A stretch of 64,000 nt of DNA from an uncultured Cocleimonas sp. (lineage in GTDB: Bacteria > Pseudomonadota > Gammaproteobacteria > Thiotrichales > Thiotrichaceae). This document shows, piece by piece, positions 1 to 64,000 of this stretch. Made by a program: the position numbers and the translations under genes. The stretch is taken from positions 1-64,000 of the forward strand of contig NZ_CANLZW010000008.1 in assembly GCF_947495625.1 (NCBI RefSeq), written 5' to 3'. Position 1 is the first letter of the stretch. Each line of letters begins with the position of its first letter. Below the pieces are notes generated by a model. That model searched no databases and was not told the DNA's origin. It saw only the letters and a program-made list of their open reading frames with translations.

Positions 1-63
1 GGTGGTACAAACATTATAACAATTGAAGTTCAGGCTTTCTTTAGTTTGAATAACTATGGGACA

Positions 64-80
64 GCAGTGGGGGTGACTTA
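64..80 (+). repeat. Partial copy of the GTAGGGGGGTGAC intergenic repeat
   Basis: The stretch AGTGGGGGTGACTTA matches the right half of the repeat family seen throughout the window; the left half is not recognisable. It lies just past the stop codon of the neighbouring minus-strand secreted protein gene. Confidence 0.5.
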
Positions 81-88
81 ACTTTTTT

Positions 89-1411
89 TTACTGAACTTT
101 GACCCTAAATAACATCTTAAATGAAGGGTTACCTGCCCCACTATTTCCTAGAAATGGTCCTGTTGTTGCTATCCGAATATGCGTTACATTAGTATCTACC
201 CCATCAGCATCTGCTGTAGGATTATAAATGTAACTACTACCCCCATTATCTGAAAAGCTAAGGTTATCAATTGAGCTTGATAGATTAATAAAGTTATAAG
301 CAAGTCCACTCGGTGTTGCACCATCTTCAAAACGGATAGGACCAGTTCCAGCCCCTGATATATCATTAACATATAAAGCGGTGTGTGCAGGAATAGCATC
401 AGTAATAATGATTGAATTAGAATCGGCAGCGCCTGCTCCCGAGTTTGTGGCACTGATGGTGTATTCTTCCAATGCACCTGGAATAGCTTTTGGATTAGTT
501 CCACCATTTACCGGATCATAAATAGTCTCTAACGTTTTTTGTAAGCTAATACTAGGATTGGATAAGGAAGTACAATTAGCGGGGTCGGCTAAATTATTGT
601 AATTAAAACTTCCCGTCTGTATATGAACACGAAAAGCTTCATTTAATGCATTATTTGTCGAACCGGGTGTATCTGTTATGGCTGATGACTTTGCAAAATT
701 AGACCCATCGAACCAACTTCCGCATGAGAATAAAAAAGTACTAGCTGAACCACTACTACTGCTGCCACCAACTTTAAAAGAACCTGCAGGATAGGGTGTT
801 GAAATACTTCCAAAAGCAAAGCCATGGAATAAATTCCCACTAGCATCACGTGATTGGGCGACATCACCTCCATTACGCATCGTGATGGGATTATAAGAAG
901 GGGTATCGGCTGTAGCACAACTTGAATAACCCGCATCTGAAGATGACGGTGGCCCAGCACAAGTTTTTACGCAGCTTCCTTTTGCTGGCAATACATAGAC
1001 ACCATCGCCATTAGAATCACTAGTATCATCAGCGGGTAAATTATCATTGGGTTCATCATCATTGTATACAACAATGATAGAACCAGGAGGAACAGAACTT
1101 AGTGCAGAGCAATTTGTTGGATCAGTCTGTGAATCTAATCGGGCATAACCGGATGATATGCCAATACCTGAAATACTAGCCTGCCAGTCACCATTGTTGT
1201 CATCTAGAATCCACTGGTCTAGATTTACAGGAGAAGTTGGATCGGTAGCATCACCTACTACCATAAATTCATAAAACTCCTTTAAGCCAGAGGTACCATT
1301 TGAAGCCTCATTTACAATAAGACCAGCCGCCATAATTTGAGTAGAGAAAATACTCGTTATTATGCAGAACAGCGTTAGTATGGTTTTTATTAGAGTCTTA
1401 TTCTTTGTCAT
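89..1411 (-). CDS. Secreted lamin-tail-like/DUF11 surface protein
   Basis: A 440-residue protein with a signal peptide (hydrophobic residues 8-28, ending QIMAAG). Residues about 30-120 resemble a lamin-tail domain: LIVNEASNG, EFYEFMV, LDQWILDD and a later PPGSIIVVYNDDE strand. Residues about 285-440 form a DUF11-like module with the signature DPVNGGTNPKAIPGALEEY and end in MLFRVKVQ, the same ending as the 745-residue protein encoded upstream. It is the last gene of a minus-strand series of secreted DUF11 proteins and is separated from the next by a decayed gene fragment. No good Shine-Dalgarno is visible before the ATG. A structural surface or matrix role is inferred from the domains; no catalytic motif was seen. 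Confidence 0.75.
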   Translation of the reverse strand: MTKNKTLIKTILTLFCIITSIFSTQIMAAGLIVNEASNGTSGLKEFYEFMVVGDATDPTSPVNLDQWILDDNNGDWQASISGIGISSGYARLDSQTDPTNCSALSSVPPGSIIVVYNDDEPNDNLPADDTSDSNGDGVYVLPAKGSCVKTCAGPPSSSDAGYSSCATADTPSYNPITMRNGGDVAQSRDASGNLFHGFAFGSISTPYPAGSFKVGGSSSSGSASTFLFSCGSWFDGSNFAKSSAITDTPGSTNNALNEAFRVHIQTGSFNYNNLADPANCTSLSNPSISLQKTLETIYDPVNGGTNPKAIPGALEEYTISATNSGAGAADSNSIIITDAIPAHTALYVNDISGAGTGPIRFEDGATPSGLAYNFINLSSSIDNLSFSDNGGSSYIYNPTADADGVDTNVTHIRIATTGPFLGNSGAGNPSFKMLFRVKVQ

Positions 1412-1580
1412 TTATATATGGAATTACATAAAAGGAGTTTTAAATTTATTTTATGTTTGGTCGATTGCTTATAGTTGCTATGTAAAAATATTTGCATGCA
1501 ATAATAATACATTATCTAGTTGTTTACTTTATGTGAAATCAGATATTTGGTGTATTAATTTTTATTTTTTATGCTTACAA

Positions 1581-1610
1581 AATACATTCGAAAAGTAGGG
1601 AGGGATATAA
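1581..1610 (+). repeat. Degenerate copy of the intergenic repeat
   Basis: GAAAAGTAGGGAGGGA resembles the repeat core with substitutions in the G-run. It belongs to the decayed duplicate of the region around 1817-1848 and so was probably copied together with that gene end. Confidence 0.45.
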
Positions 1611-1611
1611 T

Positions 1612-1750
1612 TTATTTTACTGGACTTTGACATGGAAAAAATCTAAAACCAAGGATCATCAGATGCGCTAGTAGTGCTGAAATGCCCTGATGTTGTAATT
1701 CTAAAGCTAGCAACAGTACTAGCTACCCCTCAGCATCAGGTGAGGGGTGA
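1612..1750 (-). pseudogene. Decayed duplicate of the 3' end of a DUF11 gene
   Basis: This stretch is clearly similar, base by base, to about 1851-1992, the last codons of the 745-residue DUF11 protein. It includes the reverse-complement codons for HVKVQ-stop matching RVKVQ-stop. A one-base deletion soon after breaks the frame and the copy ends near position 1750. Flanking sequence is duplicated as well: TCAGATATTTGGT occurs at 1539 and 1755, and GCTTACAA at 1573 and 1811. The result is a non-functional tandem remnant of a gene end plus its downstream repeat. The rest of the 1412-1855 gap is AT-rich and shows nothing else. Confidence 0.7.
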
Positions 1751-1816
1751 TTTATCAGATATTTGGTATAACTTTTTTTAACTTTTAAAGTATGAATCTT
1801 TTTAGTTAATGCTTAC

Positions 1817-1848
1817 AAAAAACATACGAAAAGTAGAGGGGTGACTTA
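1817..1848 (+). repeat. Copy of the intergenic repeat
   Basis: An A-run, ACATACGAAAAGTAG and AGGGGTGACTTA, matching the family except for an A in the G-run and a changed left arm. It ends 7 bases past the stop codon of the minus-strand gene that ends at 1856. Confidence 0.6.
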
Positions 1849-1855
1849 ATTTGTT

Positions 1856-4093
1856 TTACTGGACTTTGACACGGAACAAAATCTCAAACCAAGGGTCACC
1901 AGATGCACTAGTAGCGTTGAATTGCCCTGATGTTGTAACTCTGAAGCTAGCAACATTAGTATCAACCCCGTCAGCATCTGGTGAAGGGGTTATAGATACG
2001 TTACTAGAATTAAAATAACTTACGCTACCCAAAGTTAATCCACTGGATGGAGAGCCGTCCATAAAACGCACTGGCGCAATTCCAGGCCATATCTGTTCAA
2101 CATAAAGTGCGGTGTTTGCTGGGATAGTGTCTGTAATAACAATTGAATTATTATCAGCCACTCCAGCACCGGAATTTGTGGCCATAATTGCATATTCAGC
2201 TATAGCCCCAGGTATTGCCTTCGGATTTACATTTCCATTTATTGGATCAGATATTGTTGATGACGTCTTTTTCAAGTTGATAGTAGGTAATTCATTAGCA
2301 GCAATTAAGCATATATCGTCGATATGCCAATGGTCACTAGGAGGACTATCATATCTGTCATTACCCGTATTGCGTATACGTACTCTAAAGTTGGGGTGTT
2401 TTGCTGCTGTTGGCATAGTATAACTGAGGTTATATATTTGACCTGCTGTTCCACCACCATCAAAAGTACCAAGAGTTACCCAATTATTTGATGAGTTCAG
2501 ATATTGAATTAAAATATCGTCATCACCGTTAGGGTTTTCGCTGAATGAATCAGCGCCTCGACGAAGCCATAAGCTAAGTTCATCAAAGTTACTGCTAGTG
2601 TTTACAGCAATTGATGTTACATCAGAAGCACCATTAAACATATCTAGTGAGTGTGTTGGTGAAAGCGAAGTAAGGTTAGTAATTGCTGCTCTTGCAGGAT
2701 TACTCAATATCCAATTGCTAAGACCATTTTCAAAATATTCACATTGCCCAACAGTAAATGCTGGCGTCGTACCACCCGATACCGTAGTTGTAGCGGTGCT
2801 GTCATTATTTTCTGTGACATTATCAAAGTTTGTACCAGAGACTGATGCGGTATTACTGATAGAAGGAGAGGCCGAGTTGCCGACTGCAACTGTAAGTGTG
2901 ATTACTGATGTGCTACTGCCTACTGCTAGATTACCTGTTCTGGTGCAGGTGACATTTTGACCAGAAGCACTACAATTCCAACCTGAACCAGTTGCAGATA
3001 CATAGCTTAAACCTGTTGGTAAAGTGTCAGTAACAACAATATTACCTGGTTCTATATTTGGACCTATATTGTTTACGGCAATATTATAAGTTGCATTAGA
3101 CCCTACGCTAAAACTGCTGGTTGCTGTTTTGGTAATATTAAGATCTGATACAGGTGTATTGGTGACACTGATAATTTCAGAAGAAAGCAATACTAAGTCA
3201 GTGCCACTACTGTAGGTTGATGTTGCTGAGGTCTCACCCCCTGAAAGATAAGAGCTAATGTCAAAAACATCAAAATCCACTCCATATGAATTATTGTTCA
3301 CTGAACCTGTGGAAGGTGATGCAGCACGTATATTACTGATTGAATTAAATTGAGCATGCAATGGATTTGAGCTATCCACTAAAGCATTACCATTAAATAC
3401 TAAATTCTCATTATCGTTATTAAGTGAATTATCTCCCTCCCATGTAAGAGTGGCATGTTTGCCATTTATTCCTGAGTTAGGAGTTCTAAAATTATCTGGT
3501 GTAAGAGTAATGCTACTATCTCTGAAAGCCTGGAAGCCTTCGTAAAGGTTAACTACTCTAAAATCTTCACCAGGGGCTTCATAAATTATAACCAGTGACC
3601 AGCCAGCTAAAACGCCTTCTGCACTACAGTATGGGTTTACAGTGCTGACTGTTAAGCCGCTAAAATTATAAGTGCCATTACGCTTCGTGTTTACTTGTGA
3701 GGTGACATCGGCTACGCCACTAAAAAAATAATAGGTTGACGCATAGTCTGCAGTATATTGTCTATTTGTGGGGGCTGTAACGGTGCTTCCTTCAAAAGTG
3801 ACAGTATAATCTGGTGTAGGACCAGATCCCGCCCAATATAAATGAGCTGCACGAATAGTAGCGCCAGCCGGTATCCCTGATACAGTAGCGCTATTATTTG
3901 TATTTTCACCTAGAACAGCACATGCGTTACCGTTATTAGATTGAGTTCGTCGAGTTGCTTCGACTCCAACAAAATTAACATTTCCAGCATAGCTTTGAAA
4001 TAAGTCTACAGTTGTGTCAGCAAAAACTGGGAGTGTTGAAATAAATATTACATGACAAACTATAAGTAGTTTAATTAATTTGTGTGACATCAT
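1856..4093 (-). CDS. Secreted multi-domain DUF11 protein
   Basis: A 745-residue protein with a signal peptide (MMSHKLIKLLIVCHVIF to PVFA). Residues about 25-310 form a beta-rich domain with SLVIIYEAPGEDFRVVNLYEGF, resembling DUF3344-type surface modules. A classic DUF11 domain follows at about 316-440 (TYNIAVNNIGP, VVTDTLPTGLSYVS). Residues about 455-600 look like a MAM or jelly-roll lectin-like domain (CEYFENGLSNW to HWHIDDICLI). The C-terminal module carries DPINGNVNPKAIPGAIAEY and ends ILFRVKVQ. The start overlaps the end of the 1988-residue gene by 23 bases, which suggests translational coupling. It is probably exported across the outer membrane or held on the surface with its operon partners; the function is unknown. 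Confidence 0.8.
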   Translation of the reverse strand: MMSHKLIKLLIVCHVIFISTLPVFADTTVDLFQSYAGNVNFVGVEATRRTQSNNGNACAVLGENTNNSATVSGIPAGATIRAAHLYWAGSGPTPDYTVTFEGSTVTAPTNRQYTADYASTYYFFSGVADVTSQVNTKRNGTYNFSGLTVSTVNPYCSAEGVLAGWSLVIIYEAPGEDFRVVNLYEGFQAFRDSSITLTPDNFRTPNSGINGKHATLTWEGDNSLNNDNENLVFNGNALVDSSNPLHAQFNSISNIRAASPSTGSVNNNSYGVDFDVFDISSYLSGGETSATSTYSSGTDLVLLSSEIISVTNTPVSDLNITKTATSSFSVGSNATYNIAVNNIGPNIEPGNIVVTDTLPTGLSYVSATGSGWNCSASGQNVTCTRTGNLAVGSSTSVITLTVAVGNSASPSISNTASVSGTNFDNVTENNDSTATTTVSGGTTPAFTVGQCEYFENGLSNWILSNPARAAITNLTSLSPTHSLDMFNGASDVTSIAVNTSSNFDELSLWLRRGADSFSENPNGDDDILIQYLNSSNNWVTLGTFDGGGTAGQIYNLSYTMPTAAKHPNFRVRIRNTGNDRYDSPPSDHWHIDDICLIAANELPTINLKKTSSTISDPINGNVNPKAIPGAIAEYAIMATNSGAGVADNNSIVITDTIPANTALYVEQIWPGIAPVRFMDGSPSSGLTLGSVSYFNSSNVSITPSPDADGVDTNVASFRVTTSGQFNATSASGDPWFEILFRVKVQ

Positions 4094-7000
4094 TCTGCTT
4101 CACTATTTTATTATTATTTTTCGTATCATTTTCGTCTTTAGTTTTAGCTGTTCTACGATAAGGTAAATCACCTTTAAGCGTATCTTGATTAAATTTATAA
4201 CGAAAATCTGCATAAACACCTTCACTGGTGTAGTTATTATTATCGAAATCTTCATCAGTGAATCCTTCGACGTTATAACCTAATTCAACCCAGATATTTT
4301 CTTTTGGATTAAAACCTACAGAAACTCCAGCTACATATTCGATAGCTTTATCTGTCCAATCTCGTAAATATCCACCATGTAGACCCACATCCCAACGTTT
4401 ATTTATATCACGACGTAATTCAACGGTTGCTGTATCAATAGTTGATGTGCTTTTTACACCATCATTTTCATCTTTAACGTATTTGATACCATGATGAATT
4501 CCTATTTTTGTTTTTTCATTGATTTTGCGGTTGTAATGTAGATTGTGAACGATTTTTTGTGCATCGTTGTTATTAATATTGGCAAAGGCATTTTCACTAT
4601 CGTTGGTCGTACTTGAAGATTTTTCACTGATTAAATCAAGACGTGAGAAGAAGACAAAATCCTTTTCTTTAGGGTGCCACGCACTACCAAAACTTAACTT
4701 TATATCCTTATCAAAGTCACCATCTATATGCTCTGAATTGTAATAGCTTAATTGTGCGCTAAGATTTTTACCATTTTCATAATTTCGAATAATACTCGCT
4801 AAGAAATTAATTTTGTCATTGAGCTCACCGTTTCTATATTCCGCACGTGAAGTCCAACTCCAGTCCTTCGTGTTTGAACCTAAGCCCACAGTAAAAGCAG
4901 TGTAGTCATCACTCTCTGAACCTTGAATAACTGGTTCATCTTCATTGAAACTTTTCTGGTTGGCACTGTCACCGATAGTTTTAGCTTGATCAACGCTGAA
5001 GTCAGCACTAATATTATCGGTTAATTTAACAGTTTGGCTTAAACCTAATGTTGCATAATTACGTTGACCTTCGTCAGTTCTTTCCTGGGTATAAGTAGTT
5101 TTAGTTTTTGCGCCTTTCCACAAATCCTTGCTGATGCCTACACGGTTGTTATGTGTTTTTAGTTCACCATTATCGGTTGTTTCATGTTCTGCAAAAACAC
5201 TGAAACCTTGTGCCAGTTTTACATCTACACCGACTATCATTCTATCTGGGCTAATTTCACTGCCATTTTTAGCAGAGATGTTTTTTTCTAGATCAGTACG
5301 TAAAGTAACTTTATTATTTTTAGTAGTATATTGGCCACCTAGTAGTAACGTATCACTTTTTAATATTTCTTTAGAGTTGTCTTCTCCTTCCAAATCCTCT
5401 TGTGTATGCCTGTAACCTAGATCCACTTGGTACTGTTTAATTTGATGTGATACACCAAATTTAGCAAGTCGACGCTTATTATCGTTTTCTAAATTCTTTT
5501 GAAGTGAGACTTCTGAATTTAACGTCGTTTTTTCATTCACTCTAAAATCGAGTTCGGCACCAATCTTTTCACTGCCATTTTCACTGTTTTGTGAGTCTAT
5601 TCCAAATCCAGATTCTTGCTTCTTATAGAAAACTCGTGTTTCCATATTCTCGATTTCTTTCTCGAGCTCAATTATGTAAGCCTGACGTTTTTGAAAGTCA
5701 CTAGCTTCAGTTTTAGATTGTGCTACTTCAATATGGACTTCTGTGTCTGGGGTTATTTTGTATGTGCTATCAGCAGCAATAAGTTGATTGTCACGGCTAT
5801 TATTTTTACCTTCATGGATAAAACTTATGCCGGTCTCTAGCTTGTCATTTTTAGTCTTTACCGCTATACGTCCACCTGCTGTGATTGATTTATTAGTATT
5901 CTCTTCAGAATCATAATCCACAACAATAATGTTAGGGTTAAAGTCTCTATCACGACTGCTTATTGGAAATTTGAAGAAGAGGGTGCCTTCTTCATAATCA
6001 ATATTGTAATCTTGGTAGCGACTGAGTTGACGAGTTTCTATTATCTTGTCTGAACGGAAGCGATCTCGTGTCTCAATAGAGATGGTTTCACTGTTCGGAA
6101 TTATTTTATCTTTTAAATAATAAAGTCCAGAAGTCCCGTCACCAGGAATTTCTTCATGATGGTGGTTATTACTGGTTTCACTAATAAAACCTTTGAAGCT
6201 GAAACGTTCACCCTGGTATTCAGTATTAATACCATTCAGAGTACGTTGATAGTTAGCCAGTTCCGTAATGGTCATATCTGTTTGATAATCACCATAAAGC
6301 GCATAAAAGCTGTCTTTTTCAATTTTTAAGTATAGTTTTTCAGAACTCGGTGCATCATATTGACTATTACTATTGTCTGCGTAGATCGTGTAAAACGCAT
6401 CTGGGTCTATATTACCGTTTAATTGACTGCCCACTTCCCGGTCTTGTTTGTGCGTGTCATAAGCAGCAGTTAAAAGATATTTACCTTTAACCTGACCCTT
6501 AGCGAAGAAAGCCACTCTGCCTCGTTTACTAAACTTATCCGACTTGTCTAAATCTTTCAATGCTTGCATATTGCCAGACAAACGTTTGTGCGCGAGTGTG
6601 CCTTCAGCGATACCCACCATGATCCATTCTCTTAGTGCTGGCTTTAACCAGGCAGATATTTTGGTACTTTTATTGTTAGTACCGGAATAATTTTTGCCTG
6701 AGCTTGAAAATTCAAGGTTAAGTTTTATTTCTCCAGATTGAGTAGTGGGGTTAAGTTCAATTCTGGCAATGCCACCCTCTTCAATTTGGTATTTGTAGCG
6801 GCCTGTATTTGTTTCATTTAGATCGTTGATGGTCTCTTCATTAGTATTTTGTGTTTTTATGCGGTATTTGCTGTTCTCTAGAGTAAAATAACCATTGGTG
6901 TTTGCACGTAATGGAAATCCTTCTTCATCTTTTATCAAAAGCGCAATAACAGGTGTAGTTTTACCATCAGCAATTAAAACTGATTTATCTTTAAGTAACT

Positions 7001-10000
7001 GAGCAGATACAGGATTAGTAGAAAAATGAATATTATGTGTTTTACGTGATATTTCTTTGCCTGACTTATCTTTTAAAATAACAAGTAAAGTGTTGTTTTT
7101 TCTCTTTACGTCAATATCCACACCTTTCCAACGTCTAACAGCTACTGTACGTTTTTTGTTAGTGTTGCTACCATCGTAGTTTAATGGTGATACTTTTTTA
7201 CCGTTAAGAATTACTTCGACTTTATGTTGTGGTGAATTCTTAATGAAAATATTTATAGATCCTATTGCTGGGACATAATTATTTTTAGGCCATAAGATTT
7301 CAAAACCCTCAGGTGCGGTTTTTAAATATTCTTTACCGTACAATCTAAATGGATCTTTCGTCCCAGTTTTTTTATCTAGAGTTTCGGTACTTTTTACATA
7401 ACCATCGATTTGTTTCACATGGAAATCAACGTTCCATAGATTACCCGGCTGCAGATCAACAAAGTGTGACTTAGCATCTTTCGCACGACGAGTATTATCA
7501 TCACATAACAACGGTTCATATCCAGGGATACTTTCTGTATCTAATTGAACAACATGTGCACCGGGATAAACGCCTTCCATATGCCAGAAACCTTCTTTAT
7601 CCGTTAGTGCACTTCTTCCAGTTTCAAGATATATTCGAGCTTCACCAAGTACTTCTGGTGGTACTTCATTTTTATCTGATTTAGTTTTGCAACCAATATA
7701 AACGCGACCAGTCAATATGTTTTGGCTACGCATTAAGTCGTCTTTAATGGTAACGGTTGCCTGTGCTTTGTTTGAACGTAAAGAGCCACTGGTTAGGTAT
7801 ACTGTATTTATTGCTTCACCAATTTGTACGCCTGCTGACACCTTTGTCACATAGCTGATAGTCCAGGTGCTTGCGACTGGCATATTGATTAAATCGAATG
7901 TAAGTGAACGACCATTAAATGTAACTTTGTCATTTAAGCGGCTACCATTTAATTCTGCACTGTCTGGTATATAGCGGAACCCAATTGGTAACAAGTCATG
8001 AACTTTTAGGTTATTGAGGTTAAAACCGGTTGTGTTACTAAATTCAAGTGAATATCTAACTAATTCTCCAATCGCAGAATAGTCTTTATCAGCTTGCTTA
8101 CGAATCTGCAAACTGGTATCAGGTATAATCAGCGCAGCACTAGCACTAGTATCAGTACTATCTTCTTCATCTCGATAGTTCACATTAATCGTATCGCCTT
8201 CTGCAATACTTAATATGCCATCTTGTACATTAGTATTATCAGTAGAGGACATGATTACCCCTCTAAATATTCCTGAATTAATAGACGTTTCCGTCAATAA
8301 CAAAATTTCGGTGTCGTTGGTTCCAGGGATACTTACAGTCACAATTATTGTTTCAAGTCTTTCTGAGTCAATATTTTGATCAAGATCTATCACTTCAATA
8401 ACAATGGGCTCGCCAAGTGTATATTGATCTGCTTCGACAATAGGTTGTTCTATTGGCAATTTAACAATAGATCCATTAGGCAGTGATATATTTTCAATAT
8501 CTTCAAAAAATTTACCACCATCTTTATTCGAGTTAAAAGATGTCGATTGAATTATCGAGCTCACACCCGTTTCATTTATTTTTAAGAAATTAATAGTTGA
8601 GGGTGTTCTTACTTTAACCATAGCTGTTGCTATAGGTGATTCTGCAAAATCACTGTTTGCCACTACTTTGTTTATCGCTTCTCCGGGGGTTGCCTCTTCA
8701 TTTACTTTCACTTTATAGGTTAAAACAATTGATGTTGAAGCTTCTAGTGAACCTATTTTAACGTTTAAGTCGTTTCCAGTTACTTCAACAGCATCTGTTG
8801 TGAGTAAATTTTCATTAACTTTCAGACTATCAGATTGATAAACAAAACCACTTGGTAAACTATCTTTAAAAGTAAGATTACTCAGATTACGGTTTAAAGG
8901 ATTAGTCAAAGTCACTGTATATTCGACGATATCACCGTTAGTAACACTAGTACTGCTTGTAGTTTTTGTTAATTTCAATGTGTCGTTTACGATATTTACC
9001 GTAGCAGACGAAGTGTTTGAGTTTGCTTTAGGATCATCAGCAATAACATTCGCACTATTTATAAGTGTTCGTGTATTGTCAACAATACTAGTTACAGTCG
9101 CTTCATAGGTTAATAGTGCCGTTGAACCTGCATTTATATCTCCCACAATAAAAGATAAACCATTAGTCTCGTCGACAGAAATTGTATTGTTATTAACTCG
9201 GGCAGAGCCTGCTAGATAGTCCAACCCAGCAGGTAATAAATCTTTCACTATAGTGCCAGAGACTGAACGACTATTATTATTTTTGATGGTAAGTGTATAG
9301 CTAATATTCTCACCAATTTTTACTTCTTTATTACTAGCGTCTTTACTTAATACTAGTGGTATCAAAGGAGTAACAGGAACAATAACAATGGGTTGATTAA
9401 TTGTTACATTAGATTGTGCCTGTGATGAGGTGACGGTATCAGAAATGGCAATTGCTTTATTGGTAGCATTACCGGTAGGTGTTGCAGTGCTAACATTCGT
9501 TTTGTAGCTAACACTCCAATTCGTGTTCGCAGGTATATCGCCCAGGTTTATTACAAGAGAACCTGTATTGCTGCTGATTTGACTAGCATTAACAGCAACA
9601 TTATTTAATCTTGCAGAATTAGCGATATAAATCAAACCGGTTGGTAAGTTATCCTGAATAATCACATTAGTTAAGATTCTAGGGTTTGGATTCTGTACTG
9701 TTAGAGTATAAGTAAGAGTACTGCCAATCACTGCTGAACTGGTATTAACAGTTTTAGAAAGATTAATATTGTCTGTCGGTGTTACAACAGTATCTTTGGT
9801 AAATTGAACACTGTCGCTTAAATTTAAGTTATTACCATTAACGGTGTAGTTTGCTGTAGCCGTATTGGTAATTATTGGCATAGCTTCTAAGCTAACTGAT
9901 GGTGCTGTAAAGCTTAGTATTAATATAAATGTAAATAAAATACGCGCAATCAACCCTTGAAAAACACAGTGGTTTTTCCAGTACTTGGGTAATTTAATAT

Positions 10001-10037
10001 TACCAGTAATAAGAGATGTAAGATCGTTTGGAATCAT
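4071..10037 (-). CDS. Giant DUF11-repeat protein with C-terminal outer-membrane barrel
   Basis: A 1988-residue protein. An N-terminal hydrophobic segment (about 28-50) acts as signal. DUF11 domains lie near 90-215, 225-345, 350-475 and 640-760, each with a D-x-LP-x-G motif such as VIQDNLPTGLIYI. Between the last two lies a beta domain with LTETSINSGIFRGVI. A Cna-B/SdrD-like fold (about 765-840) and Ig-like domains follow. Residues about 1200-1450 contain DYNIDYEEGTLFFKFPI, a pattern also seen in SprA-like outer-membrane proteins. From about 1450 to 1960 alternating amphipathic strands, many ending in aromatic residues, suggest a beta-barrel with a short charged tail. It is the central gene of the operon and could anchor or export the smaller DUF11 proteins. 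The barrel is inferred from strand pattern only. Confidence 0.8.
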   Translation of the reverse strand: MIPNDLTSLITGNIKLPKYWKNHCVFQGLIARILFTFILILSFTAPSVSLEAMPIITNTATANYTVNGNNLNLSDSVQFTKDTVVTPTDNINLSKTVNTSSAVIGSTLTYTLTVQNPNPRILTNVIIQDNLPTGLIYIANSARLNNVAVNASQISSNTGSLVINLGDIPANTNWSVSYKTNVSTATPTGNATNKAIAISDTVTSSQAQSNVTINQPIVIVPVTPLIPLVLSKDASNKEVKIGENISYTLTIKNNNSRSVSGTIVKDLLPAGLDYLAGSARVNNNTISVDETNGLSFIVGDINAGSTALLTYEATVTSIVDNTRTLINSANVIADDPKANSNTSSATVNIVNDTLKLTKTTSSTSVTNGDIVEYTVTLTNPLNRNLSNLTFKDSLPSGFVYQSDSLKVNENLLTTDAVEVTGNDLNVKIGSLEASTSIVLTYKVKVNEEATPGEAINKVVANSDFAESPIATAMVKVRTPSTINFLKINETGVSSIIQSTSFNSNKDGGKFFEDIENISLPNGSIVKLPIEQPIVEADQYTLGEPIVIEVIDLDQNIDSERLETIIVTVSIPGTNDTEILLLTETSINSGIFRGVIMSSTDNTNVQDGILSIAEGDTINVNYRDEEDSTDTSASAALIIPDTSLQIRKQADKDYSAIGELVRYSLEFSNTTGFNLNNLKVHDLLPIGFRYIPDSAELNGSRLNDKVTFNGRSLTFDLINMPVASTWTISYVTKVSAGVQIGEAINTVYLTSGSLRSNKAQATVTIKDDLMRSQNILTGRVYIGCKTKSDKNEVPPEVLGEARIYLETGRSALTDKEGFWHMEGVYPGAHVVQLDTESIPGYEPLLCDDNTRRAKDAKSHFVDLQPGNLWNVDFHVKQIDGYVKSTETLDKKTGTKDPFRLYGKEYLKTAPEGFEILWPKNNYVPAIGSINIFIKNSPQHKVEVILNGKKVSPLNYDGSNTNKKRTVAVRRWKGVDIDVKRKNNTLLVILKDKSGKEISRKTHNIHFSTNPVSAQLLKDKSVLIADGKTTPVIALLIKDEEGFPLRANTNGYFTLENSKYRIKTQNTNEETINDLNETNTGRYKYQIEEGGIARIELNPTTQSGEIKLNLEFSSSGKNYSGTNNKSTKISAWLKPALREWIMVGIAEGTLAHKRLSGNMQALKDLDKSDKFSKRGRVAFFAKGQVKGKYLLTAAYDTHKQDREVGSQLNGNIDPDAFYTIYADNSNSQYDAPSSEKLYLKIEKDSFYALYGDYQTDMTITELANYQRTLNGINTEYQGERFSFKGFISETSNNHHHEEIPGDGTSGLYYLKDKIIPNSETISIETRDRFRSDKIIETRQLSRYQDYNIDYEEGTLFFKFPISSRDRDFNPNIIVVDYDSEENTNKSITAGGRIAVKTKNDKLETGISFIHEGKNNSRDNQLIAADSTYKITPDTEVHIEVAQSKTEASDFQKRQAYIIELEKEIENMETRVFYKKQESGFGIDSQNSENGSEKIGAELDFRVNEKTTLNSEVSLQKNLENDNKRRLAKFGVSHQIKQYQVDLGYRHTQEDLEGEDNSKEILKSDTLLLGGQYTTKNNKVTLRTDLEKNISAKNGSEISPDRMIVGVDVKLAQGFSVFAEHETTDNGELKTHNNRVGISKDLWKGAKTKTTYTQERTDEGQRNYATLGLSQTVKLTDNISADFSVDQAKTIGDSANQKSFNEDEPVIQGSESDDYTAFTVGLGSNTKDWSWTSRAEYRNGELNDKINFLASIIRNYENGKNLSAQLSYYNSEHIDGDFDKDIKLSFGSAWHPKEKDFVFFSRLDLISEKSSSTTNDSENAFANINNNDAQKIVHNLHYNRKINEKTKIGIHHGIKYVKDENDGVKSTSTIDTATVELRRDINKRWDVGLHGGYLRDWTDKAIEYVAGVSVGFNPKENIWVELGYNVEGFTDEDFDNNNYTSEGVYADFRYKFNQDTLKGDLPYRRTAKTKDENDTKNNNKIVKQNDVTQIN

Positions 10038-10170
10038 TATATTTATATTTATTAGTAGTTTGTATGATTTTATTTTTAATTATTATTAAAGAGCATAGAT
10101 ATTAAAAAGTGATATGGTGGAATCAATTGTTTCTGATTCCACCATTACTTGCTAAATAGCAATATTCAAA

Positions 10171-11271
10171 TTATTGAATTTCTACAAAAAACGTCATCGT
10201 TGCAGTTCCTGTAGTTGCTGGAACTGTGAAAGGATCACTTGTAACTGTCCCGGTCGTTGATTCACTACAATTAAAAGAAACTCCAGCAGTGCTTGAACAT
10301 GCTGCAGCAGGAGCTTGAGCTGTTTCATATAGAACAGCACCATCTATCGTATCTGTTATCACAACATCAGTAGCATCTGCAGGGCCTGTATTAGCGACTG
10401 TGATGTCATATCTAATAACTGCACCTGGTATACGCTTAGGGTTCGTAGTGCCATTTATAGGGTCATAAACCACTGCAGAAGTCTTTGTAACATTAAGTGC
10501 TGCAGTTGAGATTACATATCCGCTCGTATCAGAATGAGAGGCATTTCTTGCTCCTGAATCAGCAGCACCACCAGTACCATCGGCTAAAACGATATCAACA
10601 CCCGCGGCAGTTTCTGTAGTTCCTGAGTCAACATATGCAGTTGTACCTGTTGCACCTGTAGAAATAGCAGTTGCTAATAATTCCACTTCAGATTGAGCTC
10701 CACTAACCACTGTAGCGCTAGCAGCTGGAATAGCACACTGTACTGTGACATTTATGGTTTCATCAGCATCAATAGGATAGTTGGTTCCAGAAGCTAAAAC
10801 AGGTGCAGTAACTGTACAAGCACTTGTATCAAAAACATCATCAGGACTTGAGGTCGCTACCTGTGTTGGAGTTAAACTGAAATATTCATCACTATTACCA
10901 GTATTTGCAACTGTATAGGTAATAGAAGTGCCTGCTCCTGAAGCTTGACCTGGACCAACTGTTACATTTGTGGCTACACCTGTAACGGTTAAGTCTATTT
11001 TCTTATCCACTTCAAATGTGGTTGCACAGGTGGCTGCAGCTGGAGGTGTAGATCCATCAACTGGCAAAGCTGCAGTACACGCTGAAGGGTCTGAGTTACC
11101 GGTAGGTGAACTATTTATATCAGGTTGATCTGCACCCGAAACTTTATATGAGATTGTTGCTCTGTTGTTTATACTCGTATCTGCTGCTGTACCCGCAGCC
11201 CATGCGCTATTACTAGCAAAAGCGAGTATCGCTACACTCGTTAGTGTTTTCATTATTTTAATTTTATTCAT
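10171..11271 (-). CDS. Secreted DUF11-like protein
   Basis: A 366-residue Ala/Thr-rich protein with a signal peptide ending SNSAWA-AG. The N-terminal half carries NNRATISYKVSGADQP, the start typical of these repeat proteins, and several Cys residues that could pair in the periplasm. The C-terminal module contains YDPINGTTNPKRIPGAVIRY and VVITDTIDGAVLY and ends TFFVEIQ. The DPxNGxxNPKxIPGA signature is shared with the 440- and 745-residue proteins of the same operon. It lies 133 bases upstream of the giant barrel gene on the same strand. The base composition is richer in GC than its neighbours because of the Ala/Thr/Gly content. Probably a surface subunit. Confidence 0.75.
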   Translation of the reverse strand: MNKIKIMKTLTSVAILAFASNSAWAAGTAADTSINNRATISYKVSGADQPDINSSPTGNSDPSACTAALPVDGSTPPAAATCATTFEVDKKIDLTVTGVATNVTVGPGQASGAGTSITYTVANTGNSDEYFSLTPTQVATSSPDDVFDTSACTVTAPVLASGTNYPIDADETINVTVQCAIPAASATVVSGAQSEVELLATAISTGATGTTAYVDSGTTETAAGVDIVLADGTGGAADSGARNASHSDTSGYVISTAALNVTKTSAVVYDPINGTTNPKRIPGAVIRYDITVANTGPADATDVVITDTIDGAVLYETAQAPAAACSSTAGVSFNCSESTTGTVTSDPFTVPATTGTATMTFFVEIQ

Positions 11272-11354
11272 TGTTATCTTCTTTTAGGTTTGTGTTAAAA
11301 ATTAAGATACTTAATCTATTTGTAGTTCTTGTTATTAAGATTTTGTATCAGGGG

Positions 11355-11876
11355 TTATAGCAGGCGTACTCTGAATCCTACTGCCTGTTTGGTTTGAGGC
11401 GCCAAGTTTCCAAGGTATTGCCATTGAATATGGGTATAGTCAGAAGGCTTGGCGGGATATATTTTGCCGTCATTTCCTCTAACCTTAAGCGTACCTGCTT
11501 TCCCATAGTGTTTACCGCCGTCAACAGAAAACACGATTTGTGTGTTTTTGCCGTGGGCAGTATTAGGTAAATAAACCGTGTGCTCCGGTATTGGATTGAC
11601 AATATTGATATTGTCAGCTGGTTTATTACTGATGTTTTCAAAAAAGGTGTTGTATTGAACTGTTTCACCCGGTAAAACTTTTGCTGCTGGAATAAAGTTA
11701 TACGATTTCTTTCCATCTTTATTCACCACAACCATTTTTTGCACATTTGATGTAACTTTAAGGTGCCCTTGTTGTGCAGCTGATGCTTGCGATGTTAATA
11801 AAACGAATGTCGCAATTGCACTAATTAAAATTGTGTTCGCCGTTTTTGATTTATATTTAATCTTTTTATTTATCAT
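11355..11876 (-). CDS. Small secreted DUF11-like protein
   Basis: A 173-residue protein with a signal peptide (about 1-33, ending QASAAQQ). It is essentially one DUF11-like beta-sandwich: VLPGETVQYNTFFENIS, NPIPEHTVYLPNTA, then FSVDGGKHYGKAG and a final strand GFRVRLL. The single-domain size suggests a minor or capping subunit, or a chaperone-like partner, of the surface assembly; this is inference. It lies between the 373- and 366-residue proteins on the same strand, 13 bases from the first. A second reading frame across the same bases (112 residues) is a shadow. Confidence 0.75.
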   Translation of the reverse strand: MINKKIKYKSKTANTILISAIATFVLLTSQASAAQQGHLKVTSNVQKMVVVNKDGKKSYNFIPAAKVLPGETVQYNTFFENISNKPADNINIVNPIPEHTVYLPNTAHGKNTQIVFSVDGGKHYGKAGTLKVRGNDGKIYPAKPSDYTHIQWQYLGNLAPQTKQAVGFRVRLL

Positions 11877-11889
11877 GTTGTTATACCCC

Positions 11890-13011
11890 TTAATTAATAA
11901 TATATGTCAATAGGATTTCATATTGGCTTCCAGCCGCAAAGCTTCCCAGGTTTATTGTTGCCGTATCGGCGTTTGTAATTCCATAATCAGTGTTGTCACT
12001 GTCACTTAGATCAGTTTGGTTCACATTGTTTAATCTTATACTTCCGAGCTTGTAGGTCATATTCATGGGTGTTGGATCGGTAATCACTAAGTTTTCAATA
12101 TTACCAACGCCTGCGGTATTAACTTGAATTTTGTAAGTAACCTCTGAACCTGTAACTGCAGTATTTCCACTGCTTGGGTCAACAACCGATTCAATGGTTT
12201 TATTCATAATCAATGTGGGATCGGCTGTAGCACTGGATGATATATAGGTTCTTCTGGCTGAATGCATGCCATCTCCCATAGCGTCATCTTCACCAGCATC
12301 ATCAGCAAATACTGTTTCGATGTTGCTTGCGGTGTCAGATCCGGTTGTAACTGTGGTATCTGTTCCATCTTCGTTTTTAACTACTTCAGCGATTAATCCG
12401 ATTAATGCAGTTTCGCCAGCTAAGATAGGAGATCCGACATTATCCAAAGGAATATCGCATTGCACGCTAATACTCGCTAGCTGATCGGGTGACAGTTTAA
12501 TATTTCCTGAGGTTGGTAGAACTACACCTGAGACGGGAGTACCACTGACACCCGTTACTTCAATGTTACAGTTGTTACTATCGAAATCATCGGAAGTTAG
12601 CAGGTTGTCTACGATTAAATCGAATTCTTGAATCGCATTACCCTGATTTTGCAAAGTGAATGTTACTTCGGCTTGATAATCACCTGGTGTAACATTTGCA
12701 TTCGTATTACCTGTTACTAATAAGTCAACTTTTCTATCAACTAAAAAGTCGGTGCTTACTCCTTTACCTAGACCAGCAGAAGAGTTACCTGTAGGAGAAC
12801 TTTCAATAGTTGATTGCTCAGTATTATTAATCTGATAATTAACTAGGGCGATATTACTAATATTGGTACCTGCAGCCACACCTTGCGCATTTACGTTATG
12901 AGTAAAAAGCAAAGTCAGTAGGCAAAAAGATACCATCAACAAGAAAGAAAGATTCTTGCAGGTATTATTTAACCAGCGATGTAGATTATATTTTGTAATA
13001 GCACTTCTCAT
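11890..13011 (-). CDS. Secreted DUF11-like protein, first gene of the surface operon
   Basis: A 373-residue protein with an N-terminal hydrophobic segment at about 20-42 ending HNVNAQG, a likely signal peptide. The N-terminal half starts with AAGTNISNIALVNYQINN and contains FLVDRKVDLLV, closely paralleling TFEVDKKIDLTV in the 366-residue protein, so the two are paralogues. The C-terminal module (about 285-373) is DUF11-like (VTYKIQVNTAG, LVITDPTPMNMTYKLGS). It lacks the FRVKVQ ending and stops at LLTYIIN. It opens the minus-strand operon that runs to position 89, so its upstream region should hold the promoter. Confidence 0.75.
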   Translation of the reverse strand: MRSAITKYNLHRWLNNTCKNLSFLLMVSFCLLTLLFTHNVNAQGVAAGTNISNIALVNYQINNTEQSTIESSPTGNSSAGLGKGVSTDFLVDRKVDLLVTGNTNANVTPGDYQAEVTFTLQNQGNAIQEFDLIVDNLLTSDDFDSNNCNIEVTGVSGTPVSGVVLPTSGNIKLSPDQLASISVQCDIPLDNVGSPILAGETALIGLIAEVVKNEDGTDTTVTTGSDTASNIETVFADDAGEDDAMGDGMHSARRTYISSSATADPTLIMNKTIESVVDPSSGNTAVTGSEVTYKIQVNTAGVGNIENLVITDPTPMNMTYKLGSIRLNNVNQTDLSDSDNTDYGITNADTATINLGSFAAGSQYEILLTYIIN

Positions 13012-13358
13012 TATTTTTAGTATTTTTTATTACAGCTGTTACTTTTCTGTGTATAGCAGAAATTTAAGGTTTAAAATAAACGATTAGAGGTTTATTTGGC
13101 TCAATATTTCAATTAATTTATATACATAAGCACTATTACTTAAATTAGATTAATGTAAGATGAATATAAGGGGATATTCAGATAGACGGATCTTGTTTAA
13201 GTTGTTGCTTTTACTAGTTATATTGCGTGTTTATATGTTTGCATAGCAAGTATAATTCCGGCAGCTGATTCGGAAAATAATATTCGCAATCACCACTTTT
13301 ATTGGGCTATCGGAGCTGTTTTTTTCTTACTTTTGTATTACTAAATTTTAAACTTAAT
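13012..13358. other. Divergent intergenic region
   Basis: This AT-rich region separates the minus-strand DUF11 operon from the plus-strand DUF945 gene and must hold promoters for both. A TATAAT at 13251-13256 is a plausible plus-strand -10 box, but no convincing -35 box is found at the right distance. No repeat-family copy and no small gene was seen. Confidence 0.4.
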
Positions 13359-14690
13359 ATGAAGAAAATAATTACAACAAGTTTCACTTTTTTTCTGTTT
13401 TTAATAATCGCCTGGGGTTTATCGTCTTGGTACTTTGGTGTTCAGGCTGAGAAAGAATTTCGTCAAATTTTAGAAGTACAAACCAATAAACTCGGTGAAA
13501 AACCATTTAGGTTAGAGTTACTGGATTACGACAAAGATTTTCTTGGTTCAACTGCTGCTGTCCGTGTTAGCTCTGATATTCCATTATTAAATGATTGGCT
13601 GGGTGATTTTGAGTTGAAACTTAAATCACTGAATGGGCCATTGTTTATCACCAAGAAGGGTGTTGATTTTGGTGTGTCACGTTGGTTTATTCGCATAGAT
13701 CCAGAAAGTTTTTCAGCTGAATCAAAGGAGAATCTTTTTAGAATTTTTCCAGAAGAACTACCTAAAGGCGTTTTGATTATTGGATTTGATAAAGAATCCA
13801 GCTTTGATTCATCCTTTAAAACGGATTGGTTAGATTCTCAAGTTACTGCTATTTATAATTTGAGTACCTTTTCTTACCGCGGCGCATTTGATATTAAACG
13901 GTTAAACTATTCATCGACTGGTATAAAGATTTCAGCAGATGAAGGGAAGATTAGTTTTCAATACCCTAATAGCGTTGAAACCTTGAATGAGATTGAATCC
14001 AGTAACTTAGATAATCCGGCTACCTATAAAACAGTATCTATAAATGTTCCCCAGCTAAACATTGATTCTCAAATTATATCACATCCGATAGTTGCAGCCT
14101 TAAAAGGTAATAGCCAAATAACTATAAAAAATAATGTGATTGATACTTTTGTTAAGTTGCATTTTAATCGCTTGAAACAATCCTCTGATCAAAATAATGA
14201 GGTATTACCTATAGATCAATTGCAGATAACAGCACAGGGTTCTGGTATTCAACAATCGAGTTTTTTGCAAGTGATGGAAAACAAAGCAGAGTTAGATAAC
14301 CTGCAAATGCAAACGCAATGGGAGCTACAAGAAAACGGAGAACTGCCAGAAGGCCAGGATAAAATTTGGCAGTTACAAAATCAAATTCATCGTCTAAATC
14401 AAAAATATCCAGTGAGTTTTTATAACGCCCTTTTTTCTTCCAAAGATAATGTAAGTACTAATCCTAGCCTTGAGATTCAGGCGTCAAATGATAGTGGGCA
14501 ATCAAGTCTCATCGGTCATCTTAAACCTTCAGTAAATTCGGGTGAATCAACCCGTTTTATAGATTTACTAGAAGCTGAGGCAAGTGTCTCACTCGATGAT
14601 ATGCTTTATGACTTTATTTCGAAACGCACCGCTATACGAAAAAAACAATTTTCATTGCTGTACAAACAGAACAAGTTATTGATGCAGTAG
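13359..14690 (+). CDS. DUF945 (YdgA-like) family protein
   Basis: A protein of 443 residues from ATG 13359. The frame is open to an upstream TTG at 13302, but the ATG gives the proper signal-anchor MKKIITTSFTFFLFLIIAWGL followed by YFGVQAEKEFRQIL, the hallmark start of DUF945 proteins, so it was preferred. Family members are inner-membrane-anchored periplasmic proteins of unclear function. The body is rich in beta strands with repeated polar segments, as in the family. The gene stands alone between the DUF11 operon and the next secreted protein. Confidence 0.7.
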   Translation: MKKIITTSFTFFLFLIIAWGLSSWYFGVQAEKEFRQILEVQTNKLGEKPFRLELLDYDKDFLGSTAAVRVSSDIPLLNDWLGDFELKLKSLNGPLFITKKGVDFGVSRWFIRIDPESFSAESKENLFRIFPEELPKGVLIIGFDKESSFDSSFKTDWLDSQVTAIYNLSTFSYRGAFDIKRLNYSSTGIKISADEGKISFQYPNSVETLNEIESSNLDNPATYKTVSINVPQLNIDSQIISHPIVAALKGNSQITIKNNVIDTFVKLHFNRLKQSSDQNNEVLPIDQLQITAQGSGIQQSSFLQVMENKAELDNLQMQTQWELQENGELPEGQDKIWQLQNQIHRLNQKYPVSFYNALFSSKDNVSTNPSLEIQASNDSGQSSLIGHLKPSVNSGESTRFIDLLEAEASVSLDDMLYDFISKRTAIRKKQFSLLYKQNKLLMQ

Positions 14691-14754
14691 AGGTTTATTC
14701 TCAAAATTGATATACTGCCGTTTGCAATTTAATACCGTCTTTTAAACCCAAATA

Positions 14755-14786
14755 ATAAAAAAACCTCTATAAGTAGGGGGGTGTAT
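14755..14786 (+). repeat. Copy of the intergenic repeat
   Basis: An A-run followed by CCTCTATAAGTAGGGGGGTG, then TATAAAAG instead of the usual ACTT. It lies between two plus-strand genes, about 83 bases before the second. The arms CCT and AGG can pair around a longer loop. Confidence 0.75.
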
Positions 14787-14868
14787 AAAAGAAGTTTTTT
14801 AAAGTTTAAGAAAGAAGGATTAATTGCAACATTATAAAGCTGGGCTGTTTATTTATTAGGGGATAAAA

Positions 14869-16125
14869 ATGCGCTTTTTTAAGTTTACTTTTCTAAAGTA
14901 CACTATCGTTTTGTTAATGCTATTAATGGCGAAATCGGTTTCTGCAGAAGTGTGGAAATCCGGAAATAATTACTGGAATGATAATTGGGAATTAAAGTAT
15001 CAGGAATGGGTGAGTACTCAATGGAAGCCTGATTTCTTTATGAGCAAGATCAGACCACAGTACGAACGTATTCCTCACGATTGTGCTGATGCCATCTATT
15101 TGATGCGTGCCGTGTTTGCCTACGAAAATAAACTGCCTTTCAAAATTCATTATCTGGGTAAGAAGAATAAGTACATCAGCAATACCATGACAAACTGGGA
15201 TAAATTACCAGAAGATCAACGCTTCAGAGCGTTTGCATTATTCATGAATGATCGTGTAGGTACGCGAAGTTTGCCTCACGACTCATTTCCCATTGAATTA
15301 GCACAGATCAAAGCAGGGGATTTATACGTAGAACCCGGGACACATTCTTATGCAATGACGGGTATTACCGATACAGGTGTGACAGCGATTATGAGCTCAA
15401 CAACACCTGCCTCTCCAAAGAATATGATTCAGCTGTATTCATTTCCCTTTTTTATTCCGCATGATGCGGTTGGCATGAGCGATGGATACCGTCGTTTTAA
15501 ATGGCCAAGAAATATCGGTAAACCCATCCAGCAACAGCCCGGTTATAGTAATGAGCAATATCAAATAGCTCAAAAGGTCGGACTTGAATACATCCCATTT
15601 ACTGATGTGATCTCTAAAAAATTACAACGTAGAGAAGAGCCTCTTGAAGAAAAAACCATGCGTTTAATGCATAGCTTATGTTCATTCGCCAAAGAACGCG
15701 TGAATTATGTTAATGATGGCATTGCTTATATCCAGAGACTCAAAGATCAAGGTAAACGTAGTTGTATGACAGCGTCTGAATATGATTACTATTCAACACC
15801 TTCTAGAGACAAGCGTTTGTATCGTTTCTTTACCGAAATTCATAAAATTGCCTATTCGGGCGGTGAACTTGAAGAAGATAAAGTCAATGCACAAGTATTG
15901 GCTCGTTCAATTTTTCATCCTGAACTCCCAGATGGCTTATTAAAAGAACTCGATGAATTTTGTGGTTTAGCAATTTATCCAAATGATACGGTTAAGCATA
16001 TTAATTTGCGTCAACTTTGGGAAGCAATGGAAGCTGGTAAGGTTTCATCTGACCCTCATGCACCTTTTGATAATCGTTGGGGTTTATCTGATAGCAACTT
16101 TATGGGATCATGCCCGACCTTTTAA
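14869..16125 (+). CDS. Secreted protein of unknown function, possible Cys/His hydrolase
   Basis: A 418-residue protein with a signal peptide (about 1-26, ending KSVSA-EV). I do not recognise the family. After a Trp-rich start, PHDCADAIYLMRAVFAYE places a Cys at the head of a helix, and about 90 residues later GTHSYAMTGI supplies a His. This spacing recalls papain-fold amidases of the NlpC/P60 or transglutaminase type, but the catalytic assignment is inference. The C-terminal half is helical and charged with conserved-looking Cys residues. AGGGGATAAAA before the ATG could act as a Shine-Dalgarno. The gene is followed by a reversed copy of the intergenic repeat that could act as its terminator. 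Confidence 0.65.
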   Translation: MRFFKFTFLKYTIVLLMLLMAKSVSAEVWKSGNNYWNDNWELKYQEWVSTQWKPDFFMSKIRPQYERIPHDCADAIYLMRAVFAYENKLPFKIHYLGKKNKYISNTMTNWDKLPEDQRFRAFALFMNDRVGTRSLPHDSFPIELAQIKAGDLYVEPGTHSYAMTGITDTGVTAIMSSTTPASPKNMIQLYSFPFFIPHDAVGMSDGYRRFKWPRNIGKPIQQQPGYSNEQYQIAQKVGLEYIPFTDVISKKLQRREEPLEEKTMRLMHSLCSFAKERVNYVNDGIAYIQRLKDQGKRSCMTASEYDYYSTPSRDKRLYRFFTEIHKIAYSGGELEEDKVNAQVLARSIFHPELPDGLLKELDEFCGLAIYPNDTVKHINLRQLWEAMEAGKVSSDPHAPFDNRWGLSDSNFMGSCPTF

Positions 16126-16190
16126 TTCGAACTATAAATCCGAGCTATAATTAAGCTATACAGTAATTAATGGTTCCTAAATCAATAAAA

Positions 16191-16220
16191 TGCCACCCCC
16201 CCACTTATGGGCACTTTTTT
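16191..16220 (-). repeat. Reversed copy of the intergenic repeat, terminator-like
   Basis: Read on the plus strand: a C-run, ACTTATGGGCA and TTTTTTT. The arms here are CCCA/TGGG instead of the usual CCTA/TAGG, a compensatory double change that supports a real hairpin. It follows the plus-strand secreted protein gene and ends in a T-run, so it could stop that transcript. Confidence 0.75.
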
Positions 16221-16255
16221 TGTTGCTATCTGTTTATTTGAAATAGCTAGTAATC

Positions 16256-16285
16256 AATAAAAGCCTCTAAAGTGGGGGGGTGTCG
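16256..16285 (+). repeat. Copy of the intergenic repeat
   Basis: An A-run and GCCTCTAAAGTGGGGGGGTG. It forms a head-to-head pair with the reversed copy 35 bases upstream. It ends 15 bases before the rlmD start codon, so it lies in the promoter or leader of rlmD. Confidence 0.75.
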
Positions 16286-16300
16286 TTTGGACAATCACAA

Positions 16301-17647
16301 ATGGCACGCAGACGCTCAAGAAAACAACGCTTACCTCAAGATCCTGTCACAGCAGAGGTCGAATCACTTAGTCACGAAGGTCGTGGTGTTGCACACATAG
16401 ATGGCAAAGCTGTGTTTATCAGTGGTGCATTACCGGGTGAAAAAGTAACTTTCATATATACATCACAAAATCGTAGTCACGATGAAGGAAAAATTGAAGA
16501 AGTCTTAACCGCTTCACCTGATCGCGTCGAACCTAAATGTGTTCACTATGCTATTTGTGGCGGTTGTTCTCTACAGCATCTAAGTTCAGAAGCACAAATC
16601 AAATATAAACAACAATCAATGTTAGATGGGCTTAAGCATCTAGGCAAAGTTGAGCCTGAAGAAATATTTGAGCCGATGACAGGTGATGCCTGGGGCTATC
16701 GCCGAAAAGCACGTTTGGGTGTAAAGTTTGTCATTAAAAAAGATAAAGTACTGGTTGGTTTTCGTGAAAGACATGGTGGTTTCTTAGCAGATATGAATAG
16801 CTGCGAAGTGCTGCATGAATCTATTGGTGTCAAATTACAAGACTTCCAAACACTGATCTATCAAATGGAATCACGAGATTCGACACCGCAAATAGAAGTT
16901 GCCGTTGGCGATAAAGATACCGCATTGATTGTTCGTCATCTAAAACCATTATCAGCAGAAGACACGCAATTATGGATTGGTTTTGCGGAGGAGCATAACT
17001 TCCAGCTATATCTACAGCCTAAAGGCCCAGATACGGTTCATCGAATCTGGCCAGAAACGGGTGATGTAAGTCTTTACTACGAACATAAAGCATTTGATAC
17101 AAGGGTTGAATTTGGTCCTCAGGACTTCTTTCAGGTAAACAGCAGTATCAATATACAAATGGTTCCGCGTGCGGTTGACTTATTAAAATTGACAGGAACA
17201 GAGCGCGTTTTGGATCTATTCTGTGGATTAGGTAATTTCACCCTACCTATTGCTAGAAATGCGGCACAAGTGACTGGCGTAGAAGGTGACTTGGTAATGG
17301 TAAAACGTGCGCGTGAAACTGCTATCGCTAATGGTATAGAAAATACAGATTATTTCGCCTGTAACCTAATGGGTACAGAGCAAGAACTTAAAAGCCAACC
17401 CTGGTTGAAAAAGCAATACGATTGTATTTTACTCGACCCACCACGTTCTGGTGCCAAAGAGATTATCGAACTCTTCGGTAAGTTAAAAGCGAAACGTATT
17501 GTCTATGTATCTTGTCATCCGGCAACCTTGGCACGTGATGCGGGTGAATTAGTGCATACGCATGGCTACAAGCTTGTGGGCGCAGGTGTGATGGATATGT
17601 TTCCTCAGACAGCACATGTAGAGTCTATTGCGGTGTTTGAGCGTTAA
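16301..17647 (+). CDS. rlmD: 23S rRNA (uracil-5-)-methyltransferase RlmD
   Basis: It methylates a uracil of 23S rRNA (U1939 in E. coli) using S-adenosylmethionine. Of 448 residues from ATG 16301, the N-terminal part is a TRAM domain (AEVESLSHEGRGVAHIDGKA), followed by the iron-sulfur cysteines in CVHYAICGGCSLQH plus a later Cys. The SAM motif is RVLDLFCGLGNFTLPIA and the catalytic Cys lies in VYVSCHPATLARD near the C-terminus. An in-frame GTG at 16280 lies inside the repeat G-run and would add seven residues; the ATG, with GGA nine bases upstream, looks better. Full length for the family. Confidence 0.95.
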   Translation: MARRRSRKQRLPQDPVTAEVESLSHEGRGVAHIDGKAVFISGALPGEKVTFIYTSQNRSHDEGKIEEVLTASPDRVEPKCVHYAICGGCSLQHLSSEAQIKYKQQSMLDGLKHLGKVEPEEIFEPMTGDAWGYRRKARLGVKFVIKKDKVLVGFRERHGGFLADMNSCEVLHESIGVKLQDFQTLIYQMESRDSTPQIEVAVGDKDTALIVRHLKPLSAEDTQLWIGFAEEHNFQLYLQPKGPDTVHRIWPETGDVSLYYEHKAFDTRVEFGPQDFFQVNSSINIQMVPRAVDLLKLTGTERVLDLFCGLGNFTLPIARNAAQVTGVEGDLVMVKRARETAIANGIENTDYFACNLMGTEQELKSQPWLKKQYDCILLDPPRSGAKEIIELFGKLKAKRIVYVSCHPATLARDAGELVHTHGYKLVGAGVMDMFPQTAHVESIAVFER

Positions 17648-17673
17648 ACACCATATATAGTCATTTAACGCTC
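17639..17673 (+). other. Perfect 10-bp hairpin at the end of rlmD
   Basis: GAGCGTTAAA and TTTAACGCTC form a perfect inverted repeat spanning the rlmD stop codon, with a 15-base loop. On the plus strand it is followed by A residues and not by T, so it is not a classical intrinsic terminator; it may protect the mRNA end. Confidence 0.55.
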
Positions 17674-17734
17674 AAAAAAAGCCCCTTATCTGAAATGGTT
17701 AGTCTGAGTATTTTATTCTGCTAATCTCAGAGTC

Positions 17735-18175
17735 ATGATTCAAACACAACGTATTCGCTATCGTCTTAAACAACAGAAATTTAAAGAAGTATCTTCTGGT
17801 AAAGGTGTGGTTGAATATTTTCTTGTGGATGAATACGGTAATGAGCGTTCAGTGTCAGCAATGGCTAAACTCAATTGGCGCAAGCAATTAAGCTCTATTA
17901 AACCAATTCACCATAGAGAACTTCCTCTAGTTGAAGCGCTAGCAAAAGCATCTATCAACGAAACCATCGAAGTAGACTTTACTGATTTTAATAAAAAGTT
18001 TAAGCGTGGTTCTATTCGCAAACAGAAAATATCAGTCCCAAAAGTAAAAGTCAGTAACAAGAATCATATTACAGATATGGGCTCTGTCATTGATCACAAA
18101 GGTAGATTGATGCAGTTATTGGCTTATTCGCTAGTAGCATTCTTGGTCATAATGATGTTGTTTAAGATGCTTTAA
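17735..18175 (+). CDS. Small tail-anchored membrane protein, unknown
   Basis: A 146-residue basic protein that I do not recognise. The first 120 residues are polar and Lys/Arg-rich; the C-terminus (about 122-145, LLAYSLVAFLVIMMLFKML) is a single hydrophobic segment, suggesting a cytoplasmic domain anchored by its tail. The ATG has no evident Shine-Dalgarno. The gene stands alone after rlmD, 87 bases downstream, and may be co-transcribed with it because no intrinsic terminator intervenes. Confidence 0.6.
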   Translation: MIQTQRIRYRLKQQKFKEVSSGKGVVEYFLVDEYGNERSVSAMAKLNWRKQLSSIKPIHHRELPLVEALAKASINETIEVDFTDFNKKFKRGSIRKQKISVPKVKVSNKNHITDMGSVIDHKGRLMQLLAYSLVAFLVIMMLFKML

Positions 18176-18241
18176 GAGCTATAAAAAAATAGTTAAGACC
18201 ACAGTTAAGATATAGCTAAGAAATAGCTATTTACTAAGATC

Positions 18242-18376
18242 AAAAAAAGCCTCTAGCTATGTATAAATTCTATTACGTTTTTAAAAAACAAAAACTTAAT
18301 ATCATTCCACAAAGCATAAGTTCCTTTTATCATTTAAAACAACGAAATGAAAAGTCAGTTAAAGTAGGGGGGGGAC
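18242..18376 (+). repeat. Repeat copy split into two halves about 105 bases apart
   Basis: The left half (A-run plus GCCTCT, 18242-18254) and the right half (TTAAAGTAGGGGGGGGAC, 18359-18376) are each recognisable but separated by about 105 bases of AT-rich sequence. The extra sequence sits where the small loop should be. It lies between a plus-strand and a minus-strand gene end. The extra sequence has no coding potential that I can support. Confidence 0.55.
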
Positions 18377-18435
18377 CTTCAACTTCATCAATACAGCATC
18401 CAAGCCACGCTTCCAAACCATGCTTTCAAACTAAG

Positions 18436-19770
18436 CTAAAGTGCGCCGCTACTCTTTATCGATAAATAAGCATTAATTAAATCTACTGTTAGCTTATCAG
18501 GACTGACGTCCATGGCTCTAATGCCGTTGTTTACTAATTCTTCAAAGGTACTCTTGCGTTGCTGTAAATAATGATGCGCCGCTGAGTTATCTAGCGCGTC
18601 GTTTAAATCTTCAATCGGTTTATCTAACATATCGCCAATACTCGATTCCCGAAGGCTGGCGAGTAATACCAGATGCCGCTTTTTCAAGATACTAATCGCA
18701 GGTAACAGATCATCGCCATCTTCATCTCTAGTGTTGGTTAAAATAATCACCAAGGCACGTTTTTTATGACGAATTAATAAGTCCGTTGCCGCTTTACTGT
18801 AATCAGGGGATGAAGTACTGGGTTGAAGGTCATACACCGTGTTAAGGATTTGTTGTACATTGTGTTGTCCTTTACGTGGACTAAACCAGCGTTGATCTTC
18901 ACCTGAAAATGTCATTAAGCCGACAGCATCACCTTGTCGCAGAGCCACATAGGAAAGCAGTAATAAAGCGTTTAGGGTGTGGTCGAAATGCGAAAGATCA
19001 TCATCTTTAGCCATCATCCGGTGACCACAATCGAGCATGAAAATAATTTCCTGATCTTTCTCGTCCTGATATTCACGTGAGATGAGTTTTTGCACTCTGG
19101 AGGTAGCTTTCCAGTCAATTTGACGCATAGCGTCACCTTCACGATATTCTCTCAGCTGATGAAAATCCTGACCTTCACCACGCCTTCTTTTTTTGATAAT
19201 TCCCATCTGACTTAAATTATTGTCAGTGGCTAATAGCGCATAATGAGAAATAGCCGCAAAGTTTGGATACACATTGGTTTCACTGCTGACTGGTAAATAC
19301 TGATTTATACGCCAAAACTTAAACACCGATTGCAGTTTGATTTGCACCTTGGGAAATATTAATTTTCCTCTTTGATTGGCAATTATTTTGTACTGTATTT
19401 CTGCGTGCTGCTCTCCCGGAATACTGATATTGACAGGTAAGCCTTCTGCATGGACTTCATTCGGAAAATGATCAAATATATCGAGGTTTTGCGGCTTGCT
19501 ACTTTTATTATGGATGATTAATTCAATATGACGGCTGACTCCCAGTGGAATAGAGCCAGGCAGATGGCGTTCTACCGAGATGATATCTTTGGGGTTTGAA
19601 ATAAAGGTGCTAATAAGCAGATCAGCAACAAGAATAACAGCAATTATGGCTGCTGAAATCTTCCACAGCAGGGTTAGCGCAGGGATGAATATTGCAATCA
19701 AACCGATAGCAGCAAGCGCCGCTATCAAGTAGAAGGTTTGTCGATCCGGGATTGGGAGTTTAGAAAGCAT
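18436..19770 (-). CDS. DUF58 domain protein, vWA-like, MoxR partner
   Basis: A 444-residue protein. Two hydrophobic segments at about 12-55 anchor it in the inner membrane. The DUF58 signature is present: GEGQDFHQLREYREGD followed by MRQIDWKATSR (about 196-222). It is followed by a von Willebrand A-like strand EIIFMLDCGHRMM with the start of a MIDAS-type motif. DUF58 proteins typically sit next to MoxR ATPases, which are thought to act as chaperones that insert cofactors or activate vWA complexes. It is the last gene of the six-gene membrane cluster, 29 bases after the MoxR gene. Confidence 0.88.
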   Translation of the reverse strand: MLSKLPIPDRQTFYLIAALAAIGLIAIFIPALTLLWKISAAIIAVILVADLLISTFISNPKDIISVERHLPGSIPLGVSRHIELIIHNKSSKPQNLDIFDHFPNEVHAEGLPVNISIPGEQHAEIQYKIIANQRGKLIFPKVQIKLQSVFKFWRINQYLPVSSETNVYPNFAAISHYALLATDNNLSQMGIIKKRRRGEGQDFHQLREYREGDAMRQIDWKATSRVQKLISREYQDEKDQEIIFMLDCGHRMMAKDDDLSHFDHTLNALLLLSYVALRQGDAVGLMTFSGEDQRWFSPRKGQHNVQQILNTVYDLQPSTSSPDYSKAATDLLIRHKKRALVIILTNTRDEDGDDLLPAISILKKRHLVLLASLRESSIGDMLDKPIEDLNDALDNSAAHHYLQQRKSTFEELVNNGIRAMDVSPDKLTVDLINAYLSIKSSGAL

Positions 19771-19799
19771 GTTTTATTATCTATGGATTAAAAAGTGCC

Positions 19800-20777
19800 T
19801 TATTGTCTAGGTGCTTCGATTTTATCGAGGATACCCTGCAATATCTGATCCGTTGAATAACCTTCTAATTCCATCTCGGGAGCAAGTGCTAAACGGTGAC
19901 GTAAGGCCGGCAATGCTATTTCTTTGATATCATCAGGTGTAATGTAATCGCGAGCATGTAACATCGCCTGAGCACGTGCAGCACTGATTAATGCAATACT
20001 GCCTCTGGGACCAGAGCCAATACTCAGACCTTGCCAATCTCGCGTTGCCTGAACGATTCTTACCGCGTATTCAATGACACTTTTATCGACTTCAATATCC
20101 GCTGCCAAAGCTTGCATGGCTTGTATCGTCTCCGGAGTAGCTACTGCTGATACATTTGAAATATTCAGTTGATTACCAGTTTGCTTATTCGTTACAGCGG
20201 CAACCATTAAACTTTCTTCGTTATCTCGTGGGTAATTGATATAGATTTTCAGTAGAAAACGATCAAGTTGTGCTTCGGGTAATGGGTAGGTGCCTTCCTG
20301 TTCTAGCGGGTTTTGTGTCGCTAACGTCATGAATGGTAGTGGAACAGGATGTGCTTCACCTTCAATGGTCACTTGGCGTTCCTGCATTACTTCTAATAGA
20401 GCTGATTGGGTCTTGGCTGGCGCACGATTGATTTCATCTGCAAGCAGTAAATTGGTAAATACAGGACCTTTACGAACGCTGAAAGATTTATTGTCCAGAT
20501 CATAGAGTGTATGTCCTGTTACATCAGCAGGCATCAGATCCGGGGTGAATTGAATACGGTTAAACTGACCAGAGAATGTTGCTGCCAGAGCCCGCACTAA
20601 TAAGGTTTTACCAAGACCGGGGACACCTTCAATTAATACATTGCCACCCGCAATCAATGCAATTAGCGTTTCATGTATTACCTGTTTTTGGCCAATAACA
20701 GCTTTGCCAATTTCTGTTTTTAATTGTTGTGCTAATTCACTAGCTTGTTCAAGCGTCATATTTGTCATTTCGGTCAT
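19800..20777 (-). CDS. MoxR-family AAA+ ATPase
   Basis: About 325 residues with Walker A GVPGLGKTLL, Walker B NLLLADEINRAPAKTQ, sensor 1 in TLATQNP and the C-terminal lid AAA_lid_2 (DYITPDDIKEIALPALRHRL). MoxR ATPases remodel or activate partner proteins, commonly the DUF58/vWA protein encoded next door. The frame opens 15 bases further upstream (20792), but AAAGG lies seven bases before the internal ATG at 20777, which was therefore preferred. Nearly identical in length to well-known family members. Confidence 0.92.
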   Translation of the reverse strand: MTEMTNMTLEQASELAQQLKTEIGKAVIGQKQVIHETLIALIAGGNVLIEGVPGLGKTLLVRALAATFSGQFNRIQFTPDLMPADVTGHTLYDLDNKSFSVRKGPVFTNLLLADEINRAPAKTQSALLEVMQERQVTIEGEAHPVPLPFMTLATQNPLEQEGTYPLPEAQLDRFLLKIYINYPRDNEESLMVAAVTNKQTGNQLNISNVSAVATPETIQAMQALAADIEVDKSVIEYAVRIVQATRDWQGLSIGSGPRGSIALISAARAQAMLHARDYITPDDIKEIALPALRHRLALAPEMELEGYSTDQILQGILDKIEAPRQ

Positions 20778-20855
20778 ACTGTGGCCTTTCATTAATTCGT
20801 TTGTATCGTATTGATAAGTATTTATATTTTCAGTTTTATTTGTCTGTTTCTATCT

Positions 20856-22214
20856 CTATTTCGTACTTCTAATGGTCTCAAGAGTGCGAATGGTCTGCGT
20901 AAATTCATCAGGCTTTTCAATGGATGTTGAAAAAAGTGCGCGATGAATATCTTTAGGGTTTACCTTAATCGCTTTACTCAATTCCAGGTCTTTAACTACT
21001 AGCGTTATTTGTTGTTCTTCGTTTAAATGATTCCAGTTAGGGTGTGATAACACTAACTTTTGATTGATAGCATCCCGGGTGCTTTCCAGAAGTTCTTGTT
21101 TATGGTTATGTTTCCAATAGAAAGAACCACTGCTACTGATGTGTTCAGTCAAGCTACGACGATCTTCTGCGTGCTTAGGGATAGCGGGTCCAAAGCGGCG
21201 TGTTGCCTGTAATAACCATGCAATAAAAAGTACCAGTAAAGAAATAATAAACATCCAGGCATTTCGCCAGATCAAATCCCATAACGGTGGCATTTTGTCA
21301 CTATGGATCAACCAGACTTTTGAAGGTTGGTCGATAGGTTGATTGATGCCATGAATCAGGTGCCAGAAGATTTCTGCATGATCAGCTTTCTCAATTTGTT
21401 TATTCTCTACGAAGTCTAATGAAGAAACTAAAGTAACTAATCCGTTTTCTATTTTTTGTCTCACGATGAAATTAGAAGAACGTAGTTTTACGATTTCTGT
21501 TTTATCCTGATAATAAGGGTCTACAAGAATAGGGTGGAACCAACTGTTTTGAATGGCTAGTGCTTTTGGAGCATCCTGTAACTTGATTTTGAATAGATGT
21601 TCAGTCGAGTCATCTGCACTATCGTTTTCTTCTTCGTGTTCTTCAATTTTATCAAGCTGTTTTTTATCAACAGCTGTTAAGTCTTCGTACTGAATTTTGT
21701 TACCAGTACTAATTCCCATGTAATTTTGCAGAGGATCAGGACTGTACATATTATCTGTCAATCGACTGTCGATAGAGGTACTTTGGTAGCCGTCTATCGA
21801 GTCAATTGATTCAGTATTATCCGATTCCAGGCTTTTATCTGATCGGTGAAAACGCCATTTATTCGTAGCGAGTGCAATCACATGACCGCCTCTTTTAACC
21901 CAATTGATGAGTTGTTGAGTTTGATAAGCGGATAGCGTTGTGCGTTTAGAATTGATGACGATAACGGTGTCGGTACTTGGATAGCCAGTAAAACCCTGAA
22001 CACTGGTTTTGGTTTCTGTTGGGATACCCATACGTTTAAGAAAAACGCGTCCGGCATATAACGGGTTGCTTCTGGCTTCGCCAAATAAACCCGTGTGGAT
22101 GGTTTTTTCTTTTTTCTCATGCGTTTCTAAAAACACATAGATAGCGCCACCGAGTAATAACGCGAATAAAGCAGTGATAGTGATTCCGAGTGGTTTACTC
22201 ATCTTTGCTACCAT
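20856..22214 (-). CDS. DUF4350 domain membrane protein
   Basis: A 452-residue protein. There is a transmembrane segment at about 9-29, then a DUF4350-type periplasmic domain: NPLYAGRVFLKRMGIPTE, TVIVINSKRTTLSAYQTQQL and LINWVKRGGHVIALA, the usual GATase-like core. A second transmembrane segment lies at about 318-338 (AWMFIISLLVLFIAWLL), followed by a cytoplasmic tail with RRFGPAIP and RRSLTEHISSSG, both typical of the family. It overlaps the start region of the DUF4129 gene by 20 bases. The function is unknown; it is a regular member of MoxR/DUF58 clusters. Confidence 0.82.
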   Translation of the reverse strand: MVAKMSKPLGITITALFALLLGGAIYVFLETHEKKEKTIHTGLFGEARSNPLYAGRVFLKRMGIPTETKTSVQGFTGYPSTDTVIVINSKRTTLSAYQTQQLINWVKRGGHVIALATNKWRFHRSDKSLESDNTESIDSIDGYQSTSIDSRLTDNMYSPDPLQNYMGISTGNKIQYEDLTAVDKKQLDKIEEHEEENDSADDSTEHLFKIKLQDAPKALAIQNSWFHPILVDPYYQDKTEIVKLRSSNFIVRQKIENGLVTLVSSLDFVENKQIEKADHAEIFWHLIHGINQPIDQPSKVWLIHSDKMPPLWDLIWRNAWMFIISLLVLFIAWLLQATRRFGPAIPKHAEDRRSLTEHISSSGSFYWKHNHKQELLESTRDAINQKLVLSHPNWNHLNEEQQITLVVKDLELSKAIKVNPKDIHRALFSTSIEKPDEFTQTIRTLETIRSTK

Positions 22215-23799
22215 CTTTTTTTGAAGTGTTTGATTCTAAATCTGATAACACTTTTTCAATGGCAAAATCACTAACCCATGTATTGAATAACTGTTCCATC
22301 GCTTCATTTGTAGGGTGTCTGTGCGCATAGGCGATCATCTTCCAGTTATTGGTTAGATTATCCAGAAATAGGTGTTTAGCTTCACTTATTTTCTTTTGTG
22401 AATGTTTGAGTACATCGCCTTCTGTAAAGCTGTCTTTAAGTTGCACGTGCTCAATATTAATGAGTCTAATTAATGCGCCACGGTACAATAAACTCAGCGA
22501 CTCTCTGTGTTGTTTATTGTCCCAGAGTTTCCTGGATTCACTGATGATGTCATCGGGTAATGAATCGGGTCTGACATCCATACCGAACATAACTTCAGGT
22601 GCTTGATAGCTTTCTTTCTTGGCTTTTCGTTCGATATTGAAGAGGTGTAACCAACTATCACGAAAATAGAATAACAGGAATAATACGATAGCGACCAATA
22701 TCCATAAGGCAAACTCAATGATGAAACCCATTATTTTTGCAAAGGGTTCGAAGAAGTCTGCAAATGAAAATTTGTCAGGATCATTTTTCGGTTTTTTGGC
22801 GGTATCTTTTCTAACCCAGTAAGTGACGGTTTGCTTGTCATTTAACTCTTTGGTCAGCATTGTTTCTTTGATGACTTGCTTTGACGATTCTGCGGGAAGT
22901 CTCTCATCAGATAGAAACTCAGTGACTTCTATTTCAGAATTCGGATCTACATTAGTTACTTCATCTGCTGCGACAGGTGATGACGTAGATAATAGAGATA
23001 AGGTAAATACACAAAGAAGGGCGGGTATTAGATTTCTAGCGAGCGTTTCAAAACGCAATGCTAGCTTTTTAAAGTCCAGTTCAATATCCCATGCTTCGAG
23101 TTGGGTTCTTCTATTGATATACAGGGCAAAACTCGCACCTATATAAAACGGATGAATCAGCGTGACCGCAAAGACATAAAATAAATAATTCAGTAGATCG
23201 ATCCATCTTTCGTACTCTACTTTGTTTGAAAACATCCCCACAAAAAAATCATTGGCTGTTTTCTCTGGAAGGAAAAGCATGAATAAGCCAAACAATGAAA
23301 TGACAATAACAATTTCTATATTGACCATCACAATGGTTAACCAGGCGGCGTAAGTGTGTGCGATTTGATGTAATACCGATTGTCGTTCGGACCTGCGAGA
23401 TCCTCTTAATTGTTCCAATTGCCAGATAGGTAAATTAAAACCTCTGGATAATGAGAATCGTCTAAATGTCAGGCTCTGAAATAGACCAGTATTCCAGATT
23501 AATGAAGGGAGTGCTTTAAGCACTTGCCAGGTACTGAGTTCATCATTAAACAGTTTATGACTTAAAATATGTAATATGACTCGGTCATAGAGAGGTTTTA
23601 ACCACCAGAAAATCAGGCTGGCAATCCAGACATTTCCTTTTGGAAAAATTAGGTATAAAACGGAAGCAATGCCAAAGGTTAGAAGTGCGAGTGGCAGGTA
23701 TATGGATAGCCACCACTTTTGTACCATTGAAAATCCAAGATCAATGGCTTCCCAAGGGTTTCTCAAACGGATATTGGCTGTTATTTCATTGAGATTCAT
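22195..23799 (-). CDS. DUF4129 domain membrane protein
   Basis: A 534-residue protein with several transmembrane segments in the first 260 residues and one at about 350-372 (FIIEFALWILVAIVLFLLFYF). The C-terminal domain (about 420-520) carries LSLLYRGALIRLINIEH and DSFTEGDVLKHSQ, matching DUF4129. Its start overlaps the stop of the SpoIIM-like gene in an ATGA arrangement, indicating coupling. It belongs to a MoxR-associated membrane complex of unknown function. Confidence 0.8.
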   Translation of the reverse strand: MNLNEITANIRLRNPWEAIDLGFSMVQKWWLSIYLPLALLTFGIASVLYLIFPKGNVWIASLIFWWLKPLYDRVILHILSHKLFNDELSTWQVLKALPSLIWNTGLFQSLTFRRFSLSRGFNLPIWQLEQLRGSRRSERQSVLHQIAHTYAAWLTIVMVNIEIVIVISLFGLFMLFLPEKTANDFFVGMFSNKVEYERWIDLLNYLFYVFAVTLIHPFYIGASFALYINRRTQLEAWDIELDFKKLALRFETLARNLIPALLCVFTLSLLSTSSPVAADEVTNVDPNSEIEVTEFLSDERLPAESSKQVIKETMLTKELNDKQTVTYWVRKDTAKKPKNDPDKFSFADFFEPFAKIMGFIIEFALWILVAIVLFLLFYFRDSWLHLFNIERKAKKESYQAPEVMFGMDVRPDSLPDDIISESRKLWDNKQHRESLSLLYRGALIRLINIEHVQLKDSFTEGDVLKHSQKKISEAKHLFLDNLTNNWKMIAYAHRHPTNEAMEQLFNTWVSDFAIEKVLSDLESNTSKKDGSKDE

Positions 23800-24812
23800 G
23801 AATGTATTGAAGCCCGACTCGTGCGACCAAGAAAATAGAAATACATGCCAACCACTGTCCAGAGTATCGCGCCGGCAACATATTTAATCATCACAGGCAT
23901 GACTGTTGATGACCAGAAGGCTTCCAGAAATGCAGCGATTACACTCATCACGACCACGCCGTACATTATCAATACAGCGATTTTTCCATTGTCTATCAGT
24001 GCTCGCCCTCGGGTTTTTCTACCTGGACGGATTAGCGCCTCAGCAAGTTTTAAACCCGCAGCACCTGATAAAACCATAGCATTTAACTCAAATGCGCCAT
24101 GCCCAACAACAAAGCCCCAGAAGCTATCGATATAACCGATATGGGTCATATGACCAAATGCCGCACCAAGAAAGATACCGTTAAAAACCAGGAAGAAGAT
24201 GGCGCCAATACCAAATAACAGGCCACCTGCAAACATCTTAAAATCAATGCCAATATTGTGTTTTATATAATAACCAAACATGTATAAATCGGTATCAGAT
24301 TCTCGTTCACGGCCAAATCGTTGATTACGCTCAGGTTCGTACATGTCTTCCAGATTATTAACCATGCTGCCATCCATCACGCTATAAATAAGATCAGGAA
24401 AAAACTGGATGGCAATAATAATAGCGATAAAAGGAACATAAAAAAGTGCTGCAGCAATGCTGACTATTTTCCATTCTTGTCTGACTAAGCGAGGGAAATC
24501 GACGGCAAAATATTTCATTATATTGCCGATGAAATTAGTTCTGCTGCTATATAGCTTATGATGTCCACGAACCACTAGCTTGTTCAATTTGTCGACAAGT
24601 ACTGGGTTATACATTCGAGAATTTGCCAAGGCAAAGTGATGGCAAATCTGGCGATAGACTTTTGGTAAATCTATCTCTTCTGGTGCTTCAATTTTGTTCT
24701 TTTTGCTTCTTTTTTTCCAGAATGTCAGATCTTGATAATCTAACCAGTTTTCAAAAGTGTCCCAAAGGGCTGTGTTTTTTTCAATGAATTGAGATTGCCT
24801 GACTGAACTCAT
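23796..24812 (-). CDS. SpoIIM-like (DUF95) membrane protein
   Basis: A 338-residue protein with a cytoplasmic N-terminal region (about 1-105) rich in charged residues and then four or more transmembrane segments. The motif HNIGIDFKMFAGGLLFGIGAIFFLVFNG and then GHGAFELNA with a conserved His/Glu is the hallmark of stage II sporulation protein M-like proteins. In non-spore-formers these sit next to RDD and MoxR genes, as here. Start and stop codons overlap those of both neighbours (TAATG upstream, ATGA downstream). Confidence 0.85.
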   Translation of the reverse strand: MSSVRQSQFIEKNTALWDTFENWLDYQDLTFWKKRSKKNKIEAPEEIDLPKVYRQICHHFALANSRMYNPVLVDKLNKLVVRGHHKLYSSRTNFIGNIMKYFAVDFPRLVRQEWKIVSIAAALFYVPFIAIIIAIQFFPDLIYSVMDGSMVNNLEDMYEPERNQRFGRERESDTDLYMFGYYIKHNIGIDFKMFAGGLLFGIGAIFFLVFNGIFLGAAFGHMTHIGYIDSFWGFVVGHGAFELNAMVLSGAAGLKLAEALIRPGRKTRGRALIDNGKIAVLIMYGVVVMSVIAAFLEAFWSSTVMPVMIKYVAGAILWTVVGMYFYFLGRTSRASIHS

Positions 24813-25519
24813 TAGTGCTTAGCTCCCATGATCCAGTTTGCAATACCTAATAATCGGGAGCTGGCTTGCTTGTTTTCAATGCTATTTTCACTTGAATTCT
24901 TTAATAACAATGGGGTGGCAATTTGAGCGAGTTCTTCAGCGCGTTCAGCAGTTAAGTAAGGGATACGTTGTTGAAACCGAATAAGTGCCTGCTGTTCGCT
25001 TAGATTTAATGCAACAGGAGGAGAAATTGCTTTGGTTTTATCTTCTTCAATGGTTGGGTAGTTGAGTGATTTATGCAGAACCACGGTACCCGCTACAAGG
25101 TCACCAAGACGTTGAAAACGTTTAGTAAGCAACATGCTGATAAAACCGAAGCCATAAAGGAAGGGAAGAAAATCTACAAATCTTAATAGGTTTCTGATAA
25201 TTGATGCGCCTGGGCTGATAGGACTAGCATCTTCCATCGACACATATAAATTAAACATTTTTTTACCCGGTGTTTGACCTTTTTTATAAAGCTCAAAGTA
25301 AACGGGGTAAAACCATTCGAGTATAAATGAGAGGATTAATGCGATACCAATGCCTGTTTTACCGAAAAAAGCTAATGCAGCAAAAAATACGCCATTAATC
25401 GCTAGGCGGATAAGAATATCAATGATCCAGGCAAGCATTCTTACAACAGGCCCAGCTGGTGAAAGTCTTAAACTTATGCCTTCAGGTGTATTAACTTGAT
25501 AAAGGGTGTCGAGGGTCAT
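24812..25519 (-). CDS. RDD family membrane protein
   Basis: A 235-residue protein with the RDD pattern: GPVVRMLAWIIDILIR (Arg and Asp in the first helix), KKGQTPGKKMFNLYV and KRFQRLGDLVAGTVVLHKS. The family is proposed to include ion transporters, but the role here is unknown. The last 60 residues are a polar extension including LTAERAEELAQIATPLLLKN. It is the first gene of the RDD-SpoIIM-DUF4129-DUF4350-MoxR-DUF58 operon, preceded by the terminator of rplU. Confidence 0.85.
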   Translation of the reverse strand: MTLDTLYQVNTPEGISLRLSPAGPVVRMLAWIIDILIRLAINGVFFAALAFFGKTGIGIALILSFILEWFYPVYFELYKKGQTPGKKMFNLYVSMEDASPISPGASIIRNLLRFVDFLPFLYGFGFISMLLTKRFQRLGDLVAGTVVLHKSLNYPTIEEDKTKAISPPVALNLSEQQALIRFQQRIPYLTAERAEELAQIATPLLLKNSSENSIENKQASSRLLGIANWIMGAKH

Positions 25520-25631
25520 TGATCATTTCTATTTATAGATAAGTGATGATTTTATTGTATCTCGAACATATCAAGATTGATAAAGATAAATCCCAGTGTA
25601 AGAAAATTAATTTACTAGATATAACAGACAA

Positions 25632-25661
25632 AAAAAAGCAGTTCAAGATGAACTGCTTTTT
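25632..25661 (-). terminator. Intrinsic terminator after rplU
   Basis: On the minus strand AAGCAGTTCA, a short loop and TGAACTGCTT are followed by a T-run. It ends the L21 transcript just before the RDD operon. Its presence shows that rpmA does not follow L21 here. Confidence 0.85.
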
Positions 25662-25712
25662 CTATGATTGCAAATGAATACAATCAGATACAAATTAATG
25701 ATTAAAAAGAAA

Positions 25713-26399
25713 TTATTTCTTCTCGATTCCACCATCTAATTCGTCTTGTAATGTTTTTAGCTCATCCCACTTTTCATCGGCTGCAAGCTTTGCTTGTTTT
25801 GGCCAAGTGTCAGGTTTCATTGCACCGAATTTGCCATCAGCTTCATCAAGAATAGTCTGAATTGCAGGTACTTTTGCTTTAGCAACATCAGCGAAAGTAA
25901 CAAGTCCAGCCGCTACTAATGCTTCTGCAGCTTTAGGTCCGATACCTTCAATTTTTGTTAAGTCATCTTTAGCAGTAGACTTTTTTGGTGCTGCAGGCTT
26001 CTTTTCTGCTTTCTCTTTAGCTGGCTTAGCTTTAGTCTCTGCGTCAGCATCTTTAGTAGCGGCTTTTGCTTTCTTTGCAGGAGCGCCTTTACCATTGATG
26101 TTCTGAATTTGAATTTGTGTAAAGTTCTGGCGGTGACCAGTACGTTTCTGGTGATGCTTACGACGTCTGAATTTAACGATCTCTACTTTCTTTGCACGAC
26201 CATGTGCAATTACTTCAGCAACTACTTTAGCGCTAGCTATTGTAGGTGTTCCAACAGTGACATCATCACCATCAGCGATCATTAATACTTCTTCAAAATT
26301 TACTGTAGCGCCAACTTCTGCGTCTAAAGTTTCTACTTTAAGGACGTTTCCAGGCTCAACACGGTATTGTTTACCACCTGTTTTGATTACTGCGTACAT
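25713..26399 (-). CDS. rplU: Ribosomal protein bL21 with C-terminal helix-hairpin-helix extension
   Basis: Residues 1-103 are a standard bL21 ([17 protein letters not shown] start; [18 protein letters not shown]). They are followed by an Ala/Lys linker (about 104-150) and a helix-hairpin-helix domain with [20 protein letters not shown], making 228 residues against about 103 in most gammaproteobacteria. Similar extensions are known to me from Bacteroidetes L21. AAGGAA precedes the ATG. The usual partner rpmA (L27) is absent: a terminator follows directly. The tail may bind RNA or DNA; its role is not known. Confidence 0.9.
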
Positions 26400-26474
26400 T
26401 TTATTATTCCTTCGATACGAGTGTTAAAAAAGCAGCTAAAGCACCAATTAATTGTACTTTTGCTGTGGCGCGCG

Positions 26475-26503
26475 ATTACACGTGAAAGCGCCTGTGTTGT
26501 CAA
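26475..26503 (-). promoter_or_regulatory. Sigma-70 promoter of rplU
   Basis: On the minus strand TTGACA (26498-26503), a 17-base spacer and TGTAAT (26475-26480). The perfect -35 box and spacing fit a strong housekeeping promoter, giving a leader of about 70 bases before the L21 start codon. Confidence 0.75.
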
Positions 26504-26651
26504 GGCTTCTGGGGAAATAATCCAATTTAATATTCAAAGAGTTATTTGTGTATTTATTAAATCATTTATCCAGAGATTTATTAACTAATCCGCTTGTCTT
26601 TTTGAGCTAAGATAATTGCAACAAAAGATACGGTCAAGTTTAGGATAAAAT

Positions 26652-27152
26652 GTGAGAAAACTATTTCATTTCAACAGTATAAAATTTGCAGAAAAATACT
26701 TAGGGTTTCTATCTGAAGAAAAGCGATTAGAACTGTGGCCAGCATGGTGGATGATGCGTATTAAGGTAACATCGTTATCCGATAATTGGCGAAAGGTAAG
26801 GATTACATTACCACTAACATGGATTTCAAAAAATCATGGTGGTGGTATGTTTGGAGGCTATCAAGCTTCCTTGGCTGATCCAATCGCGCCATTGGCCTGT
26901 GCAAAAGTGTTTAGTGATTATCAAGTGTGGACTAGAAAGTTAACGGTTGATTTTCAACGTCCCGGAAATACAGATTTGGAATTGCGCTTTGATTTTCCGA
27001 GAGAACAAGAAGAACAGATTTTTAAAGAATTGCAAGAGCGAGGTCGCAGTAATCCCGTTTTTGAATACGGTCTGTATCTCAGTACAGGTGAGTTGTGTAC
27101 CTTGGTTGAATGTGTAGTGGCAATTAGAAAGAGTGGTTATTTAAAGCAATGA
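26652..27152 (+). CDS. DUF4442 hotdog-fold protein
   Basis: A 166-residue protein starting at GTG with TAGGAT six bases upstream. The pattern NHGGGMFGGYQASLADPIAPLAC on the central helix and the RKLTVDFQRPGNTDLELRF strand fit DUF4442, a hotdog-fold group related to PaaI-type acyl-CoA thioesterases. Substrate unknown. It stands alone after the rplU promoter region. Downstream lies an inverted pair of the intergenic repeat, the first copy of which ends in a T-run and may terminate this transcript. Confidence 0.8.
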   Translation: MRKLFHFNSIKFAEKYLGFLSEEKRLELWPAWWMMRIKVTSLSDNWRKVRITLPLTWISKNHGGGMFGGYQASLADPIAPLACAKVFSDYQVWTRKLTVDFQRPGNTDLELRFDFPREQEEQIFKELQERGRSNPVFEYGLYLSTGELCTLVECVVAIRKSGYLKQ

Positions 27153-27218
27153 ACTAAAAGTATGTAAATTGAATATATAAAGTTTAGTGATGGTTGATAT
27201 GTCTTTAATGAGTTGAAT

Positions 27219-27247
27219 GACACCCCCCTACTTATAGGCACTTTTTT
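27219..27247 (-). repeat. Reversed copy of the intergenic repeat, terminator-like
   Basis: CACCCCCCTACTTATAGG then CACTTTTTT. It is the exact reverse complement, over 18 bases, of the copy at 27266-27283. It follows the DUF4442 gene and carries a T-run on the plus strand. Confidence 0.85.
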
Positions 27248-27257
27248 AGAAAATCAC

Positions 27258-27287
27258 AAAAACTACCTATAAGTAGGGGGGTGACTA
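27258..27287 (+). repeat. Copy of the intergenic repeat, inverted partner
   Basis: CCTATAAGTAGGGGGGTGAC preceded by AAAAACTA. Together with the reversed copy it makes an 18-bp perfect inverted repeat with a 27-base centre lying between two convergent genes, so each copy could terminate one of them. Confidence 0.85.
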
Positions 27288-27318
27288 AATTAACTTATTT
27301 CAATTTTGGTTAATTGAT

Positions 27319-28047
27319 TTATTTTGGAGCTTCTTGTGCTTCTGTTGCTTTGTTTTCAGGAGCAAGAATGACGCCTTTCACTTCATTGGGTGAAGGAATT
27401 TTATTTACTATATCATTGACTTTTGATGAAACCTGAGTCTCAACTGAATTCGCTTTAACTGGTTGATTTTGCGTATTTTGCGGTAACATTTCTTTAATAG
27501 GTTGCTGTAAAGTCTGTTGGTTTACGTTAGGGTTTGCTAAAGACCTCGGCGCAAAACGAGGTGGGGTTGGCATCATGGGTGCTCTTTGTTGAATTCCAGG
27601 AGCATATTGGTTGTTATTATAATTTCCTCTAGAGCTATAATTCCATGGGCGTTGTTGGTTGTTCCAGTTAAAATTTGGCATATTCCAGTTTGAGCCATTA
27701 TTGTAGCCATTGTTATTGCCCCAATTCATATTTGGCATATTCCAGTTATTACCACCACCATTATTGCCCCAGTTCATGCTTGGCATATTCCAATTGCTGC
27801 CTGAATTATAACCATTTCCGTTTCCATTGCCCCAGTTCATAGAAGGCATATTCCAGCTCGATCCATTGTTATAACCGTTGCCGTTACCCCAGTTCATGCT
27901 CGGCATGTTCCAGTTAGAACCATTATTGTTATAGTAAGGGGCAGCAGAATTATTAGAAAAATAACGTGGGGGATTTGTAACGTTATTGGGTGATGCAAAT
28001 GCAGAGCTTGTTAATAAAATGGAAAAGATCAGTGTTATTTTTTTCAT
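27319..28047 (-). CDS. Secreted Asn/Trp/Gly repeat protein, probable sulfur-globule-type
   Basis: A 242-residue protein with a signal peptide (1-18, ending SSAFA). Residues about 30-135 are tandem units of 15-20 residues built on NWNMPSMNWGN and a Gly/Asn/Tyr spacer, about five copies. The C-terminal half is Pro/Gln-rich and then charged. Such low-complexity Asn/Gly/Trp composition is reminiscent of sulfur globule coat proteins, and the next upstream gene is a better match to that group. AAGGACG lies seven bases before the ATG. I infer a structural envelope role; the sulfur link is tentative. Confidence 0.6.
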   Translation of the reverse strand: MKKITLIFSILLTSSAFASPNNVTNPPRYFSNNSAAPYYNNNGSNWNMPSMNWGNGNGYNNGSSWNMPSMNWGNGNGNGYNSGSNWNMPSMNWGNNGGGNNWNMPNMNWGNNNGYNNGSNWNMPNFNWNNQQRPWNYSSRGNYNNNQYAPGIQQRAPMMPTPPRFAPRSLANPNVNQQTLQQPIKEMLPQNTQNQPVKANSVETQVSSKVNDIVNKIPSPNEVKGVILAPENKATEAQEAPK

Positions 28048-28168
28048 GAGACGTCCTTATAAAATGTACAAAAATTAAAAGATATAAGTGAAAACCTAAG
28101 CGAATAGCCGATAGTCATATTTTTTTTTAAATTGATAGAGCTCGTATATAAATATTAGCATAAGAAAG

Positions 28169-28190
28169 AAGGACTAAAAATTTAGCCCTT
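28169..28190 (-). terminator. Probable terminator after the sulfur globule protein gene
   Basis: On the minus strand AAGGGCTAAA and TTTAGTCCTT form a hairpin with a small loop, followed by CTTTCTTA. The T-run is interrupted, so the call is moderate. Confidence 0.5.
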
Positions 28191-28224
28191 CAATACTAGA
28201 TTTATTTGGGTATCTATTTTTTTA

Positions 28225-28602
28225 TTATTGCGCAGGAGCAACAGGGGCCTGTGGGTAGGCATATCCGCCATTGGGAGGCATGTAGCCATAAGGCGCTTGG
28301 TTATTATATCCGTATGGATTCATTCCATATCCACCGTTAGGCATTCCATAGCCACGATTATATCCGCCGTAATTACCGCCCCAGTTGTTTCCACCCCAAT
28401 TATTATCGTCCCAGGAATCCATAAACTCTTCCATCCAATACATGGGGGTCCATTCTGGCCAGTCACTTTCATCCCAGTAAGGGCCGTTAGGTCCCATTTT
28501 CCACTCGCCATTATTGCCTCCAAAAAAATCTGAAGCATGTGTAGCTGGTGTTACTAAGAAACTTGCCATAAATAAGGTGGCTATTAGCATTAACTTTTTC
28601 AT
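28225..28602 (-). CDS. Sulfur globule-type envelope protein
   Basis: A 125-residue protein with a signal peptide (1-23, ATHA-S). A Trp-rich segment WKMGPNGPYWDESDWPEW, then TPMYWMEEFMDSWDDNNW, is followed by a Gly/Tyr/Asn/Pro tail (GGYNRGYGMPNGGYGMNPYGY). This arrangement matches what I recall of the small Gly/Tyr/Asn-rich proteins that coat periplasmic sulfur globules in Thiotrichales and purple sulfur bacteria. AAGGAGAT gives a strong ribosome binding site. It would act in the periplasm around stored sulfur. A second repeat-rich secreted protein is encoded downstream on the same strand. Confidence 0.7.
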   Translation of the reverse strand: MKKLMLIATLFMASFLVTPATHASDFFGGNNGEWKMGPNGPYWDESDWPEWTPMYWMEEFMDSWDDNNWGGNNWGGNYGGYNRGYGMPNGGYGMNPYGYNNQAPYGYMPPNGGYAYPQAPVAPAQ

Positions 28603-28746
28603 GATGATCTCCTTGTCTTAAAGTTATAAAAGTATTGTGCAATACAATTAGTATATATGTATATACTAATATAGAGATAGAAATCATGAGTTTTGTCAAT
28701 AAAACAGGCATAATTCGCATTTTATTTTAACAGCGAATAATTATTA

Positions 28747-29433
28747 ATGAATATCACGCGAGAAAATATTCCTATTATTACTATCGATGGTCCTGCAGGT
28801 TCAGGTAAAGGGACGATATCTCAATCAATCGCTACTCGATTAGGCTGGAATCTTCTGGATAGTGGGGCTTTGTACCGACTTGTAGGTTTGGCAGCGCATA
28901 TAAAAGAGGTTGAATTAGATGATGATGAGGCACTAAGTCTTATAGCTCGTGACTTAGATGTAAGTTTCAAGCCTGGAGATAGCGGTATCGTAGATATTAT
29001 TCTTGATAACAATACTGTCACAAATGACATTCGGACCGAAGAGGCGGGAGCTGCAGCCTCTAAAGTAGCAGCTGTTTCTGGTGTTAGAAAGGCCTTGCTT
29101 GAACGTCAAAGACAATTTCAAACGGAACCAGGTTTGGTTGCAGATGGAAGAGATATGGGTACGGTTGTTTTCCCCACGGCTAAAATTAAGATATTCCTTA
29201 CTGCTAGCGCTGAAATTCGTGCAGAACGCCGTCTTAATCAGTTGAAACAACAAGGGATAAATGCTAACCTGCGCGGCTTGATTCGTGATATTGAAGAACG
29301 CGACGCCCGCGATACTAATCGTAAGGATGCGCCACTGATTCCTGCAGAAGATGCCATTATTATTGATACCAGTACTATGAGTATCGGTGAGGTTGTAAAT
29401 ACTGTGATGGAAGCGGTTGAAAAAGTCTACTAA
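28747..29433 (+). CDS. cmk: Cytidylate kinase
   Basis: It phosphorylates CMP/dCMP with ATP in pyrimidine nucleotide synthesis. It has 228 residues, the usual length. The P-loop is TIDGPAGSGKGTISQ; LDSGALYRLVGL and GRDMGTVVFPTAKIKIFLTA, with the conserved Arg of the NMP-binding site, are present. Adjacent to rpsA as in many gammaproteobacteria. No clear Shine-Dalgarno is visible before the ATG. Confidence 0.97.
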   Translation: MNITRENIPIITIDGPAGSGKGTISQSIATRLGWNLLDSGALYRLVGLAAHIKEVELDDDEALSLIARDLDVSFKPGDSGIVDIILDNNTVTNDIRTEEAGAAASKVAAVSGVRKALLERQRQFQTEPGLVADGRDMGTVVFPTAKIKIFLTASAEIRAERRLNQLKQQGINANLRGLIRDIEERDARDTNRKDAPLIPAEDAIIIDTSTMSIGEVVNTVMEAVEKVY

Positions 29434-29617
29434 TTACACATCATATTTAATCAGAATTTTAAAAAATAGTGGTCCTTAAAAGCCCGATAGAAAACAGAAG
29501 TAACTATCTTTATGTATCGCTATTTAATGAACACCTTATGTCTATCAATACTGATTGGCGAAGGTTTAATTTAACCGTTTAGTATGGGTTTACTAACGTA
29601 TATATAGGTTTTATACC

Positions 29618-31282
29618 ATGAGTGAAAGTTTTGCGGAGTTATTTGAAGAAAGTCTAACGTATATCGAGATGACCCCTGGGTCTTTGATTACTGCAACTAT
29701 CGTTGACGTAACTCCAGATTTTGTAACAGTAAGTGCAGGCCTTAAGTCAGAAGGCGTAATCCCAGCAGAGCAATTTAAAAACGAAGCAGGCGAATTGGTT
29801 GCTGAAGTTGGCGATGTTGTTGAAGTTGCACTAGAAAGTGTTGAAGATGGATTTGGTGAAACCAAATTATCTCGCGAGAAAGCCCGTCGCCTACGCGCTT
29901 GGGAAATTCTTGACGAAGCACTAACAAACGATGAAATTATTACAGGTGTGATTACTGGCAAAGTTAAAGGTGGTTTCACCGTTGAACTTGGCGATATTCG
30001 TGCCTTCCTTCCTGGTTCATTAGTTGATGTACGTCCAGTACGTGATACAGCTTACCTAGAAGGCAAAGAACTAGAATTCAAACTTATCAAACTTGACCAG
30101 AAGCGTAACAACGTTGTTGTTTCTCGTCGTGCAGTTGTTGAAGATGAATACAGTGTTGAACGTGAAGCACTTCTTGAAAGCATTGAAGAAGGTAAGCAAA
30201 TCAAAGGTGTTGTTAAGAACCTTACTGATTACGGCGCGTTCATTGATCTTGGTGGCATTGACGGTTTACTTCATATCACTGACATGGCTTGGAAGCGTGT
30301 TAAGCACCCTTCTGAAGTTCTTGAAATCGGTTCTGAAATCGACGTATTGGTTCTTAAGTTCGACAAAGAAAAGAGCCGCGTATCACTGGGTCTTAAGCAA
30401 ATGGGTGATGATCCATGGCAAGATCTTGTACGTCGTTACCCTGTTAACACTGTTCTTACAGGTAAAGTTAGCAATCTAACAGACTACGGTTGTTTCGTTG
30501 AAATTGAAGATGGTGTTGAAGGTCTTGTTCACGTATCTGAAATGGATTGGACAAACAAGAATGTTAACCCAGCTAAAGTTGTAACACTTGGCGATGAAGT
30601 TGAAGTAATGATCCTTGAGATTGATGCTGATCGTCGTCGTATCTCTCTTGGTATGAAGCAATGTAAAGCGAATCCTTGGGATGAGTTTGCTAAGACTGCA
30701 ACTAAAGGCGAGAAAGTAAAAGGTGTTATCAAGTCAATTACTGACTTCGGTATCTTTATCGGTCTTGATGGCGGAATTGATGGCTTGGTTCACTTGTCTG
30801 ATATCTCTTGGAATGTTCCTGGTGAAGAAGCAGTACGTGATTATAAGAAAGGCGATGAAGTTGAAGCGACTATTCTTGCGATTGATCCTGAGCGTGAGCG
30901 TATTTCTCTTGGTGTTAAGCAGATGGATCAAGATCCATTCTCACTATTTGTTGCAGCTAACGAGAAGGGCAGTATCGTAAAAGGAACTGTTACTGAAGTT
31001 ACTCCTAAGATGGTTAAGATTGATCTTGGCGAAAACATCGAAGGCGTATTACGTGCATCAGAAATTTCACGTGATCGTATCGAAGATGCATCTACAGTAA
31101 TGAGTGTTGGTGATGCAGTAGAAGCTAAGTTCATGGGTGTTGATCGTAAGACTCGTGCAATTAATCTTTCTATCAAAGCTAAAGACTACGCTGAAGAAGC
31201 AGAAGTAATGAAAGAGTACAGTTCAGCTTCAGCTACAACAGGTACTTTAGGTGATATCTTTAAAGAGCAGTTGGATAAGTAA
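29618..31282 (+). CDS. rpsA: Ribosomal protein bS1
   Basis: A 554-residue protein with six S1 RNA-binding domains (starting near 20, 105, 190, 277, 364 and 450), for example [25 protein letters not shown] and [17 protein letters not shown]1 recruits mRNA to the 30S subunit. The ATG lacks a normal Shine-Dalgarno (GGTTTTATACC before it) and is preceded by a 184-base leader, consistent with the autoregulated, SD-poor start known for E. coli rpsA. A strong intrinsic terminator follows. Confidence 0.97.
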
Positions 31283-31320
31283 ACTTTAATATTTAAGTTT
31301 ATTTATTAAACGTCACACAG

Positions 31321-31357
31321 AAGCCGATTATGTTTATACATAATCGGCTTTTTTTAT
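31321..31357 (+). terminator. Intrinsic terminator of rpsA
   Basis: AAGCCGATTATG, a six-base loop and CATAATCGGCTT form a 12-bp perfect stem followed by a T-run. Confidence 0.93.
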
Positions 31358-31468
31358 GTAAATTCAGTTGCTTATTAAATTTTGTCGACTATTATGTAAG
31401 TCATAATTAATAATAAAATAACATTTTCTGTCTATTAATAGATCGTCTGAAATGCAGGGAGAGCATAA

Positions 31469-31774
31469 ATGACCAAATCAGAAATTATAAATATACTTGC
31501 GAGAAAACAGAGTCACTTAAGTAGTAAAGATATAGAACTATCAGTAAAGATTTTATTGGACCAGATTAGCGATACTTTAACCAGTGGTGAAAGAATCGAG
31601 ATACGAGGTTTTGGTAGTTTTTCATTACATCATAGAACGGCGAGAAAAGGGCGTAATCCAAAAACAGGAGAACAAGTTCAATTATCACCAAAGCATGTGC
31701 CACATTTTAAACCGGGCAAAGAAATGCGTGAACGTGTTAATGAAAACAAAGATAATTTTCCTATTCAAGATTAG
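31469..31774 (+). CDS. ihfB: Integration host factor subunit beta
   Basis: A DNA-bending protein of the HU/IHF family, 101 residues. The signature [22 protein letters not shown] in the arm region and the start [14 protein letters not shown] are typical of IHF-beta. GGGAG precedes the ATG. Its position after rpsA is the standard gammaproteobacterial order. The lapA gene that often follows is missing; the next start codon is that of lapB. Confidence 0.95.
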
Positions 31775-31781
31775 TTCAATG

Positions 31782-31813
31782 ACTTAAAGTGATTTTTCAC
31801 TTTAAGTTTTTTT
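31782..31813 (+). terminator. Intrinsic terminator of ihfB
   Basis: ACTTAAAGTGA, TTTT and TCACTTTAAGT form an 11-bp stem followed by a T-run. It separates ihfB from the lapB start codon at 31851. Confidence 0.9.
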
Positions 31814-31850
31814 GCATTTAAAAACTGCAACCTACAGATCGGATATATAA

Positions 31851-33034
31851 ATGGTAGAGATACTCTTCTTACTACTTCCGCTTGCTTTTTATTCGGGCTG
31901 GAGAGCAGCGCGTAAAAGCTTGCAAAGTAATCAAAAAAAAAAGCACAACTATCTGATAGTTTCGTAAAAGGTGTTAATCACTTATTGAGTGAAGAGCCAG
32001 ACAAGGCGCTGGAAGTTTTCCTCAATTACCCTGATATCGATGAATACACCGCTGAAACATTTCAACTACTAGGTAATTTGTTTCGAGATCGAGGCGAAGT
32101 CGATAGAGCTTTGCGCGTTCATCAAAACGTGATTGCTCGTTCTAATTTAAATGCCAAGCAAAAACAGAAAGCCATGTACGCTTTAGGGCAGGACTTCTTC
32201 GCTGCCGGTATGCTGGATAGATCAGAAAGTGTCTTTCAAGAGCTACTTGAAAGTAACGTAAAGTGGATATCAAAATCTGATATATGTTCATCTCTCAGAA
32301 CTATCTATGAGCAAACACAAGAGTGGCAAAAAGCCGTCGAGGCTACGGATTGTGTTAAGCAAAATACCAAAAAATCTGACGATTCAAATAATCTTATAAA
32401 TAACGATAGTCTGATTTCACATTATTACTGTGAATTAGCTGATCAGGCACTTAGAGAAGGAAATCTGCATGAGGTAGATGGTTATATTGCCAAAGCTAAA
32501 AAGGCTTATAAATCATCAACACGTTTGATGACCCTACAAGGTGATGTAGCACTTCATCAAAAGCAATATAAACAAGCTTTGAAGCATTATTTGAAAGCAG
32601 TCCAGGAGGACAGTCGCTTATTAAACATGCTGTCTACAAAAATTGAAGAAACGGCAAATCAAACAGGAGATATGCCTTTTGTTCAGGATTCACTATTAAA
32701 GTTGTTCAAAAAGCATAAAGATAAGGCTATTTTTGAAGTAATACTCTCGCTGTCGACTAAATATGAATTAACGACCGATGTTGATACTTTGATTGCTGAT
32801 ACCTTGCCAACAGAGAAGCTTAATATTGAGTCGATCTATAGAGCAACAGAATATATCAATGCCAGAAAAGGGGAGTTTCAACCTGAAAAAGGAATGCTTC
32901 TGGTCAATCAATCGTTAGGAAATTATCTTAAAGGATCTCCTGCGTTCCGTTGTGAACATTGCGGCTATAAGATGCATGATTATTTATGGCGTTGTCCAGC
33001 CTGTCACCATTGGGATACAGTAGAGCATGCTTAA
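31851..33034 (+). CDS. lapB: LPS assembly protein LapB (YciM), frameshifted at an A10 tract
   Basis: LapB is an inner-membrane-anchored TPR protein that controls LpxC turnover. ATG 31851 encodes the expected anchor MVEILFLLLPLAFYSGWRAARKS, but this frame stops at 31965-31967. The rest of the protein (AQLSDSFVKGVNHLLSEEPDKAL onward) continues in another frame after the ten A residues at 31933-31942; one extra A, or a -1 slip, restores a complete protein of about 394 residues. TPR repeats fill the middle, and the C-terminus has the rubredoxin-like CEHCGY and CPACHHW zinc site. It is a sequencing error, a real mutation or a programmed slippage; the sequence alone cannot decide. Confidence 0.85.
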
Positions 33035-33077
33035 CGTTTAGCTCTATAATAAATTTTAACTTAATTAGATAATCACC

Positions 33078-33108
33078 TAAAAAATGCCTATAAGTAGGGG
33101 GGTGACTT
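33078..33108 (+). repeat. Copy of the intergenic repeat
   Basis: An A-run, TG and CCTATAAGTAGGGGGGTGAC then TTTC: a consensus copy. It sits between lapB and pyrF, both on the plus strand, about 45 bases before the pyrF start. Confidence 0.88.
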
Positions 33109-33152
33109 TCTTTATAATTACAAATATATAAACACTACTTTGAGAATGCGTC

Positions 33153-33854
33153 ATGCCTAATAAGCTATCTAGTAAATTAATAATCGCCCTTGATTTCCCA
33201 AATAAGAAACAAGCCATACAGTTTATCAAACCGCTTTCACCAGAGAATTGTAAACTTAAAGTGGGTTTCGAACTATTTGTTGCGGCAGGTCCGGACTTTG
33301 TAAAACACTTGGTCGATAAAGGTTTTGATGTTTTTCTTGACCTGAAATTTCATGATATTCCCAACACGGTTGCATCAGCTTGCAGAAGTGCAGCAGATTT
33401 GGGTGTGTGGATGATGAATGTACATGCCAGTGGCGGACAAAAGATGATGCTTGCAGCGAAACAGGCGCTTGAAGAAACAGATTCAAATGCCAAGCTGATT
33501 GCAGTAACGGTTTTGACCTCAATGGATAAAGAGCAGTTGGCAAGCACGAATATTACTTTATCTCCGGAAGAGCAAGTAAAGCATTTAGCCAGGTTAACCA
33601 AGGCTTCTACTTTGGATGGGATTGTTTGTTCGGCGAGAGAAGCAAAAATGCTTAGAGAGACGTTGGGACCAGATTTTTTGTTGGTAACACCTGGAATAAG
33701 ACCCACAGGTTCAGATCAGGGAGATCAGCATCGTGTGATGACTCCTGCGGATGCAAATGCTGATGGTGTTAGTTATATAGTAGTTGGCAGACCGATAACT
33801 CAATCAGACAATCCGTTAGCGGTGATTGATCAAATAAATCTGGATATGCAATGA
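33153..33854 (+). CDS. pyrF: Orotidine 5'-phosphate decarboxylase
   Basis: It decarboxylates OMP to UMP, the last step of de novo pyrimidine synthesis. A 233-residue TIM barrel with IIALDFPNK at the first strand, the catalytic VFLDLKFHDIPNTV with the Asp-Lys-Asp array, and the phosphate-binding LVTPGIRP and YIVVGRPIT. It follows lapB as in E. coli and many relatives, with an intergenic repeat copy between them. Confidence 0.97.
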   Translation: MPNKLSSKLIIALDFPNKKQAIQFIKPLSPENCKLKVGFELFVAAGPDFVKHLVDKGFDVFLDLKFHDIPNTVASACRSAADLGVWMMNVHASGGQKMMLAAKQALEETDSNAKLIAVTVLTSMDKEQLASTNITLSPEEQVKHLARLTKASTLDGIVCSAREAKMLRETLGPDFLLVTPGIRPTGSDQGDQHRVMTPADANADGVSYIVVGRPITQSDNPLAVIDQINLDMQ

Positions 33855-33891
33855 GATAGTTGAGAAAAATTATAAAATAATTGAAAAGAGA

Positions 33892-34740
33892 TTACTCTAG
33901 CTCTCGATGTTGAACAATCACAGCATCTTTATAAATAGTTTCAAAATGCCTAGCCAGCTTTTCTATTAAGTACACCGATCTATGGTGACCACCCGTACAA
34001 CCAATAGAGATAGTTAAATAGGCTCTTTGACTGGAAATGATTCTAGGTATCCACTTTTCGATAAAATACTTCAGGTCATTTTCCATTTCATTGACGATGT
34101 CATGAGATGATAACCAATCAGAAACTTCTGTTTCTAAGCCAGTATGTGTGCGTAATTCAGGTATCCAGTAGGGATTAGGTAGGCAGCGAACATCAAATAA
34201 ATAATCAGAATCTCTTGGTGTGCCATGCTTAAATCCAAAAGACTGAAACATTAGCGATAATGATTGTTGTTTTGTATTGCAAACTCTTGAGGTTATTTTT
34301 GACGCCAGTTCGTAAATATTGGTTGTGCTGGTATCGATTTGAATATCAGCTATTTCTCTTATAGGTGCAATCAAATCATATTCTTTAAGTATTGCTTCTC
34401 TGAGTGTTGTTTCTGAGTTACTTAAGGGATGTTTTCTGCGAGTTTCGTCATAACGTTTGATCAGAACTGATTTGCCGGCATACAAATAAATCACATCTGT
34501 TCTAAATCTTTTCTTTAATTTTGCCACCATTTCTGGCAATTTTTTTAGGTATTTTTTTCCACTACGTATATCTACACCAATGGCAATTTTTTGATGCTTT
34601 AACAGACGATCTGTTTCAAATACGTTTTCAAATAACTCAAGTGGAAGATTATCGATGCAATAGTAACCCTGGTCTTCAAGTGTATGAAGTACTTGTGTTT
34701 TTCCTGCTCCGGACATTCCACTTGCTATAATAATATGCAT
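33892..34740 (-). CDS. rapZ: RNase adapter / nucleotide-binding protein RapZ
   Basis: A 282-residue protein with Walker A SGMSGAGKTQ, GVDIRSGKK and the C-terminal domain with IGCTGGHHRSVYLIEKL, which in RapZ binds an amino-sugar and RNA. In E. coli RapZ governs GlmS levels through the sRNA GlmZ and RNase E. Its start codon overlaps the ptsN stop (TAATG). Last gene of the kds-lpt-rpoN operon; it meets pyrF tail to tail with 37 bases between them. Confidence 0.95.
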   Translation of the reverse strand: MHIIIASGMSGAGKTQVLHTLEDQGYYCIDNLPLELFENVFETDRLLKHQKIAIGVDIRSGKKYLKKLPEMVAKLKKRFRTDVIYLYAGKSVLIKRYDETRRKHPLSNSETTLREAILKEYDLIAPIREIADIQIDTSTTNIYELASKITSRVCNTKQQSLSLMFQSFGFKHGTPRDSDYLFDVRCLPNPYWIPELRTHTGLETEVSDWLSSHDIVNEMENDLKYFIEKWIPRIISSQRAYLTISIGCTGGHHRSVYLIEKLARHFETIYKDAVIVQHRELE

Positions 34741-35213
34741 TACGCGTTCTCTAAATTAAAAAACTTATCAAAATACTGTGCGACTAATTCTGCATTTTCT
34801 GACTTTAACATCGAGTCTAGTTCTTTATCTTTAAGAAGTTTTCTGTAGTAGTCAGAAAGCATTGCTGAACATTCTTTTTGCTGCTTGTTAGGGACTAAAA
34901 TGGCTAAAAAGAGTTTAATGTCTTTTTTGTCAGCACTATTTAGACTTAATCCTTGTTTAACAACTAATAGCGCTGCTCTAGGATTGGTTATTTCTACATG
35001 CGCTCTTGGGAGAGCTATGCCGTTACCGATATATGTATCACCTAATTTTTCGCGTGATACCAGTGCATCAAAAATTTGATTTTTAGTAACTTCTTTTTGA
35101 CCTTTTTCAAGTAACTCGGTTAAAGCATCGAATACACACTTCTTGCTTTCAATTTTTTTTACGAAGGCGACTCTCTCGGGTACTAAAAGTGGAAGTCTTT
35201 GGTTATCTGTCAT
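34740..35213 (-). CDS. ptsN: PTS-Ntr enzyme IIA, altered phosphorylation site
   Basis: A 157-residue PTS EIIA type-2 protein, normally phosphorylated on a His in a G-N-G-I-A-x-P-H motif (E. coli His73) and controlling potassium and nitrogen metabolism. Here the motif reads YIGNGIALPRAHVEI: Arg occupies the expected His position, and a His appears two residues later. The rest of the fold is normal (FLAILVPNKQQ). It could be phosphorylated on the displaced His, or act without phosphorylation. The order rpoN-hpf-ptsN-rapZ is conserved. Confidence 0.9.
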   Translation of the reverse strand: MTDNQRLPLLVPERVAFVKKIESKKCVFDALTELLEKGQKEVTKNQIFDALVSREKLGDTYIGNGIALPRAHVEITNPRAALLVVKQGLSLNSADKKDIKLFLAILVPNKQQKECSAMLSDYYRKLLKDKELDSMLKSENAELVAQYFDKFFNLENA

Positions 35214-35358
35214 GCACTATTAATCCCTATGAGATTTTATATTTATTGAGGCTTGTTAATCTTTGATATTACAGAATATTTTATAGTGATTCTATTACAA
35301 TAGAATGAAACGGGTTATTGTTTTTAAATTTTGAAGAATATCGATTATTTTTATAATT

Positions 35359-35393
35359 CAAAATGCCCCTTATAATTTCTATAAGAGGCATTT
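35359..35393 (-). terminator. Probable terminator or attenuator after hpf
   Basis: On the minus strand AAATGCC, CTTATA, a loop, TATAAG and GGCATTTT make an almost perfect stem with one mismatch, ending in a short T-run. It would reduce read-through from rpoN-hpf into ptsN-rapZ. Confidence 0.65.
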
Positions 35394-35440
35394 GTTAAAG
35401 CGTTGTTTTAAAATGAATTGAAGCTGTTAGATCTAAAGCT

Positions 35441-35776
35441 TCAAGCGAACTGATCCATAACTATGTTTCTATGGTTTCCTTCATTTCTATGATGACTTCG
35501 TATCTTTTCTTTATGCTTAAGAATCTGACGGTCTAGTTTGTCAGCGAGTGAGTCGATTGCTGCGTACATATCCTGTTCATCAGCATCTGCAAATATATGA
35601 TTACCACTTACATTTATAGAGGCCTCAGCCTTATTGTGGTGTTTTTGAACTTCTAAGATGACATGAATGCTGAGAACTTGATCAAAATGACGCTTTAAGC
35701 GTGTTACTTTTTCCCGTATATAGTTATTAAGTAATGGGGTTACGTCAATGTGATGACCAGTAATATCTAATTGCAT
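35441..35776 (-). CDS. hpf: Ribosome hibernation promoting factor
   Basis: The 111-residue form starting MQLDITGHHIDVTPLL was chosen because AGGAG lies eight bases before the ATG at 35776; the frame opens six codons earlier. It matches the short HPF/YfiA group (E. coli HPF is 95 residues): EDxDMYAAIDSLADKLDRQI near residue 70. It stabilises inactive ribosomes in stationary phase. Encoded directly after rpoN as usual. Confidence 0.95.
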   Translation of the reverse strand: MQLDITGHHIDVTPLLNNYIREKVTRLKRHFDQVLSIHVILEVQKHHNKAEASINVSGNHIFADADEQDMYAAIDSLADKLDRQILKHKEKIRSHHRNEGNHRNIVMDQFA

Positions 35777-35891
35777 ATTTTTCACTCCTATCATTGAGGT
35801 TGTTGCGATTCTTAACCTGAAAGCCCTTTCAGTAGATCGCTGTGTGAAGCTATTGATACTTGTACTATCTTTTATTTAAATAGTTGAACTC

Positions 35892-37349
35892 CTATGCGAA
35901 AGCTTTACGATCGTGAGAAGAAGGTATCGATTGTGCTTCACGATATTTTGCGACAGTACGTCGCGCTACATTGATTCCTTGCTCATTGAGCAAGTTCGTC
36001 AATTTGTTGTCACTCAGCGGTTTCTTTGGATCTTCCTTGGCAATTAGGCTTTTAATCATTGCCCGTATTGCGGTCGCTGAGCATTCTCCGCCTGCATCAG
36101 TGCTGACGTGGCTGGAGAAAAAGAATTTGAATTCGTATACGCCTCTGGGAGTGTGCATATATTTACGTGTGGTTACGCGAGAAACAGTAGATTCGTGTAT
36201 GCCTAATTGATCGGCTAAATCACTCAATACCATGGGTTTCATGGCTTCTTCGCCATACTGAAGAAATGGAAGTTGGTTTTCGATAATGGCATGTGCCACA
36301 TTTAGAATAGTGCTGTTACGATTCTCAAGACTATTGATAAACCATTTAGCTTGTTGCAGGTTGTCTTTAATATACTTATTAGTTTCCTGACTACTTGCGG
36401 TTTTTTGTGTTGGTTCTTTCAGCATATCTTCGTAGTAGCTATTAACTTTTAACTCCGTTTTAGTGCTTCCGTTCAGTGAAATTTTCCACTTACCATTTAT
36501 TTTTTTTACATATACATCTGGAACAATATAATCGGTCGAAGAATCATTAAAGAGTTTGCCCGGTTTAGGATCTAATTTACGGATCAGATGTATTAGGTTT
36601 TCTAGTACTGTATCCGTTACTCTTAAATTTCTTTTAATACCTGTATAATCTCTTTTTTCCAGCAAGTCCAGATTTTTCTCTAATAAGCGTTTCGCTTTTT
36701 TGAACAATGCGTGGTCAGAATATTCATGTTCTAACTGCAAAACAAGACATTCTCCCAGAGATCGTGCAGCAATTCCAGAAGGTGAAAGATGTTGAACATA
36801 GGTTAACACTGCTTCAACTTCATCAAATTCGACAAGTAATATATCTTCTAGTGTTTCATGTATTTGTTCAAGCGGTTCGGTCAGGTAGCCGTCATCATCT
36901 AAGTAATCTATGATCAATTTGGCGATTTCTTTATCTTGAAAACTTAAGTTACCCATCTCTACTTGCCACATTAGATGTTCTGTGAGGCCTTGTTCAGATG
37001 AGTGCATCGTTTCGATAAAGTCAGAGGTGCTATTCGAGCTGCCGTTTTCAGAATTAGATGTTTTCCATTCGGGATCGTAGATATCATCCCAATCGGCGTC
37101 TATTTTCATATCTTCAGGGATATGTTCTTCTTTAGCGTTTGTGCCTTCTAATTCGGTATTTGTTGTGGGTTTTTCTTCAATCGGTTGAGAGTCTTCGGTT
37201 CTTTCAAGAAGGGGATTTGTATCGAGTACTTCCTGAATTTCTTGTTCGAGTTCTGTAGATGAGAGCTGCAAAAGTTTAATTGCTTGTTGCAATTGAGGGG
37301 TCATGGACAAAGACTGTCCAAGTTTTATATTTAAACCCTGTTTTATCAT
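35892..37349 (-). CDS. rpoN: RNA polymerase sigma-54 factor
   Basis: A 485-residue protein. The N-terminal activator-interacting region is Gln/Leu-rich (LGQSLSMTPQLQQAIKLLQL, NPLLE), followed by an acidic linker, the core-binding domain, a helix-turn-helix (LADQLGIHESTVSRVTTRKY) and the RpoN box ARRTVAKYRE near the end. It directs transcription from -24/-12 promoters. Neighbours lptB and hpf are those expected for the class. Confidence 0.97.
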   Translation of the reverse strand: MIKQGLNIKLGQSLSMTPQLQQAIKLLQLSSTELEQEIQEVLDTNPLLERTEDSQPIEEKPTTNTELEGTNAKEEHIPEDMKIDADWDDIYDPEWKTSNSENGSSNSTSDFIETMHSSEQGLTEHLMWQVEMGNLSFQDKEIAKLIIDYLDDDGYLTEPLEQIHETLEDILLVEFDEVEAVLTYVQHLSPSGIAARSLGECLVLQLEHEYSDHALFKKAKRLLEKNLDLLEKRDYTGIKRNLRVTDTVLENLIHLIRKLDPKPGKLFNDSSTDYIVPDVYVKKINGKWKISLNGSTKTELKVNSYYEDMLKEPTQKTASSQETNKYIKDNLQQAKWFINSLENRNSTILNVAHAIIENQLPFLQYGEEAMKPMVLSDLADQLGIHESTVSRVTTRKYMHTPRGVYEFKFFFSSHVSTDAGGECSATAIRAMIKSLIAKEDPKKPLSDNKLTNLLNEQGINVARRTVAKYREAQSIPSSHDRKAFA

Positions 37350-37487
37350 TTTGTAATTTCTGAATGCTCTTTTTTATTGTGAATAAATTGTAGCACGTGT
37401 TGAAAATAATTGAAAAAAAAATGATTAATGGTACGGATATTGCATATCTATTATTAGCTTTTTAGATTTAGGCAAATATGAATTGAT

Positions 37488-38255
37488 TTATAATTTAAAA
37501 TCCTCTCCTAAATAGATTTCACGCACTTGTTTATTATTTAAAATATCTTCGGCGGATCCATCTGCAAGAATGTCTCCATTACCCAAAACATAAGCACGAT
37601 CACAGATACCTAGTGTTTCTCTTACATTATGATCTGTAATCAAAACACCAATTCCTCTTGCTTTGAGATGAGAAATAATCTTCTGGATTTCAATCACTGA
37701 TACTGGGTCTACGCCAGCAAATGGTTCATCTAAAAGAATAAATGAAGGCTCTGTAGCTAGTGCTCTGGCAATTTCTACGCGTCTGCGTTCGCCACCAGAA
37801 AGGCTAATTCCTAAGCTATCTCGCAAATGTGTTATCTGAAATTCTTCTAAAAGGTTTTCTAGTTTGTCGCGACGTTCGATTTTATTGAGGTCGCTTCTGG
37901 TTTCAAGAATGGCAAAAATATTATCGGCGACACTGAGTTTTCTAAAAATACTTGCTTCCTGAGCAAGGTAGCCAATGCCTTGGCGAGCCCTTAAATGCAT
38001 AGTGAGCTTGGTGAGATCTACGGTTTCTGGTTTTGTGTTTGATTCTGAGTCTGGTGAAGGCGTAGATTGAATAAAGACGCTGCCTTTATCAATAGCTACT
38101 AATCCTATCACCATATAAAAGCAGGTCGTTTTTCCTGCTCCATTAGGACCCAGTAAACCAACCACTTCAGCACTGTTTATTTCTAGTGATATGCCTTTTA
38201 AAATGACGCGCTTACCATAACTTTTATGTAAGTCTTTTGCGATTAGAACACTCAA
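37488..38255 (-). CDS. lptB: LPS export ABC ATPase LptB, with an inserted loop
   Basis: A 255-residue ATPase of the LptB2FG exporter: Walker [12 protein letters not shown], signature [15 protein letters not shown], Walker [17 protein letters not shown] and C-terminal YLGEDFKL. Relative to E. coli LptB (241 residues) it has an extra polar stretch, [16 protein letters not shown], before the segment that leads into [14 protein letters not shown]. The insertion is on the protein surface and is probably harmless. Follows lptA in the same direction. Confidence 0.95.
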
Positions 38256-38318
38256 TGGTTTACCTATTACCTATCATAAAAGTTATTATTAAAACTGTTA
38301 TCTGAAGTCTTAAAAAGC

Positions 38319-38861
38319 CTATTTAGTTTTATTAGTAGGGTAGAAAATAGCTTTGACTCGTCCTTTACCAGGAGCATTTTTATCGCCTGCTTTTAATTCG
38401 CCATTGCGGGTTGAGTATTCGATATGGTTGCTAGTGAATTGGTCATTGTTTTGAGAAATACTGGCATTTCCATCAAGCACAATACGCTTTTCTTTTACCT
38501 GATAAATGACTCTATTAGCCTTACCTTTTGCTAATTTACCATCATCCATTTTTTGTTGAAAACTTACGGGTGAGCCATTAGCGGTAATTCTACTGATTTC
38601 ATTGTTCACCGCATTTATTTCAATTCGAGATGCTCTAATATCAAGCGTACCTTGAACTATAGTCACATTTCCTTCGTACACAGCCAGGCCTTTAGCTTTA
38701 TTAAATAAAACGCTGTCTGCATTTATGTGGACGGGTTTTTCTATATCATCTTTAAGCGCATGACTAGGGGAAACAACCAGTGTTGACAGTGCAATGGCTG
38801 CAATAAAAAACCAAGCAGTTTTGTTGAGTTTATTTACTAGGGATAAATATGGCTTGTACAT
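38319..38861 (-). CDS. lptA: Periplasmic LPS transport protein LptA
   Basis: A 180-residue protein with a signal peptide at about 15-37 (TAWFFIAAIALSTLVVSPSHA). The beta-jellyroll OstA domain carries INADSVLFNKAKGLAVYEGNV and IEINAVNNEISRITANGSPVSF. It bridges LptC and LptD across the periplasm. Its 5' end overlaps lptC by 32 bases; a later internal start is possible. Confidence 0.93.
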   Translation of the reverse strand: MYKPYLSLVNKLNKTAWFFIAAIALSTLVVSPSHALKDDIEKPVHINADSVLFNKAKGLAVYEGNVTIVQGTLDIRASRIEINAVNNEISRITANGSPVSFQQKMDDGKLAKGKANRVIYQVKEKRIVLDGNASISQNNDQFTSNHIEYSTRNGELKAGDKNAPGKGRVKAIFYPTNKTK

Positions 38862-39396
38862 TTTTATGAATCCTTAATTCTTCTTCATCGAGTTTGGTGT
38901 TAAAACCTACGCCTTTAATAATTCCATTTACAGAAGTCAGGGTAATTTCCTCTTCTGAAGAAAGCTCTCTAATCAGAGGATTATAAGTCAAATTTCGGGT
39001 TAGCAATTCAAAACTTTTTGTGACTTCTTTACTGTCTTTAACGGCAACCACTTCACCATCAAGATTTATAGGGCCATCCTTTTTAATTTGCTCGGCTTTT
39101 TTAGCGGTTAAGGTTATGACTTCTCCATCTGTATCTTTGGCCTTTAGCAGAGGTGAGAAAATTTGACTCGCTCCTGTTGATTGTTGATGAACTAAATGTT
39201 CACCTTTTATCAAATAATGCATATTGCCATTTGGATAAGTATTTAAAACGGTAAAATCACTTAGGTAATAATCGATAAGTTTTTCATTTTTCGATATCGA
39301 AAAACCTTTGAAAGTAAGCCATGTAGAATTTAACCAGGTAAACCCCAGCGCAATCACCGTCGCTATAATCAAAAAGAGTAACCCACTACGATTCAT
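38830..39396 (-). CDS. lptC: LPS export protein LptC
   Basis: A 188-residue bitopic inner-membrane protein: one N-terminal transmembrane helix (LLFLIIATVIALGFTWL) and an OstA-like periplasmic domain (YYLSDFTVLNTYPNGNMHYLIKGEHLVH). It takes LPS from LptFG and hands it to LptA. The position between kdsC and lptA is conserved. Confidence 0.93.
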   Translation of the reverse strand: MNRSGLLFLIIATVIALGFTWLNSTWLTFKGFSISKNEKLIDYYLSDFTVLNTYPNGNMHYLIKGEHLVHQQSTGASQIFSPLLKAKDTDGEVITLTAKKAEQIKKDGPINLDGEVVAVKDSKEVTKSFELLTRNLTYNPLIRELSSEEEITLTSVNGIIKGVGFNTKLDEEELRIHKNVQAIFIPSK

Positions 39397-39447
39397 TTAA
39401 AGGCTCTTGTCAGTATTTTTATCAACATGGTCTATGGATCTGATTAT

Positions 39448-40005
39448 TTAACTGCGAATATAACTTTGAAGAATATCATCTAGTTTACCTTGTGCATCAA
39501 GAATGAATTCGCACGCTTCGCGTCCAGCGCCACGTCCTCCATTAATGGTGCAAATTAGATCCGAGTTTTCTTTAACAAACCAGTGTGCATCAGCCACAGC
39601 TATGGATAATCCAACCTGGCTCATAATCGGCAGGTCAATGACATCGTCACCTATGAAAGCAATATTCTCTTTATCCAGCTTTGTTTTTTCTAACAGCTCG
39701 TAAAAGGCCGGTACTTTATCTCGATAACCTTGATATATATATTCGGGTGGAATTTTTAAATTATTAGCACGATGCATGACGAGTTCAGACTTTCTGCCAG
39801 TTATTATTGCTACATTCACACCGTTATCTAAAAGTAATCTAATGCCGTGACCATCTTTAGAATTAAACGCTTTGTATTCCTGACCCTGATTATCAAAGAA
39901 TAAGCTGCTATCGGTTAATACCCCATCTATATCAAAAATGAGCAGTTTGATTTTTTTGGCTTTTTCTCTTAGTGCTTGATTGTCATTATTTAATAATTCA
40001 CTCAT
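39448..40005 (-). CDS. kdsC: 3-deoxy-D-manno-octulosonate 8-phosphate phosphatase
   Basis: A 185-residue HAD-superfamily enzyme of the C0 type without a cap domain. Motif I is LLIFDIDGVLTDSSLFF, motif II is AIITGR, and motif III/IV is AFIGDDVIDLPIM. It hydrolyses KDO 8-phosphate in lipopolysaccharide core synthesis. It starts immediately after kdsD with no gap. Confidence 0.96.
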   Translation of the reverse strand: MSELLNNDNQALREKAKKIKLLIFDIDGVLTDSSLFFDNQGQEYKAFNSKDGHGIRLLLDNGVNVAIITGRKSELVMHRANNLKIPPEYIYQGYRDKVPAFYELLEKTKLDKENIAFIGDDVIDLPIMSQVGLSIAVADAHWFVKENSDLICTINGGRGAGREACEFILDAQGKLDDILQSYIRS

Positions 40006-40995
40006 TTATACGATTCCAGCTTTTAGTAAGTCATGCATGTGTACGATACCTTGAATTTTTCCATTATCATCAGTAACCGGTAAAATTGTAATTTCCTTAT
40101 CTTGCATCAGGTTTAACACGTTCACAGCAAGCTCATCACTTTGAGTCGTAATGCAATCTTTGTGTGCAATTTCACCGATGCTAACCTTTTTCAAGTCGAT
40201 ACCTTCTTCAAAGGCTCTACGTAAATCGCCGTCGGTAAAAATACCTAACAAGTTATTATCATTATCGCTGACTAAAGTAGCACCTAGCTTTTTACTGGTC
40301 ATTTCTAAAATAGCGTTACTCAATGTCGTTTCTGGTAAGCAGATTGGTGTGGCTTCACCGTCTTGCATGATATCTCTAACATGAACCAGTAATCGTTTAC
40401 CTAAGCGACCACCAGGATGAGACCTTGCAAAATCATCAGGGGTAAATCCTCTTGCTTGCAACAATGCAACTGCTAGAGCATCACCCATAACTAAGGTAAC
40501 TGTAGTACTTGAGGTAGGGGCTAATCCCATCGGACATGCTTCTTTTTCTACCGCAATGTCTAAATGAAAATCTGAAATTTTAGCCAGAGGCGAATTTATG
40601 TCACCTGACATGCCAATAACCATAGCGCCTAATCGTTTAACCACCGTCGCTAACATGACTACTTCTTCAGTGGTCCCAGAATTTGAAATTGCTACGACTA
40701 CATCTTCCGCAGTAATCATACCCAAATCACCATGTAGCGCTTCACCGGGATGCACAAAGAATGCAGGGGTTCCGGTACTAGCCAGAGTTGCAGCTATTTT
40801 ATTGCTGATATGTCCGGATTTTCCCATGCCAGAAATAATCACGCGTCCTTTACAGGCCAGGATTGCTTCGCAGGTATTTACAAAATTTTCATCGAGTCGG
40901 TGTTTTAAGGCCTCGACGGCTTCTATCTCTGCGCTAATGACAGCTTGAGCTAATCCGATAAAATCTCTTGTGTTGTTATTTTTCATATTGCTCAT
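40006..40995 (-). CDS. kdsD: Arabinose 5-phosphate isomerase
   Basis: A 329-residue enzyme that converts ribulose 5-phosphate into arabinose 5-phosphate for KDO synthesis. The N-terminal SIS domain has VIISGMGKSGHISNKIAATLASTG and AISNSGTTEEV; two CBS domains fill the C-terminus (about 205-325, HVRDIMQDG and ILPVTDDNGKIQGIVHMHDLL). First of the kds-lpt-rpoN series. Confidence 0.96.
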   Translation of the reverse strand: MSNMKNNNTRDFIGLAQAVISAEIEAVEALKHRLDENFVNTCEAILACKGRVIISGMGKSGHISNKIAATLASTGTPAFFVHPGEALHGDLGMITAEDVVVAISNSGTTEEVVMLATVVKRLGAMVIGMSGDINSPLAKISDFHLDIAVEKEACPMGLAPTSSTTVTLVMGDALAVALLQARGFTPDDFARSHPGGRLGKRLLVHVRDIMQDGEATPICLPETTLSNAILEMTSKKLGATLVSDNDNNLLGIFTDGDLRRAFEEGIDLKKVSIGEIAHKDCITTQSDELAVNVLNLMQDKEITILPVTDDNGKIQGIVHMHDLLKAGIV

Positions 40996-41169
40996 ATTAC
41001 TTTTGTGACTTGATGTTGAAAATCGTAGATCCGTTAACAGTGTTTTATACGTTTTATCAGATAGAGCATCAGTGTTAGTTACAGTACTTTATTTTATGTA
41101 CTTTAAACGATTTTAACGTATAGATTAGTATAAAAATGACCATTTTAAAGAAGCTGATTAAAATGTGTG

Positions 41170-42147
41170 CTACTGAATAGTCTTAAAGTAAAGTAAGGCT
41201 TCGTAAGCAATAAACGCTAGAAAAAGCACTAAACCATTCAATTTAGTAATTTTGTAACGGGCATTTTTGAAACAGCCATAACTAAACAACAACAAAACGA
41301 CAGTTAATCCTAACATTACCCAAATATCTCTATCCAATACACCTTCTGGTATTTCCAGTGGTTGTATCAAAGCAGGGATAGGTAAAACAGCTAATGTATT
41401 AAATAGATTTGATCCTACTATATTTCCTACCGCGAGATCAGTTTCACCTTTACGAGCACTGCTTATGGTCGCAGCTAATTCAGGTAAACTTGTTCCAATA
41501 GCCACTATCGTTAGTCCTATAACCAAATCAGTAATGCCCATGATACTGGCAATACTCGAAGCGCCCCAAACGAGTAATTTAGAACTGACTAAAAGAAGTA
41601 AAAGTCCTACTATGGTCCAGATGATGGCCTGTTTAAAGGGCATTGCTTCGGGTAATTCTCCGAGAGTTTCATCAATTAAAGGGTCATGAGTGTGCCTGTC
41701 TCTTCTGGCTGACGATATCATCCAGTAAAGAATTCCGGCCATCGCACAAACAAGAATCACACTGTCCATGCGCGAGAAATAGTTATCCAGCATTAACAAC
41801 CAGGCAAGAATTGCAGAAGCCAAAACTAGCGGTATTTCTTTCTTCAATAAGCGCGAATGTACTGGTAGTACGAAGAACATCGCGGTCACACCAAGCACTA
41901 GCGTAATGTTAGTGATATTAGAACCAATTGCGTTACCAATACCCAAGCCAGGATTGCCTTGTAAAGCCGCTGCCGCTGATACCAGCATTTCGGGTGCTGA
42001 AGTACCAAGACCAATGATTAACATGCCAACAATAAGTGGAGAAATACCCATCGTTCTGGCGATATTAGAAGCACCATCGATAAAACGATCTGCACTCCAT
42101 ATCAATAGAAATAGCCCGAAAATGATAGCGGCAACAAAAGTTAACAT
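41170..42147 (-). CDS. CaCA-family cation antiporter (YrbG-like)
   Basis: A 325-residue membrane protein of about ten transmembrane segments with the two alpha repeats of calcium/sodium exchangers: GLGTSAPEMLVSAAAALQG with GNAIGSNITNITLVLG, and AIGTSLPELAATISSARKG with GNIVGSNLFNTLAVL. The acidic residues of the transport site are present. It corresponds to yrbG, which precedes kdsD in E. coli; here 174 bases of AT-rich sequence separate them. Confidence 0.92.
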   Translation of the reverse strand: MLTFVAAIIFGLFLLIWSADRFIDGASNIARTMGISPLIVGMLIIGLGTSAPEMLVSAAAALQGNPGLGIGNAIGSNITNITLVLGVTAMFFVLPVHSRLLKKEIPLVLASAILAWLLMLDNYFSRMDSVILVCAMAGILYWMISSARRDRHTHDPLIDETLGELPEAMPFKQAIIWTIVGLLLLLVSSKLLVWGASSIASIMGITDLVIGLTIVAIGTSLPELAATISSARKGETDLAVGNIVGSNLFNTLAVLPIPALIQPLEIPEGVLDRDIWVMLGLTVVLLLFSYGCFKNARYKITKLNGLVLFLAFIAYEALLYFKTIQ

Positions 42148-42276
42148 AAATTGATTTAGTCTTGGAAAAACGAGGGATTATACAGACTTTATTCAATCCG
42201 GATAATAGAGTTAAAGATTATAAAAAATATTAAATAACAAAACTATTATGACCTGAAAAGTGATTCCAGCAGTATG

Positions 42277-42312
42277 CAAAAAAATGCCTACTAAAGTAGG
42301 GGGGTGTCATTT
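42277..42312 (+). repeat. Copy of the intergenic repeat
   Basis: An A-run, TG and CCTACTAAAGTAGGGGGGTG. Here the arms extend to a perfect 6-bp stem (CCTACT/AGTAGG with an AA loop). It lies between divergent genes, so a terminator role is less natural at this site. Confidence 0.85.
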
Positions 42313-42366
42313 TCTTTGGTGGCGTTATAATAAAACACAGTATTTATTAAAAGACGCTTTCGCACG

Positions 42367-43314
42367 ATGAATAATCACAATCCACATAATAACAATAAAG
42401 GTTATTTTGAAATAGCACGAGAGTCTTCTACTCTTTCCTTCGATGAATTTTCAGAAAAATATTACCAGACTGAAACACCCGTAATAATCGAAAATATAGG
42501 AGAAAACTGGTCAGCTATTAATCGTTGGAATGAAGCGTATATTCGTGAAAAGCTAGCGCAAGATTCAACGGCGAAAGCCGCTTCGCTATGGTACTGGATG
42601 GAAAAAGGTACTCTTGAGGAGGATTATCAAACACCGGAAATTATTGAGCAGCTGCTAGCTTCGGATGATGTTTTTCCACGCAATGAATTAATGCGAATCT
42701 GGGCGCACCCTCAGGGCAATGTTTCCAGTTGGCATTATGATGCCAATATGGTGAATGTTTTTAATGTGCAGATGACGGGTAAAAAAGAATGGTTTTTAGT
42801 TTCGCCTGATACGCCATTAGATTGTTATCCATTCACTAGCTTTGCGATCATGGACGATAATGACGAGAAGATATTCAACAAGAAAAGTTACACCCATCTG
42901 ATTTTGAATCAGGGTGATATGCTCTTTATCCCACCTTTATGGTTTCATAAAGTGATATCGCTAGAAAAAGAAAACCTGAATTTGAACTGGATTTTTACTA
43001 AAAGAAAAACTGACGTTGTTAGTTCGACATTGAAGCGAGAATTAGACCGGTATTCTCTGCAATCTTATCTATCGAATCACCGATATCAGTGGGTGCAAAA
43101 CAGTTTTGCCAATATTAATCAGAATATTCCAGGGTATCTTCGCTGGAAATGGCGATACCCAGAAATGATAGAAACGCCAGTTTTACCTAAATCATTCGGA
43201 TTGATGCGACTTACGCTAAGAGAAATAGCATTATTGGGTAAAGTTGCATTGCACGCCAATAAAATCAAGCCATATATTCAAAGCATTCGCTCCATAAAAA
43301 AATTAAAAAGTTAA
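42367..43314 (+). CDS. JmjC/cupin-like 2-oxoglutarate dioxygenase
   Basis: A 315-residue protein of the Cupin_8 / JmjC group. TPVIIENIGENWSAINRW at the start and SSWHYDANMVNVFNVQMTGKKEWFLVSP supply the HxD iron ligands; GDMLFIPPLWFHKVI supplies the distal His. It should hydroxylate a protein or small-molecule substrate using Fe(II), oxygen and 2-oxoglutarate; the substrate is unknown. The gene stands alone with repeat copies on both sides. Confidence 0.85.
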   Translation: MNNHNPHNNNKGYFEIARESSTLSFDEFSEKYYQTETPVIIENIGENWSAINRWNEAYIREKLAQDSTAKAASLWYWMEKGTLEEDYQTPEIIEQLLASDDVFPRNELMRIWAHPQGNVSSWHYDANMVNVFNVQMTGKKEWFLVSPDTPLDCYPFTSFAIMDDNDEKIFNKKSYTHLILNQGDMLFIPPLWFHKVISLEKENLNLNWIFTKRKTDVVSSTLKRELDRYSLQSYLSNHRYQWVQNSFANINQNIPGYLRWKWRYPEMIETPVLPKSFGLMRLTLREIALLGKVALHANKIKPYIQSIRSIKKLKS

Positions 43315-43421
43315 TACCAGTATGTATTTTATACCCCAATAAGCACAATTTTTGACCATCGTTAAATGTCAATTAAGAATCACAAGAAATTACAAGACAT
43401 ATAGTGAATATTAATAATTGC

Positions 43422-43454
43422 CAAAAACCGACTAAAAGTAGGGGGGTGTCTTTT
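43422..43454 (+). repeat. Copy of the intergenic repeat
   Basis: CAAAAACCG, ACTAAAAGTAGGGGGGTG and TCTTTT. The outer left-arm bases differ (CG for CC), so pairing is limited to ACT/AGT. It lies between two plus-strand genes, about 135 bases before adk. Confidence 0.82.
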
Positions 43455-43589
43455 AAAGTTAATTTTTTTCATTTACCCTGTATTAAAAGCTGTATTTTAT
43501 GATATAAATATAAAATAACATTTTTTAATAGTTATCATAATAAATTATCATGCTATAAGTTCGACCAAATTTTAACTAGGGAGAAGTTG

Positions 43590-44264
43590 ATGAATATTTT
43601 GGCCTTTGGTCCAAATGGAAGTGGTAAAGGCACGCAAGGTGCTATTGTTAAAGATAAGTATGGACTTGATCATATTGAATCTGGTGCCATTTTTCGCGAG
43701 CATATTAAAGGTGGGACCGAACTCGGACTCAAAGCGAAAGAATATATCAATGAGGGAAATCTAGTCCCTGATGAAATAACAATTCCAATGGTGTTGGAAA
43801 CTCTAGCCAAGTCAAAAGATAAAGGTTGGCTGCTTGATGGATTTCCACGTTCACTTGCGCAAGCAGAAGCGTTAGATAAAGCCTTAAAAGAATCAGGAAT
43901 GAAGCTGGATGTCGTCATCGAAATCGTACTTGATCGAGAAATAGCCAAAGAACGCATTATGGGTCGACGTTTATGCGCTAATGATAATAATCACCCAAAT
44001 CACATTGCCTTTGAAGCTATTCGACCTGTAGAAAAAGACGGTAAATTAGTTTGTCGCGTCTGTGGTGGAGAACTTTCTGCCAGAGCGGATGATCAGGATG
44101 AAGATGCAATTAATAAACGTCATAATATCTACTATGATGATAATACAGGCACTATGGCGGCCGTTAATTACTTCAAAACTAACGGCAATGCAAAGATAAT
44201 ATCCATTGACGGTTCCAAAGGCATCAAAGAAATTTCAGAAGAGATTATTAGTCAGCTTCCTTAA
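43590..44264 (+). CDS. adk: Adenylate kinase, long zinc-type LID variant
   Basis: It interconverts AMP, ADP and ATP. A 224-residue protein from ATG 43590, chosen because GGGAG lies seven bases upstream; a TTG precedes it directly. The P-loop is FGPNGSGKGTQ; the AMP site is GWLLDGFPRSLAQ. The LID is longer than in E. coli and carries CANDNNH and CRVCGGELSARADD, a plausible zinc site. The sequence differs enough from the standard enterobacterial type to suggest a different lineage. Followed by sulP. Confidence 0.9.
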   Translation: MNILAFGPNGSGKGTQGAIVKDKYGLDHIESGAIFREHIKGGTELGLKAKEYINEGNLVPDEITIPMVLETLAKSKDKGWLLDGFPRSLAQAEALDKALKESGMKLDVVIEIVLDREIAKERIMGRRLCANDNNHPNHIAFEAIRPVEKDGKLVCRVCGGELSARADDQDEDAINKRHNIYYDDNTGTMAAVNYFKTNGNAKIISIDGSKGIKEISEEIISQLP

Positions 44265-44293
44265 TAATCTTTAAAAACCTTTGGATACATCTA

Positions 44294-44331
44294 AAACCTG
44301 AATATTTTAAAAAATATTCAGGTTTTTTTTT
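44294..44331 (+). terminator. Intrinsic terminator of adk
   Basis: AAACCTGAATATTTT and AAAATATTCAGGTTT with a two-base loop, followed by a T-run. Confidence 0.92.
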
Positions 44332-44371
44332 GACGAAATATTTAATGTTTTGCATTAAAACATAACCCTTA

Positions 44372-44403
44372 GGAAATAGCCTGAAAGTAGGGGGGTGACA
44401 TTT
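44372..44403 (+). repeat. Copy of the intergenic repeat
   Basis: GGAAATAG, CCTGAAAGTAGGGGGGTGAC and ATTT. Arms CCTG/TAGG pair with one G-T. It lies between the adk terminator and sulP on the plus strand. Confidence 0.85.
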
Positions 44404-44505
44404 CTAACTAATTAGTTATAGATATCTTTTTATCCTTGAGCTAATCGATTTAGAGGCATACAATCCGCACCCATTATTAATGCTCCCTAATATAGTGATG
44501 GACTG

Positions 44506-46239
44506 ATGAAAATTGAAGCTCTGTTTCCTTTTCTGGCTTGGTTTAAACTCCTAAATAAAGAAACTTTTAAAGCCGACATCATTGCAGGCCTGACGGGAGC
44601 GGTCATTGTACTGCCTCAGGGTGTAGCGTTCGCTACCATTGCAGGTCTTCCTCCAGAATATGGTTTATATACGGCAATGGTTACACCCATCGTTGCTGCA
44701 TTATTTGGCTCTTCGTTTCATTTGGTTTCGGGGCCTACCACAGCAATATCCATTGTCATTTTTTCAGCGGTTAGCCACCATGCAGAACCAGGAACTCCTG
44801 AATTTGTTTCGATGGCGTTAACACTTACCTTTCTTGCCGGTGTGTATCAGTTAAGTTTTGGTTTAGCACGCTTGGGAGCGCTTGCTAATTTCGTCTCTCA
44901 TACCGTTGTCATTGGATTTACTGCGGGTGCTGCAATCCTGATTGCTACCAGTCAGATGAAAAATATCACCGGAATTCATGTACCCAAGGGAGAGTCCTTT
45001 ATTCACACCTGGGTAGATCTCGCTGTAGGTTTTACTCAAACGAATATTTACCTGGTAATAATTGCTTTAGCAACGATGATTGCAGCACTGGGCATCAAAA
45101 AATTAATTCCTCGGTCACCCTATTTGTTAATAGGAATGATTGTTGGGAGTCTGTTAGCGTTATTTTTTGGTAAGTTTACTGACGATATAAAGCTGGTAGG
45201 AGAGATCCCTCGACACTTGCCTCCTATGTCAATGCCAAACATTTCCTTTGACGCGGTTCAGCTATTAGCTTCAGAGGCATTTGCAGTTGCTTTACTAGGT
45301 TTAATCGAAGCGGTATCAATAAGTAGAGCTATTTCTACCAAGTCAGATCAACGTATAGACTCTAATCAGGAGTTTATCGGACAAGGAATGTCCAATATGG
45401 TAGGTAGCTTTTTCTCTAGTTATGCGGGGTCTGGTTCCTTTACACGATCTGGTATTAACTATGAAGCGGGTGCTAGAACGCCATTATCTGCAATTTTTGC
45501 TGCTTTATTCCTGGTTGTGATTGTTTTGTTAGTTGCACCGTTAACGGCTTATTTGCCGATCGCATCGATGGGTGGGGTAATATTACTGGTTGCCTATAAC
45601 CTGATTGATATACCGCATATAAAACAAACGCTAACATTTAGTAAATCAGAATCATCGGTATTAATTACCACGTTCCTTGCTACGTTGTTTCTTGAGCTTG
45701 AATTCGCTATTTATTTAGGTGTGTTGTTATCGCTAGTTTTGTTTTTGGCGAAAACCTCAACACCTAAAATACCTGTGCTTTCGATTGATGATGGACCAAA
45801 AAACACACATCGTAAGTTTATTGATATACGCGAAAAACCAATCTCAGAGTGTCCACAACTGAAGATTATTCGCATAGATATGTCGATTTATTTTGGTTCG
45901 GTAAATCATATCCAGAAAAAATTCGCCAAAATTTCTGACACTGAAAATATTAATCACATACTGATAGAAGCCAGTGGTATTAACTTTATCGATTTAGCGG
46001 GTTCTGAAATGCTAGTGGCTGAAAATAAGCGATTGGTTAAACAAGGTGGTGGTTTATATTTCGTCGGCATGAAGCCTGGTGTTTATGCAGATGCTGCCAA
46101 ATCTCACTTCATTAAAATGATCGGAAACGATCACTTTTTTGACTCTAAATCTCAAGCCATCAGACTTATCAAGAAAAGACTGGATGACAATAAATGCGAA
46201 AGATGCGAAGTCAAAATATTTAATGAATGTAGTAACTAA
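44506..46239 (+). CDS. SulP-family anion transporter with STAS domain
   Basis: A 577-residue protein. The SulP signature (GLTGAVIVLPQGVAFATIAGLPPEYGLYTA) opens a membrane domain of about 14 spans. GSGSFTRSGINYEAGARTP is the conserved motif of transmembrane segments 8-10. A cytoplasmic STAS domain occupies about 435-545 (LKIIRIDMSIYFGSV, GINFIDLAGSEML). SulP proteins carry sulfate, bicarbonate or dicarboxylates. Sulfate export would fit a sulfur oxidiser, but the substrate cannot be read from sequence. Confidence 0.92.
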   Translation: MKIEALFPFLAWFKLLNKETFKADIIAGLTGAVIVLPQGVAFATIAGLPPEYGLYTAMVTPIVAALFGSSFHLVSGPTTAISIVIFSAVSHHAEPGTPEFVSMALTLTFLAGVYQLSFGLARLGALANFVSHTVVIGFTAGAAILIATSQMKNITGIHVPKGESFIHTWVDLAVGFTQTNIYLVIIALATMIAALGIKKLIPRSPYLLIGMIVGSLLALFFGKFTDDIKLVGEIPRHLPPMSMPNISFDAVQLLASEAFAVALLGLIEAVSISRAISTKSDQRIDSNQEFIGQGMSNMVGSFFSSYAGSGSFTRSGINYEAGARTPLSAIFAALFLVVIVLLVAPLTAYLPIASMGGVILLVAYNLIDIPHIKQTLTFSKSESSVLITTFLATLFLELEFAIYLGVLLSLVLFLAKTSTPKIPVLSIDDGPKNTHRKFIDIREKPISECPQLKIIRIDMSIYFGSVNHIQKKFAKISDTENINHILIEASGINFIDLAGSEMLVAENKRLVKQGGGLYFVGMKPGVYADAAKSHFIKMIGNDHFFDSKSQAIRLIKKRLDDNKCERCEVKIFNECSN

Positions 46240-46286
46240 ACGAATCGAATCAATGCTTAACTAGTAGAAAAAGACAGGTCAGAAAG

Positions 46287-46535
46287 ATGCAACGAGATGA
46301 AATTCTAACAACATTAAAAACCATGGCTGAAGAAGGTAGTACGCCCGCTGAGATGTTACGTTATCTGGTTTTCAATGAAGAGATAGAGCAACAATTAGAA
46401 TGGATGAAATTGTTCTCTGAAGCGTTTGATGTAACCTTGGGTGAAGTGACTGCATTAAGCGCCTGGTGGCACGATGATAGCGCGGAACTAAACGACAATG
46501 ACATCAATGCTTATATCGCACCTTTGATAAAATAG
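46287..46535 (+). CDS. Small acidic protein, unknown
   Basis: An 82-residue acidic helical protein (MQRDEILTTLKTMAEEGSTP, MKLFSEAFDVTLGEV, ALSAWWHDDSAEL). I do not recognise it. It starts 47 bases after sulP on the same strand and may be co-transcribed. The codon use looks ordinary and the frame ends cleanly before the convergent rnf operon. Confidence 0.6.
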   Translation: MQRDEILTTLKTMAEEGSTPAEMLRYLVFNEEIEQQLEWMKLFSEAFDVTLGEVTALSAWWHDDSAELNDNDINAYIAPLIK

Positions 46536-46627
46536 TTGGCTAGAATTAAAAAGGTTTTAATTTATTGTTTGTTTTTTGTATCTGTGATTTATGCATGAAT
46601 CTATAAAATACAATCCGTAAGAAGTGA

Positions 46628-47341
46628 TTAAGACTTCAGCTTTTTATCTACAACGTTTTTCATTGCAATCAGTAAACCCATCACCAAAAATGCACCTGGC
46701 GGTAATATAGCCAATAAGAAACCCTGATATTCTTCAAAGGGTTTGATGTACCAATCCTTGGCAATATCGCCGAACATCAGTGATGCATCGGCAAATAAGG
46801 TGCCACTGCCTAATATTTCACGTATCGCGCCTAAAGCAATCAATACCAGCGTGAAACCTAATCCCATCATAAAACCATCAAGTGCGGCACGTTTAATAGT
46901 GTTTTTAGAGGCAAATGCTTCTGCACGTCCAATAATTAAACAGTTAGTAACGATCAAAGGAATAAATATGCCTAGCACGCTATGAAGCTCTGGGGTGATA
47001 GCATTCATGCTCAAATCAATCACGGTCACGATGGAAGCAATCACTAAAACATAATAAGGAATGCGAATTTCTTTGCGTACCCAGTTACGTGTAAAAGCGA
47101 TAATGATATTGGAAACGGTTAAGGTGATAATCGTTGCGATTCCAAGGCCTAAGCCATTGATCAAATTACCCGTTACTGCAAGTAGTGGGCATAGACCTAA
47201 TAATTGCACTAGTCCCGGATTATTATGCCAAAGACCATCCATAGTGATCTTCCTGCGCTCACTATTATTCCAGGCTGTTCCCTTTGGGGGTAGAGCATCG
47301 TCCAGGTCTAAACCAGTATCAGTGGGTGAAGTGGCAGACAT
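46628..47341 (-). CDS. rnfE: Rnf electron transport complex subunit E
   Basis: A 237-residue six-span membrane protein, homologous to RnfA. Typical sequences are [24 protein letters not shown] and [23 protein letters not shown], with the Cys residues of the membrane iron-sulfur cluster. An N-terminal extension of about 30 residues precedes the usual start. It shares one base with rnfG (TAATG). Confidence 0.95.
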
Positions 47342-48045
47342 TATTCAGATTCCTTTAATTTTTTATTGGTTTTTAATTTATCTTTATTCTTTTGTTTGAT
47401 CTGTTGTTTAGTCAGTTTCTCAGGTTTTAACATAAACAAACCATCCATATTTTCTTGAGCATAGAGTAAGGTTGATCTGGCAGCATTGACGATAGCTCGT
47501 GGAGTGATAGTAGCGCCTGTAAACTGATCAAAATCACCACCATCCTTCTTTACCTGCCAATGTTCAATGTCAGGATTGCCTATGGATTTACCATTAAAAC
47601 CTAGTACCCAATCAGTCTTGCGGATTTCCATTTTATCGCCAAGGCCAGGTGTTTCATGGTGTTTTACCACGCGAAGTCCTTTCACTGATTTATCGTTGGC
47701 ATTGATACCCAGTAATAAAGTGATAGCCCCACTGTAACCTTTCAATGTAGTTACTTCAAAAATAGCCGTAACTGGGTTGCCTTGCATGGTTGCGAGATAG
47801 ACGGGTGTTGCATGACTAAAACCGCTTTCAGTAGGCTCAATGATGATTTTGCTGTTTGCCAAATCATTGTCATACGAACTTTCAGGTGCGATTTGGTTTA
47901 ACGCTTTCAATAGCATCTTTGCCTGATTTTCTTCAATTTTATGCTTGGTTAGACTATTTGTCGTCGCAACGAGAACAACGCTAATGAAAGCAAAAAACGC
48001 TAGCGAAGCACCAGCCTTTTTCATGGCTTCGTAATGCTTTTTCAC
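47341..48045 (-). CDS. rnfG: Rnf electron transport complex subunit G
   Basis: A 234-residue protein with one transmembrane helix at about 12-32 and a periplasmic FMN domain; the covalent flavin Thr lies in [15 protein letters not shown] (S/T-G-A-T motif). It passes electrons between the membrane and peripheral subunits. A Lys-rich C-terminal tail is present. Confidence 0.95.
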
Positions 48046-48079
48046 TGTTTTACCCTGCTCAAGGCTTTATATCCTTGTG

Positions 48080-49162
48080 TCATGATTTTTTATCCTGTTT
48101 GCGTTGTGTTGCACCAGAAGAAAAGAATGACGGTTTATGACCAAATACACGGGGTTGGGTATAGTAATCAATCATTGGTACTGCCATATTCATAATCAGA
48201 ACGGCAAATGCAATTGCATCTGGATAATTACCCCAAACGCGAATGATATAGATAAAGAAGCCGATGCTGGCGCCGTAAATTAATTTACCTATTGGAGTGG
48301 TACTTGCGGATACAGGATCTGTTGCGATAAAAAAAGCACCAAGAATCGTTGCGCCGCTGGTGATGTGGAACAGAGGGCTCGCAAAGCTGTCGCCAGAAAA
48401 AATATAAAAAACGGCGGAAATAAAACCTAAAGTTCCAAGTAATGCGGCTGGTATCTGCCATTGAATTACTTTTTTGTAGAGTAACCAGATACCACCTAGG
48501 ATGAAAGCAAGGCTGCTCCATATCCAGGTATTCTGTGAAAAGGTCTGTAGATATGTTGAGCCTTCAAGCACTTTGCCATAGTCCGTACCCGCTCTAAGTC
48601 CTGTTTTTACTTCATCGAGTGGAGTCGCCATGGTAATCGCATCCCAAGCGGGCTTTTGATCACCAAAGATGAAACCCAGTTGTTCGACCAAGCCAAAGTC
48701 ATATGCGCCTAAGCCCTCGAAAGTACGGGGGTGTATCCATTGACTCATTTCAAAAGGAAAAGAAACGATAAGTACCGCAAAACCCACCATGGCGGGATTA
48801 AATGGATTGTATCCCAAACCGCCATATAGGTGCTTAGCCACAATTATGGCAAAGAAAACCCCAACAAAAATAATCCACCAGGGCACTAATGGCGGCAATG
48901 TTAGTGCGAATAACCATGCCGTGACAATTGCGCTTAGATCACTTAGAAATGGTAGTAATGGACGTTTGCGTATGATCAAGGCGAATATTTCTAGAGACAC
49001 CGCAAAAACAATCGAAATGATTACATTAAGAAATATCCCTGCACCAAAGAAGTACATCAATGTAAGTGTGCCGGGAATTAATGCAATTAACACCTGTAAC
49101 ATCACACTATTGATGTTTTGAGAGCTGTTAAAAAACGGCGATGTTTTGGTTTTGAACTTCAT
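48080..49162 (-). CDS. rnfD: Rnf electron transport complex subunit D
   Basis: A 360-residue multi-span protein. VMLQVLIALIPGTLTLMYFFG, GGLGYNPFNPAMVGFAVL and DAITMATPLD, with the Thr that carries covalent FMN in RnfD/NqrB, are present. Part of the ion-translocating core. Confidence 0.95.
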   Translation of the reverse strand: MKFKTKTSPFFNSSQNINSVMLQVLIALIPGTLTLMYFFGAGIFLNVIISIVFAVSLEIFALIIRKRPLLPFLSDLSAIVTAWLFALTLPPLVPWWIIFVGVFFAIIVAKHLYGGLGYNPFNPAMVGFAVLIVSFPFEMSQWIHPRTFEGLGAYDFGLVEQLGFIFGDQKPAWDAITMATPLDEVKTGLRAGTDYGKVLEGSTYLQTFSQNTWIWSSLAFILGGIWLLYKKVIQWQIPAALLGTLGFISAVFYIFSGDSFASPLFHITSGATILGAFFIATDPVSASTTPIGKLIYGASIGFFIYIIRVWGNYPDAIAFAVLIMNMAVPMIDYYTQPRVFGHKPSFFSSGATQRKQDKKS

Positions 49163-49165
49163 TAT

Positions 49166-50887
49166 CTATTGAGCTTCTTCTGTATTAGCTTTGGTGTTGG
49201 TCTTGCTGCTAGTTTCTTTGGTTTTAGCATCGCTCTGTTCTGATTCAGTGCGTGCCTGTTTTTTCGCTTTGGCTCTTTCCATGGCCGCTTTTATCGCATC
49301 GGCTTTTGGTGAGGAACTTTGTTCGCCATTTGCACCATTGGGTTTAGCGGCCGCTTTTTTCTCTTGCAGCGCGGCTTTGTGAGCAGCACGTTTCTCATCT
49401 CTTTCACGCTTATCTCTTTCTTTTCGATAGAGTAAGAATTCATGACGCTGTCGTGATAAATCGGCTTTTTCCAGGGCAACTTTCTGTTCGCGAATTTCAC
49501 TTTTACCAAACCTGAAATAGTCCACGAGCGGAATATGGCTTGGGCACACATAGCTGCAACAGCCACAATCGATGCAATCTCTGAGGCTATGATCTTCTGC
49601 TTTCTCGAAATCTTTAGCGCGGATATGCCAGTACAGTTGTTGCGGTAGCAATTTAACCGGACATACTTCCATGCACTTACCACAACGGATGCATGGCAGA
49701 GTTGGCTGATTTGAAAAAGCCGGATTTGATTCACGCAACGATGTCGCTGATATAAACAGTGCACAGTTAGTAGCTTTGATTACTGGTACATCATCATCCG
49801 GTATGGCAAAACCCATCATGGGACCACCCATAATCAAATTTTCCGCCATTTTGGTATATCCGCCAGCTTGTTGTGCCAGATGACTAAATGGTGTACCTAT
49901 TAATACTTCGAAGTTTTGTGGGTGTTGAATGCCATTACCAGTAACAGTAATAATACGTGATAATAAAGGCTCGCCCAGATAGATTGCTTTGTAGATGCTA
50001 TAAGTTGTGCCCACATTCGAACACATCAACCCTAGCTCAATCGGTAGGCCACCTGATCTGACTTCTTTGCCTGTGAGTATTTCGATTAACTGTTTTTCGC
50101 CACCGCTTGGATAAATGGTAGGAATAGCGATAACTTCTATATCTGAAAAATCAGCGGTTGCTGCACGCATGGCAGCAATGGCTTCGGGTTTATTATCTTC
50201 AATCGCAATCTGGCAATTTTCAGGTTTAATTAACGTTTGTATTACCTGAATGCCTTTCACAATATCAGCACTACGGTCCTGCATTAAACGATCATCGCAA
50301 GTGATATAGGGTTCGCATTCAGCGCCATTGATTATCAATGTTTTGATTTTATTTTTATTCTGCTGGCTCGCGCCCGCTAACTTAACCGCCGTTGGAAAAA
50401 CTGCACCACCTAGGCCGACAATGCCTGCTTGTTCAATTCGGTCTAATAACTCAGAATAATCAGCATTCGCTGGATCTTCAATAGGCGTTAGCTTGTAATC
50501 TCCCCAGTCATCTTTTCCATCAGTGTCGATAACCGCACATATCTCTGTAAGACCAGATGGGTGCGGGATAGAGTGCTCACCAATAAAGCTTATTTTGCCA
50601 GAAGTAGGCGCATGGATAGCGGCACTAATAAAATCGGATTTTTCTGCAATTAATTGACCTTTTTTTACCTTATCTCCAACGCTAACTACCAGCTCGGCAG
50701 TTTTACCAATGTGTTGGTGGATAGGAACAATTAATCTCTCTGGTATGCCCGCAAATTCAATCGGTTTCTGATTCGAATCTTTTTTATGAAAAGGTGGATG
50801 TACACCACCATGAAACTTATATAGTTTAATGTTCTGTGATAACCGCAGAGCAGTAGTTGATGGGTTTGTAGAAAGAGAAGCATTCAT
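49166..50887 (-). CDS. rnfC: Rnf electron transport complex subunit C
   Basis: A 573-residue peripheral subunit with the flavin/NADH region GIVGLGGAVFPTAVKLA and two 4Fe-4S motifs, CIRCGKCMEVCP and CIDCGCCSYVCP. The C-terminal 130 residues are a charged Ala/Lys/Glu tail (KKAAAKPNGANGEQ), common in RnfC. It likely takes electrons to or from NADH. Confidence 0.96.
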   Translation of the reverse strand: MNASLSTNPSTTALRLSQNIKLYKFHGGVHPPFHKKDSNQKPIEFAGIPERLIVPIHQHIGKTAELVVSVGDKVKKGQLIAEKSDFISAAIHAPTSGKISFIGEHSIPHPSGLTEICAVIDTDGKDDWGDYKLTPIEDPANADYSELLDRIEQAGIVGLGGAVFPTAVKLAGASQQNKNKIKTLIINGAECEPYITCDDRLMQDRSADIVKGIQVIQTLIKPENCQIAIEDNKPEAIAAMRAATADFSDIEVIAIPTIYPSGGEKQLIEILTGKEVRSGGLPIELGLMCSNVGTTYSIYKAIYLGEPLLSRIITVTGNGIQHPQNFEVLIGTPFSHLAQQAGGYTKMAENLIMGGPMMGFAIPDDDVPVIKATNCALFISATSLRESNPAFSNQPTLPCIRCGKCMEVCPVKLLPQQLYWHIRAKDFEKAEDHSLRDCIDCGCCSYVCPSHIPLVDYFRFGKSEIREQKVALEKADLSRQRHEFLLYRKERDKRERDEKRAAHKAALQEKKAAAKPNGANGEQSSSPKADAIKAAMERAKAKKQARTESEQSDAKTKETSSKTNTKANTEEAQ

Positions 50888-50889
50888 CT

Positions 50890-51615
50890 TTATGCTGCTC
50901 CTCTTTTTGACTCATTGTTAGAGTCACTTGATTCGGTTACATTTTTTGTATTTACAGAATCTGTTTTATTTTCTGCTGCAGTACTTTGTGTATCATTAGA
51001 TGGCTTGGTTTTTACCTCGACTGATGACTCTTTAATTGGCGTCTCAATGATAGTAGGAACGGTATGATAGGTCTTTTCAATCGATTTTGGCTCTATCCAC
51101 TTCCAGCTTTGTGGTGTCTTCTTGATGGGCTCCATTACGATACAATCAACCGGGCAGGGTGGAAGACATAATTCGCAACCGGTACATTCGGATTCAATCA
51201 CTGTGTGCATCAGTTTTGCAGCGCCAACAATGGCATCTACAGGACACGCTTGAATACACAGTGTGCAGCCAATGCAATCCTTTTCGATGATGACCGCAAC
51301 TTCGGGTGATTCTGGAGCAGCTTCGGCTTCTTCATCGAGTTCCATGGGCTCAACATCCAGTAAATCAGCCAAAGCTAAAATAGTGGTTTCGCCACCTGGA
51401 GGACATTTGTTGATTGGGGCTTCGCCTTTGGCAATAGCTTCAGCGTATGGTCGACAACCTGCATAACTACATTGGCCGCATTGAGTTTGCGGCAGCAGGC
51501 TATCTACTTGATCGGATAATGGATCACCTTCGACTTTGAACTTGACTGATGCATAACCCAGTACCAATCCAAAGAAGACCGCGAGGCCAACCAATATGAT
51601 AATTGCCGTTAACAT
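50890..51615 (-). CDS. rnfB: Rnf electron transport complex subunit B
   Basis: A 241-residue ferredoxin-type subunit: an N-terminal membrane helix, the Fes domain [19 protein letters not shown] with CPPGG, and two ferredoxin motifs, [12 protein letters not shown] and [13 protein letters not shown] Ser/Thr/Asn-rich C-terminal extension of about 55 residues follows. Confidence 0.96.
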
Positions 51616-51616
51616 A

Positions 51617-52198
51617 TTAACCCTTGATCAAACCTGTAAAGCCCATAAAAGCGAGTGCCATTAAACCTGCTGTTATCATGCCAATAGCATTGCCTTGAAA
51701 AGCTTCAGGAACATCTGCCGCCGCCAGACGTTCGCGCATAGCGGCAAATAAAACTAAAACCAGAGTGAAACCAAGCGCAGAACCGAAACCGTACAAGGCA
51801 GATTCTATGAAGTTGTTAGACTGCTGAACATTCAATAATGCGACACCTAAAACAGCGCAATTAGTTGTTATCAATGGTAAGTAAATGCCTAAAACATTGT
51901 GTAATAACGGGCTGGTTTTATGCACCACCAATTCAGTAAAGCCAACGATAGCGGCTATCACCAGAATAAAACTAATGGTGCGTAAATATTCAAGGTCAAA
52001 AGGCGCTAATAGATACTCGTGAACCAGGTAACTTGAAATGGAAGAAAGGGTGAGTACAAACGTTGTTGCCAAGCCCATACCCATAGCTGTTTCGAGTTTG
52101 CGTGAAACGCCCATAAACGGACACAAGCCAAGAAACTGAGCGAGAACAATATTGTTCACCCAAACGGTGCCGACAATGATAAGTAGGTATTCAGTCAT
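51617..52198 (-). CDS. rnfA: Rnf electron transport complex subunit A
   Basis: A 193-residue six-span membrane protein with [21 protein letters not shown] and [15 protein letters not shown], the paired Cys motifs characteristic of RnfA/NqrE. First gene of rnfABCDGE; the downstream nth gene found in E. coli is not present after rnfE. Confidence 0.96.
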
Positions 52199-52399
52199 TA
52201 TGTAAGTGCTACTAATTTAGCTGTTTGTGATGCGTGATGAAAAATCCCATCACTGTAAAAAGAGCGGTATTTTGACATATTTGGGCGATAAACCTAACTG
52301 ATTTTATAGGGAGAGGATATAAAACATACTAACTTTGTTGGTTATTCCGATATGAGTCATGAAAGTGATCATTTATTTTATTTATTCGTTCAAAAGTGC

Positions 52400-52427
52400 T
52401 TGATATGTTAGCAAATAATAATATACT
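52400..52427 (+). promoter_or_regulatory. Sigma-70 promoter of a candidate small RNA
   Basis: TTGATA (52400-52405), a 16-base spacer and TATACT (52422-52427). It points away from rnfA and towards an otherwise unexplained intrinsic terminator about 105 bases downstream. Confidence 0.65.
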
Positions 52428-52433
52428 TAATTT

Positions 52434-52537
52434 TGATCTTTTCGATGCATTCTTGTTGATGGGTATTTAATAAGAGTGGGAATAGATCGTTAATACCCTC
52501 CTAGCGGTTGGCGCTCCTTTTTGGGGCGTCTTTTTTT
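52434..52537 (+). ncRNA. Candidate trans-acting small RNA, about 104 nt
   Basis: A promoter and a strong intrinsic terminator enclose this stretch, with no open frame between them. A 7-bp stem (GGGTATT at 52461, AATACCC at 52492) is followed by a single-stranded CCTCCTAGCGG, which is anti-Shine-Dalgarno-like, and then the terminator hairpin. This layout (stem-loop, unpaired C-rich seed, terminator) is typical of sRNAs that block ribosome binding sites. No family was recognised. The remainder of the 52199-52615 gap holds the presumed rnf promoter and a repeat copy. Confidence 0.55.
52510..52537 (+). terminator. Orphan plus-strand intrinsic terminator
   Basis: GGCGCTCC, loop TTTTT and GGGGCGTC pair over eight positions including two G-T pairs, followed by seven T. 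No plus-strand protein gene ends here, so it marks the end of a non-coding transcript. Confidence 0.85.
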
Positions 52538-52560
52538 GCCTGAAATAAAGGGCAACATTA

Positions 52561-52590
52561 GAAAAAGTGCCTAAAAGTAGGGGGGTGACT
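52561..52590 (+). repeat. Copy of the intergenic repeat
   Basis: GAAAAAGTG, then CCTAAAAGTAGGGGGGTGAC, then TAAA. It lies 26 bases beyond the stop of the minus-strand EamA gene and could act as its terminator when read on the minus strand. Confidence 0.87.
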
Positions 52591-52615
52591 AAATGATAGC
52601 CATCTAACGTATTTC

Positions 52616-53494
52616 TTAAGCTATATTCTTCTGTAGCTGCTTCTTCTCTCGATTAGCGATTAGGAATGAGGACATACCTGCCAGAATCAATGTAATCAAA
52701 CCAATCAAACTTAATTGATCAGGCCAGGTATTGAATACCACCACGCCAAAGAAAGTCGCGGCAACTAATTGAATATAGACAAACGGGGCAATGACACTTG
52801 CCGGCAATTGACGGCTGGCTTCTATAATTAAAAGATTGCCGATTGCAGAACATAAAGAGCTTAGTAAGATCAGCAATGATAGATTCATATTAAGTTCTGG
52901 CATTTCTTTAATCCCAAACGGTGTTAATACGAAACTGCCAATGACCAGAGTAGAGATTAAAATCAGTCGCGGTCTAAATGTGCCTGCCAACCATCTGTTT
53001 GTCACCAGAAAAAATCCGTAAAATGTACCTGCCATTACAGCATAGATCATGCCAGTACTCATATCAAAGCCCGGTTTAATCACCAGTAGCGCGCCGCCAA
53101 AACCAATAAACAATAGAATTGAGCGTACTAGAGTAATAGGTTCTTTAAGAAATATGGCGGCGATAAAGTAAGATAAAATCGGGCCGATAAAAAATGCGCC
53201 AAATACATTGGCAATGGATTCTGTTTTAACGGCGGTAAGAATTGAAGAGACTGCGCCAATGAAAAGTGCGGCGCGAATCAGTAATCGCAAATCTAGAAAA
53301 TGACGTAATTCTGACAATTTTAGTCCGCTAAAAGGCAGTAAACAAATAGCGCCAATAACAAAACGGGACCAGGCAACATAAATTGGGGTAACCCCTTGTT
53401 GCATCAGTAATTTCCCTGCAGTATCACCCAGCGGTATAAGCGTCATCGCCAGTAAAATCATTGCTATAAATAGCAATTTATTATTCGAAGTCAT
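52616..53494 (-). CDS. EamA-family (DMT) transporter
   Basis: A 292-residue protein of ten predicted transmembrane segments in two EamA halves (AMILLAMTLIPLGDTAGKLLMQQGVTP; GTFYGFFLVTNRWLAG). Family members export metabolites or drugs; the substrate cannot be assigned. The gene is flanked by repeat copies on both sides. Confidence 0.85.
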   Translation of the reverse strand: MTSNNKLLFIAMILLAMTLIPLGDTAGKLLMQQGVTPIYVAWSRFVIGAICLLPFSGLKLSELRHFLDLRLLIRAALFIGAVSSILTAVKTESIANVFGAFFIGPILSYFIAAIFLKEPITLVRSILLFIGFGGALLVIKPGFDMSTGMIYAVMAGTFYGFFLVTNRWLAGTFRPRLILISTLVIGSFVLTPFGIKEMPELNMNLSLLILLSSLCSAIGNLLIIEASRQLPASVIAPFVYIQLVAATFFGVVVFNTWPDQLSLIGLITLILAGMSSFLIANREKKQLQKNIA

Positions 53495-53628
53495 GGGTAA
53501 AAGACAGCCCTTTGTTAAAGCCTGGTTGAACAGCGAAGAGAAAAACTAAAAGATGAGTGATTATGATTTGACAGTTGCAGTCTAATGCTAAAGCAAATAA
53601 TCGTGTTTAACGTTTTAAACAATAAAAC

Positions 53629-53662
53629 GAAAAACACGCTAAAAGTAGGGGGGTGACCTTTA
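53629..53662 (+). repeat. Copy of the intergenic repeat, touching the bolA stop codon
   Basis: GAAAAACACG, CTAAAAGTAGGGGGGTGAC and CTTTA. It overlaps the stop codon of the minus-strand bolA-like gene, so it forms the very start of that gene's 3' untranslated region. Confidence 0.85.
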
Positions 53663-53965
53663 CTTACTTCCTCCACCACATTCGGGTGAATCAGCCACTT
53701 TACCAGCTTTTTCAAAGTATTCATCGGGTGTCATGGTATGTAGGGCTAATGCATGAATCTGTTGTAGTTCATCCGCCAGGGCTGCATTGATCATACGGTG
53801 ACGGGCAATCAGCATTTTTCCATCAAAGGCATCACTTACGGCTACCACTTTAAAATGAGATTCAGTCGCTGGGCCACTATGCATATGACTTTCATTGATT
53901 ACTTCTAAAACTTCCGGAGAAAGGGCTTCGTTTAATTTTTCTTCGATAATGGTCTGCATATTCAT
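53660..53965 (-). CDS. BolA-family protein
   Basis: A 101-residue BolA fold: INESHMHSGPATESHFKVVAVSDAFDGK with the conserved His, then LIARHRMINAALADELQQIHALALHTMTPDEY. BolA proteins pair with monothiol glutaredoxins in iron-sulfur cluster handling and affect morphology. The usual grxD is not adjacent. The C-terminus has ECGGG with a Cys. Followed directly by a repeat copy. Confidence 0.92.
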   Translation of the reverse strand: MNMQTIIEEKLNEALSPEVLEVINESHMHSGPATESHFKVVAVSDAFDGKMLIARHRMINAALADELQQIHALALHTMTPDEYFEKAGKVADSPECGGGSK

Positions 53966-54094
53966 AGTTTTGGCTCTGTATTAGTCGCTGTTCTTTAAAA
54001 AGCTATTATGCGGCTTAGATAATTTTAAACAAGATGATTTCGATGGTGCATAAAAATTAGATTCACTGATTGATTCAATTATTTATTCACCGAT

Positions 54095-55075
54095 TTAAGT
54101 TTTCTCAGGATAGATTAAAAACCTGTTTATTGTTTTTTCGCTGAGTATATTTGTCAATCTAACTAATATTGCGGTTAATAAAAGTGCAAATAAAACACGG
54201 AAATATAAGGCTCCGGTAATGTCAGCCCCAAGCAGCATTATTAGCAAGGTGTCTTCAATAATGCTATGACATAGGGCCAATAGCGTTAAGGAACCAAAAA
54301 CATCCATTTTAGTCACCCGTCCGCTTTTGGCTTCATTGATTAATAATGAGCCTCCGTAAACAATGCCAAGGGTAATTCCTACAATGGTGATTGATGTGGT
54401 TCTCTCACTTAAACCTAATACTTTTAAGACAGGTTTTAGTAACCAGCTCATGAGTTTTTCTATGCCGCTTAACTTCAATAGGCGTAAGAATATTACCAGG
54501 ACAATGATGACTAGAAATACTTTGAATAGCGTCTCTACTTGTAATATTGCCCAGCCCATAAGAGAGCTATCAGTGCTGACTTCGGGTTTAAATAAGGCGG
54601 TACTTGGTGTGTCTAGATATCCACCTAAACTGTAGAGTTGGTGCAATAAAAACCCGAGTAATAATGCGCCGACCACGCGTAATAAAAATAAATAAAGTAC
54701 ACGCACACCTGCTTTTTGAGCGATACGTAATTCAATCGGCAGCGCATGAGCATATAACATCATTGCACCTAAAACGGTAACCTGAGCAACAGTTAACGGT
54801 TGCTCTATCGCCATCGTGACATAGATGATCATACCGCCGTAAATATTGCTGATTAATGTTGTTGCCCAAACTAATCCCATAGAGGCAGGTAAGCCAACTA
54901 TTTCCATAATCGGTGCCAGCACTATGCCGATGAATTCAATGCCGCCCAATTCTTCAATAATTTTGACGATAATGATGATGGGTATCATCAGTTTAAACAG
55001 GTTATAAGTAATTGAGAGAATTTCAAGCGACAGACTTTTTAGCCAGCTTATGAAAGCGGTGTATTGCATGGACAT
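54095..55075 (-). CDS. Membrane protein with two nucleoside-recognition (Gate) domains
   Basis: A 326-residue multi-span protein. Two Gate-type halves are visible: IMEIVGLPASMGLVWATTLISNIYGG with MLYAHALPIELRIAQ, and GITLGIVYGGSLLINEA with LALCHSIIEDTLLIMLLG. Such proteins are thought to transport or sense nucleoside-like compounds. It lies between bolA and a thioredoxin-fold protein on the same strand, 13 bases downstream of the latter, so they are probably co-transcribed. Confidence 0.8.
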   Translation of the reverse strand: MSMQYTAFISWLKSLSLEILSITYNLFKLMIPIIIIVKIIEELGGIEFIGIVLAPIMEIVGLPASMGLVWATTLISNIYGGMIIYVTMAIEQPLTVAQVTVLGAMMLYAHALPIELRIAQKAGVRVLYLFLLRVVGALLLGFLLHQLYSLGGYLDTPSTALFKPEVSTDSSLMGWAILQVETLFKVFLVIIVLVIFLRLLKLSGIEKLMSWLLKPVLKVLGLSERTTSITIVGITLGIVYGGSLLINEAKSGRVTKMDVFGSLTLLALCHSIIEDTLLIMLLGADITGALYFRVLFALLLTAILVRLTNILSEKTINRFLIYPEKT

Positions 55076-55088
55076 ATTCTAGAGCGAC

Positions 55089-55796
55089 CTAATTATTCTG
55101 TTTTAGCGCTGATAGGGAGTCTTCGATGATTTCTTTGATTTCATCATCATTGTCTTTTTGGGTATCTGCTTTCTTTAGAAACTCAATAGCTCTGCTATCG
55201 GCCGTCATACCTAAATAATGCAAAGCATCAGCACGTATGCGCTTATCCTGATGAGTAGTTAATGCGCCCAAGTCATCAACCAGCGATTTTAGTAGATCAG
55301 TCCCCGTAAATTCTTCAAATATAACGCCTATACCTATTCGTGTACTCAATACCGTTCCAGAGTCGCCCAATAAAGTCATAATGTCTTGTATGGCTGCGTG
55401 GTCTTTATTAATAGTCGCAATAACTTTAGCGACTTGTCCTTCTGATAATAGAAAATCGAAGTCAGCAACTTGATTGTTAACCTCGTTAGTTTCGGTATTT
55501 TGCTCTTCCTTTGCCCAATTGATGCGTTGTTGTAGTGCTTCAATCGTTTGAGCGCCCGTTAGTTCATGTTTTCCAATGCGCACCCAGGGTACAGATCGTA
55601 CTTTGTACTGCTGCATTGCTTCTGGATGCTGTTCGAGGTTGATTACATGGAGACTGCCTAACTCCCCTGATTTAATTAATTTGCTTAATGAATCAAGAAC
55701 ACCGGGACAATGCGCACAATGACTGCTTAATAGCATCAAAGCTTCTGGTGCAATAGGTGTTGTTGTGGAGTTGGTGTTTTCATCTTTCATTGTCAT
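55089..55796 (-). CDS. Thioredoxin-fold protein with a HEAT-like C-terminus
   Basis: A 235-residue protein. Residues about 18-95 are thioredoxin/glutaredoxin-like, with LLSSHCAHCPGVL (CxxC) and the cis-Pro segment VRSVPWVRIG. The C-terminal part (about 120-230) is helical with repeats such as LGALTTHQDKRIRADALHYLG, typical of HEAT repeats. No signal peptide is present, so it is probably cytoplasmic. A redox adaptor role is inferred; no named family was recognised. Confidence 0.72.
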   Translation of the reverse strand: MTMKDENTNSTTTPIAPEALMLLSSHCAHCPGVLDSLSKLIKSGELGSLHVINLEQHPEAMQQYKVRSVPWVRIGKHELTGAQTIEALQQRINWAKEEQNTETNEVNNQVADFDFLLSEGQVAKVIATINKDHAAIQDIMTLLGDSGTVLSTRIGIGVIFEEFTGTDLLKSLVDDLGALTTHQDKRIRADALHYLGMTADSRAIEFLKKADTQKDNDDEIKEIIEDSLSALKQNN

Positions 55797-55828
55797 ATCT
55801 CAACAGTTTTATTTGACGATCTCATTGA

Positions 55829-56776
55829 TCACTCGAATGCTGTAAATTTAGTCATTACTTTAGGAATATTATCATTCTTCCAATGTTGAAAGGCCCATTG
55901 CCACAAATCATCCAATGATTCAAAGTCAGAGCTGTTGGGTGGATTTTGTCCCAGAAATTCAAGAGCGGCTAGTAATGTTTCAATTTTTTGAATACGTGAA
56001 TTATTTTCTGTCGAAATAGCGGGTGAATGGTTTTGCTTGCTGAGTTTTTTCCCGTTAGCTGTAACTGCAGTAGGAAAATGCAAGTATTCTGGCTGCGGAT
56101 AACCCAGTAAGCGTTGTAGGTATATTTGTCTTGGCGTGTTATCCAGTATATCCGAGCCACGCACTACTTGATTAATTCCTTGAAGCGCATCATCAACCAC
56201 AACAGCCAGTTGATAAGCATATAAACCATCGCGACGCTTTAAGATGAAATCACCAATCTCATGCTCTATATCCTGACAAAAGATATCCGGTTGGCATAAG
56301 TCCTGAAAGCAAATCTCTTCGCTGATTGTTTTGACTCGAATGCTTGGGTTTTCGATATCAGGATTATTGATACCGTTTCTGCAAATACCAGGATAAATAT
56401 AGCCATAGGTATCTGTTGCTGATAATGATTGCAAATATTTACGTGTACAGCTACAGGGGTAAATGTGGTTTGAAATGCTATCTAAGGCGGCTTGATATTT
56501 TTCATTTTGATGACTTTGGTATAGGATTTCTCCATCCCACATAAAGCCAAAAGACTCGAGTGTTTCTATAATGGATTGACTCGCGCCGTCCTGTTCTCGT
56601 TGAGTATCTACGTCTTCTATGCGTAACAACCATTTACCATCAGGATCTTGTTTTGCCGCTAGATAACTTGCAGTAGCAGCAATTAATGAACCAAAATGAA
56701 GAGCACCAGTGGGAGAAGGAGCAAATCTGCCAATCGGTGAATCAATATTTTTATTTGGTTGTATATCTAAAGTCAT
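55829..56776 (-). CDS. gluQ: Glutamyl-Q tRNA(Asp) synthetase
   Basis: A 315-residue truncated class-I synthetase that attaches glutamate to queuosine in tRNA-Asp. HIGH-like motif: GRFAPSPTGALHFGSLIAA; KMSKS-like motif: KKLSKQNHSPAI; zinc ligands begin with YPCSCTRKYL. It lacks an anticodon-binding domain, as is characteristic. Located downstream of dksA, the usual arrangement, with a repeat copy between them. Confidence 0.95.
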   Translation of the reverse strand: MTLDIQPNKNIDSPIGRFAPSPTGALHFGSLIAATASYLAAKQDPDGKWLLRIEDVDTQREQDGASQSIIETLESFGFMWDGEILYQSHQNEKYQAALDSISNHIYPCSCTRKYLQSLSATDTYGYIYPGICRNGINNPDIENPSIRVKTISEEICFQDLCQPDIFCQDIEHEIGDFILKRRDGLYAYQLAVVVDDALQGINQVVRGSDILDNTPRQIYLQRLLGYPQPEYLHFPTAVTANGKKLSKQNHSPAISTENNSRIQKIETLLAALEFLGQNPPNSSDFESLDDLWQWAFQHWKNDNIPKVMTKFTAFE

Positions 56777-56850
56777 GAATACACGTTAGATGATGTGATT
56801 GTTAAAAACAATGTTTGTTCTTGTTATGTGCGTGCGCGCTTATAGTCGTA

Positions 56851-56883
56851 GAAAAACCGCCTGTAAGTAGGGGGGTGACTTTG
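56851..56883 (+). repeat. Copy of the intergenic repeat
   Basis: GAAAAACCG, then CCTGTAAGTAGGGGGGTGAC, then TTTG. It lies between gluQ and dksA, which are both on the minus strand. dksA has its own strong terminator closer to the gene, so the repeat is not needed for termination here. Confidence 0.87.
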
Positions 56884-56936
56884 AATGTAAATTCTAAAAA
56901 AAGTATTCTAAATCAGAAAAGCTGAATAAGAATACA

Positions 56937-56973
56937 TAAAAAAGGGAGTCACAGTCGAAACCGTAACTCCCTT
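56937..56973 (-). terminator. Intrinsic terminator of dksA
   Basis: On the minus strand AAGGGAGTTACGGT and its partner ACTGTGACTCCCTT enclose a short loop and are followed by a T-run. One mismatch occurs in the stem. Confidence 0.9.
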
Positions 56974-57002
56974 AATGATTGATGTCATTAACTCAAGTCA
57001 GT

Positions 57003-57452
57003 TTAAGCAATCTGCTTTTCCTTGATCTCTTCGGTTGTTTTGCAATCAATACATAGTTCTGCTGTTGGGCGTACTTCTAAACGTTGTAATCCGATTTCAA
57101 TACCGCAAGCATCACAATAACCGTAATCATCGTTATCAACACGTGCAATCGTTTTATCAATTTTACGTACTAGTTTGCGTTCTCTATCGCGAGCGCGAAG
57201 CTCAAGTGTGAATTCTTCTTCTTGGGTTGCTCTGTCAGCAGGGTCAGAAAAGTTACTTGCTTCTTCTTGCATGTGACCCATGGTACGATCTACTTCTTCC
57301 ATGAGTGCTTTTTTCCAAGCAATTAAGATACTTCTAAAGTGCGCAAGTTGATTTTCATTCATGTATTCCTCGTCTTTCTTAGGAACATAAGGTTCGATAC
57401 CATCAACAGGTAAAGCGGACTTGCGTGTTATTGGCGTGTTGTTTGTTGCCAT
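57003..57452 (-). CDS. dksA: RNA polymerase-binding transcription factor DksA
   Basis: A 149-residue protein from ATG 57452, matching E. coli DksA (151); the frame is open 21 codons further but GGAG lies upstream of the chosen start. The coiled coil (about 35-105) has the tip residues DPADRA; the zinc finger is CDACGIEIGLQRLEVRPTAELCIDC. It acts with ppGpp on rRNA and amino-acid promoters. Confidence 0.96.
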   Translation of the reverse strand: MATNNTPITRKSALPVDGIEPYVPKKDEEYMNENQLAHFRSILIAWKKALMEEVDRTMGHMQEEASNFSDPADRATQEEEFTLELRARDRERKLVRKIDKTIARVDNDDYGYCDACGIEIGLQRLEVRPTAELCIDCKTTEEIKEKQIA

Positions 57453-57714
57453 ACTTGTACGTCTCCATGTTTGCATTTGTCTACCATAGCTATAAATGTA
57501 ACTATGTTGCGGCAAAATTTTACGCGCGTATTGTACCTGAATTTTCTGTTAGGTAAATTAATACTTTCAATCAAGCAATTTTAAGTTATAAGTTATTCAT
57601 AACATTAGTCTTACTCAGATTAATATTGATATACTTTTCTACTAACGGGGCTTTTATTGCGCTTATTGACTGTTAAATCAGTACCGATACTGCATTCAAA
57701 GGCCATAAAGTTGA

Positions 57715-59821
<2,107 letters not shown>

Positions 59822-59871
59822 ACGCGCCTCGTTGAGACGGCTCTGGTGGCATGAGTTGTTGATGATACGAA

Positions 59872-59947
<76 letters not shown>

Positions 59948-59956
59948 AATACAAAA

Positions 59957-59986
59957 GCCAATCATTTTATTATGATTGGCTTTTTT
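59957..59986 (+). terminator. Intrinsic terminator of tRNA-Gly
   Basis: GCCAATCA, eight-base loop, TGATTGGC and six T. The 59987-60201 stretch that follows is AT-rich with no gene seen. Confidence 0.9.
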
Positions 59987-60201
59987 GTTTCTTGAGTGTT
60001 ACTTCATAGTTTAAGAAGGAAAATTTAAGAAATAATGTAGAGATTATTCAGTGATTTTTATTATTAGTTTCTTAGAGATGATGATGAAAATAGGTGCTGA
60101 AAATTTATACAAATTACTTACCCTCCAATGGTCGTCATAAAAGGTGCCGTTGATCATGGTGAGTATAGTTTGAGCAATGGCTTTTATTTATATTTGTTCA
60201 C

Positions 60202-60274
60202 GGCTGGATGGCAGAGTGTTATGCAACGACCTGCAACGTCGGATACCCTGGTTTAATTCCAGGTCCAGCCTCCA
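60202..60274 (+). tRNA. tRNA-Cys (GCA), degenerate D- and T-loops
   Basis: A 73-nt cloverleaf with acceptor GGCTGGA/TCCAGCC and TCCA. The anticodon loop CTGCAAC reads GCA. Compared with the second tRNA-Cys nearby, the D-loop has GTGTTA instead of TGGTTA, so one base of the invariant G18-G19 pair is lost. The T-loop is TTTAATT instead of TTCGATT, so C56 is lost as well. The two losses together remove the G19-C56 tertiary pair. It has its own terminator and an intact acceptor stem and CCA, so it may still be expressed. Confidence 0.8.
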
Positions 60275-60288
60275 AATTTAAATAAGAA

Positions 60289-60321
60289 AGCCTTAGGATT
60301 AATCATTCTAGGGCTTTTTTA
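60289..60321 (+). terminator. Intrinsic terminator of the first tRNA-Cys
   Basis: AGCCTTAG and CTAGGGCT pair over eight positions with one G-T, followed by a T-run. Confidence 0.85.
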
Positions 60322-60397
60322 TTGAAGTAACAAAAAGGTTTGAAATAGGCATTCCATCCGTTAATTTTTGATGCTATCATCCCGCCCCTAGTGAAAA

Positions 60398-60471
60398 GGT
60401 TGAGTAGCAAAATGGTTATGCAGCGGTTTGCAAAACCGCCTATCCCGGTTCGATTCCGGGCTCAACCTCCA
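60398..60471 (+). tRNA. tRNA-Cys (GCA), canonical
   Basis: A 74-nt cloverleaf: acceptor GGTTGAG/CTCAACC, D-loop with GG, anticodon stem GCGGT/ACCGC around TTGCAAA (anticodon GCA), T-loop GGTTCGATTCC, encoded CCA. Confidence 0.95.
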
Positions 60472-60551
60472 CTTTTTAAAAGTGTGATTTAAAACAGTGT
60501 TAGCCAAACACTAAAACTTAGGCTAGATTTATAAGACCATCTAAGTAGTAT

Positions 60552-60638
60552 GCCCAGGTGGCGAAATTGGTAGACGCAAGGGACTTAAAATCCCTCGGTG
60601 GCAACACCGTGCCGGTTCGATTCCGGCCCTGGGCACCA
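60552..60638 (+). tRNA. tRNA-Leu (TAA)
   Basis: An 87-nt class-II tRNA: acceptor GCCCAGG/CCTGGGC, anticodon loop CTTAAAA with TAA, long variable arm CGGTGGCAACACCG, T-loop GGTTCGATTCC, ACCA end. The order Gly-Cys-(Cys)-Leu resembles the glyW-cysT-leuZ group of E. coli. Confidence 0.96.
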
Positions 60639-60643
60639 TTACT

Positions 60644-60670
60644 AACAAAGTTATATCTTTCTTTGTTCTT
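60644..60670 (+). terminator. Possible terminator after tRNA-Leu
   Basis: AACAAAG and CTTTGTT form a 7-bp stem with a long loop, followed only by CTTGC; weak. Confidence 0.35.
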
Positions 60671-60760
60671 GCAATAATTCTCTTACGTTCTTAAGAAATA
60701 TTCGCAAACTGTAAATTAAAACTTATATTTTTTCTGGTTTTTTCTAGAGTGTACTTCAAT

Positions 60761-61150
60761 CTAATAGTCTGACTTTTGATTGATTTTGGGGATAGTAAAC
60801 ACAACGAGTTTATCTGAGTTGACTCTCTTTAGGTGTTGCAGATCTGCGTCATTTGGAAATCGATAAGAGTAATTTACAAACTGCCCACCGGCTATAGCAT
60901 TGCCGGATATCATGCCGCCATTTTGTGCAGTGATTTGTAATTCTGTTTCAATCATTTTTACTTTTAGTTGTGATGATTCAATTCCATCAATGTGTATTTT
61001 TAGATAATAAGCCTTATCACTTTCAGTTCGTTCGCTTGAAATAGACAAAGAGTTAACTGATGAGCCAGAAAAAGCGATATCTGCATAAGTCACAAACAAA
61101 ATAGTGCTTGTTAAAACAAGCACTATTAGTTTTGAAATATAATTAATCAT
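60761..61150 (-). CDS. Secreted small Hsp20/alpha-crystallin-like protein
   Basis: A 129-residue protein with a signal peptide (about 7-29, ending ADIAFSG). The mature part follows the alpha-crystallin pattern: KAYYLKIHIDGIESSQLKVKM, TELQITAQNGG, then YSYRFPNDADLQHL and KLVVFTIPKI, matching the I-x-I/PK end of small heat-shock proteins. Export of an Hsp20-like chaperone is unusual. It is the last gene of the CsgG/HfaB-like operon, 26 bases after the channel gene, so it may hold amyloid or adhesin subunits soluble, a role filled by CsgC in curli systems. That role is inference. Confidence 0.6.
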   Translation of the reverse strand: MINYISKLIVLVLTSTILFVTYADIAFSGSSVNSLSISSERTESDKAYYLKIHIDGIESSQLKVKMIETELQITAQNGGMISGNAIAGGQFVNYSYRFPNDADLQHLKRVNSDKLVVFTIPKINQKSDY

Positions 61151-61176
61151 CTTTTCTTTTGTTTTAATCGACCAGT

Positions 61177-62547
61177 TTACTTTCTCCAGCGAGCTCCTTT
61201 TTCAATAGGAACATTTAACCATAATGCTAGGTAAGTATTAGCGCTCAACATATTGTCATTAGAACTTATGATTCTGGCCTTTACGAAGTCGCTATGTAAT
61301 CGCTTTAACAGGGCGCTATCAGATAGTTTTGAGTAGCTCCTATCTTTTCTATAATGAGCCAGTATGTCGCGTCGTACAGTTGCTTTTCCGTCAATAATGG
61401 ATTTGCTATCAACAACTTTTCCGTTTACAACTCTACGTTGTACTAAAGTCGTATCTTTTTCTGGGCGTTTTAATAGTTTGCGTACGCCGTCATCATCAAC
61501 ATATTCTACGTTTACGAAATCTGACATGACTTGATTTATTAATAATTTATCTCTCATATCTACTAAAGATACTTTGCTTTTCTTACGTAATACAACTCGA
61601 GAGTTTCCTCTATTAAAATTATGGAAATCATACATTTTATTTGAAGAGATTATATCTTTAAATCCAATTTGTCGTTTGTTGTCTGAATTAGGTAGGCATT
61701 TCCAGTAGGGCACATAGGTGTATCTTCCAAGAGCTTCGATAATTCCCCATTCAATAAGTAAGCGAATGGCTTTATGTCTTGCATCTACTACAGATCTTTC
61801 TCTGCTGTAACCTATAGAGTTTCCATCTATACTTAAGCCGAAGGATAGATCGTTTCCTTTTTGGTAGACCTGAACAGTATTTGTAGAGCTACTGTTATTC
61901 ACAATATCACCAATGTGAGCGTTAGCTATTCGGAAATCCATAGTCATGCGTGCTACATTTGTGACTTTGTTAGAAGTGGCTTCTAAATTTGTTTCGCCAC
62001 TACCGCTACCAAATTCAAATGACCCTGTTGAACTATTTTTTCTATTTCTAATAATTCGATCATATTCCGTTAAAGCGCCATATAATTGAATTGTAGCGTA
62101 GTTATAATGTGATGCTTTATAACCACCTAAGTATGAAGAGTTTTTTGAATTATTTAGATTTTTATATCGTGCGGCATCAAGTATTTCATTACTGTTAGGG
62201 ATGTGTGAAATTCTTATTGGTCCACCTATGCGAGTAATCAAACCAAGTGTCATATCTGTGAAATTATTTGGTATTTCACTATCTGGATAAGCACTTGATG
62301 AGATATTTGTTGCATCTTTTACATCAATTACTGCTAATTTTAATGGGGCAACATTATTGCCATTAGTGCGATAGGTAGAGAGCATGTCTCCAAAACAACC
62401 AAGGTAGTTAGTCGCTCTTGTTTTGGTGTCTGTGGGATATTCAAGGTGCTTGCTAAACTCATTTTGAATATTTGAAGTTGAGCAAGAGCTAATCAAGGCT
62501 GTGAAACTCAGAATAGTTATTTTTTTTCTCCACTCTTTCATAATCAT
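61177..62547 (-). CDS. CsgG/HfaB-like outer-membrane secretion lipoprotein
   Basis: A 456-residue protein with a lipoprotein signal (TALISSC at about 16-22). Residues about 65-280 follow the CsgG pattern: PLKLAVIDVKDATN, IQLYGALTEYDRI, MTMDFRIANAHIGDI and ARHKAIRLLIEWGIIEALGRY. CsgG forms a nonameric pore that exports curli subunits, and HfaB does the same for holdfast anchors. An extra domain of about 170 residues follows, with SKLSDSALLKRLHSDF and NTYLALWLNVPI, which is absent from CsgG (277 residues). It is encoded after two small secreted proteins that are candidate cargo. Confidence 0.7.
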   Translation of the reverse strand: MIMKEWRKKITILSFTALISSCSTSNIQNEFSKHLEYPTDTKTRATNYLGCFGDMLSTYRTNGNNVAPLKLAVIDVKDATNISSSAYPDSEIPNNFTDMTLGLITRIGGPIRISHIPNSNEILDAARYKNLNNSKNSSYLGGYKASHYNYATIQLYGALTEYDRIIRNRKNSSTGSFEFGSGSGETNLEATSNKVTNVARMTMDFRIANAHIGDIVNNSSSTNTVQVYQKGNDLSFGLSIDGNSIGYSRERSVVDARHKAIRLLIEWGIIEALGRYTYVPYWKCLPNSDNKRQIGFKDIISSNKMYDFHNFNRGNSRVVLRKKSKVSLVDMRDKLLINQVMSDFVNVEYVDDDGVRKLLKRPEKDTTLVQRRVVNGKVVDSKSIIDGKATVRRDILAHYRKDRSYSKLSDSALLKRLHSDFVKARIISSNDNMLSANTYLALWLNVPIEKGARWRK

Positions 62548-62600
62548 ATCCTTAAATATTATTTTTATAGTTCTATTTGTTTGTTAAGTAACTAAAAACG

Positions 62601-63038
62601 CTATCGTTGAATAGCAATAGAGTCGCCTTCGTTTTGATTTAAAATAATAATGGTGTTGGCAGTTGTTCCTGGGGGGATTATTACTGATCCAGCAGATGCG
62701 CCTTCTACACCAGAGTTGTTGGTAAAAACAGTAGTATCTTGTAAAAGGCCTTCAACTGTGTCAGTTATCTCACCTACTTCTCTGACTGTTTTTCTTCCGT
62801 TATTAATAATGTGGGCCAATAGGAAATCTACATTGAAAATGCTACTGTCGATACGAGAATCAAACTCATTCAATGGTAGCTTTAATGATGGTGCATCAAA
62901 TCTATTCGCATAAGCAATATTAAAAGAATTGCTAATTACAAAAAAAAGTGTATAGACTGTAAAGATGCTGATCTTTGAAATCTTAAATATCTTAGAAAGC
63001 ATTATACTTTTCATAAAAAAATATATCTTAGAGTTCAT
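62601..63038 (-). CDS. Small secreted protein of the holdfast/curli-like operon
   Basis: A 145-residue protein with a hydrophobic segment at about 24-44 ending SFNIAYA-NR, a signal peptide after a long N-region. The mature part has DFLLAHIINNGRKTVREVGEITDTVEGLLQ (first half) and a Gly/Ser/Asn segment GVEGASAGSVIIPPGTTANT, ending IILNQNEGDSIAIQR. I do not recognise the family; position suggests a secreted adhesin or nucleator. A later ATG (codon 9) could also be the start. Confidence 0.55.
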   Translation of the reverse strand: MNSKIYFFMKSIMLSKIFKISKISIFTVYTLFFVISNSFNIAYANRFDAPSLKLPLNEFDSRIDSSIFNVDFLLAHIINNGRKTVREVGEITDTVEGLLQDTTVFTNNSGVEGASAGSVIIPPGTTANTIIILNQNEGDSIAIQR

Positions 63039-63092
63039 TACCCAAGCTCCTTTATTGCCTATACACTATTTTTTAGGGCTAGCTAAATTAAA

Positions 63093-63434
63093 CTAATTAC
63101 TGTATCCACCTACGTGAATAGAGCCCGCTGTTGCCGCACCAACTGCTATAGCACCATTACTCGTGTTACTTACTGAATCGAAATCACACGCACAATTTTC
63201 TAAATATATTGAGCCCGCGACGGCACGTTCACCAGATGTAGTAATTGTGAAACCACCTAAACCATTTGCGCTACCTGTACTAGAGCCAATAGCTAAAGCA
63301 TTGGTAGAATTATTGGTTAGAGTTGCTCCTTTATGAGGCATTGGCTTAGGACCGTTTGGTTTTCCTCCCGTAGCAAATGCTGCTGTTGATGTAAACGCTA
63401 TAACTACTGCTGCTGTTAATAATTGAATTTTCAT
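63093..63434 (-). CDS. Small secreted Gly/Ser/Ala-rich protein, candidate amyloid or adhesin subunit
   Basis: A 113-residue protein from ATG 63434, chosen because GAGGGA precedes it; an upstream GTG falls within that binding site. Signal peptide ends AAFA-TGG. Two imperfect repeats are visible: NSTNALAIGSSTGSA and TSNGAIAVGAATAGSI, separated by ENCACDFDS with two Cys. The N-A-I/V-G-S/A-T pattern resembles short beta-strand repeats of functional amyloids, but the match to curlin is not direct. First gene of the operon leading to the CsgG/HfaB-like pore. Confidence 0.6.
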   Translation of the reverse strand: MKIQLLTAAVVIAFTSTAAFATGGKPNGPKPMPHKGATLTNNSTNALAIGSSTGSANGLGGFTITTSGERAVAGSIYLENCACDFDSVSNTSNGAIAVGAATAGSIHVGGYSN

Positions 63435-64000
63435 AATAATTTCCCTCACAAAATAAATTTAAAATTCAAAAGTAAACAATAATGATTTCCTTCATGTGAA
63501 CTGTTTACTTTTATCTTACGATTTAAAGAAAAAATGAACCTTTTTCCTCAACCGCAGACAAACTATATTCTTACTTATCAATATAGTTAATAGGCCATTA
63601 GGTTTAATACTAATGTACTAGTACATTTAGGTATGCTTATAACTTACAATTAAAAGTTATTAATGTTTAATAAAAACAGTTAGTTAGGGATTTAATTGTT
63701 ACTTGCATTGTTTCTGTAAATAAGTTTTCACTAAGTTTTATCTTATAATTTTGTGACATATTTCACATTATCAGTTGTTGTTTTTGTCTTTGTTTTCTCA
63801 ATATGGCTATTTTTATAGGGTAACCTCACGCTTTTAATTTAACTTTTTTGCTTTTTTAAACATTTATTTATAAATATATAATTAAAAATGTGGCTAAAAG
63901 TAGGGGGGTGACTATTTTTAATAACTATTCATGTTAAAAATCATTTTTTGGCATATATTAGTCTCTTATATTTAAATCACTCATTTCAAATCATATAGAG
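63435..64000. other. AT-rich upstream region of the secretion operon
   Basis: This 566-base stretch holds no gene I can support. It should contain the promoter of the minus-strand operon and ends with AT-rich sequence and one repeat copy. Runs of A and T make promoter assignment unreliable. Confidence 0.5.
63883..63914 (+). repeat. Copy of the intergenic repeat
   Basis: AAAAATGTGG, CTAAAAGTAGGGGGGTGAC and TATTTTT. It is about 450 bases upstream of the secretion operon and may belong to whatever lies beyond the window. Confidence 0.85.

Follow-up and report, generated by a model that had tools for sequence, protein, structure and literature searches.

What does a cluster of six DUF11 genes, one of them encoding a modelled giant outer-membrane barrel, build at the cell surface? 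The question arises from a 64,000-nucleotide stretch of DNA (the window) from an uncultured Cocleimonas sp. (Gammaproteobacteria; Thiotrichales; contig NZ_CANLZW010000008.1), positions 89 to 13,011 of which the initial annotation described as a self-contained surface-assembly system without a named pathway. That description stands, the barrel model and the conserved neighbourhood both being in its favour. Here, we argue that the locus fairly probably encodes a fibre anchored in the outer membrane, in which split DUF11 (CLIPPER) domains are completed by donor strands and probably locked by autocatalytic Lys-Asn isopeptide bonds between subunits. The argument starts from what was computed: gene content, synteny, truncation point, residue conservation, donor/acceptor distribution, and the barrel model. 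No description of a split-DUF11 fibre cluster was found in the literature.

Gene content and distribution

The six genes are all present on the minus strand (as are all features of the window given below) and are transcribed in the order A to F. They are A (11890..13011; 373 aa), B (11355..11876; 173 aa), C (10171..11271; 366 aa), D (4071..10037; 1988 aa), E (1856..4093; 745 aa), and F (89..1411; 440 aa). Judged by eye, every protein has a hydrophobic N-terminal stretch resembling a signal sequence, and a plausible signal peptidase I site comes after it. DUF11 was detected in six of six proteins, with PF01345 (Pfam) above cut-off in C, D, and E, and TIGR01451 (cut-off 24 bits) scoring 26.7 bits in A, 27.0 bits in B, and 23.8 bits in F. 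The earlier reading of six secreted DUF11 genes on one strand is borne out by these open reading frames, N-termini, and matches. Its remark that the genes partly overlap holds for D and E, which share 23 bp, the sole overlap in the cluster; all other neighbours are separated by gaps (A-B, 13 bp; B-C, 83 bp; C-D, 133 bp; E-F, 444 bp). As the window begins at a contig end, the locus may extend past F.

A promoter scan of the locus gave a site count not above that of shuffles. The C-D gap holds a stem-loop with a T-tract (10114..10145; z = -6.1), and this gap is strongly structured in nine of the twelve loci in which it is long enough to fold. We propose the hairpin as an attenuator, which would limit the amount of D made compared with C.

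The order A-B-C-D recurs in dozens of genomes of Gamma-, Delta-, and Alphaproteobacteria, and because the same gene order is found so often the cluster is not a product of chance. The barrel-plus-DUF11 neighbourhood anticipated for Thiotrichales is indeed conserved, and it extends well outside that order. B is present in 38 of 44 relatives with D and in 0 of 19 without it. A D-type barrel base occurs patchily, in 57 of 399 sampled Pseudomonadota genomes (about one in seven). E or F was seen in only 18 of 53 loci, so the tip may be found elsewhere. Proteins of these kinds are currently annotated as ‘DUF11 domain-containing’, ‘OmpA family’, or ‘TonB-dependent receptor’.

Complete and truncated DUF11 domains

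In crystal structure 9IFR (PMC12617251), the Lys-Asp-Asn triad of DUF11/CLIPPER domains makes a Lys-Asn isopeptide bond with the assistance of Asp. This structure is the only match of D among PDB sequences. The family has an Ig-like layout, with Lys in the first strand, Asp in the middle, and Asn in the last strand, and this layout recurs in the four DUF11 domains of D, all of which retain the three residues: DUF11-1 (9396..9764; Lys95, Asp129, Asn193), DUF11-2 (8994..9356; Lys232, Asp266, Asn327), DUF11-3 (8619..8981; Lys358, Asp392, Asn456), and DUF11-4 (7746..8117; Lys647, Asp681, Asn744). An internal domain of E is likewise complete (Lys322, Asp356, Asn414). Of 123 complete DUF11 domains at related loci, 119 retain the Lys, 121 the Asp, and 119 the Asn.

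The C-terminal domains of A, C, E, and F are of another kind. That of A (11893..12228; Lys271, Asp312) stops at strand F of the fold, without the Asn strand; that of C (10174..10509; Lys263, Asp307) also stops at strand F. The C-terminal domain of E (1859..2296; Lys608/609, Asp655) lacks the Asn strand as well, and that of F spans 92..559 (Lys292, Asp338). Across loci, the C-terminal DUF11 domains detected (25 in A, 23 in C, 16 in other proteins, and one D-like) all end in model columns 80-98, short of the Asn strand; by contrast, of 150 domains located within D homologues, 125 run past column 110. Stopping short of the last strand, these C-terminal domains have the incomplete Ig fold of donor-strand fibre subunits. 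They nevertheless keep Lys (A, 38/38; C, 59/59; E/F, 27/29) and Asp (A, 38/38; C, 59/59; E/F, 28/29). B, a single DUF11-like domain with the same end strand, carries no donor strand and has Asn94 at the Asp position and no conserved Lys; by sequence, it resembles an acceptor that binds without a covalent bond, or a chaperone.

Such a split domain would also work without a bond, and the locus might simply encode a non-covalent donor-strand fibre, as in chaperone-usher pili, TasA, or thread, with Lys and Asp kept for folding. Two related loci (L074 and L075) in fact retain the fold though the triad chemistry is lost, the DUF11 domain of the D homologue lacking Lys, Asp, and Asn, and the subunits carrying Asn in place of Asp. 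In this lineage of just two related loci, however, the intra- and intermolecular sites have decayed jointly, as expected if both are reactive. Moreover, Lys and Asp are each invariant in 97 of 97 pooled A and C acceptors, in which most other domain positions vary. We regard a purely non-covalent fibre as rather unlikely.

Proposed N-terminal donor strands

Directly after the signal peptide, mature A and C begin with AGTxIxNxAxVxY. D, like A and C, carries at its mature N-terminus a free strand, GTxIxNxAxVxY, that resembles the one missing from the truncated domains. At this locus, the strand is GTNISNIALVNY in A (12835..12870; Asn53, at the mature N-terminus), DTSINNRATISY in C (11146..11181; Asn36, invariant in 12/12 aligned sequences), and IITNTATANY in D (9846..9875; Asn58, N-terminal). 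The donor motif is present in 36 of 38 A, 50 of 59 C, and 70 of 80 D proteins.

Complementation was tested by appending N-termini to truncated domains and scoring the product against a profile trained on domains from these same loci. A gain of at least 3 bits was obtained for 30% of pairs with A, 31% with C, and 26% with D N-termini, compared with 4-7% when the N-termini were shuffled, unrelated, or those of B or E/F (per-donor p = 1e-3 to 6e-7). With Pfam DUF7619, the score of the C domain rose from 21.7 to about 30.8 bits, at near-full coverage, once the C or A strand was added, and did not rise with the N-termini of B, E, or F. With Pfam DUF11, the same domain gained little, going from 35.8 to 38.3 bits with the C strand, and B or E N-termini brought it to 36.6. 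Taken by groups, the sequence evidence for complementation is positive, but a position-specific score built from the last strands of D did not significantly recognise individual A and C N-termini, the donor strand being short; the N-terminal motif is closer to the last strands of other complete DUF11 domains than to those of the D type.

Donor and acceptor are unevenly distributed: C has both (48/59), D has the donor only (61/80), and E/F have the acceptor only (23/29). The five smaller proteins, described in the initial annotation as secreted beta-sandwich proteins, are not equivalent: considered together with D, they divide a split DUF11 domain into donor-only, donor-plus-acceptor, and acceptor-only parts. 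Two further loci, on Acinetobacter and Novosphingobium plasmids, broadly obey the same rule. This distribution also bears on whether A and C could close in cis, each N-terminal strand filling the C-terminal domain of its own chain to give covalently ringed monomers secreted as adhesins rather than a polymer. A and C do carry donor and acceptor in one chain, and distance alone does not speak against closure, but the donor of D lacks an acceptor and the acceptors of E and F lack a donor; these co-encoded proteins need partners in trans, and closure in cis is distinctly improbable.

Protein D and its modelled barrel

The C-terminus of D is, on the model, a giant outer-membrane barrel. Single-sequence AlphaFold (pLDDT 29) was discarded in favour of a prediction from an 82-sequence alignment (pLDDT 83, pTM 0.81). 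The barrel suggested earlier for residues 1450-1960 is thereby upheld, with a larger extent of about 1139-1950 (4188..6623). DSSP on this one model, from which strand number and presumed closure are taken, gave 40 strands (about 38-40 by the feature assignment), with turns alternately short and long. Between the barrel and DUF11-4 lie CnaB/carboxypeptidase-regulatory-like and Ig-like domains (6624..7730). Relatives of D have Pfam Porin_4 matches.

Foldseek matched the barrel to outer-membrane barrels, none of them closely (TM-score against the query about 0.2 or less). Local similarity to SprA (6h3i, E 5.6e-8) could point to secretion, with the D barrel recognising the C-terminal DUF11 domain as a sorting signal, much as T9SS does with the C-terminal domains of its cargo; the presumed cargo does share a C-terminal Ig-like domain ending exactly at a strand. 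That reading accounts neither for the Asn strands with which A, C, and D begin nor for the invariance of Lys and Asp, and the genome has no match to SprA (TIGR04189), a weak control in that control genomes likewise gave none; we consider it highly improbable. Scarcely plausible is an S-layer or envelope scaffold comparable to that of SlpA/SDBC in Deinococcus, with D as the link between outer membrane and peptidoglycan and a lattice made of the DUF11 proteins: SlpA is the best Foldseek match (8ae1, E 8.4e-9) and relatives of D have an OmpA peptidoglycan-binding domain (1.1e-13) inserted before the barrel, but this D lacks that domain, the TM-score to SlpA is only 0.19-0.23, the E/F N-terminal domains are adhesin-like and suggest tips, and the occurrence is patchy.

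Proposed assembly

For the self-ligating fibre, we infer that subunits polymerise and bond covalently, which way the fibre grows, that the barrel serves for export, what B does, and that D is attenuated. Subunits would pass the inner membrane via Sec. Once mature, A, C, and D would display at the N-terminus the last DUF11 strand with its reactive Asn; the C-terminal domains of A, C, E, and F lack exactly that strand while retaining Lys and the catalytic Asp. Insertion of the N-terminal strand of one protein into the C-terminal domain of another would complete both fold and triad, joining subunits head to tail. E and F, acceptors with variable N-terminal domains (weakly LTD-like in F), would be tip adhesins; A and C, the link subunits, would form shaft or adaptors, with C as the proposed major subunit; and D, a donor whose own DUF11 domains are complete, would be the base, held in the membrane by a barrel modelled with about 40 strands. 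B, acceptor-like without Lys or Asp, might hold donor strands reversibly as a chaperone or cap the fibre.

Folded, covalently closed domains cannot be unfolded and threaded; a barrel of this size could let them through. The N-terminus of D may be periplasmic instead of outside. More tentatively, and short of an even chance in our estimate, we propose that the locus represents a widespread, chaperone-less type of Gram-negative pilus, in which two proteins share each split domain and autocatalytic Lys-Asn bonds across it weld successive subunits head to tail, with a barrel among the largest single-chain outer-membrane ones yet proposed serving as both anchor and export channel.

If correct, the proposal would describe a protein-ligation polymer occurring in nature, a surface fibre whose subunits become covalently joined with no need of sortase or any other enzyme, and would give a role to proteins that now carry only generic annotations. 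It would also offer a source of new orthogonal tag/catcher pairs and pose the concrete question of how folded domains already closed by a covalent bond get through an outer-membrane barrel.

Comparison with known systems

Pfam matches of D and its relatives include no PF03797, POTRA-Omp85, or DUF560 (type V autotransporters, two-partner secretion, and T11SS); T11SS had been considered from a literature match, which proved to be mostly DUF1194. As to sortase pili, the six proteins have no sortase family match, and the subunits end at a DUF11 strand rather than in an LPXTG-type tail. Grappling hooks, giant filaments of DUF11 domains known first from a genus with T9SS, were rejected, D having four DUF11 domains only and no SprA match.

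An engineered parallel is Isopeptag/pilin-C, derived from Spy0128, in which a domain without its last Asn strand and an Asn-bearing peptide react spontaneously. The cut point is identical; the one is a laboratory construct, the other would be a natural system.

Chaperone-usher pili (FimD/PapC with FimC/PapD) share with the proposed fibre Sec-exported incomplete-Ig subunits with an N-terminal donor strand, the tip/shaft/base logic, and an outer-membrane barrel with Ig-like plug domains. Here, in contrast, the cut removes the last strand of DUF11 and the chemistry would be that of Lys, Asp, and Asn, the base has its own donor strand, and the modelled barrel has about 40 strands versus 24; Pfam found no PF00577 usher match in D (the genome's own usher lies elsewhere, at C1:198809) and no PapD-like chaperone among the six proteins.

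The archaeal thread Saci_0406 also links its subunits head to tail by donor strands, an isopeptide bond between subunits having been proposed, and has an adjoining cap-protein gene (PMC9715654); in these respects the split-DUF11 fibre would be alike. In thread, the proposed bond joins the amino group of the N-terminal Asp to Asn57 two subunits along, with no DUF11 triad, outer membrane, or barrel (PMC9715654). TasA/TapA likewise forms a donor-strand fibre without an usher, TapA being a strand-complementing chaperone (PMC9674648, PMC10151520) and a model for B; it differs in being Gram-positive, of another fold, and non-covalent. SprA of T9SS and SlpA/SDBC resemble D as very large single-chain outer-membrane barrels with local Foldseek similarity, but at a TM-score of about 0.2 or less and with no family shared by sequence.

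The DUF11/CLIPPER domains typified by 9IFR belong to the same family and have the same triad as the four domains of D. Their bonds are reported as intramolecular, in the stalks of single-chain fibrillar adhesins, and the passages searched mention no split-domain use (PMC12617251). Set beside these systems, the split-DUF11 fibre as proposed is a new, self-ligating form of the donor-strand fibre.

Gene content and distribution

The window that holds the operon opens contig 8 of a 4.6-Mb genome, to which Cocleimonas and Leucothrix are related. The initial annotation described six same-strand genes (here A to F, in transcription order) encoding secreted proteins with shared DUF11 modules, and this description holds: all six are on the minus strand, beginning with gene A (11890–13011), every product starts with a signal-like sequence, and DUF11 is detected in each by Pfam or TIGR01451, with F scoring only slightly under the TIGR01451 cut-off. 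D encodes the giant protein of 1988 residues. The partial gene overlap also claimed applies to D/E but to no other pair. A row of MoxR ATPase, DUF58, DUF4350, SpoIIM-like, and RDD genes (window 18436–25519) is a common MoxR-type cluster, apparently unrelated. Because a PF00577 usher is encoded away from the locus (G000:C1:198809–200461), a classical chaperone-usher system may coexist in the same genome.

The neighbourhood is conserved, the order A-B-C-D recurring throughout the GTDB family and also in Delta-, Alpha-, and other Gammaproteobacteria and one Nitrospirae bin; an E/F-type gene is mostly found downstream and at times upstream. At 53 loci, four or more ORFs are listed upstream; of these loci, 43 have B, 43 have C, 40 have A, and 18 have E/F. 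In 63 genomes of the order, D is accompanied by a strong B match in 38 of the 44 that have it, and none of the 19 genomes without D has one (Fisher p 3e-11). The D barrel is present in 57 of 399 sampled Pseudomonadota. Locus L095 carries a second D-like ORF immediately upstream of the operon (1–2964), which suggests tandem duplication. Contigs C12 and C47 of the window’s genome (L063 and L064) encode two more barrel paralogues, of 1196 and 1217 aa, as separate proteins, each adjoining a DUF11 protein of about 1500–1600 aa; apparently, the D architecture is here distributed over two genes.

A stem-loop with a T-tract occupies the C-D gap of the window’s locus. Unusually stable hairpins (z −4.4 to −9.9), differing in sequence among loci, are found here in 9 of the 12 loci with sufficient C-D spacing, the window’s included, and most B-C gaps lack one as stable. 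Strong B-C hairpins do occur at L050, which has a C-D hairpin as well, and at L052. The C-D hairpin is a putative attenuator, which would leave C abundant and D scarce.

The predicted D barrel

The outer-membrane barrel proposed for the C-terminus of D is supported by an AlphaFold model of residues 795–1988 (82-sequence alignment; pLDDT 83.4, pTM 0.81), in which CnaB-like and Ig-like domains precede about 40 long strands at residues 1139–1950. Counted from a periplasmic N-terminus, turns alternate between medians of 4 residues (periplasmic) and 7 (outside), and the even strand number places both barrel ends in the periplasm. Outer-membrane barrels (SlpA, SprA, MtrB, FimD, LptD, TonB receptors) make up nearly all of the top Foldseek matches, with TM-scores on the D query of about 0.2 or less, so that none is closely related to D; relatives of D match Porin_4 (2.7e-8). 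Two relatives have an OmpA peptidoglycan-binding domain directly ahead of the Ig/barrel part (1.1e-13), which suggests a periplasmic location for this part. By textbook geometry, 40 strands would have an estimated backbone diameter of about 72 Å, and the predicted width would be sufficient for folded Ig domains to fit.

A DUF11 domain probably split between proteins

The DUF11 isopeptide bond is described as intramolecular: the Lys of the first strand is joined to the Asn of the last, and an Asp acts as catalyst (9IFR, PMC12617251). Complete DUF11 domains at the loci studied here retain these residues (Lys 119/123, Asp 121/123, Asn 119/123), and 125 of the 150 DUF11 domains internal to D run beyond model column 110. 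By contrast, every DUF11 domain found at the C-terminus of A, C, or another subunit ends at column 80–98, ahead of the Asn strand. Lys and Asp are nevertheless conserved in these putative acceptors (each 38/38 in A and 59/59 in C; 27/29 and 28/29, respectively, in E/F) with no reactive partner in cis, which suggests that the partner is supplied in trans. Several DUF11 proteins of 415–2548 aa on contigs C56 and C57 of the same genome (L062 and L061) likewise stop at the truncation point; they end differently (..ATVP or ..ATAP), and no donor strand is visible in them.

Candidate donors lie at the N-termini. Mature A and C start with AGTxIxNxAxVxY directly after the signal peptide, and D starts with IITNTATANY; the strand begins a median 12–14 residues past the hydrophobic core. 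Co-encoded proteins contain complete DUF11 domains whose last strands are GTQISNLAQI, ATIDNTAAI, or SISNTASV. Appended in silico to truncated domains, N-termini from A, C, and D make good the missing strand more often than controls do (shuffled versions, B, E/F, and unrelated N-termini). On the C domain, an A or C strand raises the score of the independent Pfam model DUF7619 by 9 bits, at near-full coverage, and the N-terminus of B, E, or F adds nothing; with the Pfam DUF11 model, the gain is small for C and amounts to about 4 bits for A. As a simpler position score reaches no significance for single proteins, the sequence evidence for donors is strong when the proteins are taken as a group and weak for any individual sequence.

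Proposed subunit roles and alternatives

Both donor and acceptor occur in 48 of 59 C proteins, a donor only in 61 of 80 D proteins, and an acceptor only in 23 of 29 E/F proteins. B terminates at the same strand as the acceptors, shows no conserved Lys, and at the position of the Asp mostly carries Asn or Gly. Judged from sequence, this distribution is the arithmetic of a putative head-to-tail fibre, which would comprise a tip, a shaft, a base, and a non-reactive helper. In the OmpA-bearing relatives, the subunits are far longer (about 1000 and 890 aa), with ends unchanged.

Two plasmid loci retrieved after the rule was framed broadly follow it. The Novosphingobium locus (L157) encodes a donor-acceptor protein, a donor-bearing D, and an acceptor-only protein; that of Acinetobacter haemolyticus p4 (L156) encodes B and a donor-bearing D together with two more subunits, one of which has a broken gene but an acceptor end, and in the other of which no donor pattern was detected. 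As deposited, the Novosphingobium D (7054–12220) is in two pieces, and the Acinetobacter subunit reading frame (3717–5920) is also fragmented.

The main rivals to a covalent fibre completed in trans are a fibre held together non-covalently, closure of A and C in cis, T9SS-like sorting, and an envelope scaffold. At L074 (8006–17586) and L075 (7745–13905), the DUF11 domain of the D homologue lacks Lys, Asp, and Asn, and Asn replaces Asp in the subunits; these loci possibly represent a non-covalent form of the system.

Comparison with known systems

Donor-strand fibres are already known from chaperone-usher systems, TasA, and archaeal threads; for DUF11, isopeptide bonds have been described inside single chains. 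Since literature searches of an open-access library gave no description of either a DUF11 domain split between proteins or this operon, we would place the system among donor-strand fibres as a putatively new form, with a fair chance that it merits a category of its own.
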